Assembly (NCBI GenBank): GCA_900215285.1
Contig: OCMG01000004.1
Coordinates: 3,332,001 to 3,396,000, forward strand
Length of the DNA: 64,000 nt
Direction: 5' to 3'
From: Ensifer adhaerens
Lineage (GTDB): Bacteria; Pseudomonadota; Alphaproteobacteria; Rhizobiales; Rhizobiaceae
Position 1 is the stretch's first letter. Every line of letters starts with the position of its first letter. The notes beneath the pieces were generated by a model. The model saw only the letters and a list, made by a program, of their open reading frames with translations, did no database searches and had not been told where the DNA came from. The position numbers and the translations under genes were made by a program. Shown here one piece after another: positions 1 to 64,000 of the stretch.

Positions 1-32
1 ACGTCAAGATAAATTCGTGATGACATTCTGCC

Positions 33-542
33 ATGAGTGAAAAGACCCCGGACGATATCGACAGGATCGTGGCGCAATGGAACCGCGAGCGGCCGGACCT
101 CGATGTGGGACCCATGGCGCTCATCGGTCGGCTGGGGCGGTTGCGCGAGAAGATCTTTCGTGAACAGGAAAAGGTCTTCATGCGCTTCGGGCTTAACAGC
201 GCAGGCTTTGACGTGCTGGCGACGCTGAGGCGCCATGGCGCGCCTTATGCGCTCTCCCCCGGCGCCCTGATGGAGAGCATGATGATTACCTCCGGCACGG
301 TGACGAACCGGATCGACCAGCTCGAAAAGGCCGGCCTCGTTTCCCGTGAGCCCAACCCCGCAGACGCTCGCAGCATGATCGTGGCGCTGACGCCCCAGGG
401 CCTAAAACTGATCGATGAAGCAGTGCGGGCGCATGTGGAGAACCAGCATAGGCTTGTCGCCCCGCTGACGACCGAGGATCAGGTCACACTCAACGGGCTT
501 GTGACACGACATCTGGCGGGGCTCGCCCATCAGGAAGAGTGA
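33..542 (+). CDS. MarR-family transcriptional regulator
   Basis: A 169-residue protein with the MarR winged-helix layout. An N-terminal helical dimerisation segment is followed by a recognition helix at about residues 87-106 (ITSGTVTNRIDQLEKAGLV) and a wing rich in Arg and Asp (EPNPADARS). MarR proteins are cytoplasmic dimeric repressors or activators released by small ligands or oxidation. No clear Shine-Dalgarno precedes the start, and the upstream promoter lies mostly outside the window. It converges on the methyltransferase gene eight bases downstream, so its target may lie to the left. The ligand cannot be inferred. Confidence 0.9.
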   Translation: MSEKTPDDIDRIVAQWNRERPDLDVGPMALIGRLGRLREKIFREQEKVFMRFGLNSAGFDVLATLRRHGAPYALSPGALMESMMITSGTVTNRIDQLEKAGLVSREPNPADARSMIVALTPQGLKLIDEAVRAHVENQHRLVAPLTTEDQVTLNGLVTRHLAGLAHQEE

Positions 543-550
543 CGCCCTTT

Positions 551-1339
551 TCACACCTGTTTCCGAAGCCGTATATGCAGGAAGATGGGCGCAATGCGCG
601 TATCAGCAACCACTGGCTCGCGCGCGGCCAGGGCTTCGTTGGCCATAGGCTCCCCAAAGGCTTCGATGGCGAAACCGGCAGCAACGCACATCGACACCCA
701 ATCGCTCATTGTCCGATGGAACCTCGGCACGCGGAATGGCTCAATCCCCTCCCGGTCTTCCTTTGGCAATGACGAGAAGTGCCAGGTTTCAACGTCGCCG
801 TTGGTGCGCCTGAAGTAATCGGCAATCTCAACGGCCACCGGTTCGCCGCTGGCAGAGCGGATGTTCCTGCGCACAGGCGGTACGAAACAAGGATGCAGGA
901 TGGAAAACTGGAAGAAGCCACCGGGCTTCAGAACCCGAAAGGCTTCCATGAGCGCGGCTTGCTGGTCCGGGACATCCATCATCGACATGAAGGCCGTGGC
1001 GAAATCGAAGCTCGCCTCCTCGAAGGGCAGCAGGGCCGCGTCGGCAAGCTTGTAGTCAATGCCGCGCGGGTCGGCTGCTTCGCTGGCTTCAGCGTGAGCG
1101 ATGAAGGTGGGGGCAATGTCCACTGCCACCATCTTTGCCGCGCGTGCCGCAACTCGCCGCGTATTCGTCCCCTCGCCACAACCGATGTCAAGACCGGTCA
1201 AACCTTCGACAGGCGGGAGCATGGCCAGAAAGGCGGGCGTATTCAGCGCGTCGCGATAAACATCAAAACCGGCACGGCTCTGCTTGGTCCATTCAGCGGC
1301 ATTCGCCTCCCAGTAAGCACCAACTGCCACACTGTCCAT
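551..1339 (-). CDS. Class I SAM-dependent methyltransferase
   Basis: A 262-residue protein with a Methyltransf_11/25-type fold. Motif I is LDIGCGEG near residues 48-55, followed by VAVDIAPTFIAHA (acidic residue for the ribose hydroxyls) and a post-motif region, LADAALLPFEEASFD. The family transfers a methyl group from S-adenosylmethionine to small molecules. The substrate cannot be read from the sequence. It ends eight bases from the convergent MarR gene and starts about 100 bases downstream of the AMP nucleosidase stop on the same strand, so it could be a weakly linked second gene of that unit. Confidence 0.85.
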   Translation of the reverse strand: MDSVAVGAYWEANAAEWTKQSRAGFDVYRDALNTPAFLAMLPPVEGLTGLDIGCGEGTNTRRVAARAAKMVAVDIAPTFIAHAEASEAADPRGIDYKLADAALLPFEEASFDFATAFMSMMDVPDQQAALMEAFRVLKPGGFFQFSILHPCFVPPVRRNIRSASGEPVAVEIADYFRRTNGDVETWHFSSLPKEDREGIEPFRVPRFHRTMSDWVSMCVAAGFAIEAFGEPMANEALAAREPVVADTRIAPIFLHIRLRKQV

Positions 1340-1438
1340 TTGGCGTCCTCCGAAGTCTGTGATGTTTCGGAACGATCGATAATGGCCATTTCAAACAACC
1401 TTGTGACGGCCATTCAACGTCGGCCACCGCGCGCCGTA

Positions 1439-2938
1439 CTATTGGAAGGCCGTCTCGAAGAAGCTCCGAAGCTTGCGCGAATGCAGCTTTTCCGATGGCA
1501 TCTCCGCCATTTTCTGGACGGCGCGGATGCCGATCTGAAGATGCTGGTTGACCTGCGTCCTGTAGAAGGCCGTCGCCATGCCAGGAAGCTTCAGCTCGCC
1601 ATGCAGCGGCTTGTCGGAAATGCACAGCAGCGTTCCGTAAGGCACCCGGAAACGGAAGCCGTTGGCGGCAATGGTCGCCGATTCCATGTCAAGCGCGATG
1701 GCCCGAGCCTGGCTGAGCCGCTTGACCGGCCCGCGCTGGTCACGCAGTTCCCAGTTGCGGTTGTCGATGGTCGCGACCGTGCCAGTGCGCATGATACGTT
1801 TCAGCTCGTAGCCATTATAGCCGGTGACTTCCTCGACCGCCTGCTCAAGAGCAACCTGCACTTCCGAAAGTGCAGGAATCGGCACCCAGACAGGCAGATC
1901 ATCGTCAAGAACATGGTCCTCGCGCATGTAGGCGTGCGCCAGAACATAGTCTCCGAGGCGCTGAGAGTTGCGCAGGCCGGCGCAGTGGCCGAGCATCAGC
2001 CAGGCATGCGGGCGCAGCACGGCGATATGGTCGGTGATGGTCTTGGCGTTGGACGGGCCGACGCCAATATTGACCATGGTGATGCCGGCATGCCCCTTCT
2101 TCTTCAGGTGATAGGCCGGCATCTGCGGCAGGCGTGGCGCGCCGCCTTCGCTAGGCTCGGCCTCACCCGGATAGGTGATCATGTTGCCCGGCTCCACGAA
2201 GGCTGAATAACCATTGCCACCGGCAAGCATCTGTTCGCGCGCCCACTTGCAGAACTCATCGATATAGAACTGGTAGTTCGTGAAAAGCACGAAGTTCTGG
2301 AAATGCGCAGCGTTCGTCGCCGTGTAATGGCTGAGGCGGGCGAGCGAGTAGTCGATGCGCTGCGCCGTAAAGGGGGCAAGCGGGCTAGGTTCACCGGGTG
2401 CCGGCTCATATTCGCCATTGGCGATCTCGTCGTCGGTCGTGTTGAGGTCCGGCGTGTCGAAGAGATCGCGCAACTGCACCTCCGCGATGTCGACGAAATT
2501 CGCCTCCACATGTGCGCCCTCGCCAAAGGCAAAGTGCAGAGGAATGGGCGTCATCGATTCGGAGACGACTACGGGCACGCCGTGGTTCTTCATCAGAAGC
2601 TCCAACTGCGTCTTGAGATAATGGCGGAAGAGTTCCGGCCGGGTAATCGTCGTCGTGTAGACGCCGGGCGCGGTCACGTGACCGTAAGACAGCCGGGAGT
2701 CGACATGGCCGAAGCTGGATGTCTCGATCGAAACCTGCGGATAATAGGCACGAAAACGTGCCCCGGGCGTGACGCCGCTTGCAAGGGCCTTGAAAGCATC
2801 GCTGAGGAAGGCCGTGTTGCGCTCGTAAAGCGCCTTGAGCGCATCGACTGCAGCGGCAGGATCATCGAAAGCCTGCGGCTCGAACGGGTCGGGGGAAATG
2901 AAGGGAAGAGGTCGGGTGGGAAAGATTCGTTTGTCCAT
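1439..2938 (-). CDS. amn: AMP nucleosidase
   Basis: A 499-residue protein, the usual length for proteobacterial AMP nucleosidase, which hydrolyses AMP to adenine and ribose 5-phosphate. The N-terminal about 180 residues match the AMP-nucleosidase-specific domain (RFRAYYPQVSIETSSFGHVDSRLSYG split over residues 62-87). The C-terminal half is the nucleoside-phosphorylase fold, with GHCAGLR, the ALDMESATIAANG purine-site segment and CISDKPLHGELKLPG. It is cytoplasmic and balances adenylate pools. No operon partner is obvious upstream. Confidence 0.95.
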   Translation of the reverse strand: MDKRIFPTRPLPFISPDPFEPQAFDDPAAAVDALKALYERNTAFLSDAFKALASGVTPGARFRAYYPQVSIETSSFGHVDSRLSYGHVTAPGVYTTTITRPELFRHYLKTQLELLMKNHGVPVVVSESMTPIPLHFAFGEGAHVEANFVDIAEVQLRDLFDTPDLNTTDDEIANGEYEPAPGEPSPLAPFTAQRIDYSLARLSHYTATNAAHFQNFVLFTNYQFYIDEFCKWAREQMLAGGNGYSAFVEPGNMITYPGEAEPSEGGAPRLPQMPAYHLKKKGHAGITMVNIGVGPSNAKTITDHIAVLRPHAWLMLGHCAGLRNSQRLGDYVLAHAYMREDHVLDDDLPVWVPIPALSEVQVALEQAVEEVTGYNGYELKRIMRTGTVATIDNRNWELRDQRGPVKRLSQARAIALDMESATIAANGFRFRVPYGTLLCISDKPLHGELKLPGMATAFYRTQVNQHLQIGIRAVQKMAEMPSEKLHSRKLRSFFETAFQ

Positions 2939-2998
2939 GTCCCATTATAGACGGAACTATGTAACAAGCAATCGACAGTGATCGGCTTCGGCAGCCGA

Positions 2999-3169
2999 TC
3001 ACTTCATCGAACTGCAGAAGGGATCATGGGTCAGTACGCATGCGACCTCAGGTCCGTGGTAGAAGCGGACATTGGAGCCGGAGGAAGAGGTCACGATAGC
3101 GGAGGTCGACAGGCCGAACACCACGCCCATCAGAACGATAATCATCATGCGCCGAACCTGCTTTTCCAT
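2999..3169 (-). CDS. Small exported protein, 56 residues
   Basis: This short frame has a good ribosome site (GGGGAG about ten bases before the ATG) and encodes a basic start MEKQVRR, a hydrophobic stretch MMIIVLMGVVFGLSTSA, and a short tail with two cysteines (EVACVLTHDPFCSSMK). This looks like a signal peptide or anchor with a very short periplasmic tail whose two Cys could form a disulfide. It lies alone between amn and a DUF2147 gene on the same strand. I do not recognise the family. Signal-like composition and the ribosome site are the only support. Confidence 0.55.
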   Translation of the reverse strand: MEKQVRRMMIIVLMGVVFGLSTSAIVTSSSGSNVRFYHGPEVACVLTHDPFCSSMK

Positions 3170-3291
3170 CTTTGACAACTCCCCGATCCATTTTCATCGT
3201 GTGATCGGTTGTAGCAAGTCGGGACTGAACGAGGTCTGAGGCCCGCATTCAGCCGGCATTCAGAATGATGTACAGGCGCAGGGGCAAAGAC

Positions 3292-3319
3292 AAAAGGCCC
3301 AGCGCTTCCGCCGGGCCTT
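3292..3319 (-). terminator. Rho-independent terminator of the DUF2147 gene
   Basis: On the minus strand, seven-base arms AAGGCCC and GGGCCTT enclose a 12-base loop and are followed by a short T tract. It lies about 25 bases past the stop of the DUF2147 gene. Confidence 0.75.
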
Positions 3320-3344
3320 CGTGACACAGTCGTTTTCACGACCC

Positions 3345-3686
3345 TTATTGCTTGGAGAGCTTTTCGCTCTTGCAGATCAGACCACCGAGCGCGCAGCCCG
3401 AAAGGGTCAGGGTGGCGCCCTCGACATGGGCCTTGCCCGAATAGGTCTTGCCTTCATCGAGCTTGTTAACGGTGCCCTTGTAGTCGCCGCCCTTGCCGGA
3501 CATGCAGCCGATGGACTTGCCCTTGTACTCGCCATTCAGCACGGTGCCGCAGAACTTGTCACCGGAACCGGAATACTGGATGAGCGTGCCCGTCGGACGC
3601 TTCCAGGTGCCTTCTATCGGCTCGGCCGCAAAGGCCGGCGCGGCAAAAGCCGAGATCACAATCGCTGCCGAAATCAATTTCATCAT
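3345..3686 (-). CDS. DUF2147 family exported protein
   Basis: A 113-residue protein with a clear Sec signal peptide (MMKLISAAIVISAFAAPAFA, cleavage after AFA), giving a periplasmic protein of about 92 residues. The mature part begins EPIEGTWKRP, the typical DUF2147 start, and has four cysteines (FCGTVL, IGCMSG, SGCALG, ICKSEK) that could pair. The function of the family is unknown; in rhizobia such proteins are small secreted beta-rich proteins. A strong GGAGGAGG site precedes the ATG, and a terminator follows. It is monocistronic. Confidence 0.85.
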   Translation of the reverse strand: MMKLISAAIVISAFAAPAFAAEPIEGTWKRPTGTLIQYSGSGDKFCGTVLNGEYKGKSIGCMSGKGGDYKGTVNKLDEGKTYSGKAHVEGATLTLSGCALGGLICKSEKLSKQ

Positions 3687-4231
3687 TCAGAGACCTCCTC
3701 CAAGGCGCATTTGCCGTCCAGGGATCCTCCGCCGGACCGGCCTCGCCATGCTCCTACGAAAACCAGCGCCTGCCAAGCACCCTCTGGAGCCCACAGACAC
3801 ATCAACAATATCTTCCGCGCACGTAAAGGTAAATGAGATTTTTGAGGCGCTTCTATGGTCTTTTCTCGATCCGCTGAAAATGCCTTCGTTTTGCTTGGTT
3901 AGCGTTTGGTTGAAATCGGAGATTGAATAATTCGTAAAATTTAATCCAAAAGCCCGACACTCCAAGGCTTCTGATGTTTAACAAAAAACCAAGTTTACCA
4001 ATCATTTGAACTTTGTTTTCCGCAAATTAAGGATGCCTTTTAAGCGCCTGTTGAAAGGCTCGTGGGATAGTTGAGCCATAAGACGAGCACGGGAAACAAC
4101 CCGGCCAGATGCACCAGGCAGGCCCCAGTCCACAGCAAGATGGGCGGGGCCAGCAAGGTGGCCCGCAAGGGAAAACAGGGACTGAAAAAGACAAGCAAGA
4201 ACACGACAAAACAGGCACAGGGATAAAGACA
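3687..4231. other. Intergenic region with no convincing gene
   Basis: About 545 bases between the leftward DUF2147 gene and the rightward Sel1-like gene. The first part carries the ribosome site and presumably the promoter of the DUF2147 gene. The middle (about 3830-4020) is distinctly AT-rich compared with the flanks, consistent with promoters. Frames through it lack ribosome sites and rhizobial codon use. I see no repeat or RNA gene. Confidence 0.5.
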
Positions 4232-4492
4232 ATGGCACGATTTGAAATGAACGAGACTTCGACGATGGGATGCGAGACCCGGGCCGACGTCTTTTGCGAA
4301 ATGGGACTGATGTATGCGGCCGGTCGCGGCTGCGACGTCGATCTGGTGGCTGCGCACAAGTGGCTGAACATTGCCGCCATCAAGGGCTCTGACCGTGCCG
4401 CGGCACTGCGCGCCGACCTCTCGTCCACCATGACGAAGATGCAGCTCGCCCAGGCTCTCCGCGAAGCCCGCGAATGGATGACAATGCATTGA
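4232..4492 (+). CDS. Small Sel1-repeat-like protein
   Basis: An 86-residue protein. Its core is one Sel1-like unit: the segment EMGLMYAAGRGCDVDLVAAH, then KWLNIAAIKGSDRAAALR, matches the helix-turn-helix pattern of Sel1/TPR-like repeats (GLMYAxGxG, then A-x-KWLNIAA). A C-terminal helix follows. Such repeats mediate protein contacts. The frame is open further upstream, but this ATG is preferred because it follows an AGGGA ribosome site and the upstream extension is Gln/Gly/Lys rich with atypical codons. It is monocistronic. Confidence 0.75.
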   Translation: MARFEMNETSTMGCETRADVFCEMGLMYAAGRGCDVDLVAAHKWLNIAAIKGSDRAAALRADLSSTMTKMQLAQALREAREWMTMH

Positions 4493-4602
4493 TCCGAAGT
4501 AGATCGGATCGCCACGTGACCGCATATCCAGTTTTCAACAAGAAGAAGAAGCCCGACAAGGGACAGAATGCTTCGCGCAAGCAAACTAACGCATATTTCT
4601 GA

Positions 4603-4630
4603 CCGCGTCGGACACACCGGCGCGGTTTTT
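4603..4630 (+). terminator. Rho-independent terminator
   Basis: A nine-base stem (CCGCGTCGG with CCGGCGCGG, one G-U pair), a five-base ACACA loop and a run of five T. It lies 110 bases after the Sel1-like gene stop and probably ends that transcript. Confidence 0.85.
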
Positions 4631-4873
4631 GCTTTTTGGTATTTCGACGGGGGCCAGGGACCAGACACGGCTGCGCAAAGCCAATTCTGTTGACGATTGC
4701 CGCAAAAAGGCCAATAACGTCTTATCTTTAGGCGTTGCTTTAAGGCATAGTTACAATTCAGAAGGCCGCGTAAACCATTTGGTTACCATAGTTTGTCACA
4801 CTAGGCTCATCAGTTTCCCGCAGGACGCGTCGTGTCCAGCAGCGGGTCTGCGTAACGAGTGGAGCCGAGTTTA

Positions 4874-6064
4874 ATGGCAAATGTGGCAGATATCGCCGGC
4901 AGGTTCGGGACCCCAGTCCGTCCGCGGCAGGCGAAAGCGACGAAGGCTACCGGATTGAGCATGTCCCAGGGAGCGGCAATTGCAGCAACGGGCGCGACCG
5001 CGCTGTTGATGGCATTTGCCACCGTTACATCCACTCACACTGCGCCCGCTGAAACGAGCAAGATTCGTCTTACGCTGAGCGATCCGCTTCCTCCTACCAA
5101 GGAGCAGTATGAGGCCCGCAACATTCGCGCTGAAAAATCGTCGCGTCTTTATCCGTTCGTCGCTGACGCGGTCGTGACGCACGCGGCCAAGGCCTATACC
5201 GTCCCGCCGCGTGAGGCCGTCGCCTCCGTGGATGTGCCGGTGCTCCCCAAGAAGTCCGACGTCTTTGCCCAGGCGGAAATGCAGAAGATGCTGCGACTGG
5301 CCAGCGTTCCGACGCCGACGGCCGCGCCTGATGCGAATGACGCAACCGCAGTCGCCACCGCTTCCATTCCGCAGAAGCCGGAGGCTGATCAGCAGGTTGC
5401 CAGCATAGCCACGCCAGACAGCCCGGAAAACCGGTTCAGTCTGGTGATGCAGGATCCCAATTTCGATGCTCCACTGCCCATGGCGCGCCCGGAAGGCTGG
5501 CCAAAGTCGCCTGCCCCGTCCGTGGCCGCCAAGGATGAAGCGCCCAAGCAGGCGCTCGCCTATGCGAGCCCGCAGGTCGACAATGAAGAGATGGGCTTGC
5601 CGCGGAAGGCCGCCATCGCACCGAAGTTGCAGGCAGGTGTCGCCATCTACGACATTACGGCAAAGACGGTCTACATGCCGGACGGCACGAAATTCGAGGC
5701 GCATTCCGGTCTCGGGCAATATCGCGACAATCCGAAATACAAGGCAATGAAGGGCAAGGGCCCGACGCCCCCGAACACCTACACGCTCTCCATGCGTGAG
5801 ACGCCGTTCCATGGTGTTCCCGCGCTGCGCATGACGCCAAAGGATCGCACACGGATGTATGGTCGCGATGGGATTTTGACGCATACATACCTGCGCCGCC
5901 GTCCTGGTGACTCAGCCGGCTGCATCGCTTTCAAGGACTATTACAAGTTCCTGAAATACTTCAAACGTGGCGAACTCCACACGATCGTCGTGGTGGAAAG
6001 CCTCGGCAACGACGCGCCAACTGGCGGCAAGAAATCCTTCCTCGCCTCCCTTTTCGGCGGCTGA
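4874..6064 (+). CDS. DUF2778 (tlde1-like, L,D-transpeptidase fold) envelope protein
   Basis: A 396-residue protein. A basic N terminus is followed by one membrane segment (GAAIAATGATALLMAFATV, about residues 33-52). A long Ala/Pro-rich periplasmic linker comes next (about 60-250), then a C-terminal DUF2778 domain with a conserved His (FEAHSGLG) and the Cys motif SAGCIAF near the end. That His/Cys pair is the hallmark of the L,D-transpeptidase-like tlde1 fold, which acts on peptidoglycan stem peptides. The ATG follows GGAG by about ten bases, preferred over an in-frame GTG at 4859. The inferred role is cell-wall modification from an inner-membrane anchor. Confidence 0.8.
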   Translation: MANVADIAGRFGTPVRPRQAKATKATGLSMSQGAAIAATGATALLMAFATVTSTHTAPAETSKIRLTLSDPLPPTKEQYEARNIRAEKSSRLYPFVADAVVTHAAKAYTVPPREAVASVDVPVLPKKSDVFAQAEMQKMLRLASVPTPTAAPDANDATAVATASIPQKPEADQQVASIATPDSPENRFSLVMQDPNFDAPLPMARPEGWPKSPAPSVAAKDEAPKQALAYASPQVDNEEMGLPRKAAIAPKLQAGVAIYDITAKTVYMPDGTKFEAHSGLGQYRDNPKYKAMKGKGPTPPNTYTLSMRETPFHGVPALRMTPKDRTRMYGRDGILTHTYLRRRPGDSAGCIAFKDYYKFLKYFKRGELHTIVVVESLGNDAPTGGKKSFLASLFGG

Positions 6065-6090
6065 GCAATCTTACAGTCCAACATGTCACG

Positions 6091-6117
6091 AGCCGGCGCC
6101 GCGAGGAGCCGGCTTTT
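6091..6117 (+). terminator. Rho-independent terminator of the DUF2778 gene
   Basis: Seven-base arms AGCCGGC and GCCGGCT with a ten-base loop, followed by a T tract, 27 bases after the DUF2778 stop codon. Confidence 0.75.
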
Positions 6118-6282
6118 CCATGTCTTCCTGGCTGAACAACGCATGCCCTTCCCTAAAGTTCCGTCGCGCATCACAGATCCCAAGGGAAAGCCTGCCGGAT
6201 GGGTTCTAAACGCCCTTCAAGCCGCGTATAGAACAAGGCGCTCGGAGAAACTGATCCGCGCGCGTCAAGGTGGAGGATTGCA

Positions 6283-6987
6283 ATGACCGGTTCGAAAGTG
6301 GCCCTTATTACCGCAGGCGGCAGTGGCATGGGAGCTGCGGCAGCGCGCAAGCTGGCTATCGACGGCTATAAGGTCGCGATTCTATCGTCCTCCGGCAAGG
6401 GCGAGAGGCTGGCCTCCGAACTCGGCGGGCTGGGCGTCACCGGCTCAAATCTCTCCAACGACGACATCAAGCGGTTCGTCGACCTGTCGCTGGAGCGCTT
6501 TGGACGCATCGATGTCCTCGTCAACAGTGCCGGGCATGGGCCGAAGGGACCGGTTCTTGAGATATCGGACGAGGATTGGCATCTCGGAATGGATTATTAT
6601 CTGCTCAACGTCATTCGCCCGACCCGTCTCGTGACACCGCACATGCAGACACAGGGCGGCGGCGCCATCATCAACATCTCGACCGCCTGGGCGTTCGAAC
6701 CAGACGCGCAGTTCCCCACATCCGGCGTCTTCCGCGCCGGGCTTGCCGCCTTCACCAAGCTCTTTGCAGACAAATATGCCCGCGACAATATCCGGATGAA
6801 CAACATCCTGCCGGGCTATATCGACAGCCTGCCGGAGAAAGACGAACGGCGTGAAAAGATTCCCATGGGCCGCTACGGCACGATGGAGGAAATCGCGGCG
6901 ACCGTGGCCTTCCTGGCCTCGACCGGTGGCGGCTATATCACCGGTCAGAACCTGCGCGTCGATGGCGGAATCATGCGCTCCATCTGA
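6283..6987 (+). CDS. SDR-family protein lacking the canonical Tyr-x3-Lys
   Basis: A 234-residue short-chain dehydrogenase/reductase. The cofactor loop is ITAGGSGMG near residue 10, followed by the structural NSAG (residues 83-86), IINISTAW with the active-site Ser region, and the C-terminal FLASTGGGYITGQNLRVDGG. At the position where classical SDRs carry Tyr-x3-Lys, this protein reads Ser-Gly-Val-Phe-Arg (about residues 147-151), so catalysis may be altered or absent. GGAGG precedes the ATG. Substrate unknown. It stands alone, with a 167-base gap to the MFS gene. Confidence 0.85.
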   Translation: MTGSKVALITAGGSGMGAAAARKLAIDGYKVAILSSSGKGERLASELGGLGVTGSNLSNDDIKRFVDLSLERFGRIDVLVNSAGHGPKGPVLEISDEDWHLGMDYYLLNVIRPTRLVTPHMQTQGGGAIINISTAWAFEPDAQFPTSGVFRAGLAAFTKLFADKYARDNIRMNNILPGYIDSLPEKDERREKIPMGRYGTMEEIAATVAFLASTGGGYITGQNLRVDGGIMRSI

Positions 6988-7058
6988 GAGCGCAACGACG
7001 TTTGTTGCAACGCAATATTTGCTTTACGTGCCTCAGAGGTTCTGTTACCCCTAAGGCG

Positions 7059-7078
7059 ATCGAACCATTGCGTTCGAT
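7059..7078. promoter_or_regulatory. Inverted repeat, candidate operator of the MFS gene
   Basis: Perfect seven-base arms ATCGAAC and GTTCGAT separated by six bases, about 75 bases upstream of the transporter start. The spacing and symmetry suit a dimeric helix-turn-helix regulator. No regulator gene is adjacent. Confidence 0.35.
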
Positions 7079-7154
7079 TGCAATATCTCACATCCCCCGT
7101 GTCTGACTTCGCGCGTTCGCGCGTCAGGTCGATCTTGTTTCAAGAGAGAGCGCC

Positions 7155-8393
7155 TTGAGCGATTCCGTCTGCACCGATTGCATGCCCGTGGCCGAAGAGG
7201 CCCCGCAGCGTACTTATACTCGTTTTGAAATCGCACTCGTCATCTTTGCTTTGGCCGTTGGCGGTTTCGGCATCGGCACGGGCGAGTTCGCGGTCATGGG
7301 CGTCCTGCCGGATATCGCCTCGACCTTCAGCGTGACGGCGCCGCAAGCCGGGTACGTGATTAGCGCCTATGCGCTGGGAGTCGTGGTCGGCGCACCGATC
7401 ATTGCAATGCTGGCTGCGAAGCTCTCGCGACGAAACCTCCTCCTGAGCCTGATGGGTGTCTTTGCGCTGGGCAATATTCTGAGCGCCCTCGCCCCCAGCT
7501 TCCCCAGCTTCACGTTGCTGCGTTTTCTCACCGGTCTGCCGCATGGCGCCTATTTTGGCGTTGCCTCGTTGGTATCCGCGTCCCTGGTTCCGTTGAACAT
7601 GCGGGCGCGTGCCGTCGGCTGGATGATGCTCGGCCTCACTGTCGCGACGCTTGCCGGTACGCCGATCATGTCCTTCTTCGGCCAGCTCTTGAACTGGCGT
7701 GTCGTCTTCGGCGGCGTGGGGATCATCGGGCTGGTCACGGTTGTTCTCTGCGCGATATACCTGCCGCGCGACGCGGTCGCGGAAGGCGCCAGCATGAAGC
7801 GCGAGCTTGTCGCCTTCACGCGCCCGCAAGTCTGGCTGACGCTGTTGATTGCCTCGACCGGCTTCGGCGGCATGTTCGCCGTGTTCAGCTACGTCGCGCC
7901 AACGGCGCTTGAAGTTGCCAGGATGTCGCCAGTCTGGATCCCGGTCATCATGGGCATTTTCGGGCTGGGCATGAATGTCGGCAATATCGTTGGCTCGCGT
8001 CTCGCCGATATCTCGATCATGGGAACGATCGGCGGCATGCTGATCTTCAACATGGCCATCATGCTGCTCTTCAGCCAGACGGCGGCAAATCCTTATCTGC
8101 TCTGCCTCTGCGTCTTCTTCACCGGCTGCACGTTCGCGCCGGGCCCGGCCGTGCAGACGCGTCTGATGGACGTTGCAGCGGAAGGCCAGGCACTCGCCGC
8201 CGCGTCGATGCATTCGGCCTTCAACGTCGCCAATGCACTCGGTGCCTGGCTCGGAGGCCTCGTCGTCACGCTCGGCTTCGGCTATCCCGCAACGGGCTAT
8301 GTCGGCATGTTCCTGGGCCTGATCGGCCTGATGATCTTCGGGGTGTCATGGCGGATGGAAAAGACGGCGCGAATGATGACCACGCGGAGGTGA
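7155..8393 (+). CDS. MFS transporter, DHA1 (AraJ-like) family
   Basis: A 412-residue integral membrane protein with twelve predicted helices. The start is TTG, preceded by AAGAGAGAG. The loop 2-3 motif is present in the form GVVVGAPIIAMLAAKLSRRNLLL, with the GTGEFAVMGVLPDIA signature in helix 1 typical of the AraJ/YdhP/YnfM-type sugar or drug efflux branch. Proton-driven export of a small molecule is likely. The substrate is unknown. The gene ends just before a dispersed repeat that separates it from the convergent ETF-QO gene. Confidence 0.88.
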   Translation: MSDSVCTDCMPVAEEAPQRTYTRFEIALVIFALAVGGFGIGTGEFAVMGVLPDIASTFSVTAPQAGYVISAYALGVVVGAPIIAMLAAKLSRRNLLLSLMGVFALGNILSALAPSFPSFTLLRFLTGLPHGAYFGVASLVSASLVPLNMRARAVGWMMLGLTVATLAGTPIMSFFGQLLNWRVVFGGVGIIGLVTVVLCAIYLPRDAVAEGASMKRELVAFTRPQVWLTLLIASTGFGGMFAVFSYVAPTALEVARMSPVWIPVIMGIFGLGMNVGNIVGSRLADISIMGTIGGMLIFNMAIMLLFSQTAANPYLLCLCVFFTGCTFAPGPAVQTRLMDVAAEGQALAAASMHSAFNVANALGAWLGGLVVTLGFGYPATGYVGMFLGLIGLMIFGVSWRMEKTARMMTTRR

Positions 8394-8403
8394 AACCGCC
8401 TCG

Positions 8404-8592
8404 TCCCCCCCCTGTGGGAGAGGATAGCCTACCCAAAGAGCCGGAGGCGTTTGGCGTGGCAGGCTTGGTGAGGGGTGAATTGCTTCAGATGCCGTGGACA
8501 AACCGGACCCCTCACCCGCAAAATCCAGCACTGAGCTTTCACCTGAGATACTGATTTTGTTTCCTCTCCCACAAGGGGAGAGGAGGAAATCC
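8404..8592. repeat. Dispersed intergenic palindrome, family B, copy 1
   Basis: The left arm CCCTGTGGGAGAGGATAGCC leads to GGCTTGGTGAGGGGTG, and about 50 bases later comes the complementary ACCCCTCACC. The right arm CCTCTCCCACAAGGGGAGAGG closes the element. The same left half recurs near 42803 and 53122. It occupies the whole gap between the convergent MFS and ETF-QO genes and could act as a bidirectional terminator. Confidence 0.8.
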
Positions 8593-8594
8593 CA

Positions 8595-10259
8595 TCACAT
8601 GTTCGGATAAACCGGACCCTCGCCACCCTGCGGCGGGACCCAGTTGATATTCTGGTTGGGGTCCTTGATGTCGCAGGTCTTGCAGTGGACGCAGTTCTGG
8701 GCGTTGATGACGTAAGTCTGCTCGCCGTCCTTCTCGACCCATTCGTAGACGCCTGCCGGACAGTAGCGCGAGGACGGGCCCGCATAGACGCCGAGTTCCG
8801 ACGCCTTCTGCAGCGCCATGTCCTTGACCTTGAGATGGACCGGCTGGTCTTCCTCGTGGTTGGTGTTGGACAGGAACACCGACGAGAGGCGGTCGAAGGT
8901 GAGCACGCCGTCCGGCTTCGGATAGTCGATCGGCTTGTGCTGTGACGCGGGCTCGAGCGATGCGGCGTCCGTCTTGCCGTGCTTCAGCGTACCGAAGAAG
9001 GAGAAGCCGAAGAGCTGGTTCGTCCACATGTCGAGACCGCCCAGCCCAACGCCGATCGCCGTGCCGAACTTCGACCAGAGCGGCTTGACGTTGCGAACGC
9101 GCTTCAGGTCCTTGCCGATGGCGGTATCGCGCCATTCGTTTTCGATCTCGACCGGTTCGTCATTGGCGCGGCCGGCGGCAATCGCAGCCGCGACCTGGTC
9201 GGCGGCGAGCATGCCCGAAAGCACGGCATTATGGCTGCCCTTGATGCGCGGCACGTTGACGAAACCCGCCGAACAGCCAATCAGCGCGCCGCCCGGGAAG
9301 GAGAGCTTCGGCACCGATTGCCAGCCGCCTTCGGTGATGGCGCGCGCGCCATAGGAAATCCGCTTGCCGCCTTCGAATGTGCCACGGATCGCCGGGTGCG
9401 TCTTGAAGCGCTGGAATTCCTCGAACGGGAACAGATAGGGGTTCTTGTAGTTCAGATGCACCACGAAGCCTACGGCGACGAGGTTGTCTTCCAGATGATA
9501 CAGGAACGAACCGCCGCCGGTCTTCATGCCGAGCGGCCAGCCGAAGGAGTGCTGCACGAGACCCTGCCTGTGCTTTTCCGGCTTGACTTCCCACAGCTCC
9601 TTGATGCCGATGCCGAATTTCTGCGGCTCGCGATCCTTGGAGAGATCGAACTTCGCGATCAGCTGCTTGGCGATCGAGCCGCGCACGCCTTCCGAGATCA
9701 GAACATACTTGCCGAGCAACGCCATGCCGCGGGCATAGTTCGGACCCGGTTCGCCGTTCTTCTCGATGCCCATGTCGCCCGTGGCGACACCGATCACCGC
9801 GCCCGCGTCGTTATAAAGCACTTCGGCAGCGGCAAAGCCCGGATAGATCTCGACGCCGAGCTCCTCGGCCTTCGTCGCCAGCCAGCGGCAGACATTGCCG
9901 AGCGAGACGATGTAGTTGCCGTGATTGTTCATCAGCGGCGGCATGAGGATATTCGGCAGGCGGATCGAGCCGGCGGGGCCGAGCAGCATGAAGTGGTCGT
10001 CCTTGACCTCGGTCTTGAAGGGATGCCCCTCCTCCTCGCGCCAGCCGGGCAGCAGCGCGTCGATGCCGATCGGATCGACGACAGCGCCCGATAGGATATG
10101 CGCACCGACCTCAGCGCCCTTTTCGAGCACAACGACGGAAAGTTCCGGGTTGACCTGCTTAAGCCGGATTGCGGCAGAAAGGCCGGCCGGCCCTGCGCCG
10201 ACGATCACGACGTCGAATTCCATCGACTCGCGTTCCGGAAGTTCTGTCTCTCCGCTCAT
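8595..10259 (-). CDS. Electron transfer flavoprotein:ubiquinone oxidoreductase (ETF-QO)
   Basis: A 554-residue protein, the family's length. It passes electrons from reduced ETF, loaded by acyl-CoA and amino-acid dehydrogenases, to ubiquinone at the membrane. The FAD-binding motif is VIVGAGPAGLSAA near residue 20. The C-terminal cluster ligands are visible as SRYCPAGVYEW and NCVHCKTCDIKDP, four Cys for one 4Fe-4S cluster. The ATG at 10259 follows GAGGAGAG and gives the family's normal length; the frame is open further upstream without homology. The divergent SDR gene shares its 297-base upstream region. Confidence 0.96.
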   Translation of the reverse strand: MSGETELPERESMEFDVVIVGAGPAGLSAAIRLKQVNPELSVVVLEKGAEVGAHILSGAVVDPIGIDALLPGWREEEGHPFKTEVKDDHFMLLGPAGSIRLPNILMPPLMNNHGNYIVSLGNVCRWLATKAEELGVEIYPGFAAAEVLYNDAGAVIGVATGDMGIEKNGEPGPNYARGMALLGKYVLISEGVRGSIAKQLIAKFDLSKDREPQKFGIGIKELWEVKPEKHRQGLVQHSFGWPLGMKTGGGSFLYHLEDNLVAVGFVVHLNYKNPYLFPFEEFQRFKTHPAIRGTFEGGKRISYGARAITEGGWQSVPKLSFPGGALIGCSAGFVNVPRIKGSHNAVLSGMLAADQVAAAIAAGRANDEPVEIENEWRDTAIGKDLKRVRNVKPLWSKFGTAIGVGLGGLDMWTNQLFGFSFFGTLKHGKTDAASLEPASQHKPIDYPKPDGVLTFDRLSSVFLSNTNHEEDQPVHLKVKDMALQKASELGVYAGPSSRYCPAGVYEWVEKDGEQTYVINAQNCVHCKTCDIKDPNQNINWVPPQGGEGPVYPNM

Positions 10260-10429
10260 CGCTCTCTCCTCTAGCAAGCCGCAGATGTCTAAAGTTTGCC
10301 CCACGCGCGGCCTAGTGAATAAAATGGTCAGGCTTTTTGACAAAGGCTTTCAGCCTTGTCGAGCGCGGATGCGCCAAATCCTTTGCATTTTTTGCACGTG
10401 CGAAATTACAAACGATTTATCTAGTTACG

Positions 10430-10445
10430 TTTACGTGAACGTCAA
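10430..10445. promoter_or_regulatory. Candidate MerR/LiuR-type operator upstream of ETF-QO
   Basis: The 16-base near-palindrome TTTACGTGAACGTCAA lies in the shared upstream region of ETF-QO and an SDR gene. It resembles the TTTACGT-N2-ACGTAAA type site of LiuR, a MerR-family regulator of branched-chain amino-acid degradation and ETF genes in proteobacteria. The match is from memory of the consensus, and no liuR gene is in the window. Confidence 0.4.
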
Positions 10446-10556
10446 TTAAATGGCAAGAAAAAATCGGGTTGGATTGCACTCCGACGGCCTGTGATCGGCG
10501 CTTTGCGGATCGAGTCGATCGGACTATAAGTCGAGGGAAATAATAGGAGAGACATC

Positions 10557-11348
10557 ATGGATCTGGGTATTTCCGGCAAGCGCGCTCTGGTGCTCGCCTC
10601 CTCTCGCGGCCTTGGGCTGGGTATAGCCGTGGCATTGGCGCGCGAGGGTGCGGATGTTCTTCTCTGCGGGCGCAGCGCCGACAAGTTGGCTGCCAATTGC
10701 GCGGAGATCAACGCGGAAGGCAAGGGCAAGGCGCAGTTCGTCGCGGCCGATATCGCGGATAGCGGCTTTCCGGCTTTCATCGCGCAAGAGGCGGAGCGAC
10801 TGCTCGGCGGCGTCGATATTCTCGTCAACAACACAGGCGGACCCGTGCCGGGCACGGCACAGGACGTGCTGACGGCGGAAAACCTCAATACCTATTTCCA
10901 ATCCATGGTGGTCAGCGTGATTACGCTCACCAATCTCATCGTGCCGCAGATGAAGGCGCGCGGCTGGGGGCGTGTGCTCACCGTGGCCTCGTCGGGCGTA
11001 TTCGAGCCGATTGCCAATCTGGCGCTGTCCAACACGTTGCGCTCGGCACTCGTTGGCTGGAACAAGACGCTTTCGGCGGAGATTGCCGGCGCCGGCGTGA
11101 CGGCGAACCTGCTCTTGCCGGGCCGCATCCACACTGACCGGATCGATGAACTCGACGGCGCGAACGCGAAGCGGAGCGGAAAGACGCTGGAAGAGGTACG
11201 CGAGGCCTCCGTCGGGTCGATCCCCGCGGGTCGGCTTGGTACTGTGGAAGAGTTCGCGAGCGTCGGGGCCTTCCTGTGCTCCGCACCTGCGAGCTATGTC
11301 ACGGGCACTTTGGTACGCTGCGACGGCGGCGCGGCGAAGTCGATCTGA
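10557..11348 (+). CDS. SDR-family protein with Ser-x3-Arg in place of Tyr-x3-Lys
   Basis: A 263-residue SDR with an altered cofactor loop, LASSRGLGLGIA (residues 13-24), the structural NNTGG, TVASSGVF carrying the Ser region, and the C-terminal FLCSAPASYVTGTLVRCDGG. The segment aligned with Tyr-Ser-Ala-Ser-Lys reads Ser-Asn-Thr-Leu-Arg, so the general base and Lys are replaced. This 'SNxxR' form exists in FabG-like paralogues of other bacteria; their function is poorly known. AGGAGA precedes the ATG. A small membrane protein follows 32 bases downstream and is probably co-transcribed. Confidence 0.85.
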   Translation: MDLGISGKRALVLASSRGLGLGIAVALAREGADVLLCGRSADKLAANCAEINAEGKGKAQFVAADIADSGFPAFIAQEAERLLGGVDILVNNTGGPVPGTAQDVLTAENLNTYFQSMVVSVITLTNLIVPQMKARGWGRVLTVASSGVFEPIANLALSNTLRSALVGWNKTLSAEIAGAGVTANLLLPGRIHTDRIDELDGANAKRSGKTLEEVREASVGSIPAGRLGTVEEFASVGAFLCSAPASYVTGTLVRCDGGAAKSI

Positions 11349-11380
11349 TCTTTCTTGAAAACCTGGAGCGGAGACCGGTC

Positions 11381-11572
11381 ATGAAACGCATTGCAGTTGT
11401 CGGCGTCGGCATTCTCGCCGTTCTTTTCGGCCTTGTCTGGATCGGTCAGGGGAGCGGCTACTTCCCCTACCCGGCCTCCAGCTTCATGATCGCGCAGCCG
11501 CAATGGATGCTCTATGGGGCGATCCTTGCGGTTCTCGGTCTCGGCGCGATCATCGCTGGGCGACGGATGTAA
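11381..11572 (+). CDS. Small two-helix membrane protein
   Basis: A 63-residue protein with two hydrophobic helices (IAVVGVGILAVLFGLVWIG and LYGAILAVLGLGAIIAG) separated by a short loop containing GYFPYPASSFM, ending in RRM. The layout is that of many rhizobial YtxH/Pmp3-sized membrane proteins of unknown function, but I do not recognise a named family. GGAGCGGAGA lies upstream of the ATG. It is 32 bases after the SDR gene and likely in its transcript. Confidence 0.75.
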   Translation: MKRIAVVGVGILAVLFGLVWIGQGSGYFPYPASSFMIAQPQWMLYGAILAVLGLGAIIAGRRM

Positions 11573-11700
11573 TTTCTCAAAAACTTCACTGATCTCGCCT
11601 TGATTTCGCGCGGTCGCCATGCGATCAGGCGCGCCCTGCCATTTGCCACTCCTCCCTAACCACAGGCTGCGCCCTCCTCGCGGCCGGATAAGGATTTGCC

Positions 11701-12987
11701 ATGACCGCCCTCGGCTTCGATTTCGGCACGACCAATACCGTGCTGGCTGCCAAGGCCGGCGACACGACGCGCTCGCTGAGCTTCACCAGCAATGCAGAGG
11801 TGACGGAAAGCCTGCGCACCTGCCTTTCTTTCATGAAGGACAAGGATCTGGGCGGGCTTGCGCTCAAGGTCGAAGCCGGCGCTGCCGCCATTCGTAGCTT
11901 CATCGACAATCCGGGCGAATGCCGCTTCCTGCAGTCGATCAAGACCTTTGCGGCAAGCCCTCTCTTCCAGTCGACGATCGTGCATGCCCGCAGGCACAGC
12001 TTCGAGGACCTGCTGGAAATCTTCACGCGCCGCATGATGGCCTATGCCGGCGATGGCTGGCCATCTGATGTGACGCGCATCGTCGCCGGCCGACCTGTGC
12101 GCTTTGCCGGCATGAACGCCGATGCGGAACTGGCGATGCAGCGTTATCGCACCGCGCTTGCCCGCTTCGGCTTTCCGGATGTGCAGTTCGTCATGGAGCC
12201 GGTCGCCGCCGCCTTCTACTTCGCCCAGAATCTCGAGCGTGACACGAATGTTCTCGTCGCCGACTTTGGCGGCGGCACGACCGACTATTCGATCATCCGC
12301 TTCGAGAAGGTCGCCGGCAAGGTGAAGGCACAGCCGATCGCCCATGGCGGCGTCGGCATTGCCGGCGACATGTTCGACTTCCGCATCATCGACAACGTCG
12401 TGAGCCCGCAGATCGGCAAGGGCGGCTATTTCCGCAATTTCGGCAAGCGGTTGGAAATCCCATCGAACTACTACGCCAATTTCGGCCGCTGGAACCAGCT
12501 GTCCATCTTCAAGACGCTGCGCGACTTCCAGGATCTGAAGTCGCTGGTGCGGCAGGCGGAAGACCCGGATCAGCTCGAACTCTTCGTCGACCTGATCGAG
12601 CATGACGAGGGCTATCCGCTCTATCAGGCGATCTCGAAGACGAAATTCGCCCTCTCCTCGCAGGAAGAAGCCGAGTTCCATTTCGAGCCGCTGGGTCGCT
12701 CGGGCGACCGTGTGGTGAAGCGTTCGGATTTCGAAACCTGGATCGCGCCGGATATCGCGTTGATGGAAAAGGCGCTCGACGAAACGCTGGTGGAAGCCAA
12801 CATGCCGGAAAGCGAAGTCGGCGCGGTATTCTTGACCGGCGGCACGTCTTTCGTACCTGCTGTACGCAATCTGTTCAGCCGCCGCTTCGGCGCGGAACGG
12901 ATCCAGGGCGGCGGCGAATTGCTGTCGATCGCCCATGGCCTCGCGCTGATCGGCGAGCGTGACGATATCGCCGACTGGGTGTCTTGA
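11701..12987 (+). CDS. Hsp70-family protein, YegD-like
   Basis: A 428-residue protein with the actin/Hsp70 ATPase fold. It shows phosphate-1 motif GFDFGTTNTVLA at residues 4-15, phosphate-2 VADFGGGTTDYS near residue 186, and the adenosine motif AVFLTGGTSFVPAVRNLF near residue 380. It lacks the substrate-binding domain of DnaK, as do YegD-type chaperone homologues, so it is an ATPase of uncertain role. AAGGA stands seven bases before the ATG. The uracil-glycosylase-like gene follows 58 bases downstream on the same strand. Confidence 0.9.
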   Translation: MTALGFDFGTTNTVLAAKAGDTTRSLSFTSNAEVTESLRTCLSFMKDKDLGGLALKVEAGAAAIRSFIDNPGECRFLQSIKTFAASPLFQSTIVHARRHSFEDLLEIFTRRMMAYAGDGWPSDVTRIVAGRPVRFAGMNADAELAMQRYRTALARFGFPDVQFVMEPVAAAFYFAQNLERDTNVLVADFGGGTTDYSIIRFEKVAGKVKAQPIAHGGVGIAGDMFDFRIIDNVVSPQIGKGGYFRNFGKRLEIPSNYYANFGRWNQLSIFKTLRDFQDLKSLVRQAEDPDQLELFVDLIEHDEGYPLYQAISKTKFALSSQEEAEFHFEPLGRSGDRVVKRSDFETWIAPDIALMEKALDETLVEANMPESEVGAVFLTGGTSFVPAVRNLFSRRFGAERIQGGGELLSIAHGLALIGERDDIADWVS

Positions 12988-13045
12988 TCCTCCCCCCTGT
13001 GGATGAGCGTTTGCCGGTTTCTCCGCTATCCATTAAAGAAGAGAC

Positions 13046-13903
13046 ATGATCGAAGTCTCGCAGCTCAATGCCGCAGAACTGGCCGCGCTTCTGCATTTTC
13101 ATGCGGATGCGGGGGTGGAGTTTCTGCTGGAGGACGAGGGCATCGACCGGTTCGCCGAGTTTGAGGCTTCGGTCGCGGCAAGCACGAACGCGCGTGCACC
13201 GGCACAGCGTGCAGCCCAGCCGGAGCGCAGCCAGCGCACGACTGCGACAGCCAAGCCCGCGCCGAGACCGGTAACGGCCACGCCCGTTGCCATTCCGGGC
13301 GAAGAGGCCGTCGAAATGGCACGCCGCGCGGCAGAATCAGCAACCAATCTCGCCGAACTGAAGCAGGCGATCGACCGTTTCGAAGGCTGCAATCTCAGAG
13401 CCAGTGCGAGAAACAGCGTCTTTCCGGCCGAGGCCGGCAGGCTGCCGATCCTGATCTTCGGCGCGACGCCCTCCGCAGAGGACGACCGTGAAGGTTTGCC
13501 CTTCTCGGGCGCCCATGGTGAACTGCTGGCACGGATGTTGGCCGCCATCGGCCTGAATGTTTCCGAAACAACTCTGGCGCATACCGTCCCCTGGCGACCG
13601 CCGGGCGGACGTCCGCCGACCCCGGCGGAGGCCGAAATCTGCAGGCCGTTCGCGATGCGGCTGATTGCGCTCGCGAAACCGCGATACATCATCATGCTCG
13701 GCAACTTTGCCACGCGATTTTTCACGGGATCGACCGAAGCGATCCATTCGCTGCGTGGCCAATGGTTTGAGATCGGTTCGCCGCCCGTGGAAGCAATGGC
13801 CATGTTGCACCCACAGGATTTGATGACGGCGCCGTTGAGCAAACGGCTGGCCTGGGGGGACCTTCTGGCACTCGAGCAGCGCATGAGCCAGGCAAACCCC
13901 TGA
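13046..13903 (+). CDS. Family-4-like uracil-DNA glycosylase with incomplete Fe-S ligands
   Basis: A 285-residue protein. Residues 1-50 are unassigned, about 50-95 form an Ala/Pro/Arg linker, and the rest is a uracil-DNA glycosylase fold. It shows LPILIFGATPSAEDDREGLPFSG (motif A, split here as GATPS then EDDREGLPFSG), PPGGRPPTPAEAEICRPF, and HPQDLMTAPLSKRLAW (motif B). By alignment from memory, two of the four cluster cysteines are missing (FEGC for CxxC, and Trp for Cys before RPPG). AAGAAGAG precedes the ATG. Activity on uracil is uncertain; base-excision repair is the family role. Confidence 0.8.
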   Translation: MIEVSQLNAAELAALLHFHADAGVEFLLEDEGIDRFAEFEASVAASTNARAPAQRAAQPERSQRTTATAKPAPRPVTATPVAIPGEEAVEMARRAAESATNLAELKQAIDRFEGCNLRASARNSVFPAEAGRLPILIFGATPSAEDDREGLPFSGAHGELLARMLAAIGLNVSETTLAHTVPWRPPGGRPPTPAEAEICRPFAMRLIALAKPRYIIMLGNFATRFFTGSTEAIHSLRGQWFEIGSPPVEAMAMLHPQDLMTAPLSKRLAWGDLLALEQRMSQANP

Positions 13904-13990
13904 TCTGTGGTAAGACTTGCGGCCGACTTGGTCCTATTTGACAGCAATGTGTCGAAAGCCATGCACAACGCGCATGGCAGTCTCGCGTTT

Positions 13991-14027
13991 CGCCGCATTG
14001 CAATATTTATGCTGCATTGCGATATAT
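13991..14027. promoter_or_regulatory. Direct repeats upstream of two tiny genes
   Basis: GCCGCATTGCAATAT is repeated after four bases as GCTGCATTGCGATAT, in an AT-rich stretch just upstream of a GGAGG sequence and the 59-residue gene. Head-to-tail half sites 19 bases apart, on one face of the helix, suggest a regulator-binding promoter. Confidence 0.4.
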
Positions 14028-14066
14028 CAAACGTGTCTTGGGAGGAATCACTTAGGAACCAAGGCC

Positions 14067-14246
14067 ATGCACGCTACTTTCCGCTCTACCCACTGCGGGT
14101 TCGAAACGCTCCGAAAGATGTCCCGCACGCCGGGCCAATCTGCCTATCGCCGTTTTCAGATCGCCACGAACGAACAGTTGACCGCACGCGGCTATGCGAA
14201 CCCTGCGAAGCCGATGGCGCTGTTCAGCGATTTCATCCAGAAGTAA
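14067..14246 (+). CDS. Small basic protein, 59 residues
   Basis: The frame encodes MHATFRSTHCGFETLRKM followed by SRTPGQSAYRRFQIATNEQL and a short tail ending MALFSDFIQK. It is basic, soluble and without a signal peptide. A purine-rich AGGAACCAAGG lies just upstream of the ATG. A second small gene starts ten bases after its stop with its own strong ribosome site, so the two probably form a mini-operon. I do not recognise the family. Confidence 0.55.
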   Translation: MHATFRSTHCGFETLRKMSRTPGQSAYRRFQIATNEQLTARGYANPAKPMALFSDFIQK

Positions 14247-14256
14247 GGAGCCAGGA

Positions 14257-14385
14257 ATGCGCTACAATCCCTTTCAAAATCTTGTCGGTACGATCAAGTC
14301 CGTCAAGCTGGCCGTTTCCGCTGCCCACGACTATCTCGAACGCGCCGAGCGTCGTCGTTCCCGGGTCTCCGGCCCAGCCCGGTAA
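14257..14385 (+). CDS. Small arginine-rich protein, 42 residues
   Basis: The short frame reads MRYNPFQNLVGTIKSVKLAV, then SAAHDYLERAERRRSRVSGPAR. It is an amphipathic helix with an Arg-rich tail. A near-ideal AAGGAG site is placed seven bases before the ATG, and the preceding 59-residue gene ends only ten bases upstream. Size and charge recall the DUF1127 class of small rhizobial proteins, but the DUF1127 signature (LxDIGL) is absent, so I leave it unassigned. Confidence 0.55.
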   Translation: MRYNPFQNLVGTIKSVKLAVSAAHDYLERAERRRSRVSGPAR

Positions 14386-14408
14386 GAAGCGTTTCCTGTG
14401 CGAGCTGG

Positions 14409-15350
14409 TCAACCTTGTGGGGTGACGAGCTTACGCATGGCCTTGCGCTCAAGACCCAATCTGCTTTCCCGATAGATGATGAAGACGCCGGCGGTGATGA
14501 CGATGGCCGTCCCCAGTAGCATGAGCGGCTCTGGCACGTTTCCAAACAGAAAATAGGAAACGATCAATCCGAAGACGATCGACGTGTATTCAAACGGCGC
14601 GATCGTCGACACCTCCGCATAGCGATAGCTCTCCGTCATGAGAATCTGGGCCAGTCCGCCGCAGAAGCCTGCCGCGACCAGCAACACTTTCTGCTCCACC
14701 GACAGCGGCGGCCAACCAAGCGGGATGGAAAAGAGCGAGAAGACCGAAGCCGTCAGCGAGAAATAGAGCACGATCGTCGAACTCTTTTCCGTTTGCACCA
14801 GACGGCGAACGAGAAGCATGGCGACGGCACCCAGTATAGCGGACCCTATCAAGGCCAGGGCGCCGAGCGCCGCCTGCATCGTGTTTGCATCGGCGTGCTG
14901 CAAGAGCGTCAGCTTGGGCCAGGAAATGATCAGGACGCCGGTCAAGCCGATAATCACCGCTGTAATCCTGTATATGCGCAGTGCTTCCTTGAGAAAGATC
15001 GCGGCGAAGATGACCGAGAAGAGCGGCATCGCATAGCTTATGGCAATGGCGTCCGGCAAAGGAAGGCGCACCAGTCCATAGAAGCTGAAGGTCATCGATA
15101 CGACGCCGACAAAGCCGCGTGTGATCTGCCCCGCGATACTCTTGGTCTTGAAAGCCGTCTTCAGCTCACCGCGCCAGGCCAGATAGCCGAGAATCGGGAA
15201 GACGGCGAAGAAGGAACGATAAAAAGTGATCTCGCCCGTCGCCATGCCGTCCCCAGCCAGTTTGATGCAGGTCGACATCACGAGGAAAACGATCACGGAA
15301 AGGATTTTAAGCACAATGCCCCGGATGGGGTTGGCAGCTACGGTTTGCAT
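14409..15350 (-). CDS. DMT-superfamily transporter (EamA-type)
   Basis: A 313-residue protein with ten predicted helices and two EamA repeats. The first begins IRGIVLKILSVIVFLVMS and the second about residue 155 (ALIGSAILGAVAMLLVRRL). The STCIKLAGDG and TFYRSFFAVFPI segments are typical of the S-adenosylmethionine/drug-metabolite branch of rhizobial permeases. The start is uncertain: a GTG at 15401 would add 17 residues, and neither start has a strong ribosome site; the ATG is chosen because it places the first helix normally. Substrate unknown. Confidence 0.85.
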   Translation of the reverse strand: MQTVAANPIRGIVLKILSVIVFLVMSTCIKLAGDGMATGEITFYRSFFAVFPILGYLAWRGELKTAFKTKSIAGQITRGFVGVVSMTFSFYGLVRLPLPDAIAISYAMPLFSVIFAAIFLKEALRIYRITAVIIGLTGVLIISWPKLTLLQHADANTMQAALGALALIGSAILGAVAMLLVRRLVQTEKSSTIVLYFSLTASVFSLFSIPLGWPPLSVEQKVLLVAAGFCGGLAQILMTESYRYAEVSTIAPFEYTSIVFGLIVSYFLFGNVPEPLMLLGTAIVITAGVFIIYRESRLGLERKAMRKLVTPQG

Positions 15351-15536
15351 CTCAGGACCGGGATATTTCAGCGACAGGCTGATTACGTGCCAGATTGGCA
15401 CAGAAATCGATGTAAGAGCCTCACCCTAGCAGATTCCCAAGGTGCATTGTGCCGAATTGGCGATCAAATTCGAAAGAATATGAGTGTATTCTGAACATCG
15501 AAAATAAATGCGTCTCAGTATGGGAGGAGAATGCGT

Positions 15537-16547
15537 ATGAAGGTGCTCGGATGGTTCAGTTTGGCACTCCTGGCGGTCGCGTTCTTCGCGTTGTTCGTGG
15601 TTCAGAGCATGGTAGCCATGAACAGGCCCCGAGATTCGGCAGAGTTGCGCCGCAATGCCGTCGTGGACATGCCCGTCCAGACAATGCAGGAGACAGCCGG
15701 AATTCCGAGGGTCGCAAACTTCGAGGCGCGCGACCGGTCGCTGCTCGGCTTCCGCCATTATCGAAGCAGCAAGGTCACTCGGATCAAGCTCTATCTCGTG
15801 CATGCCGAGACTTGGGACGATCTTGAGTTTGCACCTCTGGCAACGGCCCTTGCCTATCGCGAGGGCATGGCGGATGTCTTTACCTTCGACATGCGCGGCC
15901 ATGGACAAAACCCGCTACATCGCGGTGATGTCGATTATGTTGGCCAGCCGACCGACGATCTGGAGGATCTCATCAAGGCGACATCAACTCCAGCGGACAT
16001 CGTCGTCATTGGCGGCCATTCGGCGGGCGCGGCCGTTGCGACTCGCCTCGCGGCCGATCCCGGCAGAACCAAGCTCGCCGGCTTGCTGCTGCTTGCGCCT
16101 CTTTTCTCGCCGGATTTCACCGCCAACAAACCCAGCGTGGCTGGATGGGCCGTATCACTGCCGTGGAGGGTCGCCGCCCTCAAACTGCAGAACATGCTCG
16201 GGATTCACTGGTCGGACCGGGAGATCGCGGTGCAATATGCCGTCCCAGACGCCGTCTGGAAGGGGCCGCTCGGATATTCGGTGACCGGCGATTATACGTG
16301 GCGCTTCGTTAAGTCGCTGCAATTGACCGACAGTAACGGTTCTGAACTTAGCGAGGTGAAGACGCCCTACCTGGCAATCGTGGGCTCCGCAGACGAATTG
16401 ATCGACGCGAGCACGTTGGAACCGGCGATGAAAGAGCTGAATAAGCGCGGAGAGTTTGCAGTTCTGCCGCAAGAAACCCATTTCGGGCTAGTCAATTCGC
16501 AGCAAACTTTAGCAATCATTCAGAATTGGCTGTCAAAATTGCAGTGA
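15537..16547 (+). CDS. Membrane-anchored alpha/beta hydrolase
   Basis: A 336-residue protein. The N terminus is a signal anchor (VLGWFSLALLAVAFFALFVVQ), followed by an alpha/beta-hydrolase domain with oxyanion-side HAETWDDLEF, the FDMRGHGQNP strand, nucleophile elbow GGHSAGAA (Ser), acid region VGSADELID, and final His in ETHFGLV. It resembles serine aminopeptidase S33 or monoacylglycerol-lipase-like enzymes facing the periplasm. GGGAGG lies nine bases before this ATG and only three before an ATG at 15531, so the inner start is preferred. Substrate unknown. Confidence 0.8.
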   Translation: MKVLGWFSLALLAVAFFALFVVQSMVAMNRPRDSAELRRNAVVDMPVQTMQETAGIPRVANFEARDRSLLGFRHYRSSKVTRIKLYLVHAETWDDLEFAPLATALAYREGMADVFTFDMRGHGQNPLHRGDVDYVGQPTDDLEDLIKATSTPADIVVIGGHSAGAAVATRLAADPGRTKLAGLLLLAPLFSPDFTANKPSVAGWAVSLPWRVAALKLQNMLGIHWSDREIAVQYAVPDAVWKGPLGYSVTGDYTWRFVKSLQLTDSNGSELSEVKTPYLAIVGSADELIDASTLEPAMKELNKRGEFAVLPQETHFGLVNSQQTLAIIQNWLSKLQ

Positions 16548-16652
16548 GGAATGTCTTGTCCGATCGCCGGCAGGACAAGCTGCGGGCGTGGATTTGCGGA
16601 TTTCCATGTTGCGTTGGGGACATCGGAAATATCCGCATAGCCGGGACACTTC

Positions 16653-19304
16653 ATGCGCACTGAAACGGGCCAGGTCTTCAGCCTGGCGGATTACAAGCCC
16701 ACAGACTTCATCCTTGAGCGCATCGATCTGACATTCGAGTTGCACCCGCTGGAGACCAAGGTCACCGCGCGGTCGCTCTTCCATCGCCGTTCCGGTGCCG
16801 CGCTCAACGCGCCGCTCGTGCTGGATGGCGACGAGTTGATCATGACGTCGCTTCTGCTCGACGGCATCGATCTGGCCCGCGACCGCTACGAAGAGAATGG
16901 CCAGCAGCTCATCATCACCGGCCTTCCGGAAGAAATTGCCTTCGAAATCACCGTCGAAACCGTTCTGGCGCCCGCCAACAACACGCAGTTGATGGGGCTC
17001 TATCGCTCGAACGGCGTTTACTGCACGCAGTGCGAGGCCGAGGGATTCCGCCGCATCACCTATGCCTATGACCGGCCCGATGCGCTCGGCGTCTACACCG
17101 TACATATCATTGCCGACAAGGCGACCTGCCCTGTCATGCTTTCCAACGGCAATTGCATCGGCAAGGCCGGCTATGGCGAAGGCAAGCACTTTGCCTCCTG
17201 GTTCGACCCGCATCCGAAGCCATCCTACCTTTTCGCGCTGGTCGCTGGCGATCTCGGCGTCGTCGAGGACACGTTCACGACCATGTCGGGCCGCGAGGTC
17301 GCGCTGAAAATATATGTCGAGCACGGCAAGGAGCCGCGCGCGGCCTATGCGATGGATGCGTTGAAGCGCTCCATGCGCTGGGACGAAGAGGTGTTCGGGC
17401 GCGAATACGATCTGGACATCTTCATGATCGTCGCCGTTTCCGACTTCAACATGGGGGCCATGGAGAACAAGGGCCTCAACATCTTCAACGACAAATATGT
17501 GCTGGCCGATCCAGAGACCGCAACGGATGCCGATTTCGCCAATATCGAAGCGATTATCGCACATGAATATTTCCACAACTGGACCGGAAACCGCATCACC
17601 TGCCGAGACTGGTTTCAGCTCTGCCTCAAGGAAGGTCTGACGGTCTATCGCGACCACGAATTCTCCGCTGACCAGCGCTCGCGGGCCGTCAAGCGCATCG
17701 CGGAGGTGCGGCATCTGAAATCGGAGCAGTTTCCGGAGGATGCGGGGCCGCTCGCCCATCCCGTGCGCCCGACGCGCTACAAGGAAATCAACAACTTCTA
17801 TACGTCTACCGTCTACGAGAAAGGTTCGGAAGTCACCCGCATGATCGCGACCATCCTTGGGCGCGAGGCCTTCAAGCGGGGCATGGACCTTTATTTCGAC
17901 CGTCATGACGGTCAGGCCGTCACGATCGAAGACTTCGTGAAGTGCTTCGAGGATGTTTCGGAACGCGATCTGACCCAGTTCTCGCGCTGGTATCACCAGG
18001 CCGGTACGCCCCTTGTGAGCGTCTCCACCGAGTTCGATGCCGAGCGGCAGGAGTTCAGCGTTTCCCTCGAACAGCTCGTACCGCCGACGCCGGGACAGGC
18101 GCGCAAGGAACCCATGCACATCCCGCTGAAGTTCGGCCTCATTCTGCCGAATGGAAACGAGGCAGAACTTGCCGGCGTGACGGGAGGAGAGGTGACGGAC
18201 GACGTTCTGCATCTGACGGAACGGAGCCAGACCTTCACATTCGCGAATGTTCCTGCCCGCCCTGTCCTGTCGCTCAACCGCGGCTTCTCGGCACCGATCA
18301 ATGTCGACTACACGCTGCCAGCCGAGGACCTCGCGCAGATTGCCGTCCACGATCGCGATCTCTTTGCACGCTGGCAGGCACTGAACAGCCTGGCGCTGCC
18401 GGAACTGACCGGCGCGGTCAAGGCTGTTCGCAGTGGCGTTGCACCCACATTCAATCCCGCCTTCATCGCTGCCCTGCTTGCGGCTGCGGCGGACGAAGAT
18501 CTCGAGCCCGCCTTCCGCGCGCAGGCGCTCGCGCTGCCGAGCGAGAGCGACATCGCCCGTGAAGTCGGCTCCAACAACGATCCCGACGCCAATCTGGTTG
18601 CGCGGCTTGGCGTGCTCAACGCAATCGGACTGACGGGACGAAAGATCTTCTCAAACCTTTTCGATACGATGGCGTCCACGGGCCCCTTCAAGCCGGATGC
18701 CGCCAGCGCCGGCAAGCGCGCCTTGCGCAATACGGCGCTCACCTATCTTTCCTTTGCCGACAATGACCCTGCACTGGCGCGCCAGGCCTTCGACAGGGCC
18801 GACAACATGACCGATCTCAGCCACGCGCTGACGGTGCTGACGCATCACTATCCCGACAGTGCCGAGACGGCCGAGGCGCTGGAAATCTTCGCCTCCCGCT
18901 TCGAAGGCAATCCGCTTGTCCTCGACAAGTGGTTCGCGATTCAGGCGACCACGCCGGGACCCGATGCACTCGATCGGGTCAAGATGCTGATGGACAGCCC
19001 GCGTTTCAACGCCGGCAATCCCAATCGCGTGCGCGCGCTGATCGGCACATTCGCCTTCTCCAACCTGTCCGGCTTTGCGCGAGCGGATGGTGAGGGGTTT
19101 AACTTCCTCGCGGCGCAGGTCCTGGACATCGATGCCCGCAATCCACAACTGGCCGCACGCCTGCTGACCTCGATGCGGTCGTGGCGCATGCTTGAGCCAC
19201 ACCGCGCCGGCCATGCCAGGCGCGCACTGGCTCAGATCGATGCCTCGCCCTCGCTTTCCGTTGACGTGCGCGATATTGCCGAGCGCATGCTGAAGGACGA
19301 CTGA
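16653..19304 (+). CDS. pepN: Aminopeptidase N (M1 family, zinc)
   Basis: An 883-residue protein, the full length of bacterial PepN. It is a cytoplasmic zinc exopeptidase that removes N-terminal residues from peptides in protein turnover. Seen directly are the substrate-amino-terminus motif GAMENKGLNIF near residue 267 and the zinc motif HEYFHNWTGNR near residue 304. The third ligand Glu follows in CLKEGLTVYRD. The long C-terminal DUF3458 helical region completes it. It stands alone, with a clear terminator after it. Confidence 0.97.
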   Translation: MRTETGQVFSLADYKPTDFILERIDLTFELHPLETKVTARSLFHRRSGAALNAPLVLDGDELIMTSLLLDGIDLARDRYEENGQQLIITGLPEEIAFEITVETVLAPANNTQLMGLYRSNGVYCTQCEAEGFRRITYAYDRPDALGVYTVHIIADKATCPVMLSNGNCIGKAGYGEGKHFASWFDPHPKPSYLFALVAGDLGVVEDTFTTMSGREVALKIYVEHGKEPRAAYAMDALKRSMRWDEEVFGREYDLDIFMIVAVSDFNMGAMENKGLNIFNDKYVLADPETATDADFANIEAIIAHEYFHNWTGNRITCRDWFQLCLKEGLTVYRDHEFSADQRSRAVKRIAEVRHLKSEQFPEDAGPLAHPVRPTRYKEINNFYTSTVYEKGSEVTRMIATILGREAFKRGMDLYFDRHDGQAVTIEDFVKCFEDVSERDLTQFSRWYHQAGTPLVSVSTEFDAERQEFSVSLEQLVPPTPGQARKEPMHIPLKFGLILPNGNEAELAGVTGGEVTDDVLHLTERSQTFTFANVPARPVLSLNRGFSAPINVDYTLPAEDLAQIAVHDRDLFARWQALNSLALPELTGAVKAVRSGVAPTFNPAFIAALLAAAADEDLEPAFRAQALALPSESDIAREVGSNNDPDANLVARLGVLNAIGLTGRKIFSNLFDTMASTGPFKPDAASAGKRALRNTALTYLSFADNDPALARQAFDRADNMTDLSHALTVLTHHYPDSAETAEALEIFASRFEGNPLVLDKWFAIQATTPGPDALDRVKMLMDSPRFNAGNPNRVRALIGTFAFSNLSGFARADGEGFNFLAAQVLDIDARNPQLAARLLTSMRSWRMLEPHRAGHARRALAQIDASPSLSVDVRDIAERMLKDD

Positions 19305-19332
19305 GAGCGGAAAAATCCGGTGCAAAAGTTCA

Positions 19333-19363
19333 ACGCCCGCAAAAAGTGATTTGCGGGCGTTTT
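19333..19363 (+). terminator. Rho-independent terminator of pepN
   Basis: A perfect 11-base stem, ACGCCCGCAAA with TTTGCGGGCGT, a six-base loop and a short T tract, 28 bases past the pepN stop. Confidence 0.85.
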
Positions 19364-19449
19364 GAATCCTGTGCGTGCATTGCAAAATTTCCATCCGCCA
19401 CGAGCTACCCCGGTTTTCGTACGCAGCGTGAAATCTCACGCGATTTCAT

Positions 19450-19468
19450 ATGGTTAAAAAAGAGTTAC
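19450..19468. promoter_or_regulatory. CtrA-like binding site upstream of the PleC-like kinase
   Basis: ATGGTTAA, the complement of the 8-base TTAACCAT half site seen in rhizobial CtrA targets, leads into TTAA-N7-TTAC, one mismatch from the full TTAA-N7-TTAA consensus. It is about 180 bases upstream of the kinase start, in an AT-rich stretch of a 346-base gap. Between the site and the gene, four copies of GAATCA or its complement fall within about 60 bases (19489-19545). Confidence 0.45.
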
Positions 19469-19650
19469 GATTTCCTCTGGACAAGGGGAATCAGCTTTGA
19501 TTCACTAGAATCACTTCGGGCACGGCGGCCCGAATCACCTGCGATCAAATGTCGGACATTGGTACCGGCGACAAGCAGGGAAGAATGACATCCGGCACTT
19601 TCACGCGATGCGGGCGTGGGGCGGGTGTTCAAGGACAGGAACGGGGAATT

Positions 19651-22038
19651 ATGGCGGACGCGCAACGGGGGAGCGTAGCCGATGGTCGGCTGCGTTTAAA
19701 GTTTCCGGGAGTGGGTGCAATGCGGCATTCGTTCCAGGTTCCGGGCAGGTCTCCGAGCCATGCGTCGGGGCGTAGCGCCTTTACCACCGGGCGGCAGAGC
19801 GGGCGTCTGGAGCCGATCCTCAAACGGTCGATCCCCGTCCTCATCGTCGCATTCCTGATCGTCGTGGCGGCGTCGCGCGTCATGGGTATCTATCTTGAGC
19901 GCGATCGGCTGGAGAATGCCGTGCGCCAAACGACCATCCTCTCCGTTGCTGCCGCATCGGCAGCCCTTGCAGAACACGTCGATTTTTTCAGATCGGGCGA
20001 TCGCGCCAAGGCGGAAGCCCTTCTCAATCGCTTTTTGCCGCAGGAACGGCTGCCGGATGCGGGTTTCGTGCTGCTGGTGCAGCGCTCCGGCCAGGTTTTT
20101 GCGGCGTCGCCCGGGGGCATGACCTTCATCGGCCGTTCGCTCTCCTCCGTCGCGCCCGATGCGCGCATGACCAGTGCTTTCGGCGATCGGGCCGGCACGT
20201 TCCACGCGGAACTCGGCGGGCAGGACCATTACATGGCGATCGCTGCCCTGCCCGATGATGCGGGTTATATTCTGGTCGCCAATTCCATGGCAGATGTCGA
20301 CGAGCGCTGGCGCGACGAGGTGTCGCTGAACGTGACCCTCTTTGCCGGCATCACGTCGATCCTGCTTGTAATTCTCATCGCCTACTATGCGCAGGTCAAA
20401 CGGACCCGCGATGCAGACCAGGTCTTCGTCGAATCGAATATGCGCGTGGAGACGGCTCTGTCGCGCGGCCGCTGCGGCCTTTGGGATTTCGATATGCAGA
20501 ACCGGACGCTGTTCTGGTCGCGCTCCATGTATGAGATGCTGGGTTTGCCGCCGGCTGCGGCGATGCTGAGCTTCGGCGATGCGGCACGCCTCATGCATCC
20601 TGATGACGGCAGCGTCTATTCTCTCGCACGCTCCATCATTCGCGGCGAATCCAGGCAAGTCGATCGCGTCTTTCGCATGCGCCATGCCGATGGCCATTAT
20701 GTCTGGATGCGCGCCCGCGCTCAGATGATCCGCACCGCCTCGGGCCGTGATCGGCTCATCGGCATCGCGATGGATGTCAGCGAACAGCATCGTTTGGCCG
20801 AGCGCTATGCCGAGGCGGACCAACGGCTCGCAGACGCCATCGAATCCACATCGGAAGCCTTTGTGCTTTGGGACAAGAACGATCGCCTGGTCATGTGCAA
20901 CAGCCATTATCAGCAGGCTTATGGTCTGCCGGACAAGGTGCTGGTGCCTGGCACCGAGCGGGCCGCCGTCAATGCCGCCGCTGCCCGCCCCGTCATCGTG
21001 CGACGTATCGCCGATCCGGATCAGGCCGGCGTCTGCTCGCAGACCTCGGAAGTCCAGCTTGCCGACGGGCGATGGCTGCAGATCAACGAACGCCGCACGC
21101 GCGACGGCGGTCTCGTTTCGGTCGGTACCGACATCACGGTCCTCAAGCGTCACCAGGAGCGCCTGCGCGAATCCGAACGCCGCCAGATGGTCACGATCGG
21201 CGACCTCTACGCCTCGCGGAAAATCCTCGAAAAACAGAAGGCCGAGCTGTCGCTGGCCAATGAGAATTATCTCTCGGAGAAGGAACGGGCCGAGGCCGCG
21301 AACCGGGCGAAGTCGGAATTTCTTGCCAACATGTCGCATGAGCTTCGCACGCCGCTCAATGCCATTCTCGGCTTCTCCGAAATGCTGCTGAACCACATGT
21401 TTGGCCCGCTCGGCTCGGAAAAATACGACGAATATGCTCAGGACATTTTCGACAGCGGCAAGCATCTGCTCAATGTCATCAACGACATTCTCGACATGTC
21501 GAAGATCGAGGCGGGCCATATCAAGATCGAGCGGGAGCCGGTCGATCTGGCGCCGCTGATCGAGGAGGCCGTGCGCTGCATGGCAGTTACCGCCGAATGC
21601 AAGGCGATCCATATCGACCGCGAGGTCTGCGACGGATTGATGTTGTCCGCCGACCGACGGGCCATCAAGCAGGTGCTGCTCAACCTTCTGTCGAATGCCG
21701 TGAAGTTCACGGGGCATGGCGGAACTGTATCGCTGCGGGCGCGCAAACATGACGGCGCGGTGACTCTGTCGATCAGCGACACCGGTATCGGCATCCCGCG
21801 CGACGCGCTGAAGAAGATCGGCCAGCCATTCGAGCAGGTGCAGAGCCAGTATGCCAAGAGCCAGGGCGGTTCCGGCCTCGGCCTTGCCATCTCCAAATCC
21901 CTGATCACGCTGCATGGCGGCCGCATCCGGGTCTTCTCGCGCGAGGGCCGCGGCACGACGATCTCCCTGCGCATTCCAGCGCCGAAGGCCCCTGTGATCG
22001 TCGAGATCGCGCCGGAACCAGTCAAGCTCTCAGCCTGA
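19651..22038 (+). CDS. pleC: PAS-domain sensor histidine kinase, PleC/PdhS-like
   Basis: A 795-residue membrane kinase. It has a membrane helix (IPVLIVAFLIVVAASRVMG), a periplasmic sensor of about 155 residues, a second helix (LFAGITSILLVILIAYY), two PAS domains, and a coiled coil. The HisKA domain has MSHELRTPLNAILGFSEM (His near residue 563) and the ATPase domain has GSGLGLAIS. The DHp sequence (MFGPLGSEKY, INDILDMSKIEAG) is the PleC/DivJ/PdhS type, which controls DivK and hence CtrA phosphorylation. The name is inferred from this and from its place between pepN and glnE. The start is uncertain; an ATG at 19720 after GGGAG is a rival. Confidence 0.75.
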   Translation: MADAQRGSVADGRLRLKFPGVGAMRHSFQVPGRSPSHASGRSAFTTGRQSGRLEPILKRSIPVLIVAFLIVVAASRVMGIYLERDRLENAVRQTTILSVAAASAALAEHVDFFRSGDRAKAEALLNRFLPQERLPDAGFVLLVQRSGQVFAASPGGMTFIGRSLSSVAPDARMTSAFGDRAGTFHAELGGQDHYMAIAALPDDAGYILVANSMADVDERWRDEVSLNVTLFAGITSILLVILIAYYAQVKRTRDADQVFVESNMRVETALSRGRCGLWDFDMQNRTLFWSRSMYEMLGLPPAAAMLSFGDAARLMHPDDGSVYSLARSIIRGESRQVDRVFRMRHADGHYVWMRARAQMIRTASGRDRLIGIAMDVSEQHRLAERYAEADQRLADAIESTSEAFVLWDKNDRLVMCNSHYQQAYGLPDKVLVPGTERAAVNAAAARPVIVRRIADPDQAGVCSQTSEVQLADGRWLQINERRTRDGGLVSVGTDITVLKRHQERLRESERRQMVTIGDLYASRKILEKQKAELSLANENYLSEKERAEAANRAKSEFLANMSHELRTPLNAILGFSEMLLNHMFGPLGSEKYDEYAQDIFDSGKHLLNVINDILDMSKIEAGHIKIEREPVDLAPLIEEAVRCMAVTAECKAIHIDREVCDGLMLSADRRAIKQVLLNLLSNAVKFTGHGGTVSLRARKHDGAVTLSISDTGIGIPRDALKKIGQPFEQVQSQYAKSQGGSGLGLAISKSLITLHGGRIRVFSREGRGTTISLRIPAPKAPVIVEIAPEPVKLSA

Positions 22039-24978
22039 CGCCTTCATCAAGAACTGGAAGGTCTTTCGCACGGCGCGTGTGCGAGCCTTCAGATCAGCCT
22101 CCAGAAACCTGATGTCGGGCGCATTCGCAACGCGACAAACGAGGTCGACGAGCCCTGCGGGGGCCTCTTTCGGATCGAACCCGCCATCGATGCAGAGACG
22201 GATCACCTGCGACAGCTCGCCGAGAAGCGCGAACGTCGTCGTGACGACTTCCATCTCGTCCTGAGACAGCGCCTGCGGCCCCAGGCGCTGCAGCACCTCG
22301 CCCGTCGGCGTGCCGGCTTCGATCCCGCCTTGCGCCATCATCGCCAGAAACTGCGCGATGAATTCCATGTCGATGAGGCCGCCAGGGATCAGCTTGAAAT
22401 CAAAGGCGCCGGATGGCGGCTTTTCCTGATCTATCAGGCTGCGCATTTCCGCGACGTCCCTGGCGATCTTGGTCCGGTCGCGCTTCATTGCGAGGATCTC
22501 GCCGATGATCGCTTCCGCCTCCTGCATCAGGCTCCCATCGCCGGCAATAGGCCGGGCGCGGGTGAGCGCCATATGCTCCCAGGTCCAGGCCTCCTCGCGC
22601 TGGTAGCGGGCAAAGGCATTGATGCGGGTCGCAACCGGACCCTTGTTGCCGGAGGGCCTGAGCCGCATGTCCACTTCGTAAAGCACGCCTTCGGCCGTGG
22701 GCGCCGAGAGTGCCGCAATCAACCGCTGCGTCAGACGACCGAAGTAGCGGTTCGCGTCGAGCGGCTTCGGACCGTCGGACTCGAGGGCATCATCGTCATA
22801 GTCATAGAGCAGGATGAGATCGACGTCCGAGCCGGCGGTGAGTTCCCGGCTGCCAAGCTTGCCCATGCCGACAATTGCGACACGGCCGCCGCGGAAACGG
22901 CCATGAGCTGCAGCAATCTCGGCCTCGACGGCCTGAAGGGCCCGCTCTAGCGTCAGATCGGCGAGATCGGAAAAGGCCGCGGCGGCGCGCGCACCGGTAA
23001 TGGCGCCGGTCAGCAGGCGGATACCGATCAGGAACCGCTGTTCCGCCGCAAAGACCCGCAGGCTGTCCAGCACGTCCTCGAAGTTGCGGGCAGAGGCAAG
23101 TGCTTGCCCCAGCCGCTCTGCAAGATAAGTGCGCTCCGGAATACGCGTCAGGAGCGTCGGGTCGAGCATGCCGTCAAAGACATGCGGACGCGCGGCGATA
23201 ATGCCGGCGAGCCGGGGGGCCGACGCCATGATCGTGACAATGAGATCGAGAAGCGGCGAATTGTTGCCGAGCAGCGAAAACAGCTGGATGCCGGCCGGCA
23301 GGCCCGCCATGAAGCGGTCGAAATGCATGAGCGCATCATCGGCGCGGGAACTTGCGCCAAAGGCCGCGAGAAGCTTCGGCATCATTTCCGTCAGCCGCTC
23401 GCGCGCTTCCACGGAATGGGTGGCGCGGTAGCGGCCAGAATGCCATGTCCGGATCACGCGGGAGATGTCGGCCGCGCGCCGGAAGCCAAGGCTTTCAAGC
23501 GTCTTCAACGTGTCTGGATCGTCCTTCGTGCCGGTGAAAACGAGATTGCCGGACCCGCCGGAGAGTTCTGCGGCCTGTTCGAAGAGCTTGGCGTAACAAT
23601 CCTCAACAGTCCGAAGAACCGTAACAAGCCGCACCGAGAAGGACTTCACATCGCGAAATCCCATCATCAGCGCAATGCGCTTCAATTCGGCTTCCTTGTC
23701 AGGAAGGATATGGGTCTGCTCGTCGCGCACCATCTGAATGCGGTGTTCGACGTCACGCAGGAACCAATAGGCCGCCGTCAGCGTCTCGGCCGTCTCGGCT
23801 CCGATCCAGTTGGCGCGCGCAAGTCCGGCGAGCGCGTCATCGGTGCGGCGTGAACGCAGTTCTGGAATGCGGCCGCCCGCAATCAGCTGCTGGGTCTGCG
23901 CAAAGAACTCGATCTCGCGGATGCCGCCGCGACCGAGCTTGACGTTGTGGCTCTTCACGGCGATCTCGTCGAAACCCTTGTGCAGGTGGATCTGCCGCTT
24001 GATCGAATGGATATCGGCAATGGCCGCATAATCGAGATACTTGCGGAAGATGAAGGGCTGGAGCTCCTTCAGGAATCCTTCGCCTGCCGCTATGTCGCCC
24101 GCAACGGGTCGGGCCTTGATGAAAGCCGCGCGCTCCCAGTTCTGCCCTCTTCCCTCGTAGTAGATCAACGCGGCCTCGACGGGGATGGCGAGCGGTGTAG
24201 AGCCCGGATCGGGGCGCAGCCGCAGGTCGATGCGGAAAACATAGCCGTAGGCGGTGCGCTCCTGCATGATGCGCACCAGCCGGCGGCAGAGCCGCGCGAA
24301 GGTCTCCGAGGCCTCATCGGGATCGGCGAGGATGCCGCGGTCCGTCTCGAAGAAAACCACCACGTCGATGTCAGAGGAGTAATTCAGCTCCGACGCGCCG
24401 AGCTTGCCCATGCCGAGCACGATCAGGCCGGAGCCCTGCGATGGATTTTCAGGATGCGGAAGCTTGAGCTTGCCCTGCTCATGGAGCGAGAGAAGCAGGA
24501 AGTCGACGGCTGACGACAGGCAGGCCTCTGCCAAACGGCTGAGCCATAAGGTCGTCTCCGGCGCCTCGAAGTAGCGGGCAAGATCGGCGAAGGCGAGGAG
24601 AAAGGCAACCTTTCGCTTGGCGAGGCGCAATCGGTTCATGAACGCTGTTTCTGCGCTTGTTCCAGCCTCCTCTGCCGCAGACCAGCATGTCCGCGCCGCG
24701 CGGACTTCGGCTTCGATCTCTGCCTCTACGTCTCCGAACAGGGCGATATCGAGCAGCGATGGAGCAATGCGGGCAACGTCTGCGAGATGGGGTGAGAGCG
24801 AAAGAACGGCCACGGCAAAGTCATGCAGTGCGCCTTCGGACGCGGCGAGCCTCTTCAGACGCTCGCAATCGCGGCCCGCGTCACGAAGCGCCTGCAGCGC
24901 CTCCTTGGCGGCTGTCTTGCTCTGCGGTTCAATCGGGCTCATCGCCAAAAAATCGGCGAGCGTTGCGGGTCTTGCCAT
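22030..24978 (-). CDS. glnE: Bifunctional glutamine synthetase adenylyltransferase / adenylyl-removing enzyme
   Basis: A 982-residue protein, full length. It attaches AMP to and removes AMP from glutamine synthetase according to nitrogen status signalled by PII. Two nucleotidyltransferase domains are visible: the N-terminal adenylyl-removing half with YSSDIDVVVFFE near residue 201, and the C-terminal adenylyltransferase half with TAGSDVDLILLYD near residue 719. The second of two close ATGs is chosen because GGAGG sits seven bases upstream of it. Its last nine bases overlap the end of the convergent kinase gene. It is the last gene of the degP-to-glnE series. Confidence 0.97.
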   Translation of the reverse strand: MARPATLADFLAMSPIEPQSKTAAKEALQALRDAGRDCERLKRLAASEGALHDFAVAVLSLSPHLADVARIAPSLLDIALFGDVEAEIEAEVRAARTCWSAAEEAGTSAETAFMNRLRLAKRKVAFLLAFADLARYFEAPETTLWLSRLAEACLSSAVDFLLLSLHEQGKLKLPHPENPSQGSGLIVLGMGKLGASELNYSSDIDVVVFFETDRGILADPDEASETFARLCRRLVRIMQERTAYGYVFRIDLRLRPDPGSTPLAIPVEAALIYYEGRGQNWERAAFIKARPVAGDIAAGEGFLKELQPFIFRKYLDYAAIADIHSIKRQIHLHKGFDEIAVKSHNVKLGRGGIREIEFFAQTQQLIAGGRIPELRSRRTDDALAGLARANWIGAETAETLTAAYWFLRDVEHRIQMVRDEQTHILPDKEAELKRIALMMGFRDVKSFSVRLVTVLRTVEDCYAKLFEQAAELSGGSGNLVFTGTKDDPDTLKTLESLGFRRAADISRVIRTWHSGRYRATHSVEARERLTEMMPKLLAAFGASSRADDALMHFDRFMAGLPAGIQLFSLLGNNSPLLDLIVTIMASAPRLAGIIAARPHVFDGMLDPTLLTRIPERTYLAERLGQALASARNFEDVLDSLRVFAAEQRFLIGIRLLTGAITGARAAAAFSDLADLTLERALQAVEAEIAAAHGRFRGGRVAIVGMGKLGSRELTAGSDVDLILLYDYDDDALESDGPKPLDANRYFGRLTQRLIAALSAPTAEGVLYEVDMRLRPSGNKGPVATRINAFARYQREEAWTWEHMALTRARPIAGDGSLMQEAEAIIGEILAMKRDRTKIARDVAEMRSLIDQEKPPSGAFDFKLIPGGLIDMEFIAQFLAMMAQGGIEAGTPTGEVLQRLGPQALSQDEMEVVTTTFALLGELSQVIRLCIDGGFDPKEAPAGLVDLVCRVANAPDIRFLEADLKARTRAVRKTFQFLMKASG

Positions 24979-25016
24979 TTGCATCCTCCCCCGCCCGAAG
25001 CCGGAGAGATGGCGGA

Positions 25017-26441
25017 TCAGGCGGCAACCAGCGGGAACAGCATCCTGACGGTGAGTCCCTTGTTTTCCGCAGTCTCGTCTTTTGTCGACGCCAATTCAAG
25101 CGAACCGCCATGCAGCGCGGTCACGGCCTCCACCATGGACAGGCCGAGGCCGGTTCCCGGTTTGGAGCGGCTTTCATCAATGCGGACAAAGCGCTGCACG
25201 GCATCCTCGTAGCGATGGGTCGGAATCCCCGGCCCCTCGTCAGCCACTGTCAGGAGGGCCTTGTCGCCGTGTCTGGAAAGGGCAACGGTGATGCTGGCAC
25301 CCTCGACGTCGCCTGCATATTTGACCGCGTTGTCGAGAAGGTTGAAAAGTGCCTGCCCCACGAGTTCGCGATTGCCGTGAATGTGAATGTCGGGCGCGAT
25401 CTCCATCTTCAGCTTGAGGCCGGCCTCCTCAATCACCGGCTCATAGAGTTCGGCGCTGTCGGCCGCGATGGCGCTGAGGTCGATGTCGTTCATCTCGGCC
25501 GTCGACGATCCGGCCTCGACGCGGGAGATCATCAAGAGCGCGTTGAATGTCCGGATCAACTGGTCGGACTCGGCGATGATCCCCTCGAGCGAGTGGCGAT
25601 ACTCATCCTCGTTGCTCGAATGGGACAGCCCGTCGGTCGCCTTGTTGCGGATGCGTGTCAGCGGGGTCTTCAGGTCGTGGGCGATGTTGTCCGAGACCTG
25701 CTTCAATCCCTCGTTCAATTTCTCGATCCGTCCGAGCATGCTGTTCAGGGAGACGGACATGCGGTCGAATTCGTCGCCGGATCCTACGACCGGCAGGCGC
25801 TGCGACAGGTCGCCAGCCATGATCTTGGCGCTGGCATCCGACATGCGGGCGATCCGGTTCAATGCATTGCGACCAATGAAGAACCAGATGACGAGCGCCC
25901 CAATGCCCATGACGCCGAGCGCAACCACCAGAGCCTGGCGGACCAGGACCTTGAAATGTTCCGGTTCACCGAGATCTCGCCCCACCAGAACGCGCAGGCC
26001 ATTGGGAAGCACGAAGACGTTTGCCAGCGCCATGTGAGGTTGCAGCTTGGCCTTGTCCTTGTTCTCATCGCCGAAGCGTTCATAGCGGAACGGCGTGTCG
26101 GTCCAGCCGGGATCGCCCATGATGCCGGGCTGGATCGCGGCGACGTTGCCGGCGAGGAAATCGCCCGAGGGGCCGGCAATCACGTAGAGATTGGCGCCGG
26201 GCTGACGCGAACGACGCTCCAGCGTCTTCACCAGACCGTTCATTCCGGCTGCTTCGTAGATATGGCTGATCTCTTCCACTTCCTGCGCAATCGCATTCTG
26301 CGTCTGCTCACGCAGGAAGTTGGCCGACATGCCCGCGACATAGATCACGAGGAATGCGGCGCAGAAGGCGAAGAGGAGAATGTAAAGAGCCGACAACCGG
26401 ACGGCTGTGCTCTTCATCAGGATGCGGAGCTGATGAAGCAT
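25017..26441 (-). CDS. Two-component sensor histidine kinase (HAMP)
   Basis: A 474-residue membrane kinase. TM1 (LYILLFAFCAAFLVIYVAG) is followed by a periplasmic loop of about 135 residues, TM2 (ALVVALGVMGIGALVIWFFIG) and HAMP. The HisKA box is NIAHDLKTPLTRIRN (His near residue 260). The ATPase domain has NLLDNAVKYA, DEGPGIP and GTGLGLSM. It starts five bases after the stop of the response regulator gene, with which it pairs. Stimulus unknown; the adjacent degP gene suggests envelope stress. Confidence 0.93.
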   Translation of the reverse strand: MLHQLRILMKSTAVRLSALYILLFAFCAAFLVIYVAGMSANFLREQTQNAIAQEVEEISHIYEAAGMNGLVKTLERRSRQPGANLYVIAGPSGDFLAGNVAAIQPGIMGDPGWTDTPFRYERFGDENKDKAKLQPHMALANVFVLPNGLRVLVGRDLGEPEHFKVLVRQALVVALGVMGIGALVIWFFIGRNALNRIARMSDASAKIMAGDLSQRLPVVGSGDEFDRMSVSLNSMLGRIEKLNEGLKQVSDNIAHDLKTPLTRIRNKATDGLSHSSNEDEYRHSLEGIIAESDQLIRTFNALLMISRVEAGSSTAEMNDIDLSAIAADSAELYEPVIEEAGLKLKMEIAPDIHIHGNRELVGQALFNLLDNAVKYAGDVEGASITVALSRHGDKALLTVADEGPGIPTHRYEDAVQRFVRIDESRSKPGTGLGLSMVEAVTALHGGSLELASTKDETAENKGLTVRMLFPLVAA

Positions 26442-26446
26442 CTGGA

Positions 26447-27130
26447 TCAGGCTTCGTCTTTGATCATGTAGCCCGCGCCGCGCACAGTCTTCAGAAGCGG
26501 ACGCTCCGTCTCACGCTCGATCTTGGAGCGAAGACGGGAAACGTGGACGTCAATGACATTGGTCTGCGGATCGAAATGATAGTCCCAGACGTTTTCGAGC
26601 AACATCGTCCGGGTGACGACCTGCCCGGCGTTCTTCATCAAATATTCAAGCAGGCGGAACTCACGCGGCTGCAGCAGAATTTCCTTGCCGCCGCGCTTCA
26701 CCTCGTGAGCCAGTCGGTCAAGCTCGAGATCTCCCACGCGATAAACCATGTCCTTGTCCGGCGCGCCCTTGCGGCGACCGAGAACCTCGACGCGGGCCAG
26801 AAGCTCGGAGAATGCATAGGGCTTCGGCAGATAGTCGTCGCCACCGGCGCGCAGTCCCTCGACACGGTCATCGACCTGGCCCAGGGCGGACAGGATGAGA
26901 ACCGGCGTCTCGATGCTGCGGGTACGCAATTCGGTGATCAACGAAATGCCGTCCCGGCGCGGCAGCATGCGATCAACCACCAAAACATCATAGGCATTCT
27001 CGGAGGCCATGAAGAGGCCGCTTTCACCGTCGCTTGCGTGGTCAGCGACAATGCCTGTTTCACGGAAAGCCTTCGAGAGGTAGGCCGCAGCCTCTAGGTC
27101 ATCTTCAACAATCAGAATCTTCATACGCAT
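26447..27130 (-). CDS. OmpR-family response regulator
   Basis: A 227-residue regulator. The receiver domain has acidic pocket EDD at residues 9-11, phospho-acceptor Asp in VLVVDRMLP near residue 52, a Ser switch in LILSALG and Lys in YLPKPYAF. The C-terminal winged helix ends TVRGAGYMI. GGAGAGG lies eight bases before the chosen ATG; the longer open frame upstream is not supported. It is the partner of the kinase that starts five bases downstream, and follows degP by 90 bases. Confidence 0.94.
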   Translation of the reverse strand: MRMKILIVEDDLEAAAYLSKAFRETGIVADHASDGESGLFMASENAYDVLVVDRMLPRRDGISLITELRTRSIETPVLILSALGQVDDRVEGLRAGGDDYLPKPYAFSELLARVEVLGRRKGAPDKDMVYRVGDLELDRLAHEVKRGGKEILLQPREFRLLEYLMKNAGQVVTRTMLLENVWDYHFDPQTNVIDVHVSRLRSKIERETERPLLKTVRGAGYMIKDEA

Positions 27131-27171
27131 GATGATAGCCTCTCCAGCGGAAAATGGCGACATGAGGATGT

Positions 27172-27197
27172 GCGGCGCCGGATTTCTCCAGCGCCGC
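27172..27197 (-). promoter_or_regulatory. Intercistronic hairpin between degP and the response regulator
   Basis: Seven-base arms GCGGCGC and GCGCCGC enclose a 12-base loop in the 90-base gap. There is no T tract, so it is more likely an mRNA processing or stability element or a weak attenuator than a terminator. Confidence 0.35.
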
Positions 27198-27220
27198 GCG
27201 TTCATGACGACCTGACGGGA

Positions 27221-28774
27221 TCAACCCTTGTCAGTCGGCAGGGCGACGAAGCGGCTGCCGTTGTCTGTTTCCACCTGGAAGAGCGCCTTGGTGCGACCTT
27301 CCTTCTTGGCGGCGTCAAGCTGGCTCGTGATTTCGTTGCCGGAGCTCACGTCCTTGTTGTTGACGGCCGCGATGCGGTCGCCCTGCTTGATGCCGGCATC
27401 GGCAGCAGCCGAATTCGGATCGACGGAGATAACCGCGACGCCCTTGCCGTCATCGGTCGGACCGACGGTGATGCCGAGCGACGACAGCGAGGTCTGCTTC
27501 TGATCACCCTGATCCTGCTGGTTGTTACCGTCCTTCGAGGCCATCTTCTGTTCCGGCGGCAGCGTGCCGACCGTCAGCTGGAGAGTCTGGGACTTCCCGT
27601 TGCGCCAGATGGTGATGTCGGTCTTCGTGCCGGGACGCAGTGCCCCGATCCGCTTGGCAAGGTCACGGGCATCCTTGACCGGCTCACCATTGACGGCGGT
27701 GACGACGTCACCCGTCTTGATGCCGGCCTTCATACCGGGGCTGTCCTCCTGCGGCTGCACGACAAGCGCGCCCTGCGCTTCGGACAGGCCCAGAGATTCT
27801 GCGATGTCCTTGGTAACTGGCTGGATCTGCACGCCGAGCCAGCCGCGTTCGATCTTGCCCGACTTGATCAGTTCGGCAACAACGGTCTGCGCCGTGGACG
27901 CCGGGATATCGAAGGCGATGCCGACGCTACCGCCGGACGGCGAGAAGATCGCGGTATTGATACCCACCACTTCGCCGTTGAGGTTGAAGGTCGGGCCACC
28001 GGAATTGCCACGGTTCACCGCAGCATCGATCTGGATGAAGTCGTCATATGGCCCCGAATTGATGTCGCGACCCATGGCCGATACGATACCGGACGTCACC
28101 GTACCACCGAGGCCGAAGGGGTTGCCAACGGCCACGACCCAGTCGCCGACATTCACCTTGGCATCGTCAGCCCATTTGACATAGGTGAACTTGCGGTCCT
28201 TGGCCTCGACCTTGAGGACGGCGAGGTCGGTGCGCGGATCGGTGCCGATGAGCTTGGCAGGCAGCTCGGTCCCATCGTTCATGACAACAACATAGGCGCT
28301 GCCATCGGATACGACGTGGTTGTTGGTGACGATATAACCGTCTTCAGAGATGAAGAAGCCCGAGCCCTGGGCGACCGGACGCAGCGGGCCCTTTTCGCCA
28401 GGCTTCTTCTCACCGTGCTGACCACCCTTCTGGCCATCAGGTCCGCCGAACTGCTTGAAGAAACGCTTCAGCGGGCTGTTGTCGGGAAGCTGATCGAAAC
28501 CGGGGCCGAAATCAAAGCTGAAGCCGCTGGAATCGTCGGACACGGGCTGGACACGGGACTCGACACGAACCGAAACAACCGCCGGAGACACAGCCTTTAC
28601 GATGTTGGCGAAACCCGTCATCTGCGGGGCATCGAGATGAACCGGCTCTGCAAAAGCGCTGGTGATGCGTGCCGGAAGACCGGACGACAGAAGAACGGCG
28701 GCAAGACCTGCCACAGCCGTCGACTTGAGGATCACCTTATAGGACTGACCACGATTGGAATTCGAAGAAGACAT
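27221..28774 (-). CDS. degP: Periplasmic serine protease, DegP/Do family
   Basis: A 517-residue protein with a Sec signal region, the trypsin-like domain, then two PDZ domains, the usual DegP layout. The catalytic triad is visible: His in TNNHVVS (near 152), Asp in DPRTDLAVLKV (near 185) and Ser in RGNSGGPTF (near 257). PDZ1 begins GWLGVQIQPV. DegP degrades or refolds damaged envelope proteins. A Gly/Lys-rich loop (GGPDGQKGGQHGEKKPGEK) is inserted before the His, where DegP has its LA loop. It heads the degP-regulator-kinase-glnE series, 146 bases after ccmH. Confidence 0.96.
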   Translation of the reverse strand: MSSSNSNRGQSYKVILKSTAVAGLAAVLLSSGLPARITSAFAEPVHLDAPQMTGFANIVKAVSPAVVSVRVESRVQPVSDDSSGFSFDFGPGFDQLPDNSPLKRFFKQFGGPDGQKGGQHGEKKPGEKGPLRPVAQGSGFFISEDGYIVTNNHVVSDGSAYVVVMNDGTELPAKLIGTDPRTDLAVLKVEAKDRKFTYVKWADDAKVNVGDWVVAVGNPFGLGGTVTSGIVSAMGRDINSGPYDDFIQIDAAVNRGNSGGPTFNLNGEVVGINTAIFSPSGGSVGIAFDIPASTAQTVVAELIKSGKIERGWLGVQIQPVTKDIAESLGLSEAQGALVVQPQEDSPGMKAGIKTGDVVTAVNGEPVKDARDLAKRIGALRPGTKTDITIWRNGKSQTLQLTVGTLPPEQKMASKDGNNQQDQGDQKQTSLSSLGITVGPTDDGKGVAVISVDPNSAAADAGIKQGDRIAAVNNKDVSSGNEITSQLDAAKKEGRTKALFQVETDNGSRFVALPTDKG

Positions 28775-28920
28775 AGATCTACCACCCTTTTTCAGTTGTC
28801 AGGACCGTTCGTCGCGGCCCGATCAGTTGATGGACAAGAGATAGACCAGAAGACCTTACTGTGAAGTGGCTAGGGAATGAATTTTTCGTAATGTTGTATA
28901 AAACGATAAGTGAAGCATAG

Positions 28921-29376
28921 TTATTCTTTGAGAATTGCTTCGACGCGCGCTTTTTCTTCATCCGTCAAAACAGCTGTTTTTCTGCGCGTCGTACGCGACG
29001 CCGCGAAGAACCCTAGCGCCATGATCCCGACGATGGCGAGCACCGCCGGCGCACCCCACAGAAACAGCGTATGTTCCGAAAGCCGTGGCTTCAGGAGCAC
29101 GAATTCGCCGTAGCGCGAAACGAGATAATCGTAGACCTGCTGGTCGGACGCGCCGGCTTTCAGCCTTTCTCGAACCAAGAGGCGCAAGTCACGTGCGAGT
29201 TCCGCGTTGGAATCGTCGATAGACTGGTTCTGGCAGACAAGACACCGCAGATGCGAGGAAATTTCACGCGCCCTTGCCTCCAGCTTCGGATCGGCGAGGA
29301 CTTCATCCGGATTGACGGCATGGGCCGGCAGGGCAGACAGCAGCAGAAACAGCGCGAAAGCCAGCCGACGGATCAT
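28921..29376 (-). CDS. cycL: Cytochrome c maturation protein CcmH/CycL
   Basis: A 151-residue protein with signal peptide ([16 protein letters not shown]), the thiol motif [10 protein letters not shown] (CxxC near 44-47), and a C-terminal membrane helix ([19 protein letters not shown]). CcmH keeps the apocytochrome heme-binding cysteines reduced and works with CcmF and CcmI in heme ligation at the periplasmic face. The start ATG overlaps the ccmF stop by four bases, so translation is coupled. It is the last gene of the ccmIEFH operon. Confidence 0.96.
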
Positions 29377-31364
29377 TCGGCTGCCTCCAGCGCTGGCGCG
29401 GCCGCCTTTTTCATGCGCCGCGCGGGCGCGCCGACGCGCAACCGGCGATCCGAGAGCGACACGAAGCCGGCAAACATCATGATCAGCGCGCCAAACCAGA
29501 TGCAGACGATGAATGGCTTCCACCAGACGCGCACGACAATGCCCCCATCCGGCATGACGTCGCCCAGCGCGATATAGAACTGGCTGAGGCCGAATGTGCG
29601 GATTCCAGCTTCCGTCGTCGGCATCTGGCGCGCCATGTAGACACGCTTGGCAGAGGAAATCTGGCCGAGGGCGGCGCCATCTTTCGTCAGGGTGAATGTT
29701 CCGCGGTCCTCGGTGAAGTTCGGCCCCTGGCCGCGCTCCATGCCTTCAAATTTCAACACGTAGCCCCCGGCATCAACGGTCTGGCCCGGTTTCATTTCCA
29801 ACACGTTTTCGGTCTGGAAGGCGCTGACGGCGATAATGCCGAGCACGCTCACGCCGAGGCCGAAATGGGCTATCGCAGTACCGATCGCAGAACGCGGCAG
29901 CCCCGCGAGCCGCCGCAGCGCCGTCGCCAACGGAACCTTGCCGAAACCGCCGCGCAGCCAGAGATCGGTCAGCGCGCCGACCATAAGATAGAAGGCGAGC
30001 GCCATGCCGAGAACGGCAAGAACCGGCCCGCCTCTTTCGAAATACCAGATGGTGATCGCCATGATGAAGCCGGCGGCGACCGCAAAGAAAAGCCGCTGTG
30101 CCGCGCCCAGCAGATCGGCGCGCTTCCAGGCAAGGAGCGGACCGAAGGGGACGGCGAGCAGCAAAGGCAGCATGAGGAGGCCGAAGGTCAGGTTGAAGAA
30201 GGGCGCGCCGACGGAAATCTTCTCGCCCGTCAGCGATTCCAGCGCCATCGGATAGAGCGTGCCGATGAGGACGGTGGCGGTCGAGACGGTCAGGATCAGG
30301 TTGTTCAGCACCAGTGCCCCTTCCCGCGAGACGGGCGCGAAGAGACCGCCCGCCGTCAGGCTGCCGGCCCGCAGCGCGAAGAGTGTCAGCGCGCCGCCGA
30401 TGAAGAGGACGAGGATCGCGAGAATGAAGACGCCGCGTGACGGGTCGCTGGCAAAGGCATGGACAGACGTCAGCACACCGGAGCGAACGAGGAACGTGCC
30501 GAGCAGCGACAGAGAGAAGGTGAGGATCGCCAGAAGCACGGTCCAGATCTTCAGAGCCTCTCGCTTCTCCATCACCAGCGCGGAGTGGAGCAGCGCCGTG
30601 CCGGCAAGCCAGGGCATGAAGGAGGCGTTTTCGACCGGATCCCAAAACCACCAGCCACCCCAGCCGAGTTCGTAATAGGCCCAGTAGGAGCCCATGGCGA
30701 TGCCGGCGGTGAGGAAGGTCCAGGCGGCAAGCGCCCAGGGTCGCACCCAGCGCGCCCAGGCGGCGTCGATGCGGCCTTCCATCAGCGCGGCCACTGCGAA
30801 GGAGAAACAGACCGAGAAGCCGACATAGCCGAGATAGAGAAGCGGCGGATGGATGGCGAGGCCCACGTCCTGAAGGACCGGGTTCAGGTCGCGCCCTTCC
30901 GGCGGCGGCGGGAAAATCCTCGTGAACGGGTTGGAGGTCAGCACGATGAAAAGGATGAAGGCGGTGGAAATCCAGCCCTGCACCGCGAGCACATTGGCCT
31001 TCAGCGAGGCAGGCAGGTTGCCGCCGAAGAGGGCGACGAGCGCGCTGAACAGCGACAGGATGAACAGCCAGAGCATCATCGAGCCTTCGTGATTGCCCCA
31101 GACGCCGGAGACCTTGTAGAGCGTCGGGATCAGCGAATGCGAATTTTCCCAGACATTGGCAACGGAGAAATCCGACACCAGATGTGCGTGCATGAGGACG
31201 CCAAAGGAAATCGCCACCAGCACGAACTGGCCAAGCGCGGCGACGGGAGCGACCGCCATGAGGTTTGCATCGCCTCGACGCGCCCCAACCACCGGCAGCA
31301 CAGACAGAACGACCGCCGTCGCAAGCGACAGGACAAGCGCATAAAGGCCGAATTCGACGATCAC
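29373..31364 (-). CDS. cycK: Heme lyase subunit CcmF/CycK
   Basis: A 663-residue polytopic membrane protein. The heme-handling WWD motif is visible as [19 protein letters not shown] near residue 240, with conserved periplasmic His in [16 protein letters not shown] and in [13 protein letters not shown]. It attaches heme from CcmE to apocytochrome c. It overlaps ccmE upstream and ccmH downstream by four bases each. Confidence 0.97.
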
Positions 31365-31813
31365 TTGATCTTCTCCTTGCCGCTGAGCTGGACGCCTTGC
31401 GCCTTCAGCCGGTCCGCCACATCCTTGGGCATATATGTCTCGTCATGCTTGGCGAGCACGGTATCGGCCACGAAGACCGGGCTGCCCGCCACAAACGCAC
31501 CCTCGGCCACCACCCCCTGCCCTTCCCTGAACAGATCCGGCAGGATCCCGGTATAGGTGACCTTGACCGTCGAGATCGTGTCCGTCACTTCGAAAGTAGA
31601 CGTGGTGCCCTCGCCGCGCACCCAGGACCCTGCCTTGACGAGGCCGCCGAGACGGATGCGCGTCCCCGGCTTGACATCAGCCTTGGCGAGATCGCCCGGA
31701 ACGTAGAAATAGGACACCGACTGGCTGAAGGCGAACATCACGAGCAGAACGGCCACCACGATGAAGCCGACGCCGCCGGAAATGATGGCCAGGCGCTTCT
31801 GTTTGCGGGTCAT
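31361..31813 (-). CDS. cycJ: Heme chaperone CcmE/CycJ
   Basis: A 150-residue protein with an N-terminal anchor ([22 protein letters not shown]) and the periplasmic OB-fold. The covalent heme-binding His sits in [11 protein letters not shown] near residue 122, with Tyr four residues on. It carries heme to CcmF/CcmH. ATGA-type overlaps with ccmI and ccmF show tight coupling. Confidence 0.97.
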
Positions 31814-32967
31814 CGGCTTGCCTCCGGAGCCTTGATACCGAGCTGGCTGGCGAGCGCCACGAGCTGCTTGCCTTGCTCTCCCTCGGCCGGGAAAGCCTTC
31901 AGCGCGCGGGCCAACGCATCGCCGGCCTTGTCTGGCTGCTTCAGCATGGCATAGGAGCGCACGAGGCGCATCCAGCCCTCGAAATTATCGGGATTGGCCT
32001 TGAGCTTTTCATCGAGGCCCGAGACCATGTTCTCAATCATCTTCTGCCGGTCGCCGGCACTCATGTCCTGTGCGGCGGCCATATCGGCGGCAGTCGGGTT
32101 GCCCGGGGCATCCGGGGCGGGTTTCGCCTCGGCCGGCCCCTTCTGCAGCGTCGCTATGTGCTGCGCGACGATCGGCTGCCAGGGTGCATCCGGCGGCGAA
32201 GACTTGGCGAGCGCCTGGAAGGCGGCAAGCGCCTCCATGCTGCGCCCCTCCTGCTCCAGCCCGAAAGCAAGGTAGAATTCGGATCGCGCATCGTTCGGGT
32301 CAAGTTTCAGCGCCTTGCGGAAGGCGTCCGTGGCTTCGGAATTGATCAGGCCCTGATTCGAGGCCACGATCGATTCTCCCAGTCCGGAAAGACGCTCCGC
32401 GCTCTCTCCGCGGATGCGGATCGCCTGGCGATAGGCATTCGCCGCATCGGAGGGGCGCCGGTTGCGCAGGTAGATCGGCGCGACCAGATCCCAGCCGGCG
32501 CCATCGTCCGGGTTCTGGATCAGGTGATTTTCCGCCTTGGCCAGAAGAAGCCCGACATCATTGCCGGGATTGGCCAGACGCGCGGCAAGCGGTGCATCCG
32601 GCATCCCGGGATTGCCGGTCATGAGGTAGAGGGTGATGCCGATCGCCGGCAGGAGAAGGATGATGAACGCCTGGGCCAGCGGATGGCGACCGGATTTCGC
32701 GTTCGCGCTCGATCCGCCTGCCTCGCGGTTTGCCTTCTCGGCGGAAGCCAGCAGCCGGCGTCCGATCTCGGCGCGCGCATATTCGGCCTCATCGGCCGAA
32801 ATCAACCCTGCGGCTGCGTCGCGATCGACCTCTGCCATCTGGTCGCGATAGACCTCGACGTCGTGGCTGTGCTCGCCGCCAGCCGTTGCTGAGCGACGCA
32901 GGAGCGGCGCGAGAAGTGCGGCCGCCAGAAGCGCGGTGACGCAGGAGACAATGATCCAGAATAGCAT
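31810..32967 (-). CDS. cycH: Cytochrome c maturation protein CcmI/CycH (TPR)
   Basis: A 385-residue protein. Two membrane helices ([22 protein letters not shown] and [20 protein letters not shown]) flank a cytoplasmic segment, followed by a periplasmic TPR domain, about residues 140-370, with repeats such as [25 protein letters not shown] (quoted in part) and [22 protein letters not shown]. It binds apocytochrome c C-termini and delivers them to CcmFH. The ATG at 32967 is chosen over a TTG nine bases earlier because family members begin MLFW. It is the first gene of the operon. Confidence 0.95.
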
Positions 32968-33139
32968 GCCGCTCAATTACCCGAAGGCCAAAGGGTTTCC
33001 AACTGACAAAAGGCAATACACGGCAATTTGACGCGGGCGTTTGACCTCGCTCAAATGGTTGCGGGCATCAATTCTTTGTGAGGTGAACCCTTCGGCATCA
33101 GGCTTTGCGAAAATCGGGTGCGATTTTCCCGCAGACGGA

Positions 33140-33601
33140 TCAGGTCAGCGGCGTCCAGGTGCCGTTGGAATTGCGGCAGGCGGCGCCGCGCGCCACCATG
33201 GCGCGTCCGTCGACATTCACCGTCTGGGTGTATTGCCGGCAATTCTGGGTGCCCACCTGATAGGGTGTTGCGGCAACCACGGTGCCGTTCACGCCGGTGG
33301 CGCCCGACCATGGAACAGCCTGCCCGCCCGGAGCATCTTCAAGCGCCTTGTATTCGGCCTGCAGCGCCAGCTTGCGGTCTTCCGTTCCGAGATTTGCGCC
33401 CTGGATCTTCGATACGAGGCCGCCATCAAGCGCGCGAACAAAGGCATCGCCGGAGGAATAGGATGTTTGCGGAGCAGCGAAGGCCAACGGCACGGCGGAC
33501 TGCCTTGATGCGCTTGCGCAACCAGACATGATCAGCGACGCCGCCAACATGGCGCAAGTCCCCGTCAGCTTCACGAGTTGCGTGGTCACCCCGACTGTCA
33601 T
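33140..33601 (-). CDS. Surface-antigen-like lipoprotein
   Basis: A 153-residue protein. The N terminus ends in a lipobox-like SLIMSGC (lipidated Cys near residue 28). The mature part has ALDGGLVSKIQGANLGTEDR and a C-terminal beta region (PYQVGTQNCRQYTQTVNVDGR) typical of the RT0821/17-kDa surface-antigen-like outer-membrane lipoproteins of alphaproteobacteria. The role is probably structural or unknown. It lies between ccmI and feuQ with 172 and 108 base gaps, so it is probably its own transcript. Confidence 0.8.
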   Translation of the reverse strand: MTVGVTTQLVKLTGTCAMLAASLIMSGCASASRQSAVPLAFAAPQTSYSSGDAFVRALDGGLVSKIQGANLGTEDRKLALQAEYKALEDAPGGQAVPWSGATGVNGTVVAATPYQVGTQNCRQYTQTVNVDGRAMVARGAACRNSNGTWTPLT

Positions 33602-33709
33602 ATCCCCGTTGCCCCGTCTGTCTTCGCTACCAGAACGGGCCGCAACTGATCACCATGATGCGCCCGTTTCACTTGTCCACATTAATTATGGGGAACAAGC
33701 GCCTCAGAA

Positions 33710-35113
33710 TCAACCACGTTTGGCTTTTTCCTGCGTCACAGTCGGCAAAATAAGCGAAGCGCGCAGGCCGCCGGACGAACAGCGCGACAGGCTGAAGCGT
33801 CCGGAATACTCCGAAACGATCTCGCTGACGATCGACAAGCCGAGGCCTGAACCGGGCCGGCTTTCATCGAGCCGCCTGCCCCGCTTCATCGCCTCCTTGA
33901 TCTCGTCCGGATCCAGGCCCGGGCCATCGTCCTCGATGATCAGCTCGACCATGTCGCGCCCCTCCTGCTGGTCCAGTTCGACCAGCGAGACGGAAATGGT
34001 CGATCGCGCGAAGCGGGCGGCATTTTCCAGAAGATTGCCGAGGATTTCCTCGATGTCCTGCTGTTCCATCGCCAGGACGGTGCCCCGCGCCCTGTCCTCC
34101 GTCTTGAAATCGATCTCGCGATTGAGCTTCTGCATGACGCGGACGATGCGGTCGAGCACAGGACGCGCTTCGGTCCGCGCCAGCACCGTTTCGCGCTGAG
34201 CAGCGATGCGCGCGCGGTTGAGATAGGACTGCACCTGCGACTGCATGGCCTCCGCCTGCTGGGTGACGAGCGTCCCGTGAGACGGCGTCATGGCGCGCGC
34301 CTCGTTGAGAAGCACGGCGATCGGCGTCTTCAGCGAATGGGCCAGGTTGCCGACCTGCATGCGCGCGCGCTCGACGATGCGGCGGTTGTTATCGATGAGG
34401 GCGTTGACCTCGTTGGCGAGCGGCCGGATTTCACTCGGGAAACGACCCTCCAGGCGCTCGGCGCGGCCTGCGCGAATGTTCTCAAGCGCATTGCGCACGC
34501 GGTCGAGCGGGCGCAAGCCGATCAGGATGGCCAGCGCATTTGCCAACAGGCTTCCGGCGCCGAAAATCGTCAGCGCGAGATAGAGGCTGCGATTGAAGGC
34601 GGCGACACTGGCCTCCACCACCGACTTATTGCCTGTGACGCGGAAACGGACGATGTCGCCCTGATCGTCGAGTTCGACTTCGGTTTCGGCGACGGACACG
34701 TTGTTTCCCACCGCATCCTTCATGTCGTAGAAGCGCTGGAAACGGATGTCGAAGGGGACCTCGCTCGCCGGCTTTTCCGGCAGTGGCGTCGCCCCCAGCG
34801 AGGGAGAGACAAGAGGCGTCGTCTTGTACTGACCGACCCCCTCGGCAATCCAGTACCATCCGGTTCCCGGTTGCGAGAATTGCAGGTCACCCAGTTCGGG
34901 CCTTCCAGTCAATTGCCGGTTTTCATTGATGGAAACAGAGTTGACCACATTGAAGAGATGGGCGCGCAGAAGATCGCGGAAGCTTTTTTCGGCGTCGCGC
35001 CGGTAGAGCGTCGAAATCGCGATGGCAATCACGACCAGACCGGCGATGGCCCAGATCGAAACCGACAGGACCACGCGGAGCGTCAGCGATTGTGCGCCAA
35101 ACCCGATTCTCAT
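33710..35113 (-). CDS. feuQ: Sensor histidine kinase FeuQ
   Basis: A 467-residue PhoQ-like membrane kinase. TM1 (VVLSVSIWAIAGLVVIAIAI) leads to a periplasmic domain of about 135 residues, TM2 (LYLALTIFGAGSLLANALAI) and HAMP. The HisKA box is NLAHSLKTPIAVLLN (His near 260). The ATPase domain has NLLENAARFA, EDDGPGLD and GSGLGLSI. In Sinorhizobium FeuQ responds to osmotic conditions and, with FeuP, controls cyclic glucan export. The feuPQ name rests on the adjacent cycHJKL operon, as in R. leguminosarum. GAGG precedes the ATG, 24 bases after feuP. Confidence 0.88.
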   Translation of the reverse strand: MRIGFGAQSLTLRVVLSVSIWAIAGLVVIAIAISTLYRRDAEKSFRDLLRAHLFNVVNSVSINENRQLTGRPELGDLQFSQPGTGWYWIAEGVGQYKTTPLVSPSLGATPLPEKPASEVPFDIRFQRFYDMKDAVGNNVSVAETEVELDDQGDIVRFRVTGNKSVVEASVAAFNRSLYLALTIFGAGSLLANALAILIGLRPLDRVRNALENIRAGRAERLEGRFPSEIRPLANEVNALIDNNRRIVERARMQVGNLAHSLKTPIAVLLNEARAMTPSHGTLVTQQAEAMQSQVQSYLNRARIAAQRETVLARTEARPVLDRIVRVMQKLNREIDFKTEDRARGTVLAMEQQDIEEILGNLLENAARFARSTISVSLVELDQQEGRDMVELIIEDDGPGLDPDEIKEAMKRGRRLDESRPGSGLGLSIVSEIVSEYSGRFSLSRCSSGGLRASLILPTVTQEKAKRG

Positions 35114-35137
35114 GGCTCGGGCCTCATTCGACGCGCC

Positions 35138-35803
35138 TCATTTTGCGGGTGCCTGCATGCGATATCCCAGTCCGCGAACCGTCTCGATCATGTCGACGCC
35201 CATCTTCTTGCGCAGCCGACCGACAAAAACCTCGATCGTGTTCGAGTCGCGGTCGAAATCCTGATCATAGAGGTGTTCGGTCAGTTCGGTGCGCGACACC
35301 ACCTCGCCCATGTGGTGCATGAGATAGGAAAGCAGGCGGAATTCGTGGCTGGTCAGCTTCAGCGTCACGCCATCGACGGTTGCCTTGGAGCTCTTCGTAT
35401 CGAGACGGACCGGGCCGCAGATGAGATCGGAGGAGGCATGGCCGGCGGCGCGGCGGATGAGCGCGCGAAGGCGGGCCAGAACTTCCTCGATATGGAAGGG
35501 CTTGGCCACATAATCGTCCGCGCCGGCATCGATGCCGGCCACCTTGTCGGACCAGCGGTCGCGGGCGGTCAGGATCAGCACGGGCATGACACGCCCCGCG
35601 GCGCGCCATTTTTCCAGCACCGTGATGCCGTCCATTTCCGGAAGGCCGATATCGAGAACGACGGCGTCATAGGGCTCGGTGTCGCCGAGAAAATGGCCCT
35701 CCTCGCCGTCAAAGGCCTGATCAACGACATAGCCCGCCTCCTTGAGCGATTCGCTCAGCTGACGGTTCAGGTTTTCGTCGTCTTCCACGACCAGTATGCG
35801 CAT
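35138..35803 (-). CDS. feuP: Response regulator FeuP (OmpR family)
   Basis: A 221-residue regulator. The receiver has EDDENLNRQL at the start, phospho-acceptor Asp in AVVLDIGLP near residue 51, LILTARD and YVAKPFHI. The winged helix ends ETVRGLGYRM. It pairs with FeuQ immediately downstream and follows the FeuN-like gene by 42 bases, reproducing the feuN-feuP-feuQ order of Sinorhizobium meliloti. Confidence 0.9.
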   Translation of the reverse strand: MRILVVEDDENLNRQLSESLKEAGYVVDQAFDGEEGHFLGDTEPYDAVVLDIGLPEMDGITVLEKWRAAGRVMPVLILTARDRWSDKVAGIDAGADDYVAKPFHIEEVLARLRALIRRAAGHASSDLICGPVRLDTKSSKATVDGVTLKLTSHEFRLLSYLMHHMGEVVSRTELTEHLYDQDFDRDSNTIEVFVGRLRKKMGVDMIETVRGLGYRMQAPAK

Positions 35804-35845
35804 TCGTAGGATCCCGTTTTTTCGTGCCGTCCCTGCCGGCGCTCG

Positions 35846-36085
35846 TTACATCGGCTTGTGCACGACCTTTTTCTTCGGCCGTTCGCCGTTGTTCTGCACC
35901 AATATCGTGATGACGCATTCGTTGCCAACGGGTTCCACGGACAGAAGCGTCCCGCCGTTTTCCGACAGCGCCTCGCGCGCGGCTGCCGAACAATCGCCAC
36001 GAACGGCGATAAGGTTCTTGTTGGCCGGCTCTCCCACCATACCAAGTCCGAGGGCCGCCACGGCCAAAATCAGATGCGATCCCAT
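35846..36085 (-). CDS. feuN: FeuN-like small periplasmic protein
   Basis: A 79-residue protein. The N terminus MGSHLILAVAALGLGMVGEPA looks like a signal peptide, followed by a small domain with two Cys (RGDCSAAAREAL and GNECVITILV) and a Lys-rich tail (ERPKKKVVHKPM). In S. meliloti FeuN is an essential small periplasmic inhibitor of FeuQ encoded just upstream of feuP; size, export signal, two cysteines and position all fit. AAGG lies close before the ATG. The assignment is by context and size, not by remembered sequence identity. Confidence 0.7.
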   Translation of the reverse strand: MGSHLILAVAALGLGMVGEPANKNLIAVRGDCSAAAREALSENGGTLLSVEPVGNECVITILVQNNGERPKKKVVHKPM

Positions 36086-36127
36086 TGCCTTGCTTTCATG
36101 AGCTTTGGATGTCTCAAATCGAGCCCA

Positions 36128-36151
36128 TTCATACAGATGCGCATCTGAATG
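36128..36151. promoter_or_regulatory. 24-base palindrome upstream of feuN
   Basis: The core CAGATGCGCATCTG is a perfect 14-base palindrome, extended by TCATA on the left and AATGA on the right with one mismatched pair. It sits 43 bases before the feuN ATG, over the expected promoter, and so is a candidate operator for the feuNPQ unit. Confidence 0.5.
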
Positions 36152-36273
36152 ACAAATGAACATGTGCCGAAAACTCGTCTCCGCGCAAGCGGACACAGCC
36201 ATTGGAAAAGCGTCGTCCCCGTTCTTTCACCCCGGCCATCGAAGTGTCCGATCGCGCCTCAGTGCGGTCCGCG

Positions 36274-36384
36274 TCACTTGCGGAATCGAGAACCAGGCCC
36301 GTCGAAATCATAGGCAACAAAGGCGAAGCAGCCGAGGGCAACGACGAGGGGAAACAGGGTCCAGAACAGAAGATTGAAAATCAT
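36274..36384 (-). CDS. Small membrane peptide at the end of the GTA cluster
   Basis: A 36-residue frame: MIFNLLFWTLFPLVVALGCF then AFVAYDFDGPGSRFRK. It has one hydrophobic helix and a short charged tail. It follows the holin-like gene on the same strand after 109 bases. No strong ribosome site is seen. I do not recognise it; it may belong to the GTA transcript or be a separate single-helix protein. Confidence 0.4.
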   Translation of the reverse strand: MIFNLLFWTLFPLVVALGCFAFVAYDFDGPGSRFRK

Positions 36385-36493
36385 TTGAACATCCCAAGAA
36401 GCCGAGATCCGAATCACCTGAGAATAGCGTACCGGGCGCGTCCCGCACCCCCGAAATGCCGGGGATGCGGGACAATCGGCGAACGCGCCAGCT

Positions 36494-36700
36494 TCACGCA
36501 ACCTTGACTGTAGCCTTCATGCGGCCCCAGATGGCAATCAGCCCGCCGAGCGTGCCGGCAAGCGACAATGCCGCATCCGCCAGTTGCCCCTGATCGGCCA
36601 CCGACAGGTTATAGCCGCCCGCATGCGCCAGCGAGGCGGAAATGGCGATGATCGCACCCCAGATGGTGCGGGACTGATACCAGGTCTTGAAGTCTTCCAT
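36494..36700 (-). CDS. Holin-like small membrane protein of the GTA cluster
   Basis: A 68-residue protein: charged start (MEDFKTWYQSR), one helix (IWGAIIAISASLAHAGGY), a polar turn (SVADQGQLADA) and a second helix (ALSLAGTLGGLIAIWGR) with a basic end. Length and two-helix layout match small phage holin-like proteins found at the ends of tail modules. It lies 35 bases after the host-specificity gene on the same strand. It may form membrane lesions for particle release. This is inference from topology and position. Confidence 0.6.
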   Translation of the reverse strand: MEDFKTWYQSRTIWGAIIAISASLAHAGGYNLSVADQGQLADAALSLAGTLGGLIAIWGRMKATVKVA

Positions 36701-36735
36701 GCGTCTTCTCCTTCGGGTTGATGAGGGTCATGCAT

Positions 36736-39700
36736 TCACAGCGGGAGCGTTGCTTCGGCAACAACACCGGAGGCGACGCTCCAGCCGATCTGGCGGACGC
36801 GGTAGCGGATCGTTGACGGCAGCGCACCGAAATCGCCCAGGACATCGGGCGCGGGATAGGCGAAGGCCGGAGCGGTCACCTCCGCATGGCGTATGCTGAC
36901 GCCGGCGGCATCGAGGACCTCAACCAGATAGCGCTCCTCCGGCTCGTCAAACGGAATGTCATAAGCATCCCAGTTGTCGCCATCAATCCGGCCGGATCGT
37001 GTCCAGGAGAGGCGGAGATCGCCCGTCGCCAGCAGCGCTGCCGACAGGTGAACAGGTGCAAGCGGCGTCGCGGCGCGTCGGCCACCGGCAAAGACGAAAG
37101 GCCCCACGCTCGTCACGCCCGCTTCGGCGCGCCAATTGAGCGCCAGTCCCGCCTCGCTCGGATCCAGTCCCAGCGAGACGATGGCATCGTCGAGAAGGAC
37201 GACATCCGCCCCGGTCGCGGCGCCTGCCATCATGGCGTCGACGGTCCCGAACTGGCCACGCAACAGGCTCGTGAGCCGCCAACGACCCGCTGCCATTTCC
37301 TGCGCCGTCTGGAAGCTGACGATCTCGAAGACGCCGTTACCGGCGCGGACGGCCAGACGGTTCGAGCCGTTCAGCAACTCGGCCCGGCTCACCGAAGCGA
37401 AGCTGCCGAAGCCGAGTTCCACGTCCAGCACGCCCACCCTGTCGACGCGTCCCGAGACCCCCGGGACGAGCGGGCTCGCGAGCCTGCCCATCGTTGCCGG
37501 CCGTGTCGCGACCGCGCGCGTGCGATAGCCTTCGGTGCCGCTCGACGCGGAGAGCCCGACGGTGCGCCACGGTCGACAAAGAAGCGCAGCACTGGCATAG
37601 GTTTCGGGCGATCCGGACCCCAGTCGGGGCAGGTCGAGAAAGACAACTTCGGGCGCGAAGGCCGGCGAGGCCCCACCCGAACCCGCCCTCGTGACGCTCT
37701 GCCCATAGGCGTGCGCGCCGACCGGCGGGGCATATTCCACCGCCTCTATCGCGCGTGCCACGCCATCCTCGATGCGGGCGATGCGAAAGCGGCCTGCAAG
37801 CCCGGGAAGCGTGACGGCATCGCCCGGCTCCAGGTCCATCCGGAATGGCGCCACACCGAGTTTCAGCGAGCGGCGTGCCAGGCGCTGATCGCGCAGGATT
37901 TCCTCCGCGGCGGCCGCGGCTGTTGCCTCCGGCAAGACGCCGGCGACGGCAGCCGAGGCGACGCGGTCATTGCCTGCGGCCATGCGGCGCGAACGCGCGA
38001 CCGCGCTCTCGTAATCGCCGGCCTCGTCATCGTAGTTCAGCGTCGCCTGCGCCGCCACGTCGCTTTCCTGCGCCCGCGTCTCGCTCCACAGGGGCTGATC
38101 CGCAAGATCTGCCAGCACATCGAGCACAACGGCCGGGGCGGAGAGTTTCGCACGCGACGAAAAGACCAGCCTGCCGCCGCTCTCGCGGCAATCGATCTGG
38201 AAGGCGGCCATCAGCGGCTCGATCATGGTGCGTGCGGAAACGACATCGCCCTGTACATAGCCGGTGAGATCGCCGGAAACCGCCGAGACGTCGAAATCGG
38301 TAAATCCATTGTCGGCGAGGATGGCGGCGATGACGTCGGCCAGCGTTCCCGCGCCCAGCCTGCCGTTCAGCCAATGACCCGTCTGCCAGTTGCCACCATC
38401 GGCAAACAGGGTGGTATCATAGGGAAAGGCCGGGAGCGGTCGCGCGTCCCAGGTCCAGACCGTGATATCGCCTGCCGAGAGCATGCCGGGCGGTGCGTTT
38501 GCCCCCTTCCAGTGACCGTAATGCGCCTCGAGAACGCGGCGCTGCATGGCGTCGCTGCGCTGACCGGAAGAAAAATGCGGCAACGCGCTTTCCGCCGATT
38601 TCGGGTCGGGAAAGACATTCGGCTGGTTCGCCCCACGCTCGACGGCCGGGCAGCCGAGTTCGGTGAACCAGATGGGCTTCATCCCCGGCAGCCAGGCGGT
38701 CGGACTGGAAAGTTCAGCTCCGCCGCGCCTGTCGTAATGCGGGTTCGCCCACCAGCCGGCAATATCCTTGGCGCGATAGACCCAGGGCTTGCCGGCCGCG
38801 CCGTCGCTAATGGCAGTGCGGCTGCGGTTCGCCCGCGCCGCATCGTCGACATAGTACCAGTCGAAATATTCCCCGCTCGTGATGGCGCGCGCCATCGCAT
38901 CGCGATCGTCCGCCGTTCTCGCGCCATCGGGGTTTTCGGCCAGCAGGTCCTCGTCACGCCAGTCGGCCAGCGGCAGATAATTGTCGATGCCCACCGCGTC
39001 GATGAAGGGGCTAGCCCAGAGCGGATCGAGGTTGAAGAGGAGATCGCCGGAACCGTCGTCGGGATGAAAGCCCGCATATTCGCTCCAGTCGGCGGCATAG
39101 GTGAGCTTGACGTCCGCACCCAGAATGCCGCGCACATCGTCCGCCAGAGCCATCAGCGCCTCGACGAAGGGAAACGCCCCCGACGCGTCGCGAAGCCTTG
39201 TCAGACCGCGCATTTCGGAGCCGATGATGAAGGAATGCACCCCGCCGGCCATCGCGGCGAGATGTGCATAATGCAGGATCATGCGGCGATAGCCCTCGCC
39301 CGCCCCGACATAGCGCACCGCATTGCCCGTGATCGTGAAATCGCCCGGCTGCGCATCGCCGCAAAAGGCATTGACGGCAGCGCGGGTCGCGGCGTTCCGG
39401 TCGGCCAAGGCCGTGATGCGACCACGCCAGGGATAGGTCGCCTGGCGGCTCGCCCCATAGGGGTCGGCAAGCGTGTTGTCGGCCGGGATATCCATCATCA
39501 TCAGCGGGTAGAGCGTCACGGCGAGCCCGCGCGCCTTGAGATCGGCGATCGCGGCGAGAACGGCAGCATCGTCGGGCGTGCCGCCAAAGGCCGGGCCGCC
39601 ATTGACGCGCGAGACGAGATGCGCCGCACCGCGCGACACGCCGGAGACCTCCCAGGGCGCAGTCTCCTGCGTGCGGCTCTCCACCTCGACGCCCGGCACG

Positions 39701-40554
39701 ACGCGGCACTGTTCGGCGCGAAGGTCCGTGCCGAACCAAGAGACGACCAGCGACACGCGCCCGAGGTTCGGGCACAGCGCCTGCAGCTCGTCGAGCGAAG
39801 CCTGCCAGTCGGTTGCGGCATAGCCGACATTGCGGTTGATGATGCGGGACGCGCCGGGGCCCGTCACCTCGCTCACCTGATCGGGCGCATAGCCATGCTC
39901 GGTCGCGCCGGGAATGATGGTGACCGCCTCGATCTCCCTTTCCAGCGTTCCCACGGGGCGTACGACCTCGAACTGGAGAACGGGAATACGATTGCCGAAA
40001 TCGCCGAGCGGCAGGCGCTCGAAGACGACATAGGCGGTGTTGCGATAGGCCGGCGTGTTGCCCGCCCCCTGCTTCGCCTCGATCAGCGGGTCGGGCATCT
40101 GATCGGCCGTGCCGTGATAGAGGCGCATCTCGACGCCGGCGAGATCGAGCACCTGGCCATCGGCCCAGACGCGGCGGATCGTGGCGATCTCGCCTTCGCA
40201 GAGCCCGACCGCGAAATTCGCGAAATATCTGTAGCTCGTGGTGGCGACGCCGCCACCCAGCGCCTTTCCGCCGGAGCGCTCGGCCGTCACCTCCTCCTCG
40301 AAGCGGGTAGCCCAGAAGAGCGTGCCGCCGATGCGTGCCGTGCCGTAAACGCGAGTGATCGGCGTGCCTTCGTCGGCACCCGGAATGCGCGCCGTGGCGA
40401 GCCGGGCACCGGTGACGGTGGAGCCGGAACCGATCAGCGCGCGGTCGATCGAGGCGCCGGCCAGAGCCCCCACCGCCTGGCCGAGTGCAGAGCCGACGGG
40501 CCCGAAGACGGAACCGAGCGCCGCGCCCGCCACCTGCAACAGCAATGTCGCCAT
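36736..40554 (-). CDS. GTA host-specificity / TIM-barrel tail protein (gp15-like)
   Basis: A 1272-residue protein matching the giant terminal GTA tail fibre/host-specificity protein. The N terminus has a Gly/Ala hydrophobic segment (GAALGSVFGPVGSALGQAVG). A GTA TIM-barrel-like (glycoside-hydrolase-like) domain occupies about residues 420-740, with VDAVGIDNYLPLADW-type strands and IWFTELGCPAVERGANQ holding a candidate catalytic Glu. The phage-tail_3 domain follows. It sits at the tail tip and contacts the recipient envelope. GAGG precedes the ATG; the NlpC/P60 gene ends six bases upstream. Confidence 0.95.
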   Translation of the reverse strand: MATLLLQVAGAALGSVFGPVGSALGQAVGALAGASIDRALIGSGSTVTGARLATARIPGADEGTPITRVYGTARIGGTLFWATRFEEEVTAERSGGKALGGGVATTSYRYFANFAVGLCEGEIATIRRVWADGQVLDLAGVEMRLYHGTADQMPDPLIEAKQGAGNTPAYRNTAYVVFERLPLGDFGNRIPVLQFEVVRPVGTLEREIEAVTIIPGATEHGYAPDQVSEVTGPGASRIINRNVGYAATDWQASLDELQALCPNLGRVSLVVSWFGTDLRAEQCRVVPGVEVESRTQETAPWEVSGVSRGAAHLVSRVNGGPAFGGTPDDAAVLAAIADLKARGLAVTLYPLMMMDIPADNTLADPYGASRQATYPWRGRITALADRNAATRAAVNAFCGDAQPGDFTITGNAVRYVGAGEGYRRMILHYAHLAAMAGGVHSFIIGSEMRGLTRLRDASGAFPFVEALMALADDVRGILGADVKLTYAADWSEYAGFHPDDGSGDLLFNLDPLWASPFIDAVGIDNYLPLADWRDEDLLAENPDGARTADDRDAMARAITSGEYFDWYYVDDAARANRSRTAISDGAAGKPWVYRAKDIAGWWANPHYDRRGGAELSSPTAWLPGMKPIWFTELGCPAVERGANQPNVFPDPKSAESALPHFSSGQRSDAMQRRVLEAHYGHWKGANAPPGMLSAGDITVWTWDARPLPAFPYDTTLFADGGNWQTGHWLNGRLGAGTLADVIAAILADNGFTDFDVSAVSGDLTGYVQGDVVSARTMIEPLMAAFQIDCRESGGRLVFSSRAKLSAPAVVLDVLADLADQPLWSETRAQESDVAAQATLNYDDEAGDYESAVARSRRMAAGNDRVASAAVAGVLPEATAAAAAEEILRDQRLARRSLKLGVAPFRMDLEPGDAVTLPGLAGRFRIARIEDGVARAIEAVEYAPPVGAHAYGQSVTRAGSGGASPAFAPEVVFLDLPRLGSGSPETYASAALLCRPWRTVGLSASSGTEGYRTRAVATRPATMGRLASPLVPGVSGRVDRVGVLDVELGFGSFASVSRAELLNGSNRLAVRAGNGVFEIVSFQTAQEMAAGRWRLTSLLRGQFGTVDAMMAGAATGADVVLLDDAIVSLGLDPSEAGLALNWRAEAGVTSVGPFVFAGGRRAATPLAPVHLSAALLATGDLRLSWTRSGRIDGDNWDAYDIPFDEPEERYLVEVLDAAGVSIRHAEVTAPAFAYPAPDVLGDFGALPSTIRYRVRQIGWSVASGVVAEATLPL

Positions 40555-40559
40555 GAGAT

Positions 40560-41006
40560 CTACCTCGATTGTTCAGGGAAGCGATGGACGGCAACGATGC
40601 GGCGCGCCCAGGAAGGAACCAGTGGCGAGGAGACCACGCCGGCCTGTTCATAGGCGTGAATGAAGCGGCCCTCGTCCGCCAGGATGCCGAGATGCTTGGC
40701 CGCAGCGCCAGGCCTGAAGCGAAAGAGAAGGACATCGCCCGGCTGCATGTCGGTCCGGTCAATCGGCGGGCCGAAATGGCGGAGCGCCGCCTCGGCCAGC
40801 CGCTCGCGGCCGCCGCGCTCGGCCCAGTCGGGCGCGTAAGGCTCCGGCTCTTCCGGCTCCTCGCCGTAAAGCTCGCGCCAGACGCCACGAACGAGGCCCA
40901 GGCAATCGCAGCCGACGCCCTTCATCGAGGCCTGATGCCGATAGGGTGTCCCGATCCACCCGGCGGCGATATTAAGCATAAGGACCGAAGTTTTCACCGG
41001 GTTCAT
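40560..41006 (-). CDS. GTA NlpC/P60 peptidase (gp14-like)
   Basis: A 148-residue NlpC/P60 hydrolase. The catalytic Cys is in GVGCDCLGLVRGVW, with the following DCLG matching the family pattern, and the His in GRFIHAYEQ. It is the tail-tip cell-wall peptidase that lets the tail penetrate peptidoglycan. It directly precedes the host-specificity gene (six-base gap). In the canonical GTA order it should follow the DUF2163 gene directly; here about 270 bases with a small rightward frame intervene. Confidence 0.93.
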   Translation of the reverse strand: MNPVKTSVLMLNIAAGWIGTPYRHQASMKGVGCDCLGLVRGVWRELYGEEPEEPEPYAPDWAERGGRERLAEAALRHFGPPIDRTDMQPGDVLLFRFRPGAAAKHLGILADEGRFIHAYEQAGVVSSPLVPSWARRIVAVHRFPEQSR

Positions 41007-41120
41007 GTCCAGTTCAGGTAGGTTCGTGTAAATAATTCGTTAACGATGCGGCTCGAGGGGGAACTTCCGCCGGCCATCGCGATTACAGAGAGTATCGAGT
41101 CTGTATTTTGGGGATCGCAC

Positions 41121-41240
41121 ATGTCGTTGCAGACACTCATCATCGTTAGTCTGGTCTTTGCCGGCTTCTTTCTGATTTCCGCGCCGGAGCGCACGTCGCT
41201 GCTGAATAAGCTCGGTTTTCGCCAGAAGGCCGGTCGCTGA
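41121..41240 (+). CDS. Tiny rightward membrane peptide inside the GTA array
   Basis: A 39-residue frame: MSLQTLIIVSLVFAGFFLIS then APERTSLLNKLGFRQKAGR. It has one hydrophobic helix and a basic tail. GGGGA lies six bases before the ATG. It is divergent from the NlpC/P60 gene and opposite to all GTA genes. An upstream in-frame ATG at 41046 would add 25 residues without membrane character. No family recognised. Confidence 0.4.
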   Translation: MSLQTLIIVSLVFAGFFLISAPERTSLLNKLGFRQKAGR

Positions 41241-41246
41241 CGTTCA

Positions 41247-41273
41247 CGCCTCCTCTCCCACACGCGGAGAGGA
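41247..41273. repeat. Solo fragment of family B palindrome
   Basis: CCTCCTCTCCCACACGCGGAG followed by AGGACA, a short form of the CCTCTCCCACAAGGGGAGAGG arm seen at 8566 and 43250, between the small rightward frame and the DUF2163 gene. Confidence 0.5.
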
Positions 41274-41275
41274 CA

Positions 41276-42154
41276 TCAAGTCACCAGCACCGACCCGTCA
41301 TGGGTCGTCGCGCCGCTGACGTAGCTATAGGCGAAGTCGGACCCCGGCATGTGGGGGAAGCCCCGGAAATTCAGGGCATTGGCGAACTTGGCCCTGCAGG
41401 TGGCAAACGCCTTGTCGCAGCCGGCGACGATGTGGAATGCATCTCCCGGCGCGGGACTTTCCGGCAGCGGCAGCCAGAAAGTGAGCCGCGCGGGATCTCC
41501 CGCCTGATGGCCGGCTATTTCGACGACGCGACCCGCCAGTGTCCCGTTTGAGAATGTCAGCACGCCATGACTGAACCAGCCGGCCGCAAATCCCGACAGC
41601 CCTGACACGCTCGCCTGCAGCGCATCGGCAGCAACGACGGTTCCACTTGCCCTGAAGGCCGAGAGATCGACCCCGCATAGCCCATCGCCGAGGCGCGCAT
41701 CGCAGCGTCGGCCATAGACGCGGCCGGTCGGCTGGTCGAGCCGGGCAGCCAGTCCGCGCAGTTCGGCGCGGAAGCTGTTGTCGGTCCGCGTCACCTCGCC
41801 GATCTCCCGGACATGTTCGAGCAGGACTTGCGTCGGATCGGCCCAATTCACCAGCAGTACCTCGACCCGCGCACCGTCATAGCGTCCGCGTTCCAGGTCG
41901 GCGGCCGCAATCGACTCCGAGGAAAACGCCCCGGCCACCTCGCCATTGGGCGCGGCAAGCCCCAGCGCCGTTTCGGCCTCGCTCGCCGAAAATCCACTGG
42001 CGGCAAGAAAGCGTGTTCCATCTGCCGTCAGATCGGCATCATGCTCGGTAAAGCCCAGTACGTCGCCATCACGCAGCCTCACCCGCCAGCAGCGGCAAAG
42101 CGTCGTCGCGCCGGTGTCGATATGCGCCTTCAGGGCGGCGGGAAGCATTCTCAT
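41276..42154 (-). CDS. GTA DUF2163 tail protein (gp13-like)
   Basis: A 292-residue protein with the N-terminal DUF2163 domain (TTLCRCWRVRLRDGDVLGFTEHD in part) and the C-terminal half carrying paired cysteines (GRRCDARLGDGLCGVDL and AGCDKAFATCRAKFANALNF). This is the GTA baseplate hub protein that binds an iron-sulfur cluster in the Rhodobacter particle structure; four Cys are visible here in the right region. Its ATG overlaps the DUF2460 stop by four bases. Confidence 0.93.
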   Translation of the reverse strand: MRMLPAALKAHIDTGATTLCRCWRVRLRDGDVLGFTEHDADLTADGTRFLAASGFSASEAETALGLAAPNGEVAGAFSSESIAAADLERGRYDGARVEVLLVNWADPTQVLLEHVREIGEVTRTDNSFRAELRGLAARLDQPTGRVYGRRCDARLGDGLCGVDLSAFRASGTVVAADALQASVSGLSGFAAGWFSHGVLTFSNGTLAGRVVEIAGHQAGDPARLTFWLPLPESPAPGDAFHIVAGCDKAFATCRAKFANALNFRGFPHMPGSDFAYSYVSGATTHDGSVLVT

Positions 42155-42789
42155 GGCAGAACCTCGATCAGCGGAATGGTGGGGATGCGCCCGGCATTGA
42201 AGGCGGAAAGGTCGATGTCGATCCGGCTCACCGCAAAGCGCACCGGCACGTCGAACTCGAAACCCGCCTGCACGATGGCGCCGGCCGGGGGGATATGCGA
42301 ATGATCGAAGGTGACGCGGCCGGTCACCGTATCCACCGTGAAGTCCGAAGCCGCCTGTTCAGCGCCATTGACCGCAACCCGAACGGAACCCGCCACGGGC
42401 TTGGTGATCGTGCGCACGGTCGAGGCTGCGGCATCGGCATAGGTCTTGACGAGCGGAAAGGTCGCCGTGACGCCGTCGCCCGCGCCGATCACCTGATCCG
42501 TCGCGCCGATCGCCTGCCCTGGCGGGCCTGACTGGTGATCGACGGGATCGCGAAACCGGAACCCGTAAAGTTCGCCCGACCGCGCCTCGAAGAACGCCAG
42601 AACCGCGTAGAGATCAGCCACCGAGCGGATGCCCGAGCCGGCATCGTAACTCCGCCTGGAATTGCGCCAGCGCGCATTGCGCGCCTCGCGCCCGTTGGAA
42701 AGATTGACAATATCCGTCATCCGCTCCGGTCCCCCACTGACGCCAAGCGCCAGCCGGAGCGGAAAGCGGACCTCATGGAAGGAGGTCAT
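42151..42789 (-). CDS. GTA DUF2460 distal tail protein (gp12-like)
   Basis: A 212-residue protein beginning MTSFHEVRFPLRLALGVSGG, the typical DUF2460 start, with RNARWRNSRRSYDAGSG and YGFRFRDPVDH. It is the distal tail ring protein in GTA particles. The ATG follows AGGA in a GAGGAGGAAAGGA tract that belongs to the flanking repeat arm, so the repeat supplies part of the ribosome site. It overlaps the DUF2163 gene by four bases downstream. Confidence 0.93.
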   Translation of the reverse strand: MTSFHEVRFPLRLALGVSGGPERMTDIVNLSNGREARNARWRNSRRSYDAGSGIRSVADLYAVLAFFEARSGELYGFRFRDPVDHQSGPPGQAIGATDQVIGAGDGVTATFPLVKTYADAAASTVRTITKPVAGSVRVAVNGAEQAASDFTVDTVTGRVTFDHSHIPPAGAIVQAGFEFDVPVRFAVSRIDIDLSAFNAGRIPTIPLIEVLP

Positions 42790-42802
42790 GGGTGGTGTCC
42801 TT

Positions 42803-42890
42803 TCCTCCTCTCCCCTGTGGGAGAGGATAGCCTGCCCCAAGAGCCGAAGGCGATGGGCGAGGCAGGCTTGGTGAGGGGTGTATTAAAGGT
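42803..42890. repeat. Family B palindrome, copy 2, left half
   Basis: CCTCTCCCCTGTGGGAGAGG, then ATAGCCTGCCCCAAGAGCC and GGCAGGCTTGGTGAGGGGTG. This matches the left half of the element at 8404-8500. The matching right arm lies at 43246-43275, beyond the DUF559 gene. Confidence 0.8.
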
Positions 42891-42942
42891 TGCATCCCTG
42901 AAGATTCGGAAGGCAATCCCAAGTCTCGGAGAGGTCTTTTTC

Positions 42943-43383
42943 ATGCATCACCATGAGCCAGCGGAGCAGCATCGGCGATACGGACGGTCAATGCGCAAGG
43001 ATGGCACGAAGGGAGAAGCAATCCTTTGGAATCAGCTCAAAGATCGCCGCACGGGCGGTGTAAAATTTCGCCGCCAGGTTCCGCTTAAAGGTTACATACC
43101 AGACTTCATTTCCTTCGAGGCGCGGCTGATTATCGAGGTTGATGGCAGCCAGCACGCAGAGAATGTAGCGGATGGAGTTCGAGACAAGGCCTTTGCAGCA
43201 GATGGCTTCGTGACGTTGCGCTTCTGGAATGGTGAGGTCGCGCAGGCTATCCTCTCCCACAAGGGGAGAAGAGGAGGACAACTCACACGCCCCTTCTCCC
43301 CCTTGCCGTCGCGCGCGTCAGCATCGCAGAGATCTGCGCTTCCGATTTGCGGAAGCTGCCGGCGTCGGGGGTGGAGACGTTGA
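42943..43383 (+). CDS. DUF559 nuclease-like protein (Vsr-like fold) embedded in a repeat
   Basis: A 146-residue frame whose first about 100 residues are a typical DUF559 domain: ARSMR-type start (YGRSMRKDGTKGEAILW), KFRRQVPLKGYIPDF, and the PD-(D/E)xK-like core LIIEVDGSQHA, then GFVTLRFWNGEV. DUF559 resembles very-short-patch-repair endonucleases. After NGEV the normal C-terminal helix is missing and the frame runs through the repeat arm (ILSHKGRRGGQ) into the antisense end of the tape-measure gene, overlapping it by 101 bases. It may be truncated. Rightward, opposite to the GTA genes. Confidence 0.75.
   Translation: MHHHEPAEQHRRYGRSMRKDGTKGEAILWNQLKDRRTGGVKFRRQVPLKGYIPDFISFEARLIIEVDGSQHAENVADGVRDKAFAADGFVTLRFWNGEVAQAILSHKGRRGGQLTRPFSPLPSRASASQRSALPICGSCRRRGWRR
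43246..43275. repeat. Family B palindrome, copy 2, right arm
   Basis: CTATCCTCTCCCACAAGGGG then AGAAGAGGAG, the complement-type right arm corresponding to 8566-8588. Together with the half at 42803 it brackets the DUF559 gene. Confidence 0.75.
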
Positions 43384-43891
43384 AAACGATGGTCTGGCCG
43401 GTACCTCCATCCATTCCCGCCGCAACGCCGAGGCGGCCGTCGGGCCCGCGTTTCAGCGGGAGGATGGCCTCCGAGCCGGCCTCCCCCATCAGGCCGAGTC
43501 CGCCGCCCATGGGGAAGTAGGTGGGCGCGGAAACGATGCCGCCGGTGGCGAAAGGCTGGATCGCGCCGGGAACGCCGCCCTTGGCAAAGCCGAGGAGGCT
43601 GGAGAGGCTGCCGGTCAGGCTGGATGCCAGGCTGGATGTCACGCTGCCGGCGGCGCTGTTCATCAGGTTTTCCAGGGGCTTCATGCCGGCGGATAGCGCG
43701 ATGTCGGTCAGCCGGTTGGCGAGGCCTTTCAGCACATCCTCAAGGCTTTTGCCGTCGACGCTCGCGGACTTGAGCGCGGAGGAAAGCGCCGCGCCGAAGG
43801 ATTTCGAGCGGGCTTCGAGCTGTGTCATCGCCTGGTCGAGGGCGGCCGTATCAAGGCTGCCGGGTCCGCCAAGGCTTGTCGGATCAATCAT
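43283..43891 (-). CDS. GTA tail tape measure protein (gp11-like)
   Basis: A 202-residue protein, close to the short tape measure of known GTAs. Long helices (AMTQLEARSKSFGAALSSALKSA) lead to a Gly/Ser/Ala hydrophobic segment (AAGSVTSSLASSLTGSLSSLLG). The C-terminal LGLMGEAGSEAILPLKRGPDGRLG is a signature of tail tape measure proteins. It sets tail length. The first four bases overlap the upstream chaperone-like gene, and the end overlaps the antisense DUF559 frame. Confidence 0.9.
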   Translation of the reverse strand: MIDPTSLGGPGSLDTAALDQAMTQLEARSKSFGAALSSALKSASVDGKSLEDVLKGLANRLTDIALSAGMKPLENLMNSAAGSVTSSLASSLTGSLSSLLGFAKGGVPGAIQPFATGGIVSAPTYFPMGGGLGLMGEAGSEAILPLKRGPDGRLGVAAGMDGGTGQTIVFNVSTPDAGSFRKSEAQISAMLTRATARGRRGV

Positions 43892-44085
43892 GGAAAAGGC
43901 TCCTTTTCATCGGGAAAGCGCGCCATCAGGTCTTTGAGCGGCAGGTCGAAACGCGGCGAAAGCCCGCCGGTCATGGCGTGAAATTCCAGGGGCGTGAGCG
44001 TCCAGAAGTCGCGCGGGGCAAGCCGCAGCAGGAACAGGCCGGCATGGATCGCCTCGCGCCAGGGGAACGCGCGTGGGGCCGGCAT
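43888..44085 (-). CDS. GTA phage tail assembly chaperone-like protein (rcc01693 type)
   Basis: A 65-residue protein (AFPWREAIHAGLFLLRLAP, then RDFWTLTPLEFHAMTGGLS). This matches the small rcc01693/TAC_6 family that always lies between gp10 and the tape measure gene and acts in tail assembly. An eight-base gap follows gp10 and it overlaps the tape measure gene by four bases. Confidence 0.9.
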   Translation of the reverse strand: MPAPRAFPWREAIHAGLFLLRLAPRDFWTLTPLEFHAMTGGLSPRFDLPLKDLMARFPDEKEPFP

Positions 44086-44093
44086 GGAACCTG

Positions 44094-44474
44094 CTACGGC
44101 TGGAGAGGGTCCAGCGCGACGGCGCCACCCTGCCCCGCCTCGCCCTGTGGCCCGAAGGCCGAGAGCAGCAGTTCCGCCACGATGCGCGCTGCCCCCGCCA
44201 GCCCGCCCTCGATCTCCATCTCCGCCACATCCTCGTCCGAGAGGAGATTGCCGCCGCCGCGGAGCCCCGCCCCGATGATGCGGATCATGTCCGCCGCCCT
44301 CAGCCGGCCGGTCGAGAAACGGGCTGCGAGGTCATGCAGGCTTTCCGCGCCGAAGGCTGTCTCCAGCTCGGCAAGCCCGCCCAGCGTCAGGCAGAGCACG
44401 CGTCGTTCACCACCGATCACCGCCTCGATCTCGCCGCGCCGGCGGTTGGCGCGGCCCTTGCCAATACGCTCCAT
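44094..44474 (-). CDS. GTA gp10-like protein
   Basis: A 126-residue protein. The core GGERRVLCLTLGGLAELETAF then LSDEDVAEMEIEGGLAGAA is typical of the GTA_gp10 family, a small tail-assembly protein required with the chaperone. The ATG overlaps the last base of the major tail gene stop (TGATG). Confidence 0.9.
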   Translation of the reverse strand: MERIGKGRANRRRGEIEAVIGGERRVLCLTLGGLAELETAFGAESLHDLAARFSTGRLRAADMIRIIGAGLRGGGNLLSDEDVAEMEIEGGLAGAARIVAELLLSAFGPQGEAGQGGAVALDPLQP

Positions 44475-44887
44475 CAGAGTACTCCGAAGGTCAGTTGCCC
44501 GGCCGATTCCAGCGAGAGGTCGAACAGAACCTCGCCATTATACTGGCCGGAATATTCGAGTGCGGCGATCTGGAACGGCCCGGTCACCGTGCCGAAATCC
44601 GGAATCACGACCTGCCAGTTGAGGATCGCGCCGGAGAAGAAGGCGCTGCGCACCAGCTCGTCGGAAGCGGCATCCTTGAAGAGGCCCGAGCCCGAAAGCG
44701 ACGCGCGATTGACGCCTGCGCCGGCCAGCAATTCCCGCCAGCGCCCGGCGCTCTCGGCATCCGTCACGTCCACCTGGGCCGCATTGAAGGCCAGCTTGCG
44801 GCTGCGCAGGCCCGCCACGGTGACGTAAGACGAGGACGTCGCATTGAAGACTTTCAGAAGCAGGTCGCGGCCTTTTTGCGCGGTCAT
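44474..44887 (-). CDS. GTA major tail protein (gp9, TP901-1 family)
   Basis: A 137-residue major tail tube protein. The start MTAQKGRDLLLKVFN and the segments TVAGLRSRKLAFNAAQVDVTD and LSGSGLFKDAASDELVRSAFF are the TP901-1 major tail pattern. It polymerises into the tail tube. The next GTA gene upstream is separated by the rightward MFS gene, so this gene must either be read through from far upstream or have its own promoter in 44888-45040. Confidence 0.93.
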   Translation of the reverse strand: MTAQKGRDLLLKVFNATSSSYVTVAGLRSRKLAFNAAQVDVTDAESAGRWRELLAGAGVNRASLSGSGLFKDAASDELVRSAFFSGAILNWQVVIPDFGTVTGPFQIAALEYSGQYNGEVLFDLSLESAGQLTFGVL

Positions 44888-44904
44888 GGGATAATCCTTT
44901 CCGG

Positions 44905-46215
44905 GTGGGTCGATTGCGGTTCACTTGCAGCCGCGACTGTGGTTTTGTGCGGCGGTTCTCACCTCACGCGGCATTGCCCTTGTCTCCCTTGTCTCCCTCG
45001 CCTCCCACCGCTTCGCATGCGAAGCTTCGCCTCATCTCAATCCTGTCGGCCTCCCAGCTTCTGGGCTGGGGCACGACATTCGACATGCCGTCCGTGCTCG
45101 GGCGGCCGATGGCGCGCGATCTCGGCCTTCCCTTCGAAACGATTTTCGCGGGGCTTTCGGTGATGATGATCATGGTGGCGCTCGGCAGTCCGCGTATCGG
45201 CCGACTGCTGGTGAGCATAGGGGCCGCGCGTGTTCTGGCGGTGGGTTCGGGCATTCTGGCGGCCGGGCTTGCCGGGCTCGCCTCGGCGCAGGGGCCGGTC
45301 AGCTATTTCGCCGCCTGGGTGGTGATCGGGCTTGGCGGAGCCTTCGCGCTGACCGTTCCCGCCAATACGGCCATCGTCGAGCGCGAAGGTCTCGGCTCGA
45401 AGAAGACCATGTCCACCATGTCGGTCTTCACCGGGCTGTCCTCCGCCATCTTCTGGCCCGTGTTTTCCTTTGGCGATGCGGCCTTCGGCTGGCGCATTTC
45501 ACTTTATCTGGCCGCAGCCGTGCATCTTTTCGTCATGCTGCCGATCCATCTCCGGGCCCTGCCGCCGCGGCGTATCGAGGCGGCAGAGACGGGCGCAACG
45601 GACACTGCGGAAGGCCCGCCGCTTCTGGGCCGTCGAAGGGCTATCGCGCTCGCGATGATCGCGGCTGGCTCCAGCCTGATCGCGCTGCTGACGTTCGGCA
45701 TCTCGCCCTCGCTGATCGAACTGCTGAAACAATCCGGCGCGACACCGGAGCTTGCACTGGCGCTCGGATCGCTGCGCGCCGTCATCGGCATTTCCGCGCG
45801 GCTGGGCAGCACGGTGCTGATCGAGCGCGTTTCCACCGTCACGTCGGGACTTGTCGGAAGCGTCATCCTGCTTGCGAGCTTTGGCATGCTGACGCTGTTT
45901 GCGCCGTCACTGGCAGCACCTGCGGGCTTTGTCCTGCTCTACGGCGCCGGCGCGGGCATCGTCACCATCGTGCGAACGCTGCTGCCGCTCGCCTTCTTCT
46001 CGCGCGCCGAATTCGCGCTGATCTCCAGCCGCGTGGCGCTCGCACAGTACACCGCCACCGCCGTGGCCCCCTTCCTCTTCGCCGCCATCCTCGAAAATCT
46101 GGGGCTGAAAGGCGTGTTGACCGTTTCCATCGGGATCGCACTCGTGTTTCTCGGAACAATGATCGGGCTGGCGCGATTGCAGCGCGCCGGAGTGGCCAGC
46201 GGTCCGATAGCTTAA
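44905..46215 (+). CDS. MFS transporter inserted in the GTA cluster
   Basis: A membrane protein of up to 436 residues with about twelve helices. The recognisable part starts near 45030 (ISILSASQLLGWGTTFDMP) and shows MFS features such as ALGSPRIGRLLVSIGAARVLAV. The start is unclear: there is no ATG before helix 1, only GTG (44905) and several TTG codons, none with a good ribosome site. It is rightward, opposite to the GTA genes, between tail gp9 and gp8, and its end overlaps gp8's end by four bases. Substrate unknown. Confidence 0.8.
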   Translation: MGRLRFTCSRDCGFVRRFSPHAALPLSPLSPSPPTASHAKLRLISILSASQLLGWGTTFDMPSVLGRPMARDLGLPFETIFAGLSVMMIMVALGSPRIGRLLVSIGAARVLAVGSGILAAGLAGLASAQGPVSYFAAWVVIGLGGAFALTVPANTAIVEREGLGSKKTMSTMSVFTGLSSAIFWPVFSFGDAAFGWRISLYLAAAVHLFVMLPIHLRALPPRRIEAAETGATDTAEGPPLLGRRRAIALAMIAAGSSLIALLTFGISPSLIELLKQSGATPELALALGSLRAVIGISARLGSTVLIERVSTVTSGLVGSVILLASFGMLTLFAPSLAAPAGFVLLYGAGAGIVTIVRTLLPLAFFSRAEFALISSRVALAQYTATAVAPFLFAAILENLGLKGVLTVSIGIALVFLGTMIGLARLQRAGVASGPIA

Positions 46216-46628
46216 CTTCCGCTCCCCACCGTCACCGCCCGGAACACCATTTCCGCCACATGGGCGTCCGTCTTTGCCTCGCGCCGCGTGCGGGTCTTCA
46301 CATGCAGGAGGCTGACCAGCGTCACGCCGCCTGCCAGCGTCAATCGCGCATTGTCGAGGCTCTGGCGGACGAGGCCGGCGATCGCCTGCGCCTCGCGATG
46401 GCCGGACGTGGACGACCAGGCATCGAGCGCGATCTGGTGTTCGAGCCCGCCGTCATTGTCGGCGCCCCATTCAGTGGAGGTGATCTCGCGCAGCACGACA
46501 TAGGGCATGGCCGCCCTGGTGAGCAGGCGGTCGTGGACGGCATTCGCCCCGATGATCGCGGCCAGCGCCGCATTGTCGTTCAACGCCGCGACGATGGAGG
46601 TGGAGAGAGCCGATTGCGGGTCGGTCAT
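46212..46628 (-). CDS. GTA DUF3168 tail terminator (gp8-like)
   Basis: A 138-residue protein beginning MTDPQSALSTSIVAALNDNA, with PYVVLREITSTEWG and the HQIALDAWSS segment, the DUF3168 pattern. It caps the tail at the head-tail interface. GAGGAGGG precedes the ATG. It overlaps gp7 by four bases and ends convergently with the MFS gene. Confidence 0.93.
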   Translation of the reverse strand: MTDPQSALSTSIVAALNDNAALAAIIGANAVHDRLLTRAAMPYVVLREITSTEWGADNDGGLEHQIALDAWSSTSGHREAQAIAGLVRQSLDNARLTLAGGVTLVSLLHVKTRTRREAKTDAHVAEMVFRAVTVGSGS

Positions 46629-46960
46629 AGCGCGCCCTCCTCGCACAGGCAGACGAGATAGCGTCCGCTCTCGTCCGGGTCGCGCACCGCGCGGATGGTG
46701 AAGACGCGTGCCCCTTTCCGGAAGCGCATGCCTTCGCTGACGCCGTCGCGGGCGCGGATCCAGATGCGATGCGTCAATTGCCCACGCATCTGGCCCGCCA
46801 CCTCGTTGAAGCTGAAGCTGGACGGTTCGATGCGGGCCCAGAGCGAGGCGGCGGCGGTCCAGGCGAGCGCCGCGCCGCCCTGCCCGTCCGGCGTCGGCGT
46901 GGCGGCTTCGAGATCGAGCCGGGCAGTGAACTGACCGGGGTCGAGAAAGGTCATGTTCAT
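46625..46960 (-). CDS. GTA head-tail joining protein (gp7-like)
   Basis: A 111-residue phage head closure protein (SPP1 gp16 / HK97 gp10 family): LDLEAATPTPDGQGG, WARIEPSS, HRIWIRARDGVSEGMRF and the last strand YLVCLCEEGAL. It joins head connector and tail. It starts four bases after gp6 ends and overlaps gp8 by four bases. Confidence 0.9.
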   Translation of the reverse strand: MNMTFLDPGQFTARLDLEAATPTPDGQGGAALAWTAAASLWARIEPSSFSFNEVAGQMRGQLTHRIWIRARDGVSEGMRFRKGARVFTIRAVRDPDESGRYLVCLCEEGAL

Positions 46961-46964
46961 GGCG

Positions 46965-47534
46965 TCAAAGCCTCACCGGTCGGAAGGGCGCGACCAGCCG
47001 GTCGTAGCCGGCGGGCACGGCAGCGGGCTGCATGTCGGACGGGATCGCGCCGCGCAGTTCGTACATCAGCGCCACATGCATCAGCATGGCCCGTGTCAGC
47101 GTGTCGGGCACATCGGCCCCGGTATTGCCGAAGCCTGCGGTGACATCGATCTCGATACCGTTGAGCGGCCGGCTGGTCGGCGGCTGGGTGGCCAGGAAGA
47201 GCCGCGCAGGGCTTGCGGCGGCATCCAGCACATGGCCGGTCAGCGCCACGGCCTGCGAGTTGCCGGCTGCATCGTAAACCGTCACGCTTTCAAGGCTTTG
47301 CAGCGGCGCGATGGGAAGTTGAATCAAGCCATCCTGCGGCCAATCATCGAAGTAGAAGCGAAGCCGCTGGGTGATGAGGGCGAGGCCGGTCGTCGCCTCC
47401 AGATATTGCCGGGCGGCGGCGATCAGGCTCGTCAGCAGCGTGTCGTCCGCGTTGTCGTCGAGGCGAAGATGCGCTTTGACCTGCGCGAGCGTCAGCGGCT
47501 CGGCGGCGGGTGGCGCGATGATGGCGTGGGTCAT
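46965..47534 (-). CDS. GTA head-tail connector (gp6-like)
   Basis: A 189-residue protein with the phage gp6-like connector start: LTLAQVKAHLRLDDNADDTLL, then LIAAARQYLEATTGLALI. It then shows FYFDDWPQDGLIQLP and the RAMLMHVALMYELRG helix, typical of the DUF3562/HK97 gp6 adaptor of GTAs. It sits between portal and tail. GAGG precedes the ATG. About 440 bases of repeats separate it from the capsid gene. Confidence 0.92.
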   Translation of the reverse strand: MTHAIIAPPAAEPLTLAQVKAHLRLDDNADDTLLTSLIAAARQYLEATTGLALITQRLRFYFDDWPQDGLIQLPIAPLQSLESVTVYDAAGNSQAVALTGHVLDAAASPARLFLATQPPTSRPLNGIEIDVTAGFGNTGADVPDTLTRAMLMHVALMYELRGAIPSDMQPAAVPAGYDRLVAPFRPVRL

Positions 47535-47572
47535 GGGTGGCCTCGTGGATTTGGATATTGCGGTTGGGTCAG

Positions 47573-47769
47573 CGAGAGGGGCGAAAGACCCCTCCCCACC
47601 CTCCCCACAAGGGGGAGGGAGACCGGGCTGCGCCGGTTTCCTGCTTCAATTCATGCCTGTGGCAGAAGCACAGATGAGATTGAAAAGGTTGCGATATGCG
47701 ATGACGGCGCAGCTATCCGTCTCCCCCCTTGTGGGGGAGATGGCGGCAGCCAGAGGGGGTCTTTGCTAC
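47573..47769. repeat. Composite palindrome, family C, copy 1
   Basis: CCCCTCCCCACCCTCCCCAC and AAGGGGGAGGGAGACC at the left and CTCCCCCCTTGTGGGGGAGATGGCGGCAGCC with AGAGGGGG at the right enclose about 80 unique bases. It is the reverse orientation of the elements at 49962 and 55921. It abuts a family A element; the two fill the gap between gp6 and the capsid gene. Confidence 0.8.
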
Positions 47770-47774
47770 GGTAG

Positions 47775-47958
47775 CCCCCTCTCTTGCGACTTCTGATGTT
47801 TAGCCTTCGGCTAAGCCATCGAAATCGCTTTCTCCCCCACCAGGGGGGAGATTGGGAGAATGCCGCGCCAGCTTGCTCCAATCTCCCCTGGGTGGGGGAG
47901 AAAGGAATTTCAGCATCTTAGCGGAACGCTAAATGCTAGAAATTCCAAGAGAGGGGGT
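47775..47958. repeat. Long inverted repeat, family A, copy 1
   Basis: About 184 bases starting CCCCCTCTCTTGC and ending in a near complement (CCAAGAGAGGGGG). Inside are a TTAGCCTTCGGCTAA hairpin, CTTTCTCCCCCACC on one side and GGTGGGGGAGAAAG on the other, and a second hairpin TTAGCGGAACGCTAA. The same plan is seen in four other copies. Confidence 0.85.
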
Positions 47959-47978
47959 ACTACCGGTGACTACACCCC

Positions 47979-49232
47979 TCACGCCGTGCCGAACTTCACC
48001 AGCTTGATCGCCTCGAAGTTCTGCACCCCGCCGCCGACGCGCTTGGTCGTGTAGAAGAGCACATAGGGCTTGGCGGAATAGGGATCGCGCAGGACACGGA
48101 CGCCCAGGCGATCGACCACGAGATAGCCGGCGCGGAAGTCGCCGATGGCGATTGCGAAGCTGTCGGCGGCGATATTCGGCATGTCTTCGGCTTCCACCAC
48201 CGGATAGCCCATGAGGCTCGCCGGCTGGCCCGGGCCGGTCGGCGGCAGCCAGAGATAGTTGCCGTTGGCGTCCTTGAAGCGGCGGATCTGGTTCTGCGTC
48301 TTGCGGTTCATCACCACCGTCGCATTCTGGCGATAGCCGGCCTTCAGCGCATAGACCGTGTCGATCAGCACATCCGAGGGGCCGGAGGAGGCGAAACCGC
48401 CCGACACACCGGTCGCCACATAGCCGAGCTTGCCCCAGCTCCAGCTCGCATCCGCGACCTTGTTTGCTGTGAGGAAGCCGGACGGCTGGGTCACGCCATC
48501 GCCATTGACGAAGGCCGCACCTTCCTGCTCGGCAAAGGCAATCTCGATTTCGGAGGACATCCAGGCTTCGATGTCCACCGCGCTGTCATCGAGCAGCGCC
48601 TGGGTGGCGGCCGGCATGGCGTAAAGCTCCATCACCGGAAAGGCGAGCTCGGCGAGCTGCGCGCTCGAGGTCTGCGGCCGCGCCGCCGTTTCACCGGCCC
48701 AGCCGGTGGCCATGCCGGAGGTCGCGAAGGGCTTCTTCAGCACGGCCGTGGAAACCTGACGCACCGTCGCCAGCGCCCGGATCGGCGAGACGACCGAGAG
48801 GCGACGACCGATCTCGGCATCCAGTTCCGGCGTGACCGTATAGCCGCCATCCGCGCCCGTGCCGATCGCCATCGCCTTGGCTTCGATGGCGCGCAGGTTC
48901 GTCTCGTCGCCGCGGCGGATATAGGCCTCGAAGGCCGCCTTGTGCTCCAGCGCGTCGGCCGCCGAAGCGCCCGGCCGGCCGAGCGGCGGGCGCGCGCCCT
49001 TCAGCGCCAGGCGATCGAGAAGCTTCTTCTGCTCGTCCATCGCCTTGTCGATGCGGCCGAGCTTTTCGACGGTCAGCGCATCGGCGACCTGCTTCTTCTC
49101 CATCTCGGCCAGCCGCCGGTCATTCGTCTCCTTGAAGGCCTCGAAGCCTTCCATGAAGGTATCGAAAGCCGCATTCACATCATCCGGCGCCGCCTTGATT
49201 TCCGGCGCGGTGGTCAGTGTCTCTTGGGTCAT
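47979..49232 (-). CDS. GTA major capsid protein (gp5-like, HK97 fold)
   Basis: A 417-residue HK97-family capsid. The N-terminal delta-domain is helical (AAFDTFMEGFEAFKETNDRR through about residue 110). The mature shell begins near MAIGTGADGGYTVTPELD, with SPIRALATVRQV and the C-terminal YVLFYTTKRVGGGVQNFEAIK. The second ATG is chosen because AGGG stands eight bases upstream of it. It assembles the GTA head after cleavage by the prohead protease just upstream. Confidence 0.95.
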   Translation of the reverse strand: MTQETLTTAPEIKAAPDDVNAAFDTFMEGFEAFKETNDRRLAEMEKKQVADALTVEKLGRIDKAMDEQKKLLDRLALKGARPPLGRPGASAADALEHKAAFEAYIRRGDETNLRAIEAKAMAIGTGADGGYTVTPELDAEIGRRLSVVSPIRALATVRQVSTAVLKKPFATSGMATGWAGETAARPQTSSAQLAELAFPVMELYAMPAATQALLDDSAVDIEAWMSSEIEIAFAEQEGAAFVNGDGVTQPSGFLTANKVADASWSWGKLGYVATGVSGGFASSGPSDVLIDTVYALKAGYRQNATVVMNRKTQNQIRRFKDANGNYLWLPPTGPGQPASLMGYPVVEAEDMPNIAADSFAIAIGDFRAGYLVVDRLGVRVLRDPYSAKPYVLFYTTKRVGGGVQNFEAIKLVKFGTA

Positions 49233-49327
49233 CAGCATTTCCCTTTTCAGGCAACAAAAAAGGGGCCGCGATAGCGACCCCTCGGGCGAAACCGGAACGC
49301 GAGTTGCGAGCCGGGCATTACGTTGTT

Positions 49328-49861
49328 TCAACCCCGCATCACCCCCGCCGCGTGCCGGAGCTTCGCAGCGAGCAGCGCGCCGCCGCTCATCTCCTTCACC
49401 TCGCTGACGCGGGCAGACGGCAGCATGGGGAAGGTGACGACGGAGATTTCCCAGAGGTCGGCTTCGAGGATGTGGCGGATGCCGGTCTTGGCGTCGCGTT
49501 TCGCCCGCACCGTGCGGAAGCCGATGGAGAGGCCGTCGAGCGCGCGGGCCTTCATCAGGCGGCGCACCTCGTCGGCTTTGGCAACGCCGGAGGCGAACTG
49601 GCCCTCGACATAGAGCCCCCGCGCATCCTCCTTCAGCGTCACCCAGCGGCCGAGCGGGCTTGCCGGATCGTGCTGGAAGAGCATGCGGATGCCGGCAATG
49701 CCGCGTTCGGACAGCGAACGCGAAAACGCCCCGCGCTCGATCACGTCCTTGCCGAGATCCGGCTCGCCGAACAGGCTCGCATAGCCGGAGAACCGGCCCT
49801 CGGCGCTCAGGCCCTTGAATTCGAGGGGCAGGAATTTGTGTTCGCAATCGGCGGTCAGCAT
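49328..49861 (-). CDS. GTA prohead protease (gp4-like)
   Basis: A 177-residue HK97-type (U35) prohead serine protease: RFSGYASLFGEPDLGKDVI, the His in MLFQHDPASPLGRW, the Ser in ALDGLSIGF, and WEISVVTFPMLPSARV. It trims the capsid N terminus during assembly. AAGGA precedes this ATG; the open frame extends upstream only into a family C repeat. Confidence 0.94.
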   Translation of the reverse strand: MLTADCEHKFLPLEFKGLSAEGRFSGYASLFGEPDLGKDVIERGAFSRSLSERGIAGIRMLFQHDPASPLGRWVTLKEDARGLYVEGQFASGVAKADEVRRLMKARALDGLSIGFRTVRAKRDAKTGIRHILEADLWEISVVTFPMLPSARVSEVKEMSGGALLAAKLRHAAGVMRG

Positions 49862-49961
49862 TGGTGGGGTTTCCTTGTTGTCTGGCGTCAGTTGACCTCC
49901 TTCACGCCGTGCTCGATCCGGGATGACGGAGGAAATTGAAGTTGTGTTGAGCCAAGTCCCC

Positions 49962-50097
49962 CTCTGGCTGCCGCCATCTCCCCCACAAGGGGGGAGACGA
50001 GAGCGGCACCCCTCTGTGGTCACTGTTGGGCGAAGCCGACGCGGCACGGTCTCCCTCCCCCTTGTGGGGAGGGTGGGGAGGGGCTTCTCTCGTTATG
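49962..50097. repeat. Composite palindrome, family C, copy 2
   Basis: CCCCTCTGGCTGCCGCCATC and TCCCCCACAAGGGGGGAGACG at the left, CGGTCTCCCTCCCCCTTGTG with GGGAGGGTGGGGAGGGGC at the right. It lies between the prohead protease and the DUF6107 gene. Confidence 0.8.
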
Positions 50098-50103
50098 ATC
50101 CCC

Positions 50104-50412
50104 TCACCGCCCCCACCGTTCCGCCACCCTCTTCAGCGCGCCCAGCGCCCACCAGGCTGTGAGGCTGACCGCGGCGGAGCCGGAGAGAACGATTTCGGGG
50201 GCCGAGAGCGTGGCAAGCAGGTCGAGCTTCTCGGCCCCGATCAGGCCGGCGGCCGGGCCGAAGACGAGGCCGGCGACAAGACCGGTAGCAAGACGCGTTG
50301 CCGCCTCCCGCCGTCCATGCGGCAGCATGTAGATGAGCGAGATCGCCACGCCGGCCACCGAGCCGGCGATGCGCGCCGCCATGATCTGGGAATCGCCGAC
50401 GATATAAGTCAT
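50104..50412 (-). CDS. DUF6107 membrane protein of the GTA cluster
   Basis: A 102-residue protein with about three hydrophobic helices (MAARIAGSVAGVAISLIYML, LATGLVAGLVFGPAAGLIG, GSAAVSLTAWWALGAL) starting MTYIVGDS. It corresponds to the DUF6107 proteins that rhizobial GTA clusters carry between portal and protease. GAGGG stands eight bases before the ATG. It could be a holin or an assembly protein; three helices in 102 residues fit a class I holin size, but this is inference. Confidence 0.75.
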   Translation of the reverse strand: MTYIVGDSQIMAARIAGSVAGVAISLIYMLPHGRREAATRLATGLVAGLVFGPAAGLIGAEKLDLLATLSAPEIVLSGSAAVSLTAWWALGALKRVAERWGR

Positions 50413-50732
50413 CGTTAAACCCTCGCTGTTAGACTGCATTCATTCCGGCTGCGCGTGACCGCATCGTTTCCCGCGCCGGCGAAGCCTTGACGTTGAGTCA
50501 GGCTGCCGGATTTTCCCGAATCATTTGAATCCCCTGGCGCGGCCTCTTCAGGTGTCGGGTTGGCCTGCAGACACCCGTTCGCACAAAACGAATCCGCCAG
50601 CTTTTACAAGCCTCTGATAAGGCTTAGAGAATTCAATATCAGACGGTCGTTTTCACGGCTTGAAACACGCCTGAGGTGCTGGACAGCGCGTCTGAAACGC
50701 GAAACAGTCCTCTGCCACACAGGAGCCCGCCC
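50413..50732. other. Divergent intergenic region
   Basis: 320 bases between the leftward DUF6107 gene and the rightward oxygenase gene, likely holding both promoters. It contains small hairpins (GGTGTC with GACACC near 50553-50579, AAGCCT with AGGCTT near 50609-50627) and an AT-richer stretch at 50600-50660. No coding frame is convincing and no long repeat is present. Confidence 0.5.
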
Positions 50733-51725
50733 TTGCCGACGACAACCTCATCCGATTTCGCCGTCTTCGATCTTGCCGCTTTCGAATCCGCCACTGGCGG
50801 GTCACGCGCCACACTCGCCCGCGAACTCGACCGCATCTGCCGCGAGACGGGGTTTCTCGCGATTTCCGGCCACGGCATCGCGCCGGAGGTCATTGCGAAC
50901 CTCAGCGCCACGGCCCGCGCCTTCTTCGATCTGCCGCCGGAGGTGAAGCATCGCGCCGCGCCGCCCTATGCGGGCTATCCGTATGGCTATCTCGGCCCAG
51001 GCGTCGAGGCGCTGGCGAAGTCCCGCGGCGTCGAGTCCCCGCCGGACCTGAAGGAGAGCTTCAACGCCGGCCCGCTTTCCACCCCGCCGGGAATGACGGA
51101 CGAGGACGCACTCTCCTTCTGCTTTGCCGACAATATCTGGCCCGATGGGCCGGAAGGTTTCCGCCCCGCCTGGGAGGCCTATTTCACGGCGATGACGGAT
51201 CTGGCCAAGCGCATCATGCGCGCCTTTGCCGAAGCTCTGGAGCTTGAGACGCATTTCTTCGATCCGTTCCTGAAGAACCCGATCAGCGCCATGCGGGCGC
51301 TGAACTATCCCCAACTCGACCGCGCGCCGCCGGAAGGGCAGCTGCGCGCCGGCGCGCATACTGACTATGGCAGCCTGACGATCCTCTTGCCCGATGCCGG
51401 CTCGCGCGGGCTCGAGATCATGACGCCGGAGGGCGCCTGGCGCGAAATCCCGCCGGTCGACGGCGCCTTCGTCATCAATATCGGCGACCTGATGGCGCGC
51501 TGGACCAACGACCGCTGGGTCTCCACCCTCCACCGCGTCGTCAACGTTTCGCCCGAACAGGGCGGCCTCAACCGCCGCCAGTCCATCGCCTTCTTCCACC
51601 AGCCGGACTGGCATGCGGAGATCGCGACGCTGCCGTCTTGTGTGGGCGCGGGCGAAGCGGGCAAGTATGAGCCGGTGCTGTCGGGGCCGCATCTAATGGG
51701 GAAATTCAAGAAGACGGTGATGTGA
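50733..51725 (+). CDS. Isopenicillin-N-synthase-like 2-oxoglutarate/Fe(II) oxygenase
   Basis: A 330-residue non-heme iron oxygenase. An N-terminal DIOX_N domain (FLAISGHGIAPEVI) is followed by the 2OG-FeII_Oxy core. The iron ligands are His and Asp in GAHTDYGSLTIL (near 208-210) and His in TLHRVVNVSP (near 267), with the cosubstrate Arg-x-Ser in RRQSIAFF. Such enzymes hydroxylate or desaturate small metabolites. The TTG start has an ideal AGGAG seven bases upstream; a GTG at 50676 would add 19 residues. It lies inside the GTA cluster on the opposite strand. Substrate unknown. Confidence 0.9.
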   Translation: MPTTTSSDFAVFDLAAFESATGGSRATLARELDRICRETGFLAISGHGIAPEVIANLSATARAFFDLPPEVKHRAAPPYAGYPYGYLGPGVEALAKSRGVESPPDLKESFNAGPLSTPPGMTDEDALSFCFADNIWPDGPEGFRPAWEAYFTAMTDLAKRIMRAFAEALELETHFFDPFLKNPISAMRALNYPQLDRAPPEGQLRAGAHTDYGSLTILLPDAGSRGLEIMTPEGAWREIPPVDGAFVINIGDLMARWTNDRWVSTLHRVVNVSPEQGGLNRRQSIAFFHQPDWHAEIATLPSCVGAGEAGKYEPVLSGPHLMGKFKKTVM

Positions 51726-51747
51726 GGGGATGGCGGTAACGGCACTA

Positions 51748-51930
51748 CCCCCTCTCTTGCGATTTCTAACGCTTAGCTGACGCTAAATGTTGAAATCGCT
51801 TTTTCCCCCACCAAGGGGGAGATTGGAGCAAGCGGCGGCGGCATCCTCCCCGTCTCCCCCCTGGTGGGGGAGAAAGCAAAATCACGGTCTTAGCCGCAGG
51901 CTAAGTCGTAGATTTTGCAAGAGAGGGGGT
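51748..51930. repeat. Long inverted repeat, family A, copy 2
   Basis: CCCCCTCTCTTGC at the left and GCAAGAGAGGGGG at the right bracket TTAGCTGACGCTAA and TTAGCCGCAGGCTAA hairpins and the CTCCCCCCTGGTGGGGGAG core. It fills the gap between the convergent oxygenase and portal genes. Confidence 0.85.
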
Positions 51931-51946
51931 CCGCGACCTCAACCGC

Positions 51947-53089
51947 TCACTCCCACCCCACCGCCTCGCGCTTCTCGGTATCACTCAAGAACCCCGCAGC
52001 CCCCACCCTCGCCCACAATTCCCCGCGCTCGGCGGAAAGCCCCGCCACCTGGTCGAGATCAAACCCCAGCTTCACCTCCGGATACACGCCCGACAGCCAG
52101 CCCGTCATCGCCTCGGCCGTGCGGAAGATGAGCGGCAGCACGGTGAGGCGCCAGAAGGCGCGGTTGGCCTCGGCATAGTTCGCATAGGTGTTGTCGCCCG
52201 GAATGCCGATCAGCATGGGCGGGACGCCGAAGGCGAGCGCGATGTCGCGGGCGGCACCGTTCTTGGCCTCGGCAAAATCCATTTCGCGCGGGCTAAGCCC
52301 CATCGATTTCCAGTCGAGACCGCCTTCAAGCAGCATGGGGCGACCGGCGCGGGCGGGGCCGGAATAGCCTTCCGCCAATTCTGCCTTGAGCCGCTCATAC
52401 TGGCTGACGGAAAGATTGCCGCCCTCCTTCGGCTGGTAGACCAGCGCGCCGGAGGGCCGGGCCGAATTGTCGAGCAGCGCCTTGTTCCAGCTGGCGGAAG
52501 CATTGGAGAGGTCGAGCGCCTTGGCCGCCGCCTCCAGCGGCGCAAAGCCCATGTGGTCGTCGAGCGGGTGGAAAAGCCTCAGGTGCAACAGGCCCGGCTC
52601 GGCCTCCACCGAGAAGCGCCGGACGGTCGAGCCGACACGATATTCATAGGCGCTCGGCCAGCCATCCGCGCCTTCGATGACGCGAATGCGGTCGGGACGG
52701 AGCAGATGCAGTTCGCGCAAGGTGCCACCCACCTCGACTGGCTCGACGAAGGCATTGCCGGAAAGCAGCAGGTGGCCGTAAAGCGCCTCCATGAACTCCG
52801 CCCCGCCCTGGCGGGCATTCGGCCGGGAAAGCAGCGCTTTCAGCGCATGGTCCGGCGCTTCCGCCCCGTCCTCGGACACGATCCACGGCACGGAGGCGGC
52901 GGCCTCGGCAATCATCCGCACGGCGCGGTAGGCAACCGGATTGCGCATGAAGCCCTCGCGGGCGAGGCTCTGGTAGGAGCGCTGCGACCAATGCGCCGGG
53001 CCGGAGGTGGCAAGCGCGAAGAGCGTGGAGAGGCCGGTCGATTTGGTCTCGGCGGGGGTGGTGCGGGGAGTGAGGAAGGGGATGCGCAT
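51947..53089 (-). CDS. GTA portal protein (gp3-like)
   Basis: A 380-residue HK97-family portal: YQSLAREGFMRNPVAYRAV near residues 38-56, PWIVSEDG, LLSGNAFVEPV, LHLLRPDRIRVI, DHMGFAPLEAAAKAL, GPPMLIGIPGDNTYANY-type segment (VPPMLIGIPGDNTY), and LGFDLDQVAGLS at the end. It forms the DNA entry ring of the head. AAGGA lies six bases before this ATG; the longer open frame upstream is repeat DNA. Confidence 0.95.
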   Translation of the reverse strand: MRIPFLTPRTTPAETKSTGLSTLFALATSGPAHWSQRSYQSLAREGFMRNPVAYRAVRMIAEAAASVPWIVSEDGAEAPDHALKALLSRPNARQGGAEFMEALYGHLLLSGNAFVEPVEVGGTLRELHLLRPDRIRVIEGADGWPSAYEYRVGSTVRRFSVEAEPGLLHLRLFHPLDDHMGFAPLEAAAKALDLSNASASWNKALLDNSARPSGALVYQPKEGGNLSVSQYERLKAELAEGYSGPARAGRPMLLEGGLDWKSMGLSPREMDFAEAKNGAARDIALAFGVPPMLIGIPGDNTYANYAEANRAFWRLTVLPLIFRTAEAMTGWLSGVYPEVKLGFDLDQVAGLSAERGELWARVGAAGFLSDTEKREAVGWE

Positions 53090-53121
53090 TGGGGTCCTTT
53101 CGGGTGGCGGGCAAGCGGCCG

Positions 53122-53203
53122 TCCTCTCCCCCTGTGGGAGAGGACGGCCTGCCCCAAGAGGCGTCAGCCGATTGTCTTGGCAGGCTTGGTGAGGGGTGAA
53201 TGG
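53122..53203. repeat. Family B palindrome, copy 3
   Basis: CCTCTCCCCCTGTGGGAGAGG with GGCCTGCCCCAAGAGGC and GGCAGGCTTGGTGAGGGGTG. This is the left half only; it runs directly into a family A element at 53211. Confidence 0.8.
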
Positions 53204-53210
53204 CGTGGCA

Positions 53211-53394
53211 CCCCCTCTCTTGCAAAATCTACGACTTAGGCTTCGCCTAAGACCGTGATTTTGCTTTCTCCCCCACCAGGGGGGAGATGAGGAGGATGCC
53301 GAAGCCGCGCGCTCCAATCTCCCCCCTTGTGGGGGAGAAAGCGATTTCAACACCTTAGCGTCAGCTAAGTGTTAGAAATCGCAAGAGAGGGGGT
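53211..53394. repeat. Long inverted repeat, family A, copy 3
   Basis: Ends CCCCCTCTCTTGC and GCAAGAGAGGGGG, with the TTAGGCTTCGCCTAA and TTAGCGTCAGCTAA hairpins and the CTTTCTCCCCCACC / GGGGGAGAAAG core. It lies between the portal and lysozyme genes. Confidence 0.85.
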
Positions 53395-53417
53395 GCGCGG
53401 ACAGGAGAAACGGTGCG

Positions 53418-54062
53418 CTACCGGGAGTCCGCCCTCAACCCCTCCCAAAACACCCGCCCATAGCCCGCCACCAGTTCCGCCTTGTCGCGGCCATTGACGA
53501 TGGCGCGGGCCTTCACCCAGTCCTCGCGGCCAGGGCGGAAATAGTCGGAAAGCTTTGCGCCGGAAAAGGCGCCGCTGACCATGCCGTTGATGAGAATTCG
53601 GGTGGCAATCGACGGGTCAAGCGCCTTGTCGGGCGCACCCTCGATGCCGAAGCAGCGATAGTTGCGCCGGCCGGTGATCTGGACGAGGCCGCGCCCGCGA
53701 AAGCGCCAGCCATCGCCACTCGCCTCGTCGCCATTGCCCATGCGGCTGGCATAGACGCGATTGGCGATGCGCTCCGGCTGGCGGGCATAGGCCTTTGCCT
53801 CGTCTGCGGAAAAGCGGTTCGGAAAGGTCGTCAGCAGCCCCCGCGCCGAATAGTTCAGGTTCTCCGTCACCGGCTGCAGGCGCGCGCCTGTCTCATGCCA
53901 GGCGGTGGCGAGGATATAGGCCTGATGGCGCAGATCGAAGAGATCGCGCCGCGCAGCGAAGGCATCGAGAAGGCGTGTGAGGCCGTCGACTTGCGCGGGC
54001 GAGAGCGCGCCGCGTGCGAGCGTGACGCGGACATGGGTGAAGAAGCCGGTGCGGTCGGTCAT
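53418..54062 (-). CDS. GH19-type lysozyme (endolysin candidate) in the GTA cluster
   Basis: A 214-residue glycoside hydrolase 19-like protein: AYILATAWHETGARLQPV holds the catalytic Glu (near residue 58), NLNYSARGLLTTFPNRF follows, then GRGLVQITGRRNY, a signature of chitinase-like phage endolysins. No signal peptide is present, so it would need a holin or act in the particle. It lies between terminase and portal, flanked on both sides by family A repeats. The ribosome site is weak. The likely role is host lysis for GTA release or peptidoglycan processing. Confidence 0.85.
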   Translation of the reverse strand: MTDRTGFFTHVRVTLARGALSPAQVDGLTRLLDAFAARRDLFDLRHQAYILATAWHETGARLQPVTENLNYSARGLLTTFPNRFSADEAKAYARQPERIANRVYASRMGNGDEASGDGWRFRGRGLVQITGRRNYRCFGIEGAPDKALDPSIATRILINGMVSGAFSGAKLSDYFRPGREDWVKARAIVNGRDKAELVAGYGRVFWEGLRADSR

Positions 54063-54141
54063 GGGGCTCTGCTTGTGATATTGATGGTGGGCTTGGCTTG
54101 CGATGCCGGGCGAGGCGCGGCATCCGTTGACGAGGAGAAGA

Positions 54142-54325
54142 CCCCCTCTCTTGCAAAATCTATGACTTAGCCTTTGGCTAAGATCATGATTTTGCTTTCT
54201 CCCCCACCAGGGGGGAGATGGGGAGAATGCCGATCCCGCAATCTCCAATCTCCCCCCTGGTGGGGGAGAAAGCGATTTCAACATCTTAGCTTCAGCTAAG
54301 TGTTAGAAATCGCAAGAGAGGGGGT
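54142..54325. repeat. Long inverted repeat, family A, copy 4
   Basis: Ends CCCCCTCTCTTGC and GCAAGAGAGGGGG, with the TTAGCCTTTGGCTAA and TTAGCTTCAGCTAA hairpins and a CTCCCCCCTGGTGGGGGAG core. It lies between the terminase and lysozyme genes. Confidence 0.85.
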
Positions 54326-54350
54326 CCGCTCAGGCACACACTTTGCCTTG

Positions 54351-55697
54351 TCACACCCCCCGCACCCGCGGCTCGCCCTGCCCCTCCAGCATCAGCGCCG
54401 TCAGCGCCCAGACCAGCGCATCGAGCCGGTCCGGCGAGCGGCCGGAGGAGAGGCCGTCGGGGCCAAAGTCGCACATCTGGTCTTCGAGGCTCGCGAAACG
54501 GCCTGCATGGGTGACGCGGCCCTGTTCGTAGAGAGCGGCCACGGGTTCGGCGCGAGCGACCTTGCCGCGGGCGGCGCGGACCGTGGTGATCGGCAGGTTC
54601 TCGTCGATACCGCGCAGCGTGGAGACGACCATATCGCCGCCCTGGTTGATTTCGGCGACGACGCGGTCCGCCTCGAAGCGGCGATAGGCGCGCGCGACCG
54701 CCAGCGCCCAGCCGGCCGGCGTTGCGGCCTCCACTGAAGCATCCGCCAGCACCACCGCCCTGCCCTTGCCATCGATGCCCGCCACCACGATACCGCAGCA
54801 GCTTGCCGCGCCATGACCGGCGGGCGGATCGACGCCGACGACAATGCGGGTAAGCGGGCCGATTTCGCCGAGAGAAGCGACCGGAATGGCATCGCGCCGC
54901 CAAAGCGCGTCCTCGCGATCCTCGATCAGCTCGCCATCGAGTTCCTGCCGTCCGAGCCGCGTGCCGCCATAGCGCGCCTCAAGGGCGGCGATGAAGCCGG
55001 GCGCCAGATTGCCGGCATTCGACAGCGTGGCGATGCGTGTCAGCGCCGTGCCTGGGTCCGCCATCAGGCGCTTGAGCAGCGGCAGCGGGCGCGGCGTCGT
55101 CGTGACCAGCTGCCGCGGATCGTCGCCGAGGCGCAGGCCGAACTGTAGCATGTCGAAGGTTTCCTCAGCGTGTTTCCATTTGGCCAGCTCGTCGCACCAG
55201 GCGGCGTGAAATTGCGGGCCGCGCAGGCTTTCGGGGTCTTCCGAGGAAAAGAGATAGGCTGTAGAGCCATTCGGCCAGACGAGCCTTCGGCGCGAGATTT
55301 CGAAGACCGGGCGCTCGCGCCCGGCAATGCGCATGATCCCGGATTGGCCGTCGATCATCACCTCGCGGGCGTCCGCAAAGGTTTCAGCCACGAGCGCAAT
55401 GCGCAGGCCTGCATTCCTTCTTGCCAACCCATGCACCCATTCCGCCCCTGCCCGCGTCTTGCCCGAGCCACGCCCGCCGATCAGAAGCCAGGTTCGCCAG
55501 TCGCCGGGCGGCGGCCGCTGTTCGGGGCGGGAAAGGATGCGCCAGTCGCGCGAGGCGGCGAGGAGTTCGGCATCGGTGAGACGATGCGGGCCGATGCGCC
55601 AGCGGGGGATGGCATGGGGACTACCCCCACCACCTTCGGCCTTTCGAGAAATCGACGCCGTCCCCTCCTCTCCGTCATGCCGGAGATGATCCGGCAT
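54351..55697 (-). CDS. GTA large terminase (gp2-like)
   Basis: A 448-residue DNA-packaging motor. The Walker A is LIGGRGSGKTRAGAEWV and the Walker B acidic pair is in FHAAWCDELAKW. Motif III is in LVTTTPRPLPLLK. The RNase H-like nuclease has VGVDPPAG, EINQGGDMV and SPDRLDALVWAL. The start is a problem: the nearest in-frame ATG (55697) lies in a palindromic repeat, and homology begins only near 55610 (IPRWRIGPHRLTDAELL). The frame stays open for another 540 bases upstream through more repeats. Confidence 0.88.
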   Translation of the reverse strand: MPDHLRHDGEEGTASISRKAEGGGGSPHAIPRWRIGPHRLTDAELLAASRDWRILSRPEQRPPPGDWRTWLLIGGRGSGKTRAGAEWVHGLARRNAGLRIALVAETFADAREVMIDGQSGIMRIAGRERPVFEISRRRLVWPNGSTAYLFSSEDPESLRGPQFHAAWCDELAKWKHAEETFDMLQFGLRLGDDPRQLVTTTPRPLPLLKRLMADPGTALTRIATLSNAGNLAPGFIAALEARYGGTRLGRQELDGELIEDREDALWRRDAIPVASLGEIGPLTRIVVGVDPPAGHGAASCCGIVVAGIDGKGRAVVLADASVEAATPAGWALAVARAYRRFEADRVVAEINQGGDMVVSTLRGIDENLPITTVRAARGKVARAEPVAALYEQGRVTHAGRFASLEDQMCDFGPDGLSSGRSPDRLDALVWALTALMLEGQGEPRVRGV

Positions 55698-55805
55698 CCA
55701 GTCAGCCCGCGCCTGCGGGCGGGAAGACTCGTTCAAGGGAGAAGAGTCCTCTCGCGCCATGTCCATGGCGCAGCTGGATCCCGGCTCAAGGCCGGGATGA
55801 CGGAG
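55674..55805. repeat. Palindromic element, family D
   Basis: CCGTCATGCCGGAGATGATCC and later GGATCCCGGCTCAAGGCCGG then GATGACGG form a typical rhizobial palindromic element with CCGTCAT / ATGACGG ends. It forms the apparent N terminus of the terminase frame. Confidence 0.7.
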
Positions 55806-55849
55806 GGGGGAGGATGGCGCGGCGATGGGAGTATCGGCGGCCGCCTCCC

Positions 55850-55905
55850 TCTTCTTCCCTTGGGGAGAAGATGTCCGAAGGACAGATGAGGGATTTTGCT
55901 CTGAA
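55850..55905. repeat. Short palindromic element, family E, copy 1
   Basis: CTTCTTCCCTTGGGGAGAAG followed by ATGTCCGAAGGACAGATGAG. Related sequences recur near 56862 and 56974. Confidence 0.5.
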
Positions 55906-55920
55906 GCAGACTCGGCGGGA

Positions 55921-56097
55921 AGACCCCCTCTGGCCTGTCGGCCATCTCCCCCACAAGGGGGGAGACGACCCGTGGCTGCCGCCTGCCCCGATGTCTGAAT
56001 ATCGGGTGCGGCATCCAGCTCCGGTCCCGCATCAAAGGAAACCGGCGCCGCACGGTCTCCCTCCCCCTTGTGGGGAGGGTGGGGAGGGGTTTTTCTC
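55921..56097. repeat. Composite palindrome, family C, copy 3
   Basis: CCCCCTCTGG and ATCTCCCCCACAAGGGGGGAG at the left and CGGTCTCCCTCCCCCTTGTG with GGGAGGGTGGGGAGGGG at the right, around about 90 other bases. It lies inside the open frame upstream of the terminase. Confidence 0.8.
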
Positions 56098-56226
56098 CCA
56101 TCCTCGATCTCCGCCGACAACGCCGCAGTATTGGTGAGCAGCTTCATCCGTGCGACCGCAATCCTGTCGATCTTTCGTTCGTGTCGAGCCAGCAGCCTGA
56201 GAAGCTGGACCAGCCGCCCCGTCGCC

Positions 56227-56778
56227 TCATCCGGGCGCATCGTCGGGAGGCCGTTCTTCCGGAGTGGAGCCATCGGCAATCCGAGACCGGGCAAGCGCCT
56301 CGGCCCGCTCGACGATATGGCGGTTGAGGTTTTCGCAGAGGCGGTCCAGCGTTTCATCGTCGACATGCCGCGCCCGGTCCGCCTCGCCCGCATCGTCGAT
56401 CTTCCTCTGCAATTCGTCGGTCTTGTCGAGCGTGCGCACGATCAGCGAAATGGCATCGGTCGCGGCCTTCAGATCGGCGCGGGCGAGCTTTTGGTCGCCA
56501 TCGGGGTCGTCCAGCAGGTCGGCCGCCTGGCGACGCAGGCGCTGGAACAGGTGCAGCTGCTCCTTCAGCTCCTCGGTCACCTCGTTCATGAGGGACCGCA
56601 GCCCCGAACCTGCAGCCAGCGCTTCCGCCGACTTGATTTCCAGCGTCAGTTCACGGGACAGATCGCGCGCCGCCCGCGCCAAGCCAGGCTCGGGAACGGA
56701 GGGCGAGCCGGCGCGACCGCAATAGCCGCCCTCGCCCCAGGCGCCATAAAGGCCGGGATCAATGTCGTCGAATGTCAT
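56227..56778 (-). CDS. First GTA gene, coiled-coil protein (small terminase candidate)
   Basis: A 183-residue, highly helical acidic protein: FDDIDPGLYGAWGEGGYCG at the start, then long heptad-like helices (LSRELTLEIKSAEALAAGSG, MNEVTEELKEQLHLFQRL, AISLIVRTLDKTDELQRKI) and a charged tail. Its position at the head of the GTA cluster, upstream of large terminase, fits gp1, identified in Rhodobacter as the small terminase subunit. I do not recognise the sequence itself. GGAG stands six bases before the ATG, and the long open frame upstream is repeat DNA. Confidence 0.65.
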   Translation of the reverse strand: MTFDDIDPGLYGAWGEGGYCGRAGSPSVPEPGLARAARDLSRELTLEIKSAEALAAGSGLRSLMNEVTEELKEQLHLFQRLRRQAADLLDDPDGDQKLARADLKAATDAISLIVRTLDKTDELQRKIDDAGEADRARHVDDETLDRLCENLNRHIVERAEALARSRIADGSTPEERPPDDAPG

Positions 56779-56861
56779 GATGGTCTCCAGCCGAAAGGAG
56801 CCGAGAATGGTGTCCCGGAGCAGCCGGGACAATGAGGGAAATGCGCGACTTGTCTCGCGCC

Positions 56862-56990
56862 CCTTCTCCTCTTGGGGAGACGTCCCGAATGCAGTGCGGG
56901 GATGCGGGATTCTCATCTTGGTCAGCGGTAAAAGGAACCTCTCATCCAGCCCCTCTGGCCACCATGTTCCCAAGGGGAGAAGAGAGTGAG
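56862..56990. repeat. Palindromic elements, family E, copy 2
   Basis: CCCCTTCTCCTCTTGGGGAG then ACGTCCCGAATGCAGTGCGG at the left and TGTTCCCAAGGGGAGAAGAG at the right, an imperfect inverted repeat about 130 bases long just upstream of the first GTA gene. Confidence 0.6.
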
Positions 56991-57004
56991 AGTGAGAGTG
57001 AGAA
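56983..57004. repeat. Short tandem repeat (GAGAGT)n
   Basis: About three and a half units of GAGAGT in tandem, in front of the GTA cluster. Such hexamers can vary in number by slippage. Confidence 0.7.
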
Positions 57005-57104
57005 CAGCACCCGCGTCCGCAAACCCTTCCCATGGAACCGCTCCGGGGCAAGCGGGTCACGATAACAAAATAACGCGGCCCCTGACCCGTCACTCGAAAA
57101 CGCC

Positions 57105-57157
57105 GACGGGCGGCCGGATCAAGGAATAAATTCCTGAGTGATCCGGAGCCGCCCGTC
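57105..57157. other. 53-base hairpin, possible terminator or small-RNA end
   Basis: Outer arms GACGGGCGGC and GCCGCCCGTC (10 bp), middle arms CGGATC and GATCCG, inner arms AGGAAT and ATTCCT: 22 paired bases in one stem with small bulges. Read leftward it is followed by GGCGTTTTCG, a weak T tract, so it may end a leftward transcript from the gene at 57389. Confidence 0.6.
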
Positions 57158-57388
57158 ATCTCTTGCGCGTTCAACCCGCATGACCCACGCTGCAGCTTTC
57201 ATCAGAAAGCCAGCGATTCTAGGCCCGGGACGGGAAATCGGGGTTTCCCTCTAGCGCAGCCACAATTCTGTGACTGTGCCTTGTTTGTACCAAACGACCG
57301 TCACGCCGTCAAGGCTTATTTTCCTATTTTTGTCGATTTCGGCTAACCGTCTCTCGGAAAAGCGGAATTTCTCACGCCCTGTCCGCTC

Positions 57389-57751
57389 TCAGACGGTGGT
57401 GATGCCTTGTGCGGCCGAGAACTGCTCGAAGGCGGCGACGGCATCCGCGGCATACATGAGCGACGGGCCGCCGCCGAGATAGACGGTCATGCCGAGCACT
57501 TCGTTGAACTCCTCGAAGGTGCAACCGAGCTTCACCAGCGCCTCGACGTGATAGCCGATGCAGCCATCGCAGCGGGTGGCGATTGCGATGGCCACCGCAA
57601 TCATTTCCTTGGTTTTCGCCGAGAGCGCCCCATCCTTGCTGGCCTCTCGCGCCAATTGCGAGAAGCCGGCCATGGTGTCGGGGATGGTCTTGCGGATCTT
57701 GCGGGAATTCAAGGAAATGCCCTTGATGATCTCGGGATAGTTCTTGGTCAT
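57389..57751 (-). CDS. Carboxymuconolactone decarboxylase family protein (AhpD-like)
   Basis: A 120-residue CMD-family protein with the redox motif CDGCIGYHVEAL (Cys-x2-Cys and His three residues after the second Cys, near 57-63). This is the peroxidase-reductase active site of AhpD-type proteins. It lacks a signal peptide. The second of two close ATGs is chosen because GGAG is eight bases upstream. A perfect inverted repeat overlaps the presumed promoter just upstream. The inferred role is thiol-dependent oxidative stress defence; the electron donor is unknown. Confidence 0.9.
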   Translation of the reverse strand: MTKNYPEIIKGISLNSRKIRKTIPDTMAGFSQLAREASKDGALSAKTKEMIAVAIAIATRCDGCIGYHVEALVKLGCTFEEFNEVLGMTVYLGGGPSLMYAADAVAAFEQFSAAQGITTV

Positions 57752-57772
57752 GGTCATGTCTCCTGTGATGCA

Positions 57773-57796
57773 ATAGATATAATATTTCATATCTAT
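57773..57796. promoter_or_regulatory. Palindromic operator candidate of the CMD-family gene
   Basis: Perfect eight-base arms ATAGATAT and ATATCTAT eight bases apart, beginning 22 bases before the start codon. On the leftward strand the site contains TATTAT, a good -10 candidate, so a repressor bound here would block transcription directly. Confidence 0.6.
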
Positions 57797-57865
57797 CATC
57801 GCAAGAGCCGTTGCGCCTTGCTTTATGTCAAGAGCGCGGCCGGATGACGCAATCGGGCGGGCGGA

Positions 57866-58321
57866 TCACCCTTCCCGGTTGATCGGCCAGTCGACGAGAT
57901 AGTCCTCGTAATCGTCGATATCGATGCCGTCTTCGCTGATCGTCTGGCCGCGCACGGAAATGCCGGCCTCGTGCACCGTGTCGGGATTGCCGGAGACGAG
58001 CGGGTGCCACCATTTCAGGTCTTCGCCGTCGCGGACGAGGCGATAGGCGCAGGTGGGCGGCAGCCAGGTGATCTCGTTGACGGATTGCACCGTCAGGCGA
58101 ATGCAGTCCGGCACCGTCTTCTGGCGATTCTCGTAATCCTTGCAACGGCATGTGTCGCCGTCGAGCAGCGTGCAGCGGATCGAGGTCCAGGCGATTTCGC
58201 CCGTGTCCCAGTCCTCCAGCTTGTTGAGACAACAGAGGCCACAGCCGTCGCACAGGCTCTCCCATTCGGTGTCCGACATTTCAAGAAGCGTCTTCTCTTT
58301 CCAGAAGGGGACTGCGGTCAT
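57866..58321 (-). CDS. YcgN-family cysteine-cluster protein (UPF0260)
   Basis: A 151-residue protein of the CxxCxxCC-type zinc/iron-chelating family: [15 protein letters not shown] near residue 23-37, then [16 protein letters not shown] and VPDCIRLT, seven or more ordered cysteines. It begins [20 protein letters not shown], as YcgN proteins do. Metal or Fe-S binding is likely; biochemical role unknown. It is divergent from the PBP1A gene. Confidence 0.93.
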
Positions 58322-58435
58322 GATATCGCCTGCATTCTTTTCTTGTGATTTTCGTTCAAATCAACCAAATCTGGCTCTATACGACAGGTGTCCCGAAAGG
58401 GGACGTTCCTGCGACCCAACCCAAGCGCTGCCGCC

Positions 58436-60610
58436 ATGACCGATCCGAACGACCCTTCAAAGAACGAAAAGCCGCGCGTCCGCAAGCGGTTTTTCTTTCT
58501 GCAGCTCGATGCGGCGCTGGATTCGGCGCTGTGGACACTGGGCGACCGTCTGGCTTCCAGCTGGCAGTCGATCACCATCTTCTTCCAGCGTTTTCGCGCG
58601 CGGGGCCTTTGGAAGGCGTTGTTCGAGGTTGCCGGCGAGGCGATGACGCTCGGCGCCGTGGGCTTCGTGCTCATGCTGGCGCTCGCCCAGCCGGCCTTCC
58701 AGGAAACCAAGGACGACTGGCGCAAGCGCGGCGACTATGCCGTGACATTCCTCGACCGCTACGGCAACCAGATCGGCCACCGTGGCGTCATTCACGAGAC
58801 CTCCGTCCCGGTCGATGACCTGCCGGATTATTTCGTGAAATCCGTGCTTTCCACGGAAGACCGCCGCTTCTTCGACCATTTCGGCATCGACGTGATCGGC
58901 CTGTTCCGCGCGCTGTCCACGAATGCGCGCGCCGGCGGCGTCGTTCAGGGCGGCTCGACGCTGACGCAGCAGCTGGCCAAGAACCTCTTCCTCAACAACG
59001 AGCGTTCCATCGAGCGCAAGATCAAGGAAGCCTTCCTGGCGCTGTGGCTCGAATCGCACCTGACGAAAAAGGAAATCCTGCGCCTCTATCTCGACCGCAC
59101 CTATATGGGCGCCGGCACGTTCGGTGCGGAAGCGGCGGCACAGTATTATTTCGGCAAGGACATCACCGATATCAATCTCGCGGAGGCCGCGATGCTGGCC
59201 GGCCTGTTCAAGGCCCCGACCAAGTATTCGCCGGCCGTCAACCTGCCCGCCGCCCGCGCCCGCGCCAACGAGGTGCTGACCAATCTCGTGCAATCCGGCT
59301 TCATGACGGAGGGACAGGTGGTGGCGGCACGGCGCAATCCCGCCAGCGTCGTCGATCGGGCGACTTCACAGTCGCCGGATTACTTCCTCGACTGGGCCTT
59401 CGACGAGGCCAAGCGCCTTGCCGGGCCGAAGTCCTCGCATACGCTGATCGTCAAGACGACCTTCGATCCGCAATTGCAGCAGGCGGCGGACGAGTCCATG
59501 CAGTCGACGCTCCGGCAATATGGCGAAAGCGCCCATATCGGCCAGGGCGCGCTGGTGCTGATCGAAAATGGCGGCGCGGTGCGGGCCATGGTCGGTGGGC
59601 GCGACTATGGCGAAAGCCAGTTCAATCGCGCGACGCGGGCGCTGCGCCAGCCGGGCTCATCCTTCAAGGTCTATACCTATGCGCTGGCCATGGAGAACGG
59701 CTTCACGCCCGAATCCACCATCGTGGATGCGCCGATTTCCTGGGGCAACTGGTCGCCGCAGAATTACGAGCGCAACTACGAGGGCCGTGTCACGCTGATG
59801 ACGGGGCTTGCCAAGTCGATCAACACGATCCCCGTGCGCCTTGCCAAGGAGCATTTCGGCATCGCGCCGATCATCAAGATGGCGCATGCCATGGGCGTTG
59901 AAACGCCGATCAAGAACGACGTGACCATCCCGATCGGCACGTCGGAAGTCACGGTGATGGACCAGGCCACGGCCTATGGCGTGTTCATGTCTGGCGGCAT
60001 GCAGACCCGCCGCCACGGCATCACGCAGATCACTGACGACAGCGGCAAGATCGTCTATGACTTCAACCGGGACGAACCAGCGGCCAAACGAGTGCTTTCG
60101 GAAAAGGCGACGACGTCGATGAACCGCATCCTCGTCACCATTCCGGTCAACGGGACTGCGCGGCGCGCGGCGCTGGACAACGGCATTCCGACCGCCGGCA
60201 AGACCGGTACCACGCAGGCCTATCGTGATGCCTGGTTCGTGGGTTTCACCGGCAATTTCACCTGCGCGGTCTGGCTCGGCAACGACGACTTTTCGCCGAC
60301 CAACCGCATCACCGGCGGCTCGCTGCCGGCCGCGACCTTCAAGAAGCTCATGGATTATGCGCATGAAGGGATACCGCTCAGGCCCATCCCCGGCATCGAT
60401 AATCCGACGCCCGCGATCGTCGCCAACAATGTCGCGAGCGAAAAGAAATCCGGTTCGGAGGAGACGCGGCTTTCGATCGAGCGTCCGCGCATGCTGAGCC
60501 CCGCCTCCACCAAGCTCATCGAGAGCATCGGAAAGGCGCTGTCCGACGCAGCCCCCCTGACCGACGCCTCGGCAGCTCCAACCCGGCCGATGCAGATCGG
60601 CAGCAATTGA
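58436..60610 (+). CDS. Class A penicillin-binding protein, PBP1A family
   Basis: A 724-residue bifunctional peptidoglycan synthase. A cytoplasmic start and a membrane helix (LGAVGFVLMLALAQP) lead to the GT51 transglycosylase with catalytic Glu in STEDRRFFDHFG (near 140) and GGSTLTQQLAKN. The transpeptidase follows with Ser in PGSSFKVYTYA (near 408), SIN in AKSINTIP and KTGTTQ (near 588). Start uncertain: this ATG lacks a good ribosome site, and a GTG at 58388 is an alternative. A C-terminal tail of about 70 residues is probably disordered. Confidence 0.95.
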   Translation: MTDPNDPSKNEKPRVRKRFFFLQLDAALDSALWTLGDRLASSWQSITIFFQRFRARGLWKALFEVAGEAMTLGAVGFVLMLALAQPAFQETKDDWRKRGDYAVTFLDRYGNQIGHRGVIHETSVPVDDLPDYFVKSVLSTEDRRFFDHFGIDVIGLFRALSTNARAGGVVQGGSTLTQQLAKNLFLNNERSIERKIKEAFLALWLESHLTKKEILRLYLDRTYMGAGTFGAEAAAQYYFGKDITDINLAEAAMLAGLFKAPTKYSPAVNLPAARARANEVLTNLVQSGFMTEGQVVAARRNPASVVDRATSQSPDYFLDWAFDEAKRLAGPKSSHTLIVKTTFDPQLQQAADESMQSTLRQYGESAHIGQGALVLIENGGAVRAMVGGRDYGESQFNRATRALRQPGSSFKVYTYALAMENGFTPESTIVDAPISWGNWSPQNYERNYEGRVTLMTGLAKSINTIPVRLAKEHFGIAPIIKMAHAMGVETPIKNDVTIPIGTSEVTVMDQATAYGVFMSGGMQTRRHGITQITDDSGKIVYDFNRDEPAAKRVLSEKATTSMNRILVTIPVNGTARRAALDNGIPTAGKTGTTQAYRDAWFVGFTGNFTCAVWLGNDDFSPTNRITGGSLPAATFKKLMDYAHEGIPLRPIPGIDNPTPAIVANNVASEKKSGSEETRLSIERPRMLSPASTKLIESIGKALSDAAPLTDASAAPTRPMQIGSN

Positions 60611-60733
60611 CGCGAGGCCGGACGATCTTCCTCGGCGTGAGGGTCCGGTCCCGCTTGGATACGAAGAGACAGAGCAATTCGAGCGCAAGCCGCCACCGGT
60701 CTTGCGCCCGGAATCGCCTCAAAACAATGGCAT

Positions 60734-60773
60734 AGAGCATTTCAGGTGACCGATATGTCTTCCGAAATGCTCT
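60734..60773. repeat. Inverted repeat between PBP1A and the DUF1214 gene
   Basis: Perfect ten-base arms AGAGCATTTC and GAAATGCTCT with a 20-base spacer. Arms of this AGAGCA-TTC kind are common in dispersed rhizobial elements; it could also be a regulatory stem just upstream of the DUF1214 start. Confidence 0.55.
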
Positions 60774-60799
60774 GGAACGAGAGAGAAGCAAGCCAGTAC

Positions 60800-61387
60800 A
60801 TGTTCCGGGTTCCCTTTCTCGTTGCCGTCGCGCTCGCTATCGCCTTTGGCGTCGGCATCCTGATCACGAAGAGCGTCATCAGTCGCTCCTCCGGCTTCAG
60901 TGCCCTCGTGCTCGGCGCCTGGCAGGCCTATCCGAAGGCCCAGACCTCCGAGGCCGACCCCTATGCCCGCAACCACCGCGCCAAGGCCTCGGGCCTGCTT
61001 CTCGGCAGCGCCGAGGGGCTTGTCTTCTATGCCGACAATGACGACGCCGGCGATGCGTTGACCGGGGGCTGCACCTACCGCATTTCCGGCAAGGTGCCAC
61101 AGGCGCGGTTCTGGACGCTGTCGACAAGCGACATGGCCAACAAGCCCCTGCAGATGCTGCCCGGTCTGCCCTCGGCGCTGAATGCCCAATCCGTGCTCTA
61201 TGACAATGACGGCACGCTGACTGTCTCGGTGTCGCAGACGCCGCAGCCGGGCAATTGGCTGGCGGTTCCGGCGGTCGGCCATTACCGGCTTGCCTTCACC
61301 CTGTTCGACACACCGGTGGCGGGCAGTTCCGGGCTGATCGAACAGTCCATGCCCCATATCGTTCGGGAGGGCTGCGGCAATGCGTAG
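60800..61387 (+). CDS. DUF1214 membrane-anchored protein
   Basis: A 195-residue protein starting MFRVPFLVAVALAIAFGVGI, an uncleaved signal anchor, followed by the DUF1214 domain: AWQAYPKAQTSEADPYARN, YRISGKVPQARFWTLSTSD and VLYDNDGTLTVSVSQ. It is periplasmic; the family is beta-rich and of unknown function, often paired with DUF1254. Earlier in-frame ATGs (60755, 60767) fall inside an inverted repeat, so this one is preferred. It overlaps the DUF1254 gene by eight bases. Confidence 0.88.
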   Translation: MFRVPFLVAVALAIAFGVGILITKSVISRSSGFSALVLGAWQAYPKAQTSEADPYARNHRAKASGLLLGSAEGLVFYADNDDAGDALTGGCTYRISGKVPQARFWTLSTSDMANKPLQMLPGLPSALNAQSVLYDNDGTLTVSVSQTPQPGNWLAVPAVGHYRLAFTLFDTPVAGSSGLIEQSMPHIVREGCGNA

Positions 61388-61919
61388 CCTTTTCTATGCC
61401 ATCGGCGTCGGCCTGCTCGGCGCGCTTGTCCTGCATATCACCGTCATCCTGGCCACGCCCGTCTATACGGGGGCGGACATCTATGCCCGCGTTCTGGACC
61501 TGGGCGCCGACGGCGAATTCCGCCCGCTGCCCGAAAGCTCCAGGGATGGCGGCCTGGCCGTCAGCGGTCCGTTCCTGAAAGAGGCCGTGTGCGCCTTTTC
61601 GGTGGATGACGGTCCCGTCAACCTGACGGCGGAAGGCAAGGTGCCGTTCTGGTCCGCGGCCATCTACGACAGCCGCTCGAACGAGATCTTCAGCATGAGC
61701 GACCGCACCTCGGTCAAGGGAACGCTGGACATCATCGCCGGAACGGACGCGCAGATCACCGCGCTCAAGAACAGCGGCGCGAACGCCACTGAAAATCATA
61801 TCCTCGTCACCATGCCCTCCAACGACGCCTATATCGTGCTGCGCGCCGTCATGCCGGAAGCGAGCATGGCCGCGTCGACACAGGCGTTTCTGGACAGTGC
61901 GAGTTGCGAAGGGATGTGA
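61380..61919 (+). CDS. DUF1254 membrane-anchored protein
   Basis: A 179-residue protein: anchor SLFYAIGVGLLGALVLHITVI, then a DUF1254-like periplasmic domain (SGPFLKEAVCAFSVDDGPV, VPFWSAAIYDSRSNEIFSM, NHILVTMPSNDAYIVLRAV). In longer proteins DUF1254 and DUF1214 are fused; here they are two overlapping genes, as in many Rhizobiales, so their products probably work together. Function unknown. Confidence 0.88.
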   Translation: MRSLFYAIGVGLLGALVLHITVILATPVYTGADIYARVLDLGADGEFRPLPESSRDGGLAVSGPFLKEAVCAFSVDDGPVNLTAEGKVPFWSAAIYDSRSNEIFSMSDRTSVKGTLDIIAGTDAQITALKNSGANATENHILVTMPSNDAYIVLRAVMPEASMAASTQAFLDSASCEGM

Positions 61920-61935
61920 GGGATACGCCGAGGCA

Positions 61936-62121
61936 CCCCCCTCTCCTGCGATTTCTAACACTTAGCTAAGGCTAAGATGTTGAAATCGCTTTCTCCCCCA
62001 CCCAAGGGGAGATTGGAGCAAGCGGACGCGGCATGCTCCCCATCTCCCCCCTTGGTGGGGGAGAAAGCAAAATCACGGTCTTAGCCGCAGGCTAAGTCGT
62101 AGATTTTGCAAGAGAGGGGGT
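61936..62121. repeat. Long inverted repeat, family A, copy 5
   Basis: CCCCCCTCTCCTGC at the left, GCAAGAGAGGGGG at the right, with TTAGCTAAGGCTAA and TTAGCCGCAGGCTAA hairpins and the CTCCCCCCTTGGTGGGGGAG core. It lies between the convergent DUF1254 gene and the small leftward gene, outside the GTA cluster. Confidence 0.85.
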
Positions 62122-62166
62122 CGGCCACCGAAGCCGCCGCAATCTGTTATTCCAACGTTTAAGAAC

Positions 62167-62337
62167 TCAATGCTTGACCGGCTCGCCGCGATCGTCCAGT
62201 TCGACCCGTTCGGGGATCTGCCCGAAACGCTCGTATCGTACGCCGGTGAAAAGCAGAATCTGCGCGTCCGTCGCGGCCGGATCGGCCCGGCGCGGATTGC
62301 GCGGCAAGCGCTCACGAATGCTGATGACCTGTGCCAT
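62167..62337 (-). CDS. Small conserved protein, 56 residues
   Basis: The frame reads MAQVISIRERLPRNPRRADP, then AATDAQILLFTGVRYERFGQ and IPERVELDDRGEPVKH. It is soluble and mixed-charge. GGGGAG stands seven bases before the ATG. The compact sequence with YERF and a charged tail looks like a small rhizobial protein of unknown function; I do not recognise a family name. Confidence 0.7.
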   Translation of the reverse strand: MAQVISIRERLPRNPRRADPAATDAQILLFTGVRYERFGQIPERVELDDRGEPVKH

Positions 62338-62708
62338 GCTCGTCTCCCCAAACTTCGAGACGGATGAACGAAGAACCAAAATTCACCCTGTCCGCCTGTC
62401 GTTTGCGGACCAGCGCAATTTCCGGGTGACGCAGGAGGACATTCTCCTGCCCATGCCGGGACATCTGCGCTTTCTCATCACCTGTCTGCGGCCCTTCCGG
62501 GCCGCCTGCCAAACGATGCTTTCCGCAGAGGTTTAACGCTCCACGGCGCAAGCGGTTCCTGCCGCCTGCGTGAGATCATCAAGCCATACGATAGTTAATG
62601 GGTTGTAAACGCTTTTCCCTTAAATTGCGTAGATATGGGACAGGCAGCAACTACGGCGCGTTTTAGCCGGCCCGTCCGGTATTGTATTGCGTAGCGTCAG
62701 GTGTACCC
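62338..62708. other. Intergenic region upstream of the DUF2336 gene
   Basis: 371 bases between divergent genes. It contains a CAGGAG/CTCCTG hairpin near 62432-62449 and an AT-rich promoter-like stretch with a CtrA-like site at 62595-62609. Short frames on both strands lack proper ribosome sites. Confidence 0.5.
62595..62609. promoter_or_regulatory. CtrA-like site upstream of the DUF2336 gene
   Basis: TTAA-N7-TAAA, one mismatch from TTAA-N7-TTAA, about 100 bases before the gene start in an AT-rich stretch. Confidence 0.3.
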
Positions 62709-63815
62709 GTGTTGGACAGGTTCAGAGAGTTGGAGAAGCCGCACTCCATTCGCAGGCGAGATGTGGTCCTGCTGGCGACCGTCACCAGTTTCGAAGCGCT
62801 GAGCAAACCGTCCCGGATCGAACTGAAGCAGTTCGCCGAACTCTTCCGCCCGCTCTACGAACATTCCAGCCACGAGGCCCGCCGGCAGGCGGTTGCCGCC
62901 CTCTCCCGCCTCGAAACGCTGCCGCAGGCCGTCTGCTTTTTCGTCGGCTCGCAGCCGATCAACATCGCCGCGATCTTCCTGTCGCAGTCGCCGGCGATTT
63001 CCGATGCCACCCTGATCGACGTCGCCCGCAGCCAGGGCGAAGCGCATGCGCATGCGATTGCCACGCGCGCCAACCTCTCCCCCATTGTCGTCGATGCACT
63101 GGCCGCCCTGCATGACGGCAGCAGCTATCGCCGCAACAGGCCCGTCGCGGCCGAGCCCGATATGGGCGAGGATATCGACAGCGAAACCGGCTCCGCCTCC
63201 AGCGCGACGCGCGTTTCCGGTCCCACTGCGGAGGCCCGCGACGCGCGGGCCACGACAGGCGGGCAGGAAGCCGCACGGCTCGCCCGCGAAGAGGCGCTGC
63301 GCAACGAACTTCGGCTGATGGTTGCGGTGCGGGCTCCCGAAGACGCGCCCGCGCCCGTCATGCTGCGCGCCGCCGACGAGATGCAGACGGCGCTTTTTGC
63401 CCGCTTCGCCCGCGCCAGGCAGATGCCGCTCTTCGCGCGCGTGCTGACCGAGACGCTCGACGCCTCCGCGGCGCTTTCGGAGCGGATCCTTCTCGACGTC
63501 TCGGGACAGCAGCTGGCCACGACGCTGGTCGCGCTCGGCTGCCGCGCCTCGGACATCCGTCAGATCCTGACATCGATCTATCCGCATCTGGCGCAGATCG
63601 TCGATGGCCGCAACCGCGCCTACCAGCTCGTGCGCGCCCTCGACCCGGCCGATTGCGTGGCCCGCGTCATTGCCTGGCGGCGCGCCGACATCTACACCCG
63701 CACCGGCCGCTACGAGGATGTGGAAGCCGACATGGCAGCCCAGGCTGAAGCCGCTGCCGCTGCAGCCGGCAACAGCAATGCCGCACCCTCCGGCAAGCGG
63801 GCGCTGCGCGGCTAG
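62709..63815 (+). CDS. DUF2336 domain protein
   Basis: A 368-residue protein with GTG start. The N-terminal about 250 residues are the helical, HEAT-like DUF2336 region (RPLYEHSSHEARRQAVAALS, LSQSPAISDATLIDVARS, ANLSPIVVDALAALHDGSS), followed by an acidic/Ser linker and a second helical part (ILLDVSGQQLATTLVALGC). It ends in a coiled Ala-rich tail. It is cytoplasmic. The family is alphaproteobacterial and its molecular role is not established. The start is chosen for AGGTG a few bases upstream and because the sequence upstream has no ATG. Confidence 0.85.
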   Translation: MLDRFRELEKPHSIRRRDVVLLATVTSFEALSKPSRIELKQFAELFRPLYEHSSHEARRQAVAALSRLETLPQAVCFFVGSQPINIAAIFLSQSPAISDATLIDVARSQGEAHAHAIATRANLSPIVVDALAALHDGSSYRRNRPVAAEPDMGEDIDSETGSASSATRVSGPTAEARDARATTGGQEAARLAREEALRNELRLMVAVRAPEDAPAPVMLRAADEMQTALFARFARARQMPLFARVLTETLDASAALSERILLDVSGQQLATTLVALGCRASDIRQILTSIYPHLAQIVDGRNRAYQLVRALDPADCVARVIAWRRADIYTRTGRYEDVEADMAAQAEAAAAAAGNSNAAPSGKRALRG

Positions 63816-63861
63816 TTCGTTTCGATGTTTCATGGAAACGCTGAAACGATCTATCTCTTTG

Positions 63862-63916
63862 TTTTTGCGCAATTGCGGACGCGAAACCGGTCTCCACTTT
63901 CGCTGGAATTGCTCTA
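63862..63916. repeat. Dispersed rhizobial repeat at the end of the window
   Basis: TTTTTGCGCAATTGCGGACG, then CGAAACCGGTCTCC and GCTGGAATTGCTCTAG, resembles a very common intergenic sequence of Rhizobiaceae genomes that ends GGAATTGCTCTAG. It overlaps the last codon of the next leftward gene. Confidence 0.45.
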
Positions 63917-64000
63917 GTTGTCGGCAAGGTCGATATAGTCGCCCAGGGGCTTCTCCGTCTCGACCTCGACGACCCAGAGATCCGGGTCGAAGCGAATTTC
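63914..64000 (-). CDS. 3' end of a probable DUF1491 family gene (partial)
   Basis: Only the last 28 codons are inside the window. They encode EIRFDPDLWVVEVE then TEKPLGDYIDLADN. The RFDPDxWVVE motif near the C terminus is characteristic of DUF1491 proteins, small rhizobial proteins of unknown function. The stop codon is formed by bases shared with a dispersed repeat. The rest of the gene lies to the right. Confidence 0.55.
   Translation of the reverse strand, partial: EIRFDPDLWVVEVETEKPLGDYIDLADN

Follow-up and report, generated by a model that had tools for sequence, protein, structure and literature searches.

DUF559 nuclease genes are usually framed by two inverted copies of a palindrome that is also dispersed through the genome, an association far more general than the preliminary description of one such locus had stated. 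The palindromes are of the type known from Escherichia coli as BoxC, PIT or triplex motifs, and we lean towards the view that DUF559 nucleases and these repeats would together make up one RAYT/REPIN-like system built on a Vsr/homing-type nuclease. In the full element, as we envisage it, an arm would be followed by the DUF559 gene and an inverted arm, each arm consisting of a pyrimidine/purine hairpin and then a purine-rich third box that mirrors the purine strand of the hairpin; paired or single arms without a gene would be its non-autonomous relatives. The nuclease would nick or cut at extruded hairpin/triplex arms or at intergenic sites, and repair of the break would copy the element, or an arm pair, into a new junction.

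The window, the whole 64,000-nucleotide stretch of Ensifer adhaerens DNA (order Rhizobiales, class Alphaproteobacteria) that was analysed, holds one such locus (L107; Table 1) within a cluster of GTA-type genes. GTA_TIM/tail protein, NlpC/P60, baseplate-hub protein and DUF2460 genes lie on one side and tail-tube proteins on the other, and the DUF559 frame is antisense to these surrounding genes. The insert, 470 bases of left arm, DUF559 frame and outer inverted arm, falls between the g12 and g11 positions, names that we take from GTA numbering, g11 being assigned from gene order. A DUF559 frame had been placed between two palindrome halves at 42803-43275, and both the arms and the match to PF04480 (E 1.7e-28, 99.1 bits, curated cut-off 20.6; the relative P0002 reaches 120.4 bits) confirm that arrangement, the inverted-arm score being 21.5 where none of 159 control positions from the same 12 kb exceeds 12.5. 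The right arm, given before as 43246-43275, is present but starts at 43242 and is the outer part only, matching the left arm, on the opposite strand, at 94% identity across 34 nt; the inner right arm is gone from this copy, together with the 3' end of the DUF559 gene. The closest relatives of the protein are 118-119 aa long and end in ...EQSLDLVVRKILMALDKPI, one close relative being annotated in Rhizobium aquaticum as a very-short-patch-repair endonuclease (80% identity over 71% of the query). In the window copy, arm read-through and antisense GTA sequence stand in for the last ~17 residues, and a complete domain with an intact C-terminus is lacking; E25, D54, E65, D67, H71 and D77 are retained, and the active-site residues are still in place. 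The copy is best read as a relic, a decayed member of its kind. The element at 8404-8592, described before as the same two halves around about 100 non-coding bases, is indeed a gene-free arm pair, but it has a full right arm and a 32-nt spacer, and the inner hairpin of its right arm is unlike that of its left.

Table 1. Features of the window, with positions counted from its first letter
Feature	Position	Strand	Remarks
Left arm (family B)	42803-42890	+	hairpin 1, inner hairpin, third-strand box
Hairpin 1 of left arm	42806-42827		TCCTCTCCC-CTGT-GGGAGAGGA
Third-strand box of left arm	42870-42878		GGTGAGGGG; variable inner hairpin between hairpin 1 and box
DUF559 nuclease frame, decayed	42943..43383	+	ATG 42943 by reading; HMM match 42970-43248
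Right arm, outer part only	43242-43275	-	contains CCTCTCCCACAAGGGGAGAAGAGG
GTA g12-like gene (DUF2460)	42151..42789	-	ATG chosen by reading; listed ORF begins 42840
Gene at GTA g11 position	43283..43891	-	no Pfam match; end 8 nt from right arm
Paired arms without gene (REPIN-like)	8404..8592		left arm to 8475, spacer 8476-8507, right arm 8508-8587
Further family-B arm	53122..53202	+	63% identical to 8404 copy, 85% to window arm
Cluster of related-family arms and arm pairs	47576..62137		near 47.6-48.0, 50.0, 51.8, 53.2, 54.2, 56.0 and 62.0 kb

The generality of the arrangement emerges from a PF04480 search of 120 genomes of the order, in which 54 had a match and 109 matches were listed; the best 80 of these by E-value were taken as loci, two of which, at contig ends, were dropped to leave 78. 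Each was scored by the best local alignment of its left 250 nt with the reverse complement of its right 250 nt. At a score of at least 18, a limit picked after the data had been seen (limits from 15 to 30 were also computed), 55 of the 78 loci are framed, the window copy among them, against 27 of 11,872 sliding control positions, the 78 not being independent, with several from one genome in some cases. Scores of 30 are reached by 34/78 loci versus 7/11,872 positions, at least one framed copy is present in 31 of 40 genomes, and 23 loci fall short of the two-sided criterion. Two controls concern genes themselves: at the same loci 2 of 475 ORFs score at least 18, one of the two being a GIY-YIG gene by its coordinates, and of the PIN-domain genes from the same draw (best 30 loci, two at contig ends dropped) 0 of 28 are framed. 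Other draws gave similar results. Within the class, 14 of 24 usable DUF559 loci (5 of 29 dropped) are framed and 0 of 744 controls; outside it, 5 of 9 loci and 5 of 279 controls, with 4 of seven further loci. Among named GTDB genomes (80 loci minus six edge loci and one N-run artefact, L360), 46 of 73 loci reach 18 against 8 of 3,437 controls, the genera including Mesorhizobium, Rhizobium, Phenylobacterium, Caulobacter, Sphingopyxis, Pseudoxanthomonas and Thiobacillus. These counts strongly support the expectation that arms flank DUF559 genes at other loci much more often than chance would allow. At the same time, the preliminary description spoke of rhizobial repeats, which holds in that they do occur in rhizobia but is too narrow for repeats found in several groups of Proteobacteria, on a Deinococcus plasmid and on one side of ycjD in E. 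coli.

The association is also specific in the kind of hairpin involved. With class-1 and class-2 patterns chosen after the data had been seen, 75/78 DUF559 genes in the order and 67/73 in the named genomes have a class-1 hairpin no more than 250 nt away on one side or both, the controls being 42/475 ORFs, 0/28 PIN genes and 0/24 GIY-YIG genes. The same patterns place 49 of the 55 framed loci in class 1, leave five unclassed and put one (L054) in class 2, and all six exceptions read as class 1 by eye. Hairpin density is 4.1/kb up to 250 nt from DUF559 and 0.01-0.25/kb farther out. Arm type tracks the nuclease tree (37/52, reached in 0 of 1000 permutations), weakly so across families (27/52, reached in 38 of 1000). 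Separately, we observed unusually high inverted-flank scores at the DUF559 genes of Legionella anisa (L376, 125) and Mesorhizobium muleiense (L346, 113.5), the L. anisa flanks being without a class-1 hairpin.

GIY-YIG nucleases offer an instructive comparison. In the same order draw (best 30 loci, six dropped), inverted arms flank 10 of 24 usable loci and 6 of 744 controls, and the palindromes belong to another class (CGTCATnCCGG..., CCTGAGG...; for example L286, L296, L298, L301 and L314, among L285-L314), the arm of one framed standalone example being TCGTCATTCCGGCGAAAGCCGGAATCCAG. By pattern, none of the 10 framed loci is class 1, seven are class 2 and three are unclassed. Palindrome class therefore varies with nuclease family, a result that speaks against permissive sites as a general cause, and GIY-YIG nucleases with their different palindrome appear to form a parallel nuclease-palindrome system. 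This bears directly on the idea that the genes are hitchhikers, the arms marking permissive intergenic spots or acting as terminators or processing sites, so that any accessory gene would look alike. Such a picture is in keeping with the other inserts that the pheS-pheT junction holds in some genomes and with a junction in the genus of the window that holds three different palindromic inserts, but framing of two in 475 ORFs and of no PIN gene, together with the absence of class 1 from all ten framed GIY-YIG genes, makes it very improbable.

The arms share a common anatomy: a pyrimidine stem, a short loop, a purine strand, often a second, variable hairpin, and then a purine-rich box. The hairpin is found in 103 of the 110 flanks of the 55 framed loci, with CCTCTCC, CCTTCTCC and CCTCCCC as the main stems, and the third-strand box, for which the patterns were chosen after the data had been seen, varies together with the stem. 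For CCTCTCC it is GGTGAGG in 14 of 16 boxes found, for CCTTCTCC it is GGATGAGG in 10 of 11, and for CCTCCCC it is GGGAGGGG, GGGTGGGG or similar (four being GGGAGAGGG) in 41 of 42; no box was recognised in 32 flanks. An intrastrand triplex calls for a mirrored third strand in which A positions are taken by A or T, and in these arms the third, purine-rich strand does mirror the purine strand of the hairpin, with A or T at its A positions. Among 48 asymmetric hairpins (63 recognised, 27 loci) the mirror alignment is better in 29 and the direct one in 2, with 17 ties; after removal of repeats per genome the figures are 21, 1 and 13, and the left arm of the window scores 9 in mirror and 7 in direct orientation. 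By sequence, the arms follow the mirror rule of the intrastrand triplex.

The hairpin, a pyrimidine-purine one of the CCCTCTCCC..GGGAGAGGG type, is that of the BoxC/PIT/triplex motif. The E. coli repeats, as presented in PMC4666352, share the layout of the arms and nearly the same sequence, inverted pairs included, whereas many arms here have an extra hairpin between the purine strand and the box. The same source, which gives BoxC and PIT as their earlier names and tabulates 23 motifs for K-12 MG1655, reports triplex formation by an oligonucleotide of the E. coli motif and describes the repeats as abundant and tied to genomic instability, without clear function and without a common function among flanking genes. 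Its text contains none of the words endonuclease, DUF or Vsr, and our search of the titles and abstract openings of the openly licensed literature, with queries other than ycjD, found none that links DUF559 to these repeats.

E. coli itself provides a partial example. The DUF559 gene of K-12 W3110 is ycjD, which lies between sapF and fabI at a map position that we take to be about 29 min and by which we equate the neighbouring motif with an entry in a published table. Its stop codon falls inside a decayed hairpin of the same type (CCCTCTCCCTGA...), and an intact triplex motif starts about 167-168 nt past that stop codon. This motif is identical in sequence to numbers 9, 16, 19 and 22 in the table of PMC4666352 and, by map position (about 29 min), should be number 9. 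In K-12 W3110 there is no inverted arm on the left side of ycjD, and two other E. coli strains scored do not reach the two-sided score (9.5 and 9.0). Between ycjD and fabI (L437:1961-2330) we also noticed a partial second copy of the 3' end of ycjD (GGAGACGGTGCTGGAGAATATTC) ahead of the triplex motif, which looks as if the element had been rearranged. Of 5,426 E. coli genomes, 3,365 have a match to ycjD. Clean empty sites were sought in this species and set aside: the three ycjD-less strains viewed have an efflux operon after sapF and are therefore not simple empty sites. A search for distant DNA similarity with a Serratia DUF559 gene returned nothing in E. coli, and the E. coli control genome has no PF04480 match, as a strain without ycjD would explain. 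On plasmids, where 10 of 40 listed matches (44 records) were picked by organism and not at random, the two-sided score is high solely in Deinococcus (44.5) and S. meliloti (104). Inspection by eye places the motif to the right of the gene alone in two E. coli strains, Klebsiella and Lelliottia, and to the left alone in Shinella; N. gonorrhoeae carries it on either side, in direct orientation, and in two Synechocystis plasmids both sides have it weakly.

The correlation extends to whole genomes. Taking a match of 70 bits or more as strong DUF559 and counting CTCTCCC-N(1-10)-GGGAGAG in the same 120 genomes, at least three copies are found in 35 of 43 strong-DUF559 genomes against 13 of 77 others, 11 of the 77 having weaker matches, and the medians are 2.5 per Mb and 0 per Mb. 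Family means of hairpin density differ between the 24 families with and the 24 without DUF559 (p 6e-7), and of the 15 families with both kinds of genome, the DUF559 genomes are higher in 11. There are exceptions: seven genomes without a DUF559 match hold five or more hairpins, two with weak matches alone hold 94 and 72, and eight with strong DUF559 hold fewer than three. In the Ensifer genome, the 64-kb window has 18 hairpins, most of them at 47576-62137, against 1 in a 400-kb sample of the same contig (20 stretches of 20 kb), and more are also found near the other DUF559 copies of that genome. We do not claim local hopping from this clustering: one pattern occurs 54 times across the genome, and L001-type arms also lie far away.

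Comparison of the same sites within the genus supports the earlier proposal that the palindrome occurs both with and without the gene, gene-free arms being found at the same junctions in relatives. Across five other genomes of the genus, the GTA junction has no element in G343, decayed outer hairpins alone in G345, a left arm followed by a different repeat instead of the gene in G344 and G346, and that other repeat without arms in G342. The repeat in G346 (L192) and G344 (L194), at the place of DUF559 and beside the class-1 left arm, is a class-2 type palindrome, CCGTCATACCGGGCTTGACC..., an observation that we record in its own right. The genome of the window has three DUF559 genes, a second of which is uninterrupted, its neighbours being a propionyl-CoA carboxylase-domain gene and that of methylmalonyl-CoA mutase. 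At this carboxylase-mutase junction the same DUF559 element is also present in G342 and G344, whereas G345 and G346 have an arm pair of another family without a gene, and the palindrome paired in G343 is an unrelated one; all of these inserts start shortly past the stop codon of the upstream gene, and there being three kinds of them, the junction was hit more than once. In the genome of the window (L038:6592 onward, C4 near 539.7 kb) the mutase frame seems to begin just before a triplex arm, which would then encode an in-frame N-terminal stretch, MAKNPSLSAAPTSLPQGERV..., absent from G345 and G346 (starts by reading).

Duplication of an entire element is documented by two loci of one genome, L055 and L066 of G066, whose DUF559 elements are 93.6% identical over 499 nt and have different flanks, the similarity stopping at, or a few bases from, the outer tips of both arms; the comparison makes a clear case for one recent duplication of a whole element. 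A 1.7-kb query from G066 has 125 matches in that genome, and among the matches listed nearly all fall at arms, many of them in close left-right pairs; in a sister genome, the site of one element has a single arm without a gene. Up to eight DUF559 copies occur in one genome (G058), and some copies are broken by stops. Duplication to the arm tips, dispersed paired arms and gene-free sites are what would be expected of a mobile element, and we infer that the nuclease would recognise the arms and drive their copying, acting as the agent of movement or homing. A different reading would have the gene as a homing-like passenger, inserting into arm-pair spacers or into fragile sites made by the arms, while the arms spread otherwise, by replication slippage or through other enzymes. 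In the L055/L066 duplicate the arms moved along with the gene, and arm type is in partial agreement with the nuclease tree, both of which count against the passenger role and lead us to think it unlikely. We also note that, immediately outside the hairpins of L055 and L089, the two flanks of each element are mutually inverted, with a sequence particular to that element (GCATAACC/GGTTATGC in L055, AGATCAACC/GGTTGATCT in L089).

Across different families, DUF559 elements adjoin a recurring set of genes (pheS, glyS, cysS, pdhC and a metH lacking its N-terminal part), and element-free junctions exist both at the GTA site in the genus and at pheS-pheT. Among 30 pheS-pheT junctions viewed, the length is 10-16 nt in five and 565-658 nt in the four that hold DUF559, while the others are of different length, contain other inserts or yielded no pheT start. 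Two of the four DUF559 junctions (G009, G086) are below the two-sided score (L078, L063). Several genomes of the order have different inserts at this junction (L255-L284), including a GIY-YIG gene in G056 (L282). We do not claim independent insertion at these shared operon sites: a FastTree tree scattered the DUF559 copies, but AU tests kept a single origin per site (p 0.20, 0.23, 0.63, 0.24 and 0.05, not rejected).

With respect to the enzyme, comparison with PDB structures matches DUF559 proteins to I-Bth0305I and Vsr, members of the EDxHD branch of PD-(D/E)XK nucleases. The fold and the layout of the EDxHD-type active site are shared with Vsr, and the catalytic domain is homologous to that of the homing endonuclease I-Bth0305I; what distinguishes the DUF559 gene here is that it is usually framed by dispersed palindromes. 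Strand transfer is not known for PD-(D/E)XK nucleases, which counts against the combined system. RIME, or intergenic mosaic elements, are rhizobial palindromic intergenic repeats of unknown function, and are likened to the repeats here by description, not by sequence. With RAYT/REPIN systems the elements share a single small gene for a DNA-cutting enzyme between inverted palindromes that are also dispersed and paired in the genome. RAYTs are described as always framed in this way (PMC2817692), and DUF559 genes are so in 55 of 78 loci. The combined system is nonetheless not a RAYT, because its enzyme is of another class: by Pfam and PDB comparison it is a DUF559/PD-(D/E)XK nuclease and not an IS200/IS605-type tyrosine transposase, and the palindromes, instead of being REPs headed by GT(A/G)G, are of triplex type and carry a mirrored box. 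Neither P0002 nor YcjD matches a PADLOC model, and a missing match is compatible with a role in anti-phage defence.

The kinship with Vsr also raises the possibility of a maintenance or repair enzyme, VSP-type or structure-specific, that would deal with mismatches or breaks at hairpin/triplex repeats and be kept near its substrate without being mobile. Caulobacter VsrA, a DUF559 protein, is treated as a mismatch-repair enzyme in PMC12907096, which favours this view. An enzyme acting in trans has, however, no evident need of inverted arms around its gene, and several copies per genome, stop-broken copies and duplication of a whole element are traits of mobile elements; we regard a pure repair role as improbable. 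More tentatively than for the combined system itself, as a proposal that is plausible but short of probable, DUF559 nucleases could be the missing enzymes of the BoxC/PIT/triplex repeats of E. coli, rhizobia and many other bacteria, small homing-type nucleases that would recognise a hairpin or triplex end and copy paired arms around the genome by break repair and without a transposase, with the GIY-YIG nucleases and their different palindrome as a parallel class.

The DUF559 nuclease, whose family is still listed in Pfam as a protein of unknown function, becomes a leading suspect for spreading or maintaining the triplex repeats. Two open questions, one about the nuclease and one about the repeats, are thereby merged into one, which can be tested in E. 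coli K-12 with ycjD and the listed motifs. If the nuclease does spread the repeats, bacterial repeat families would have a transposase-free route of dispersal; and in that case the GIY-YIG parallel suggests that such a route may have arisen more than once.
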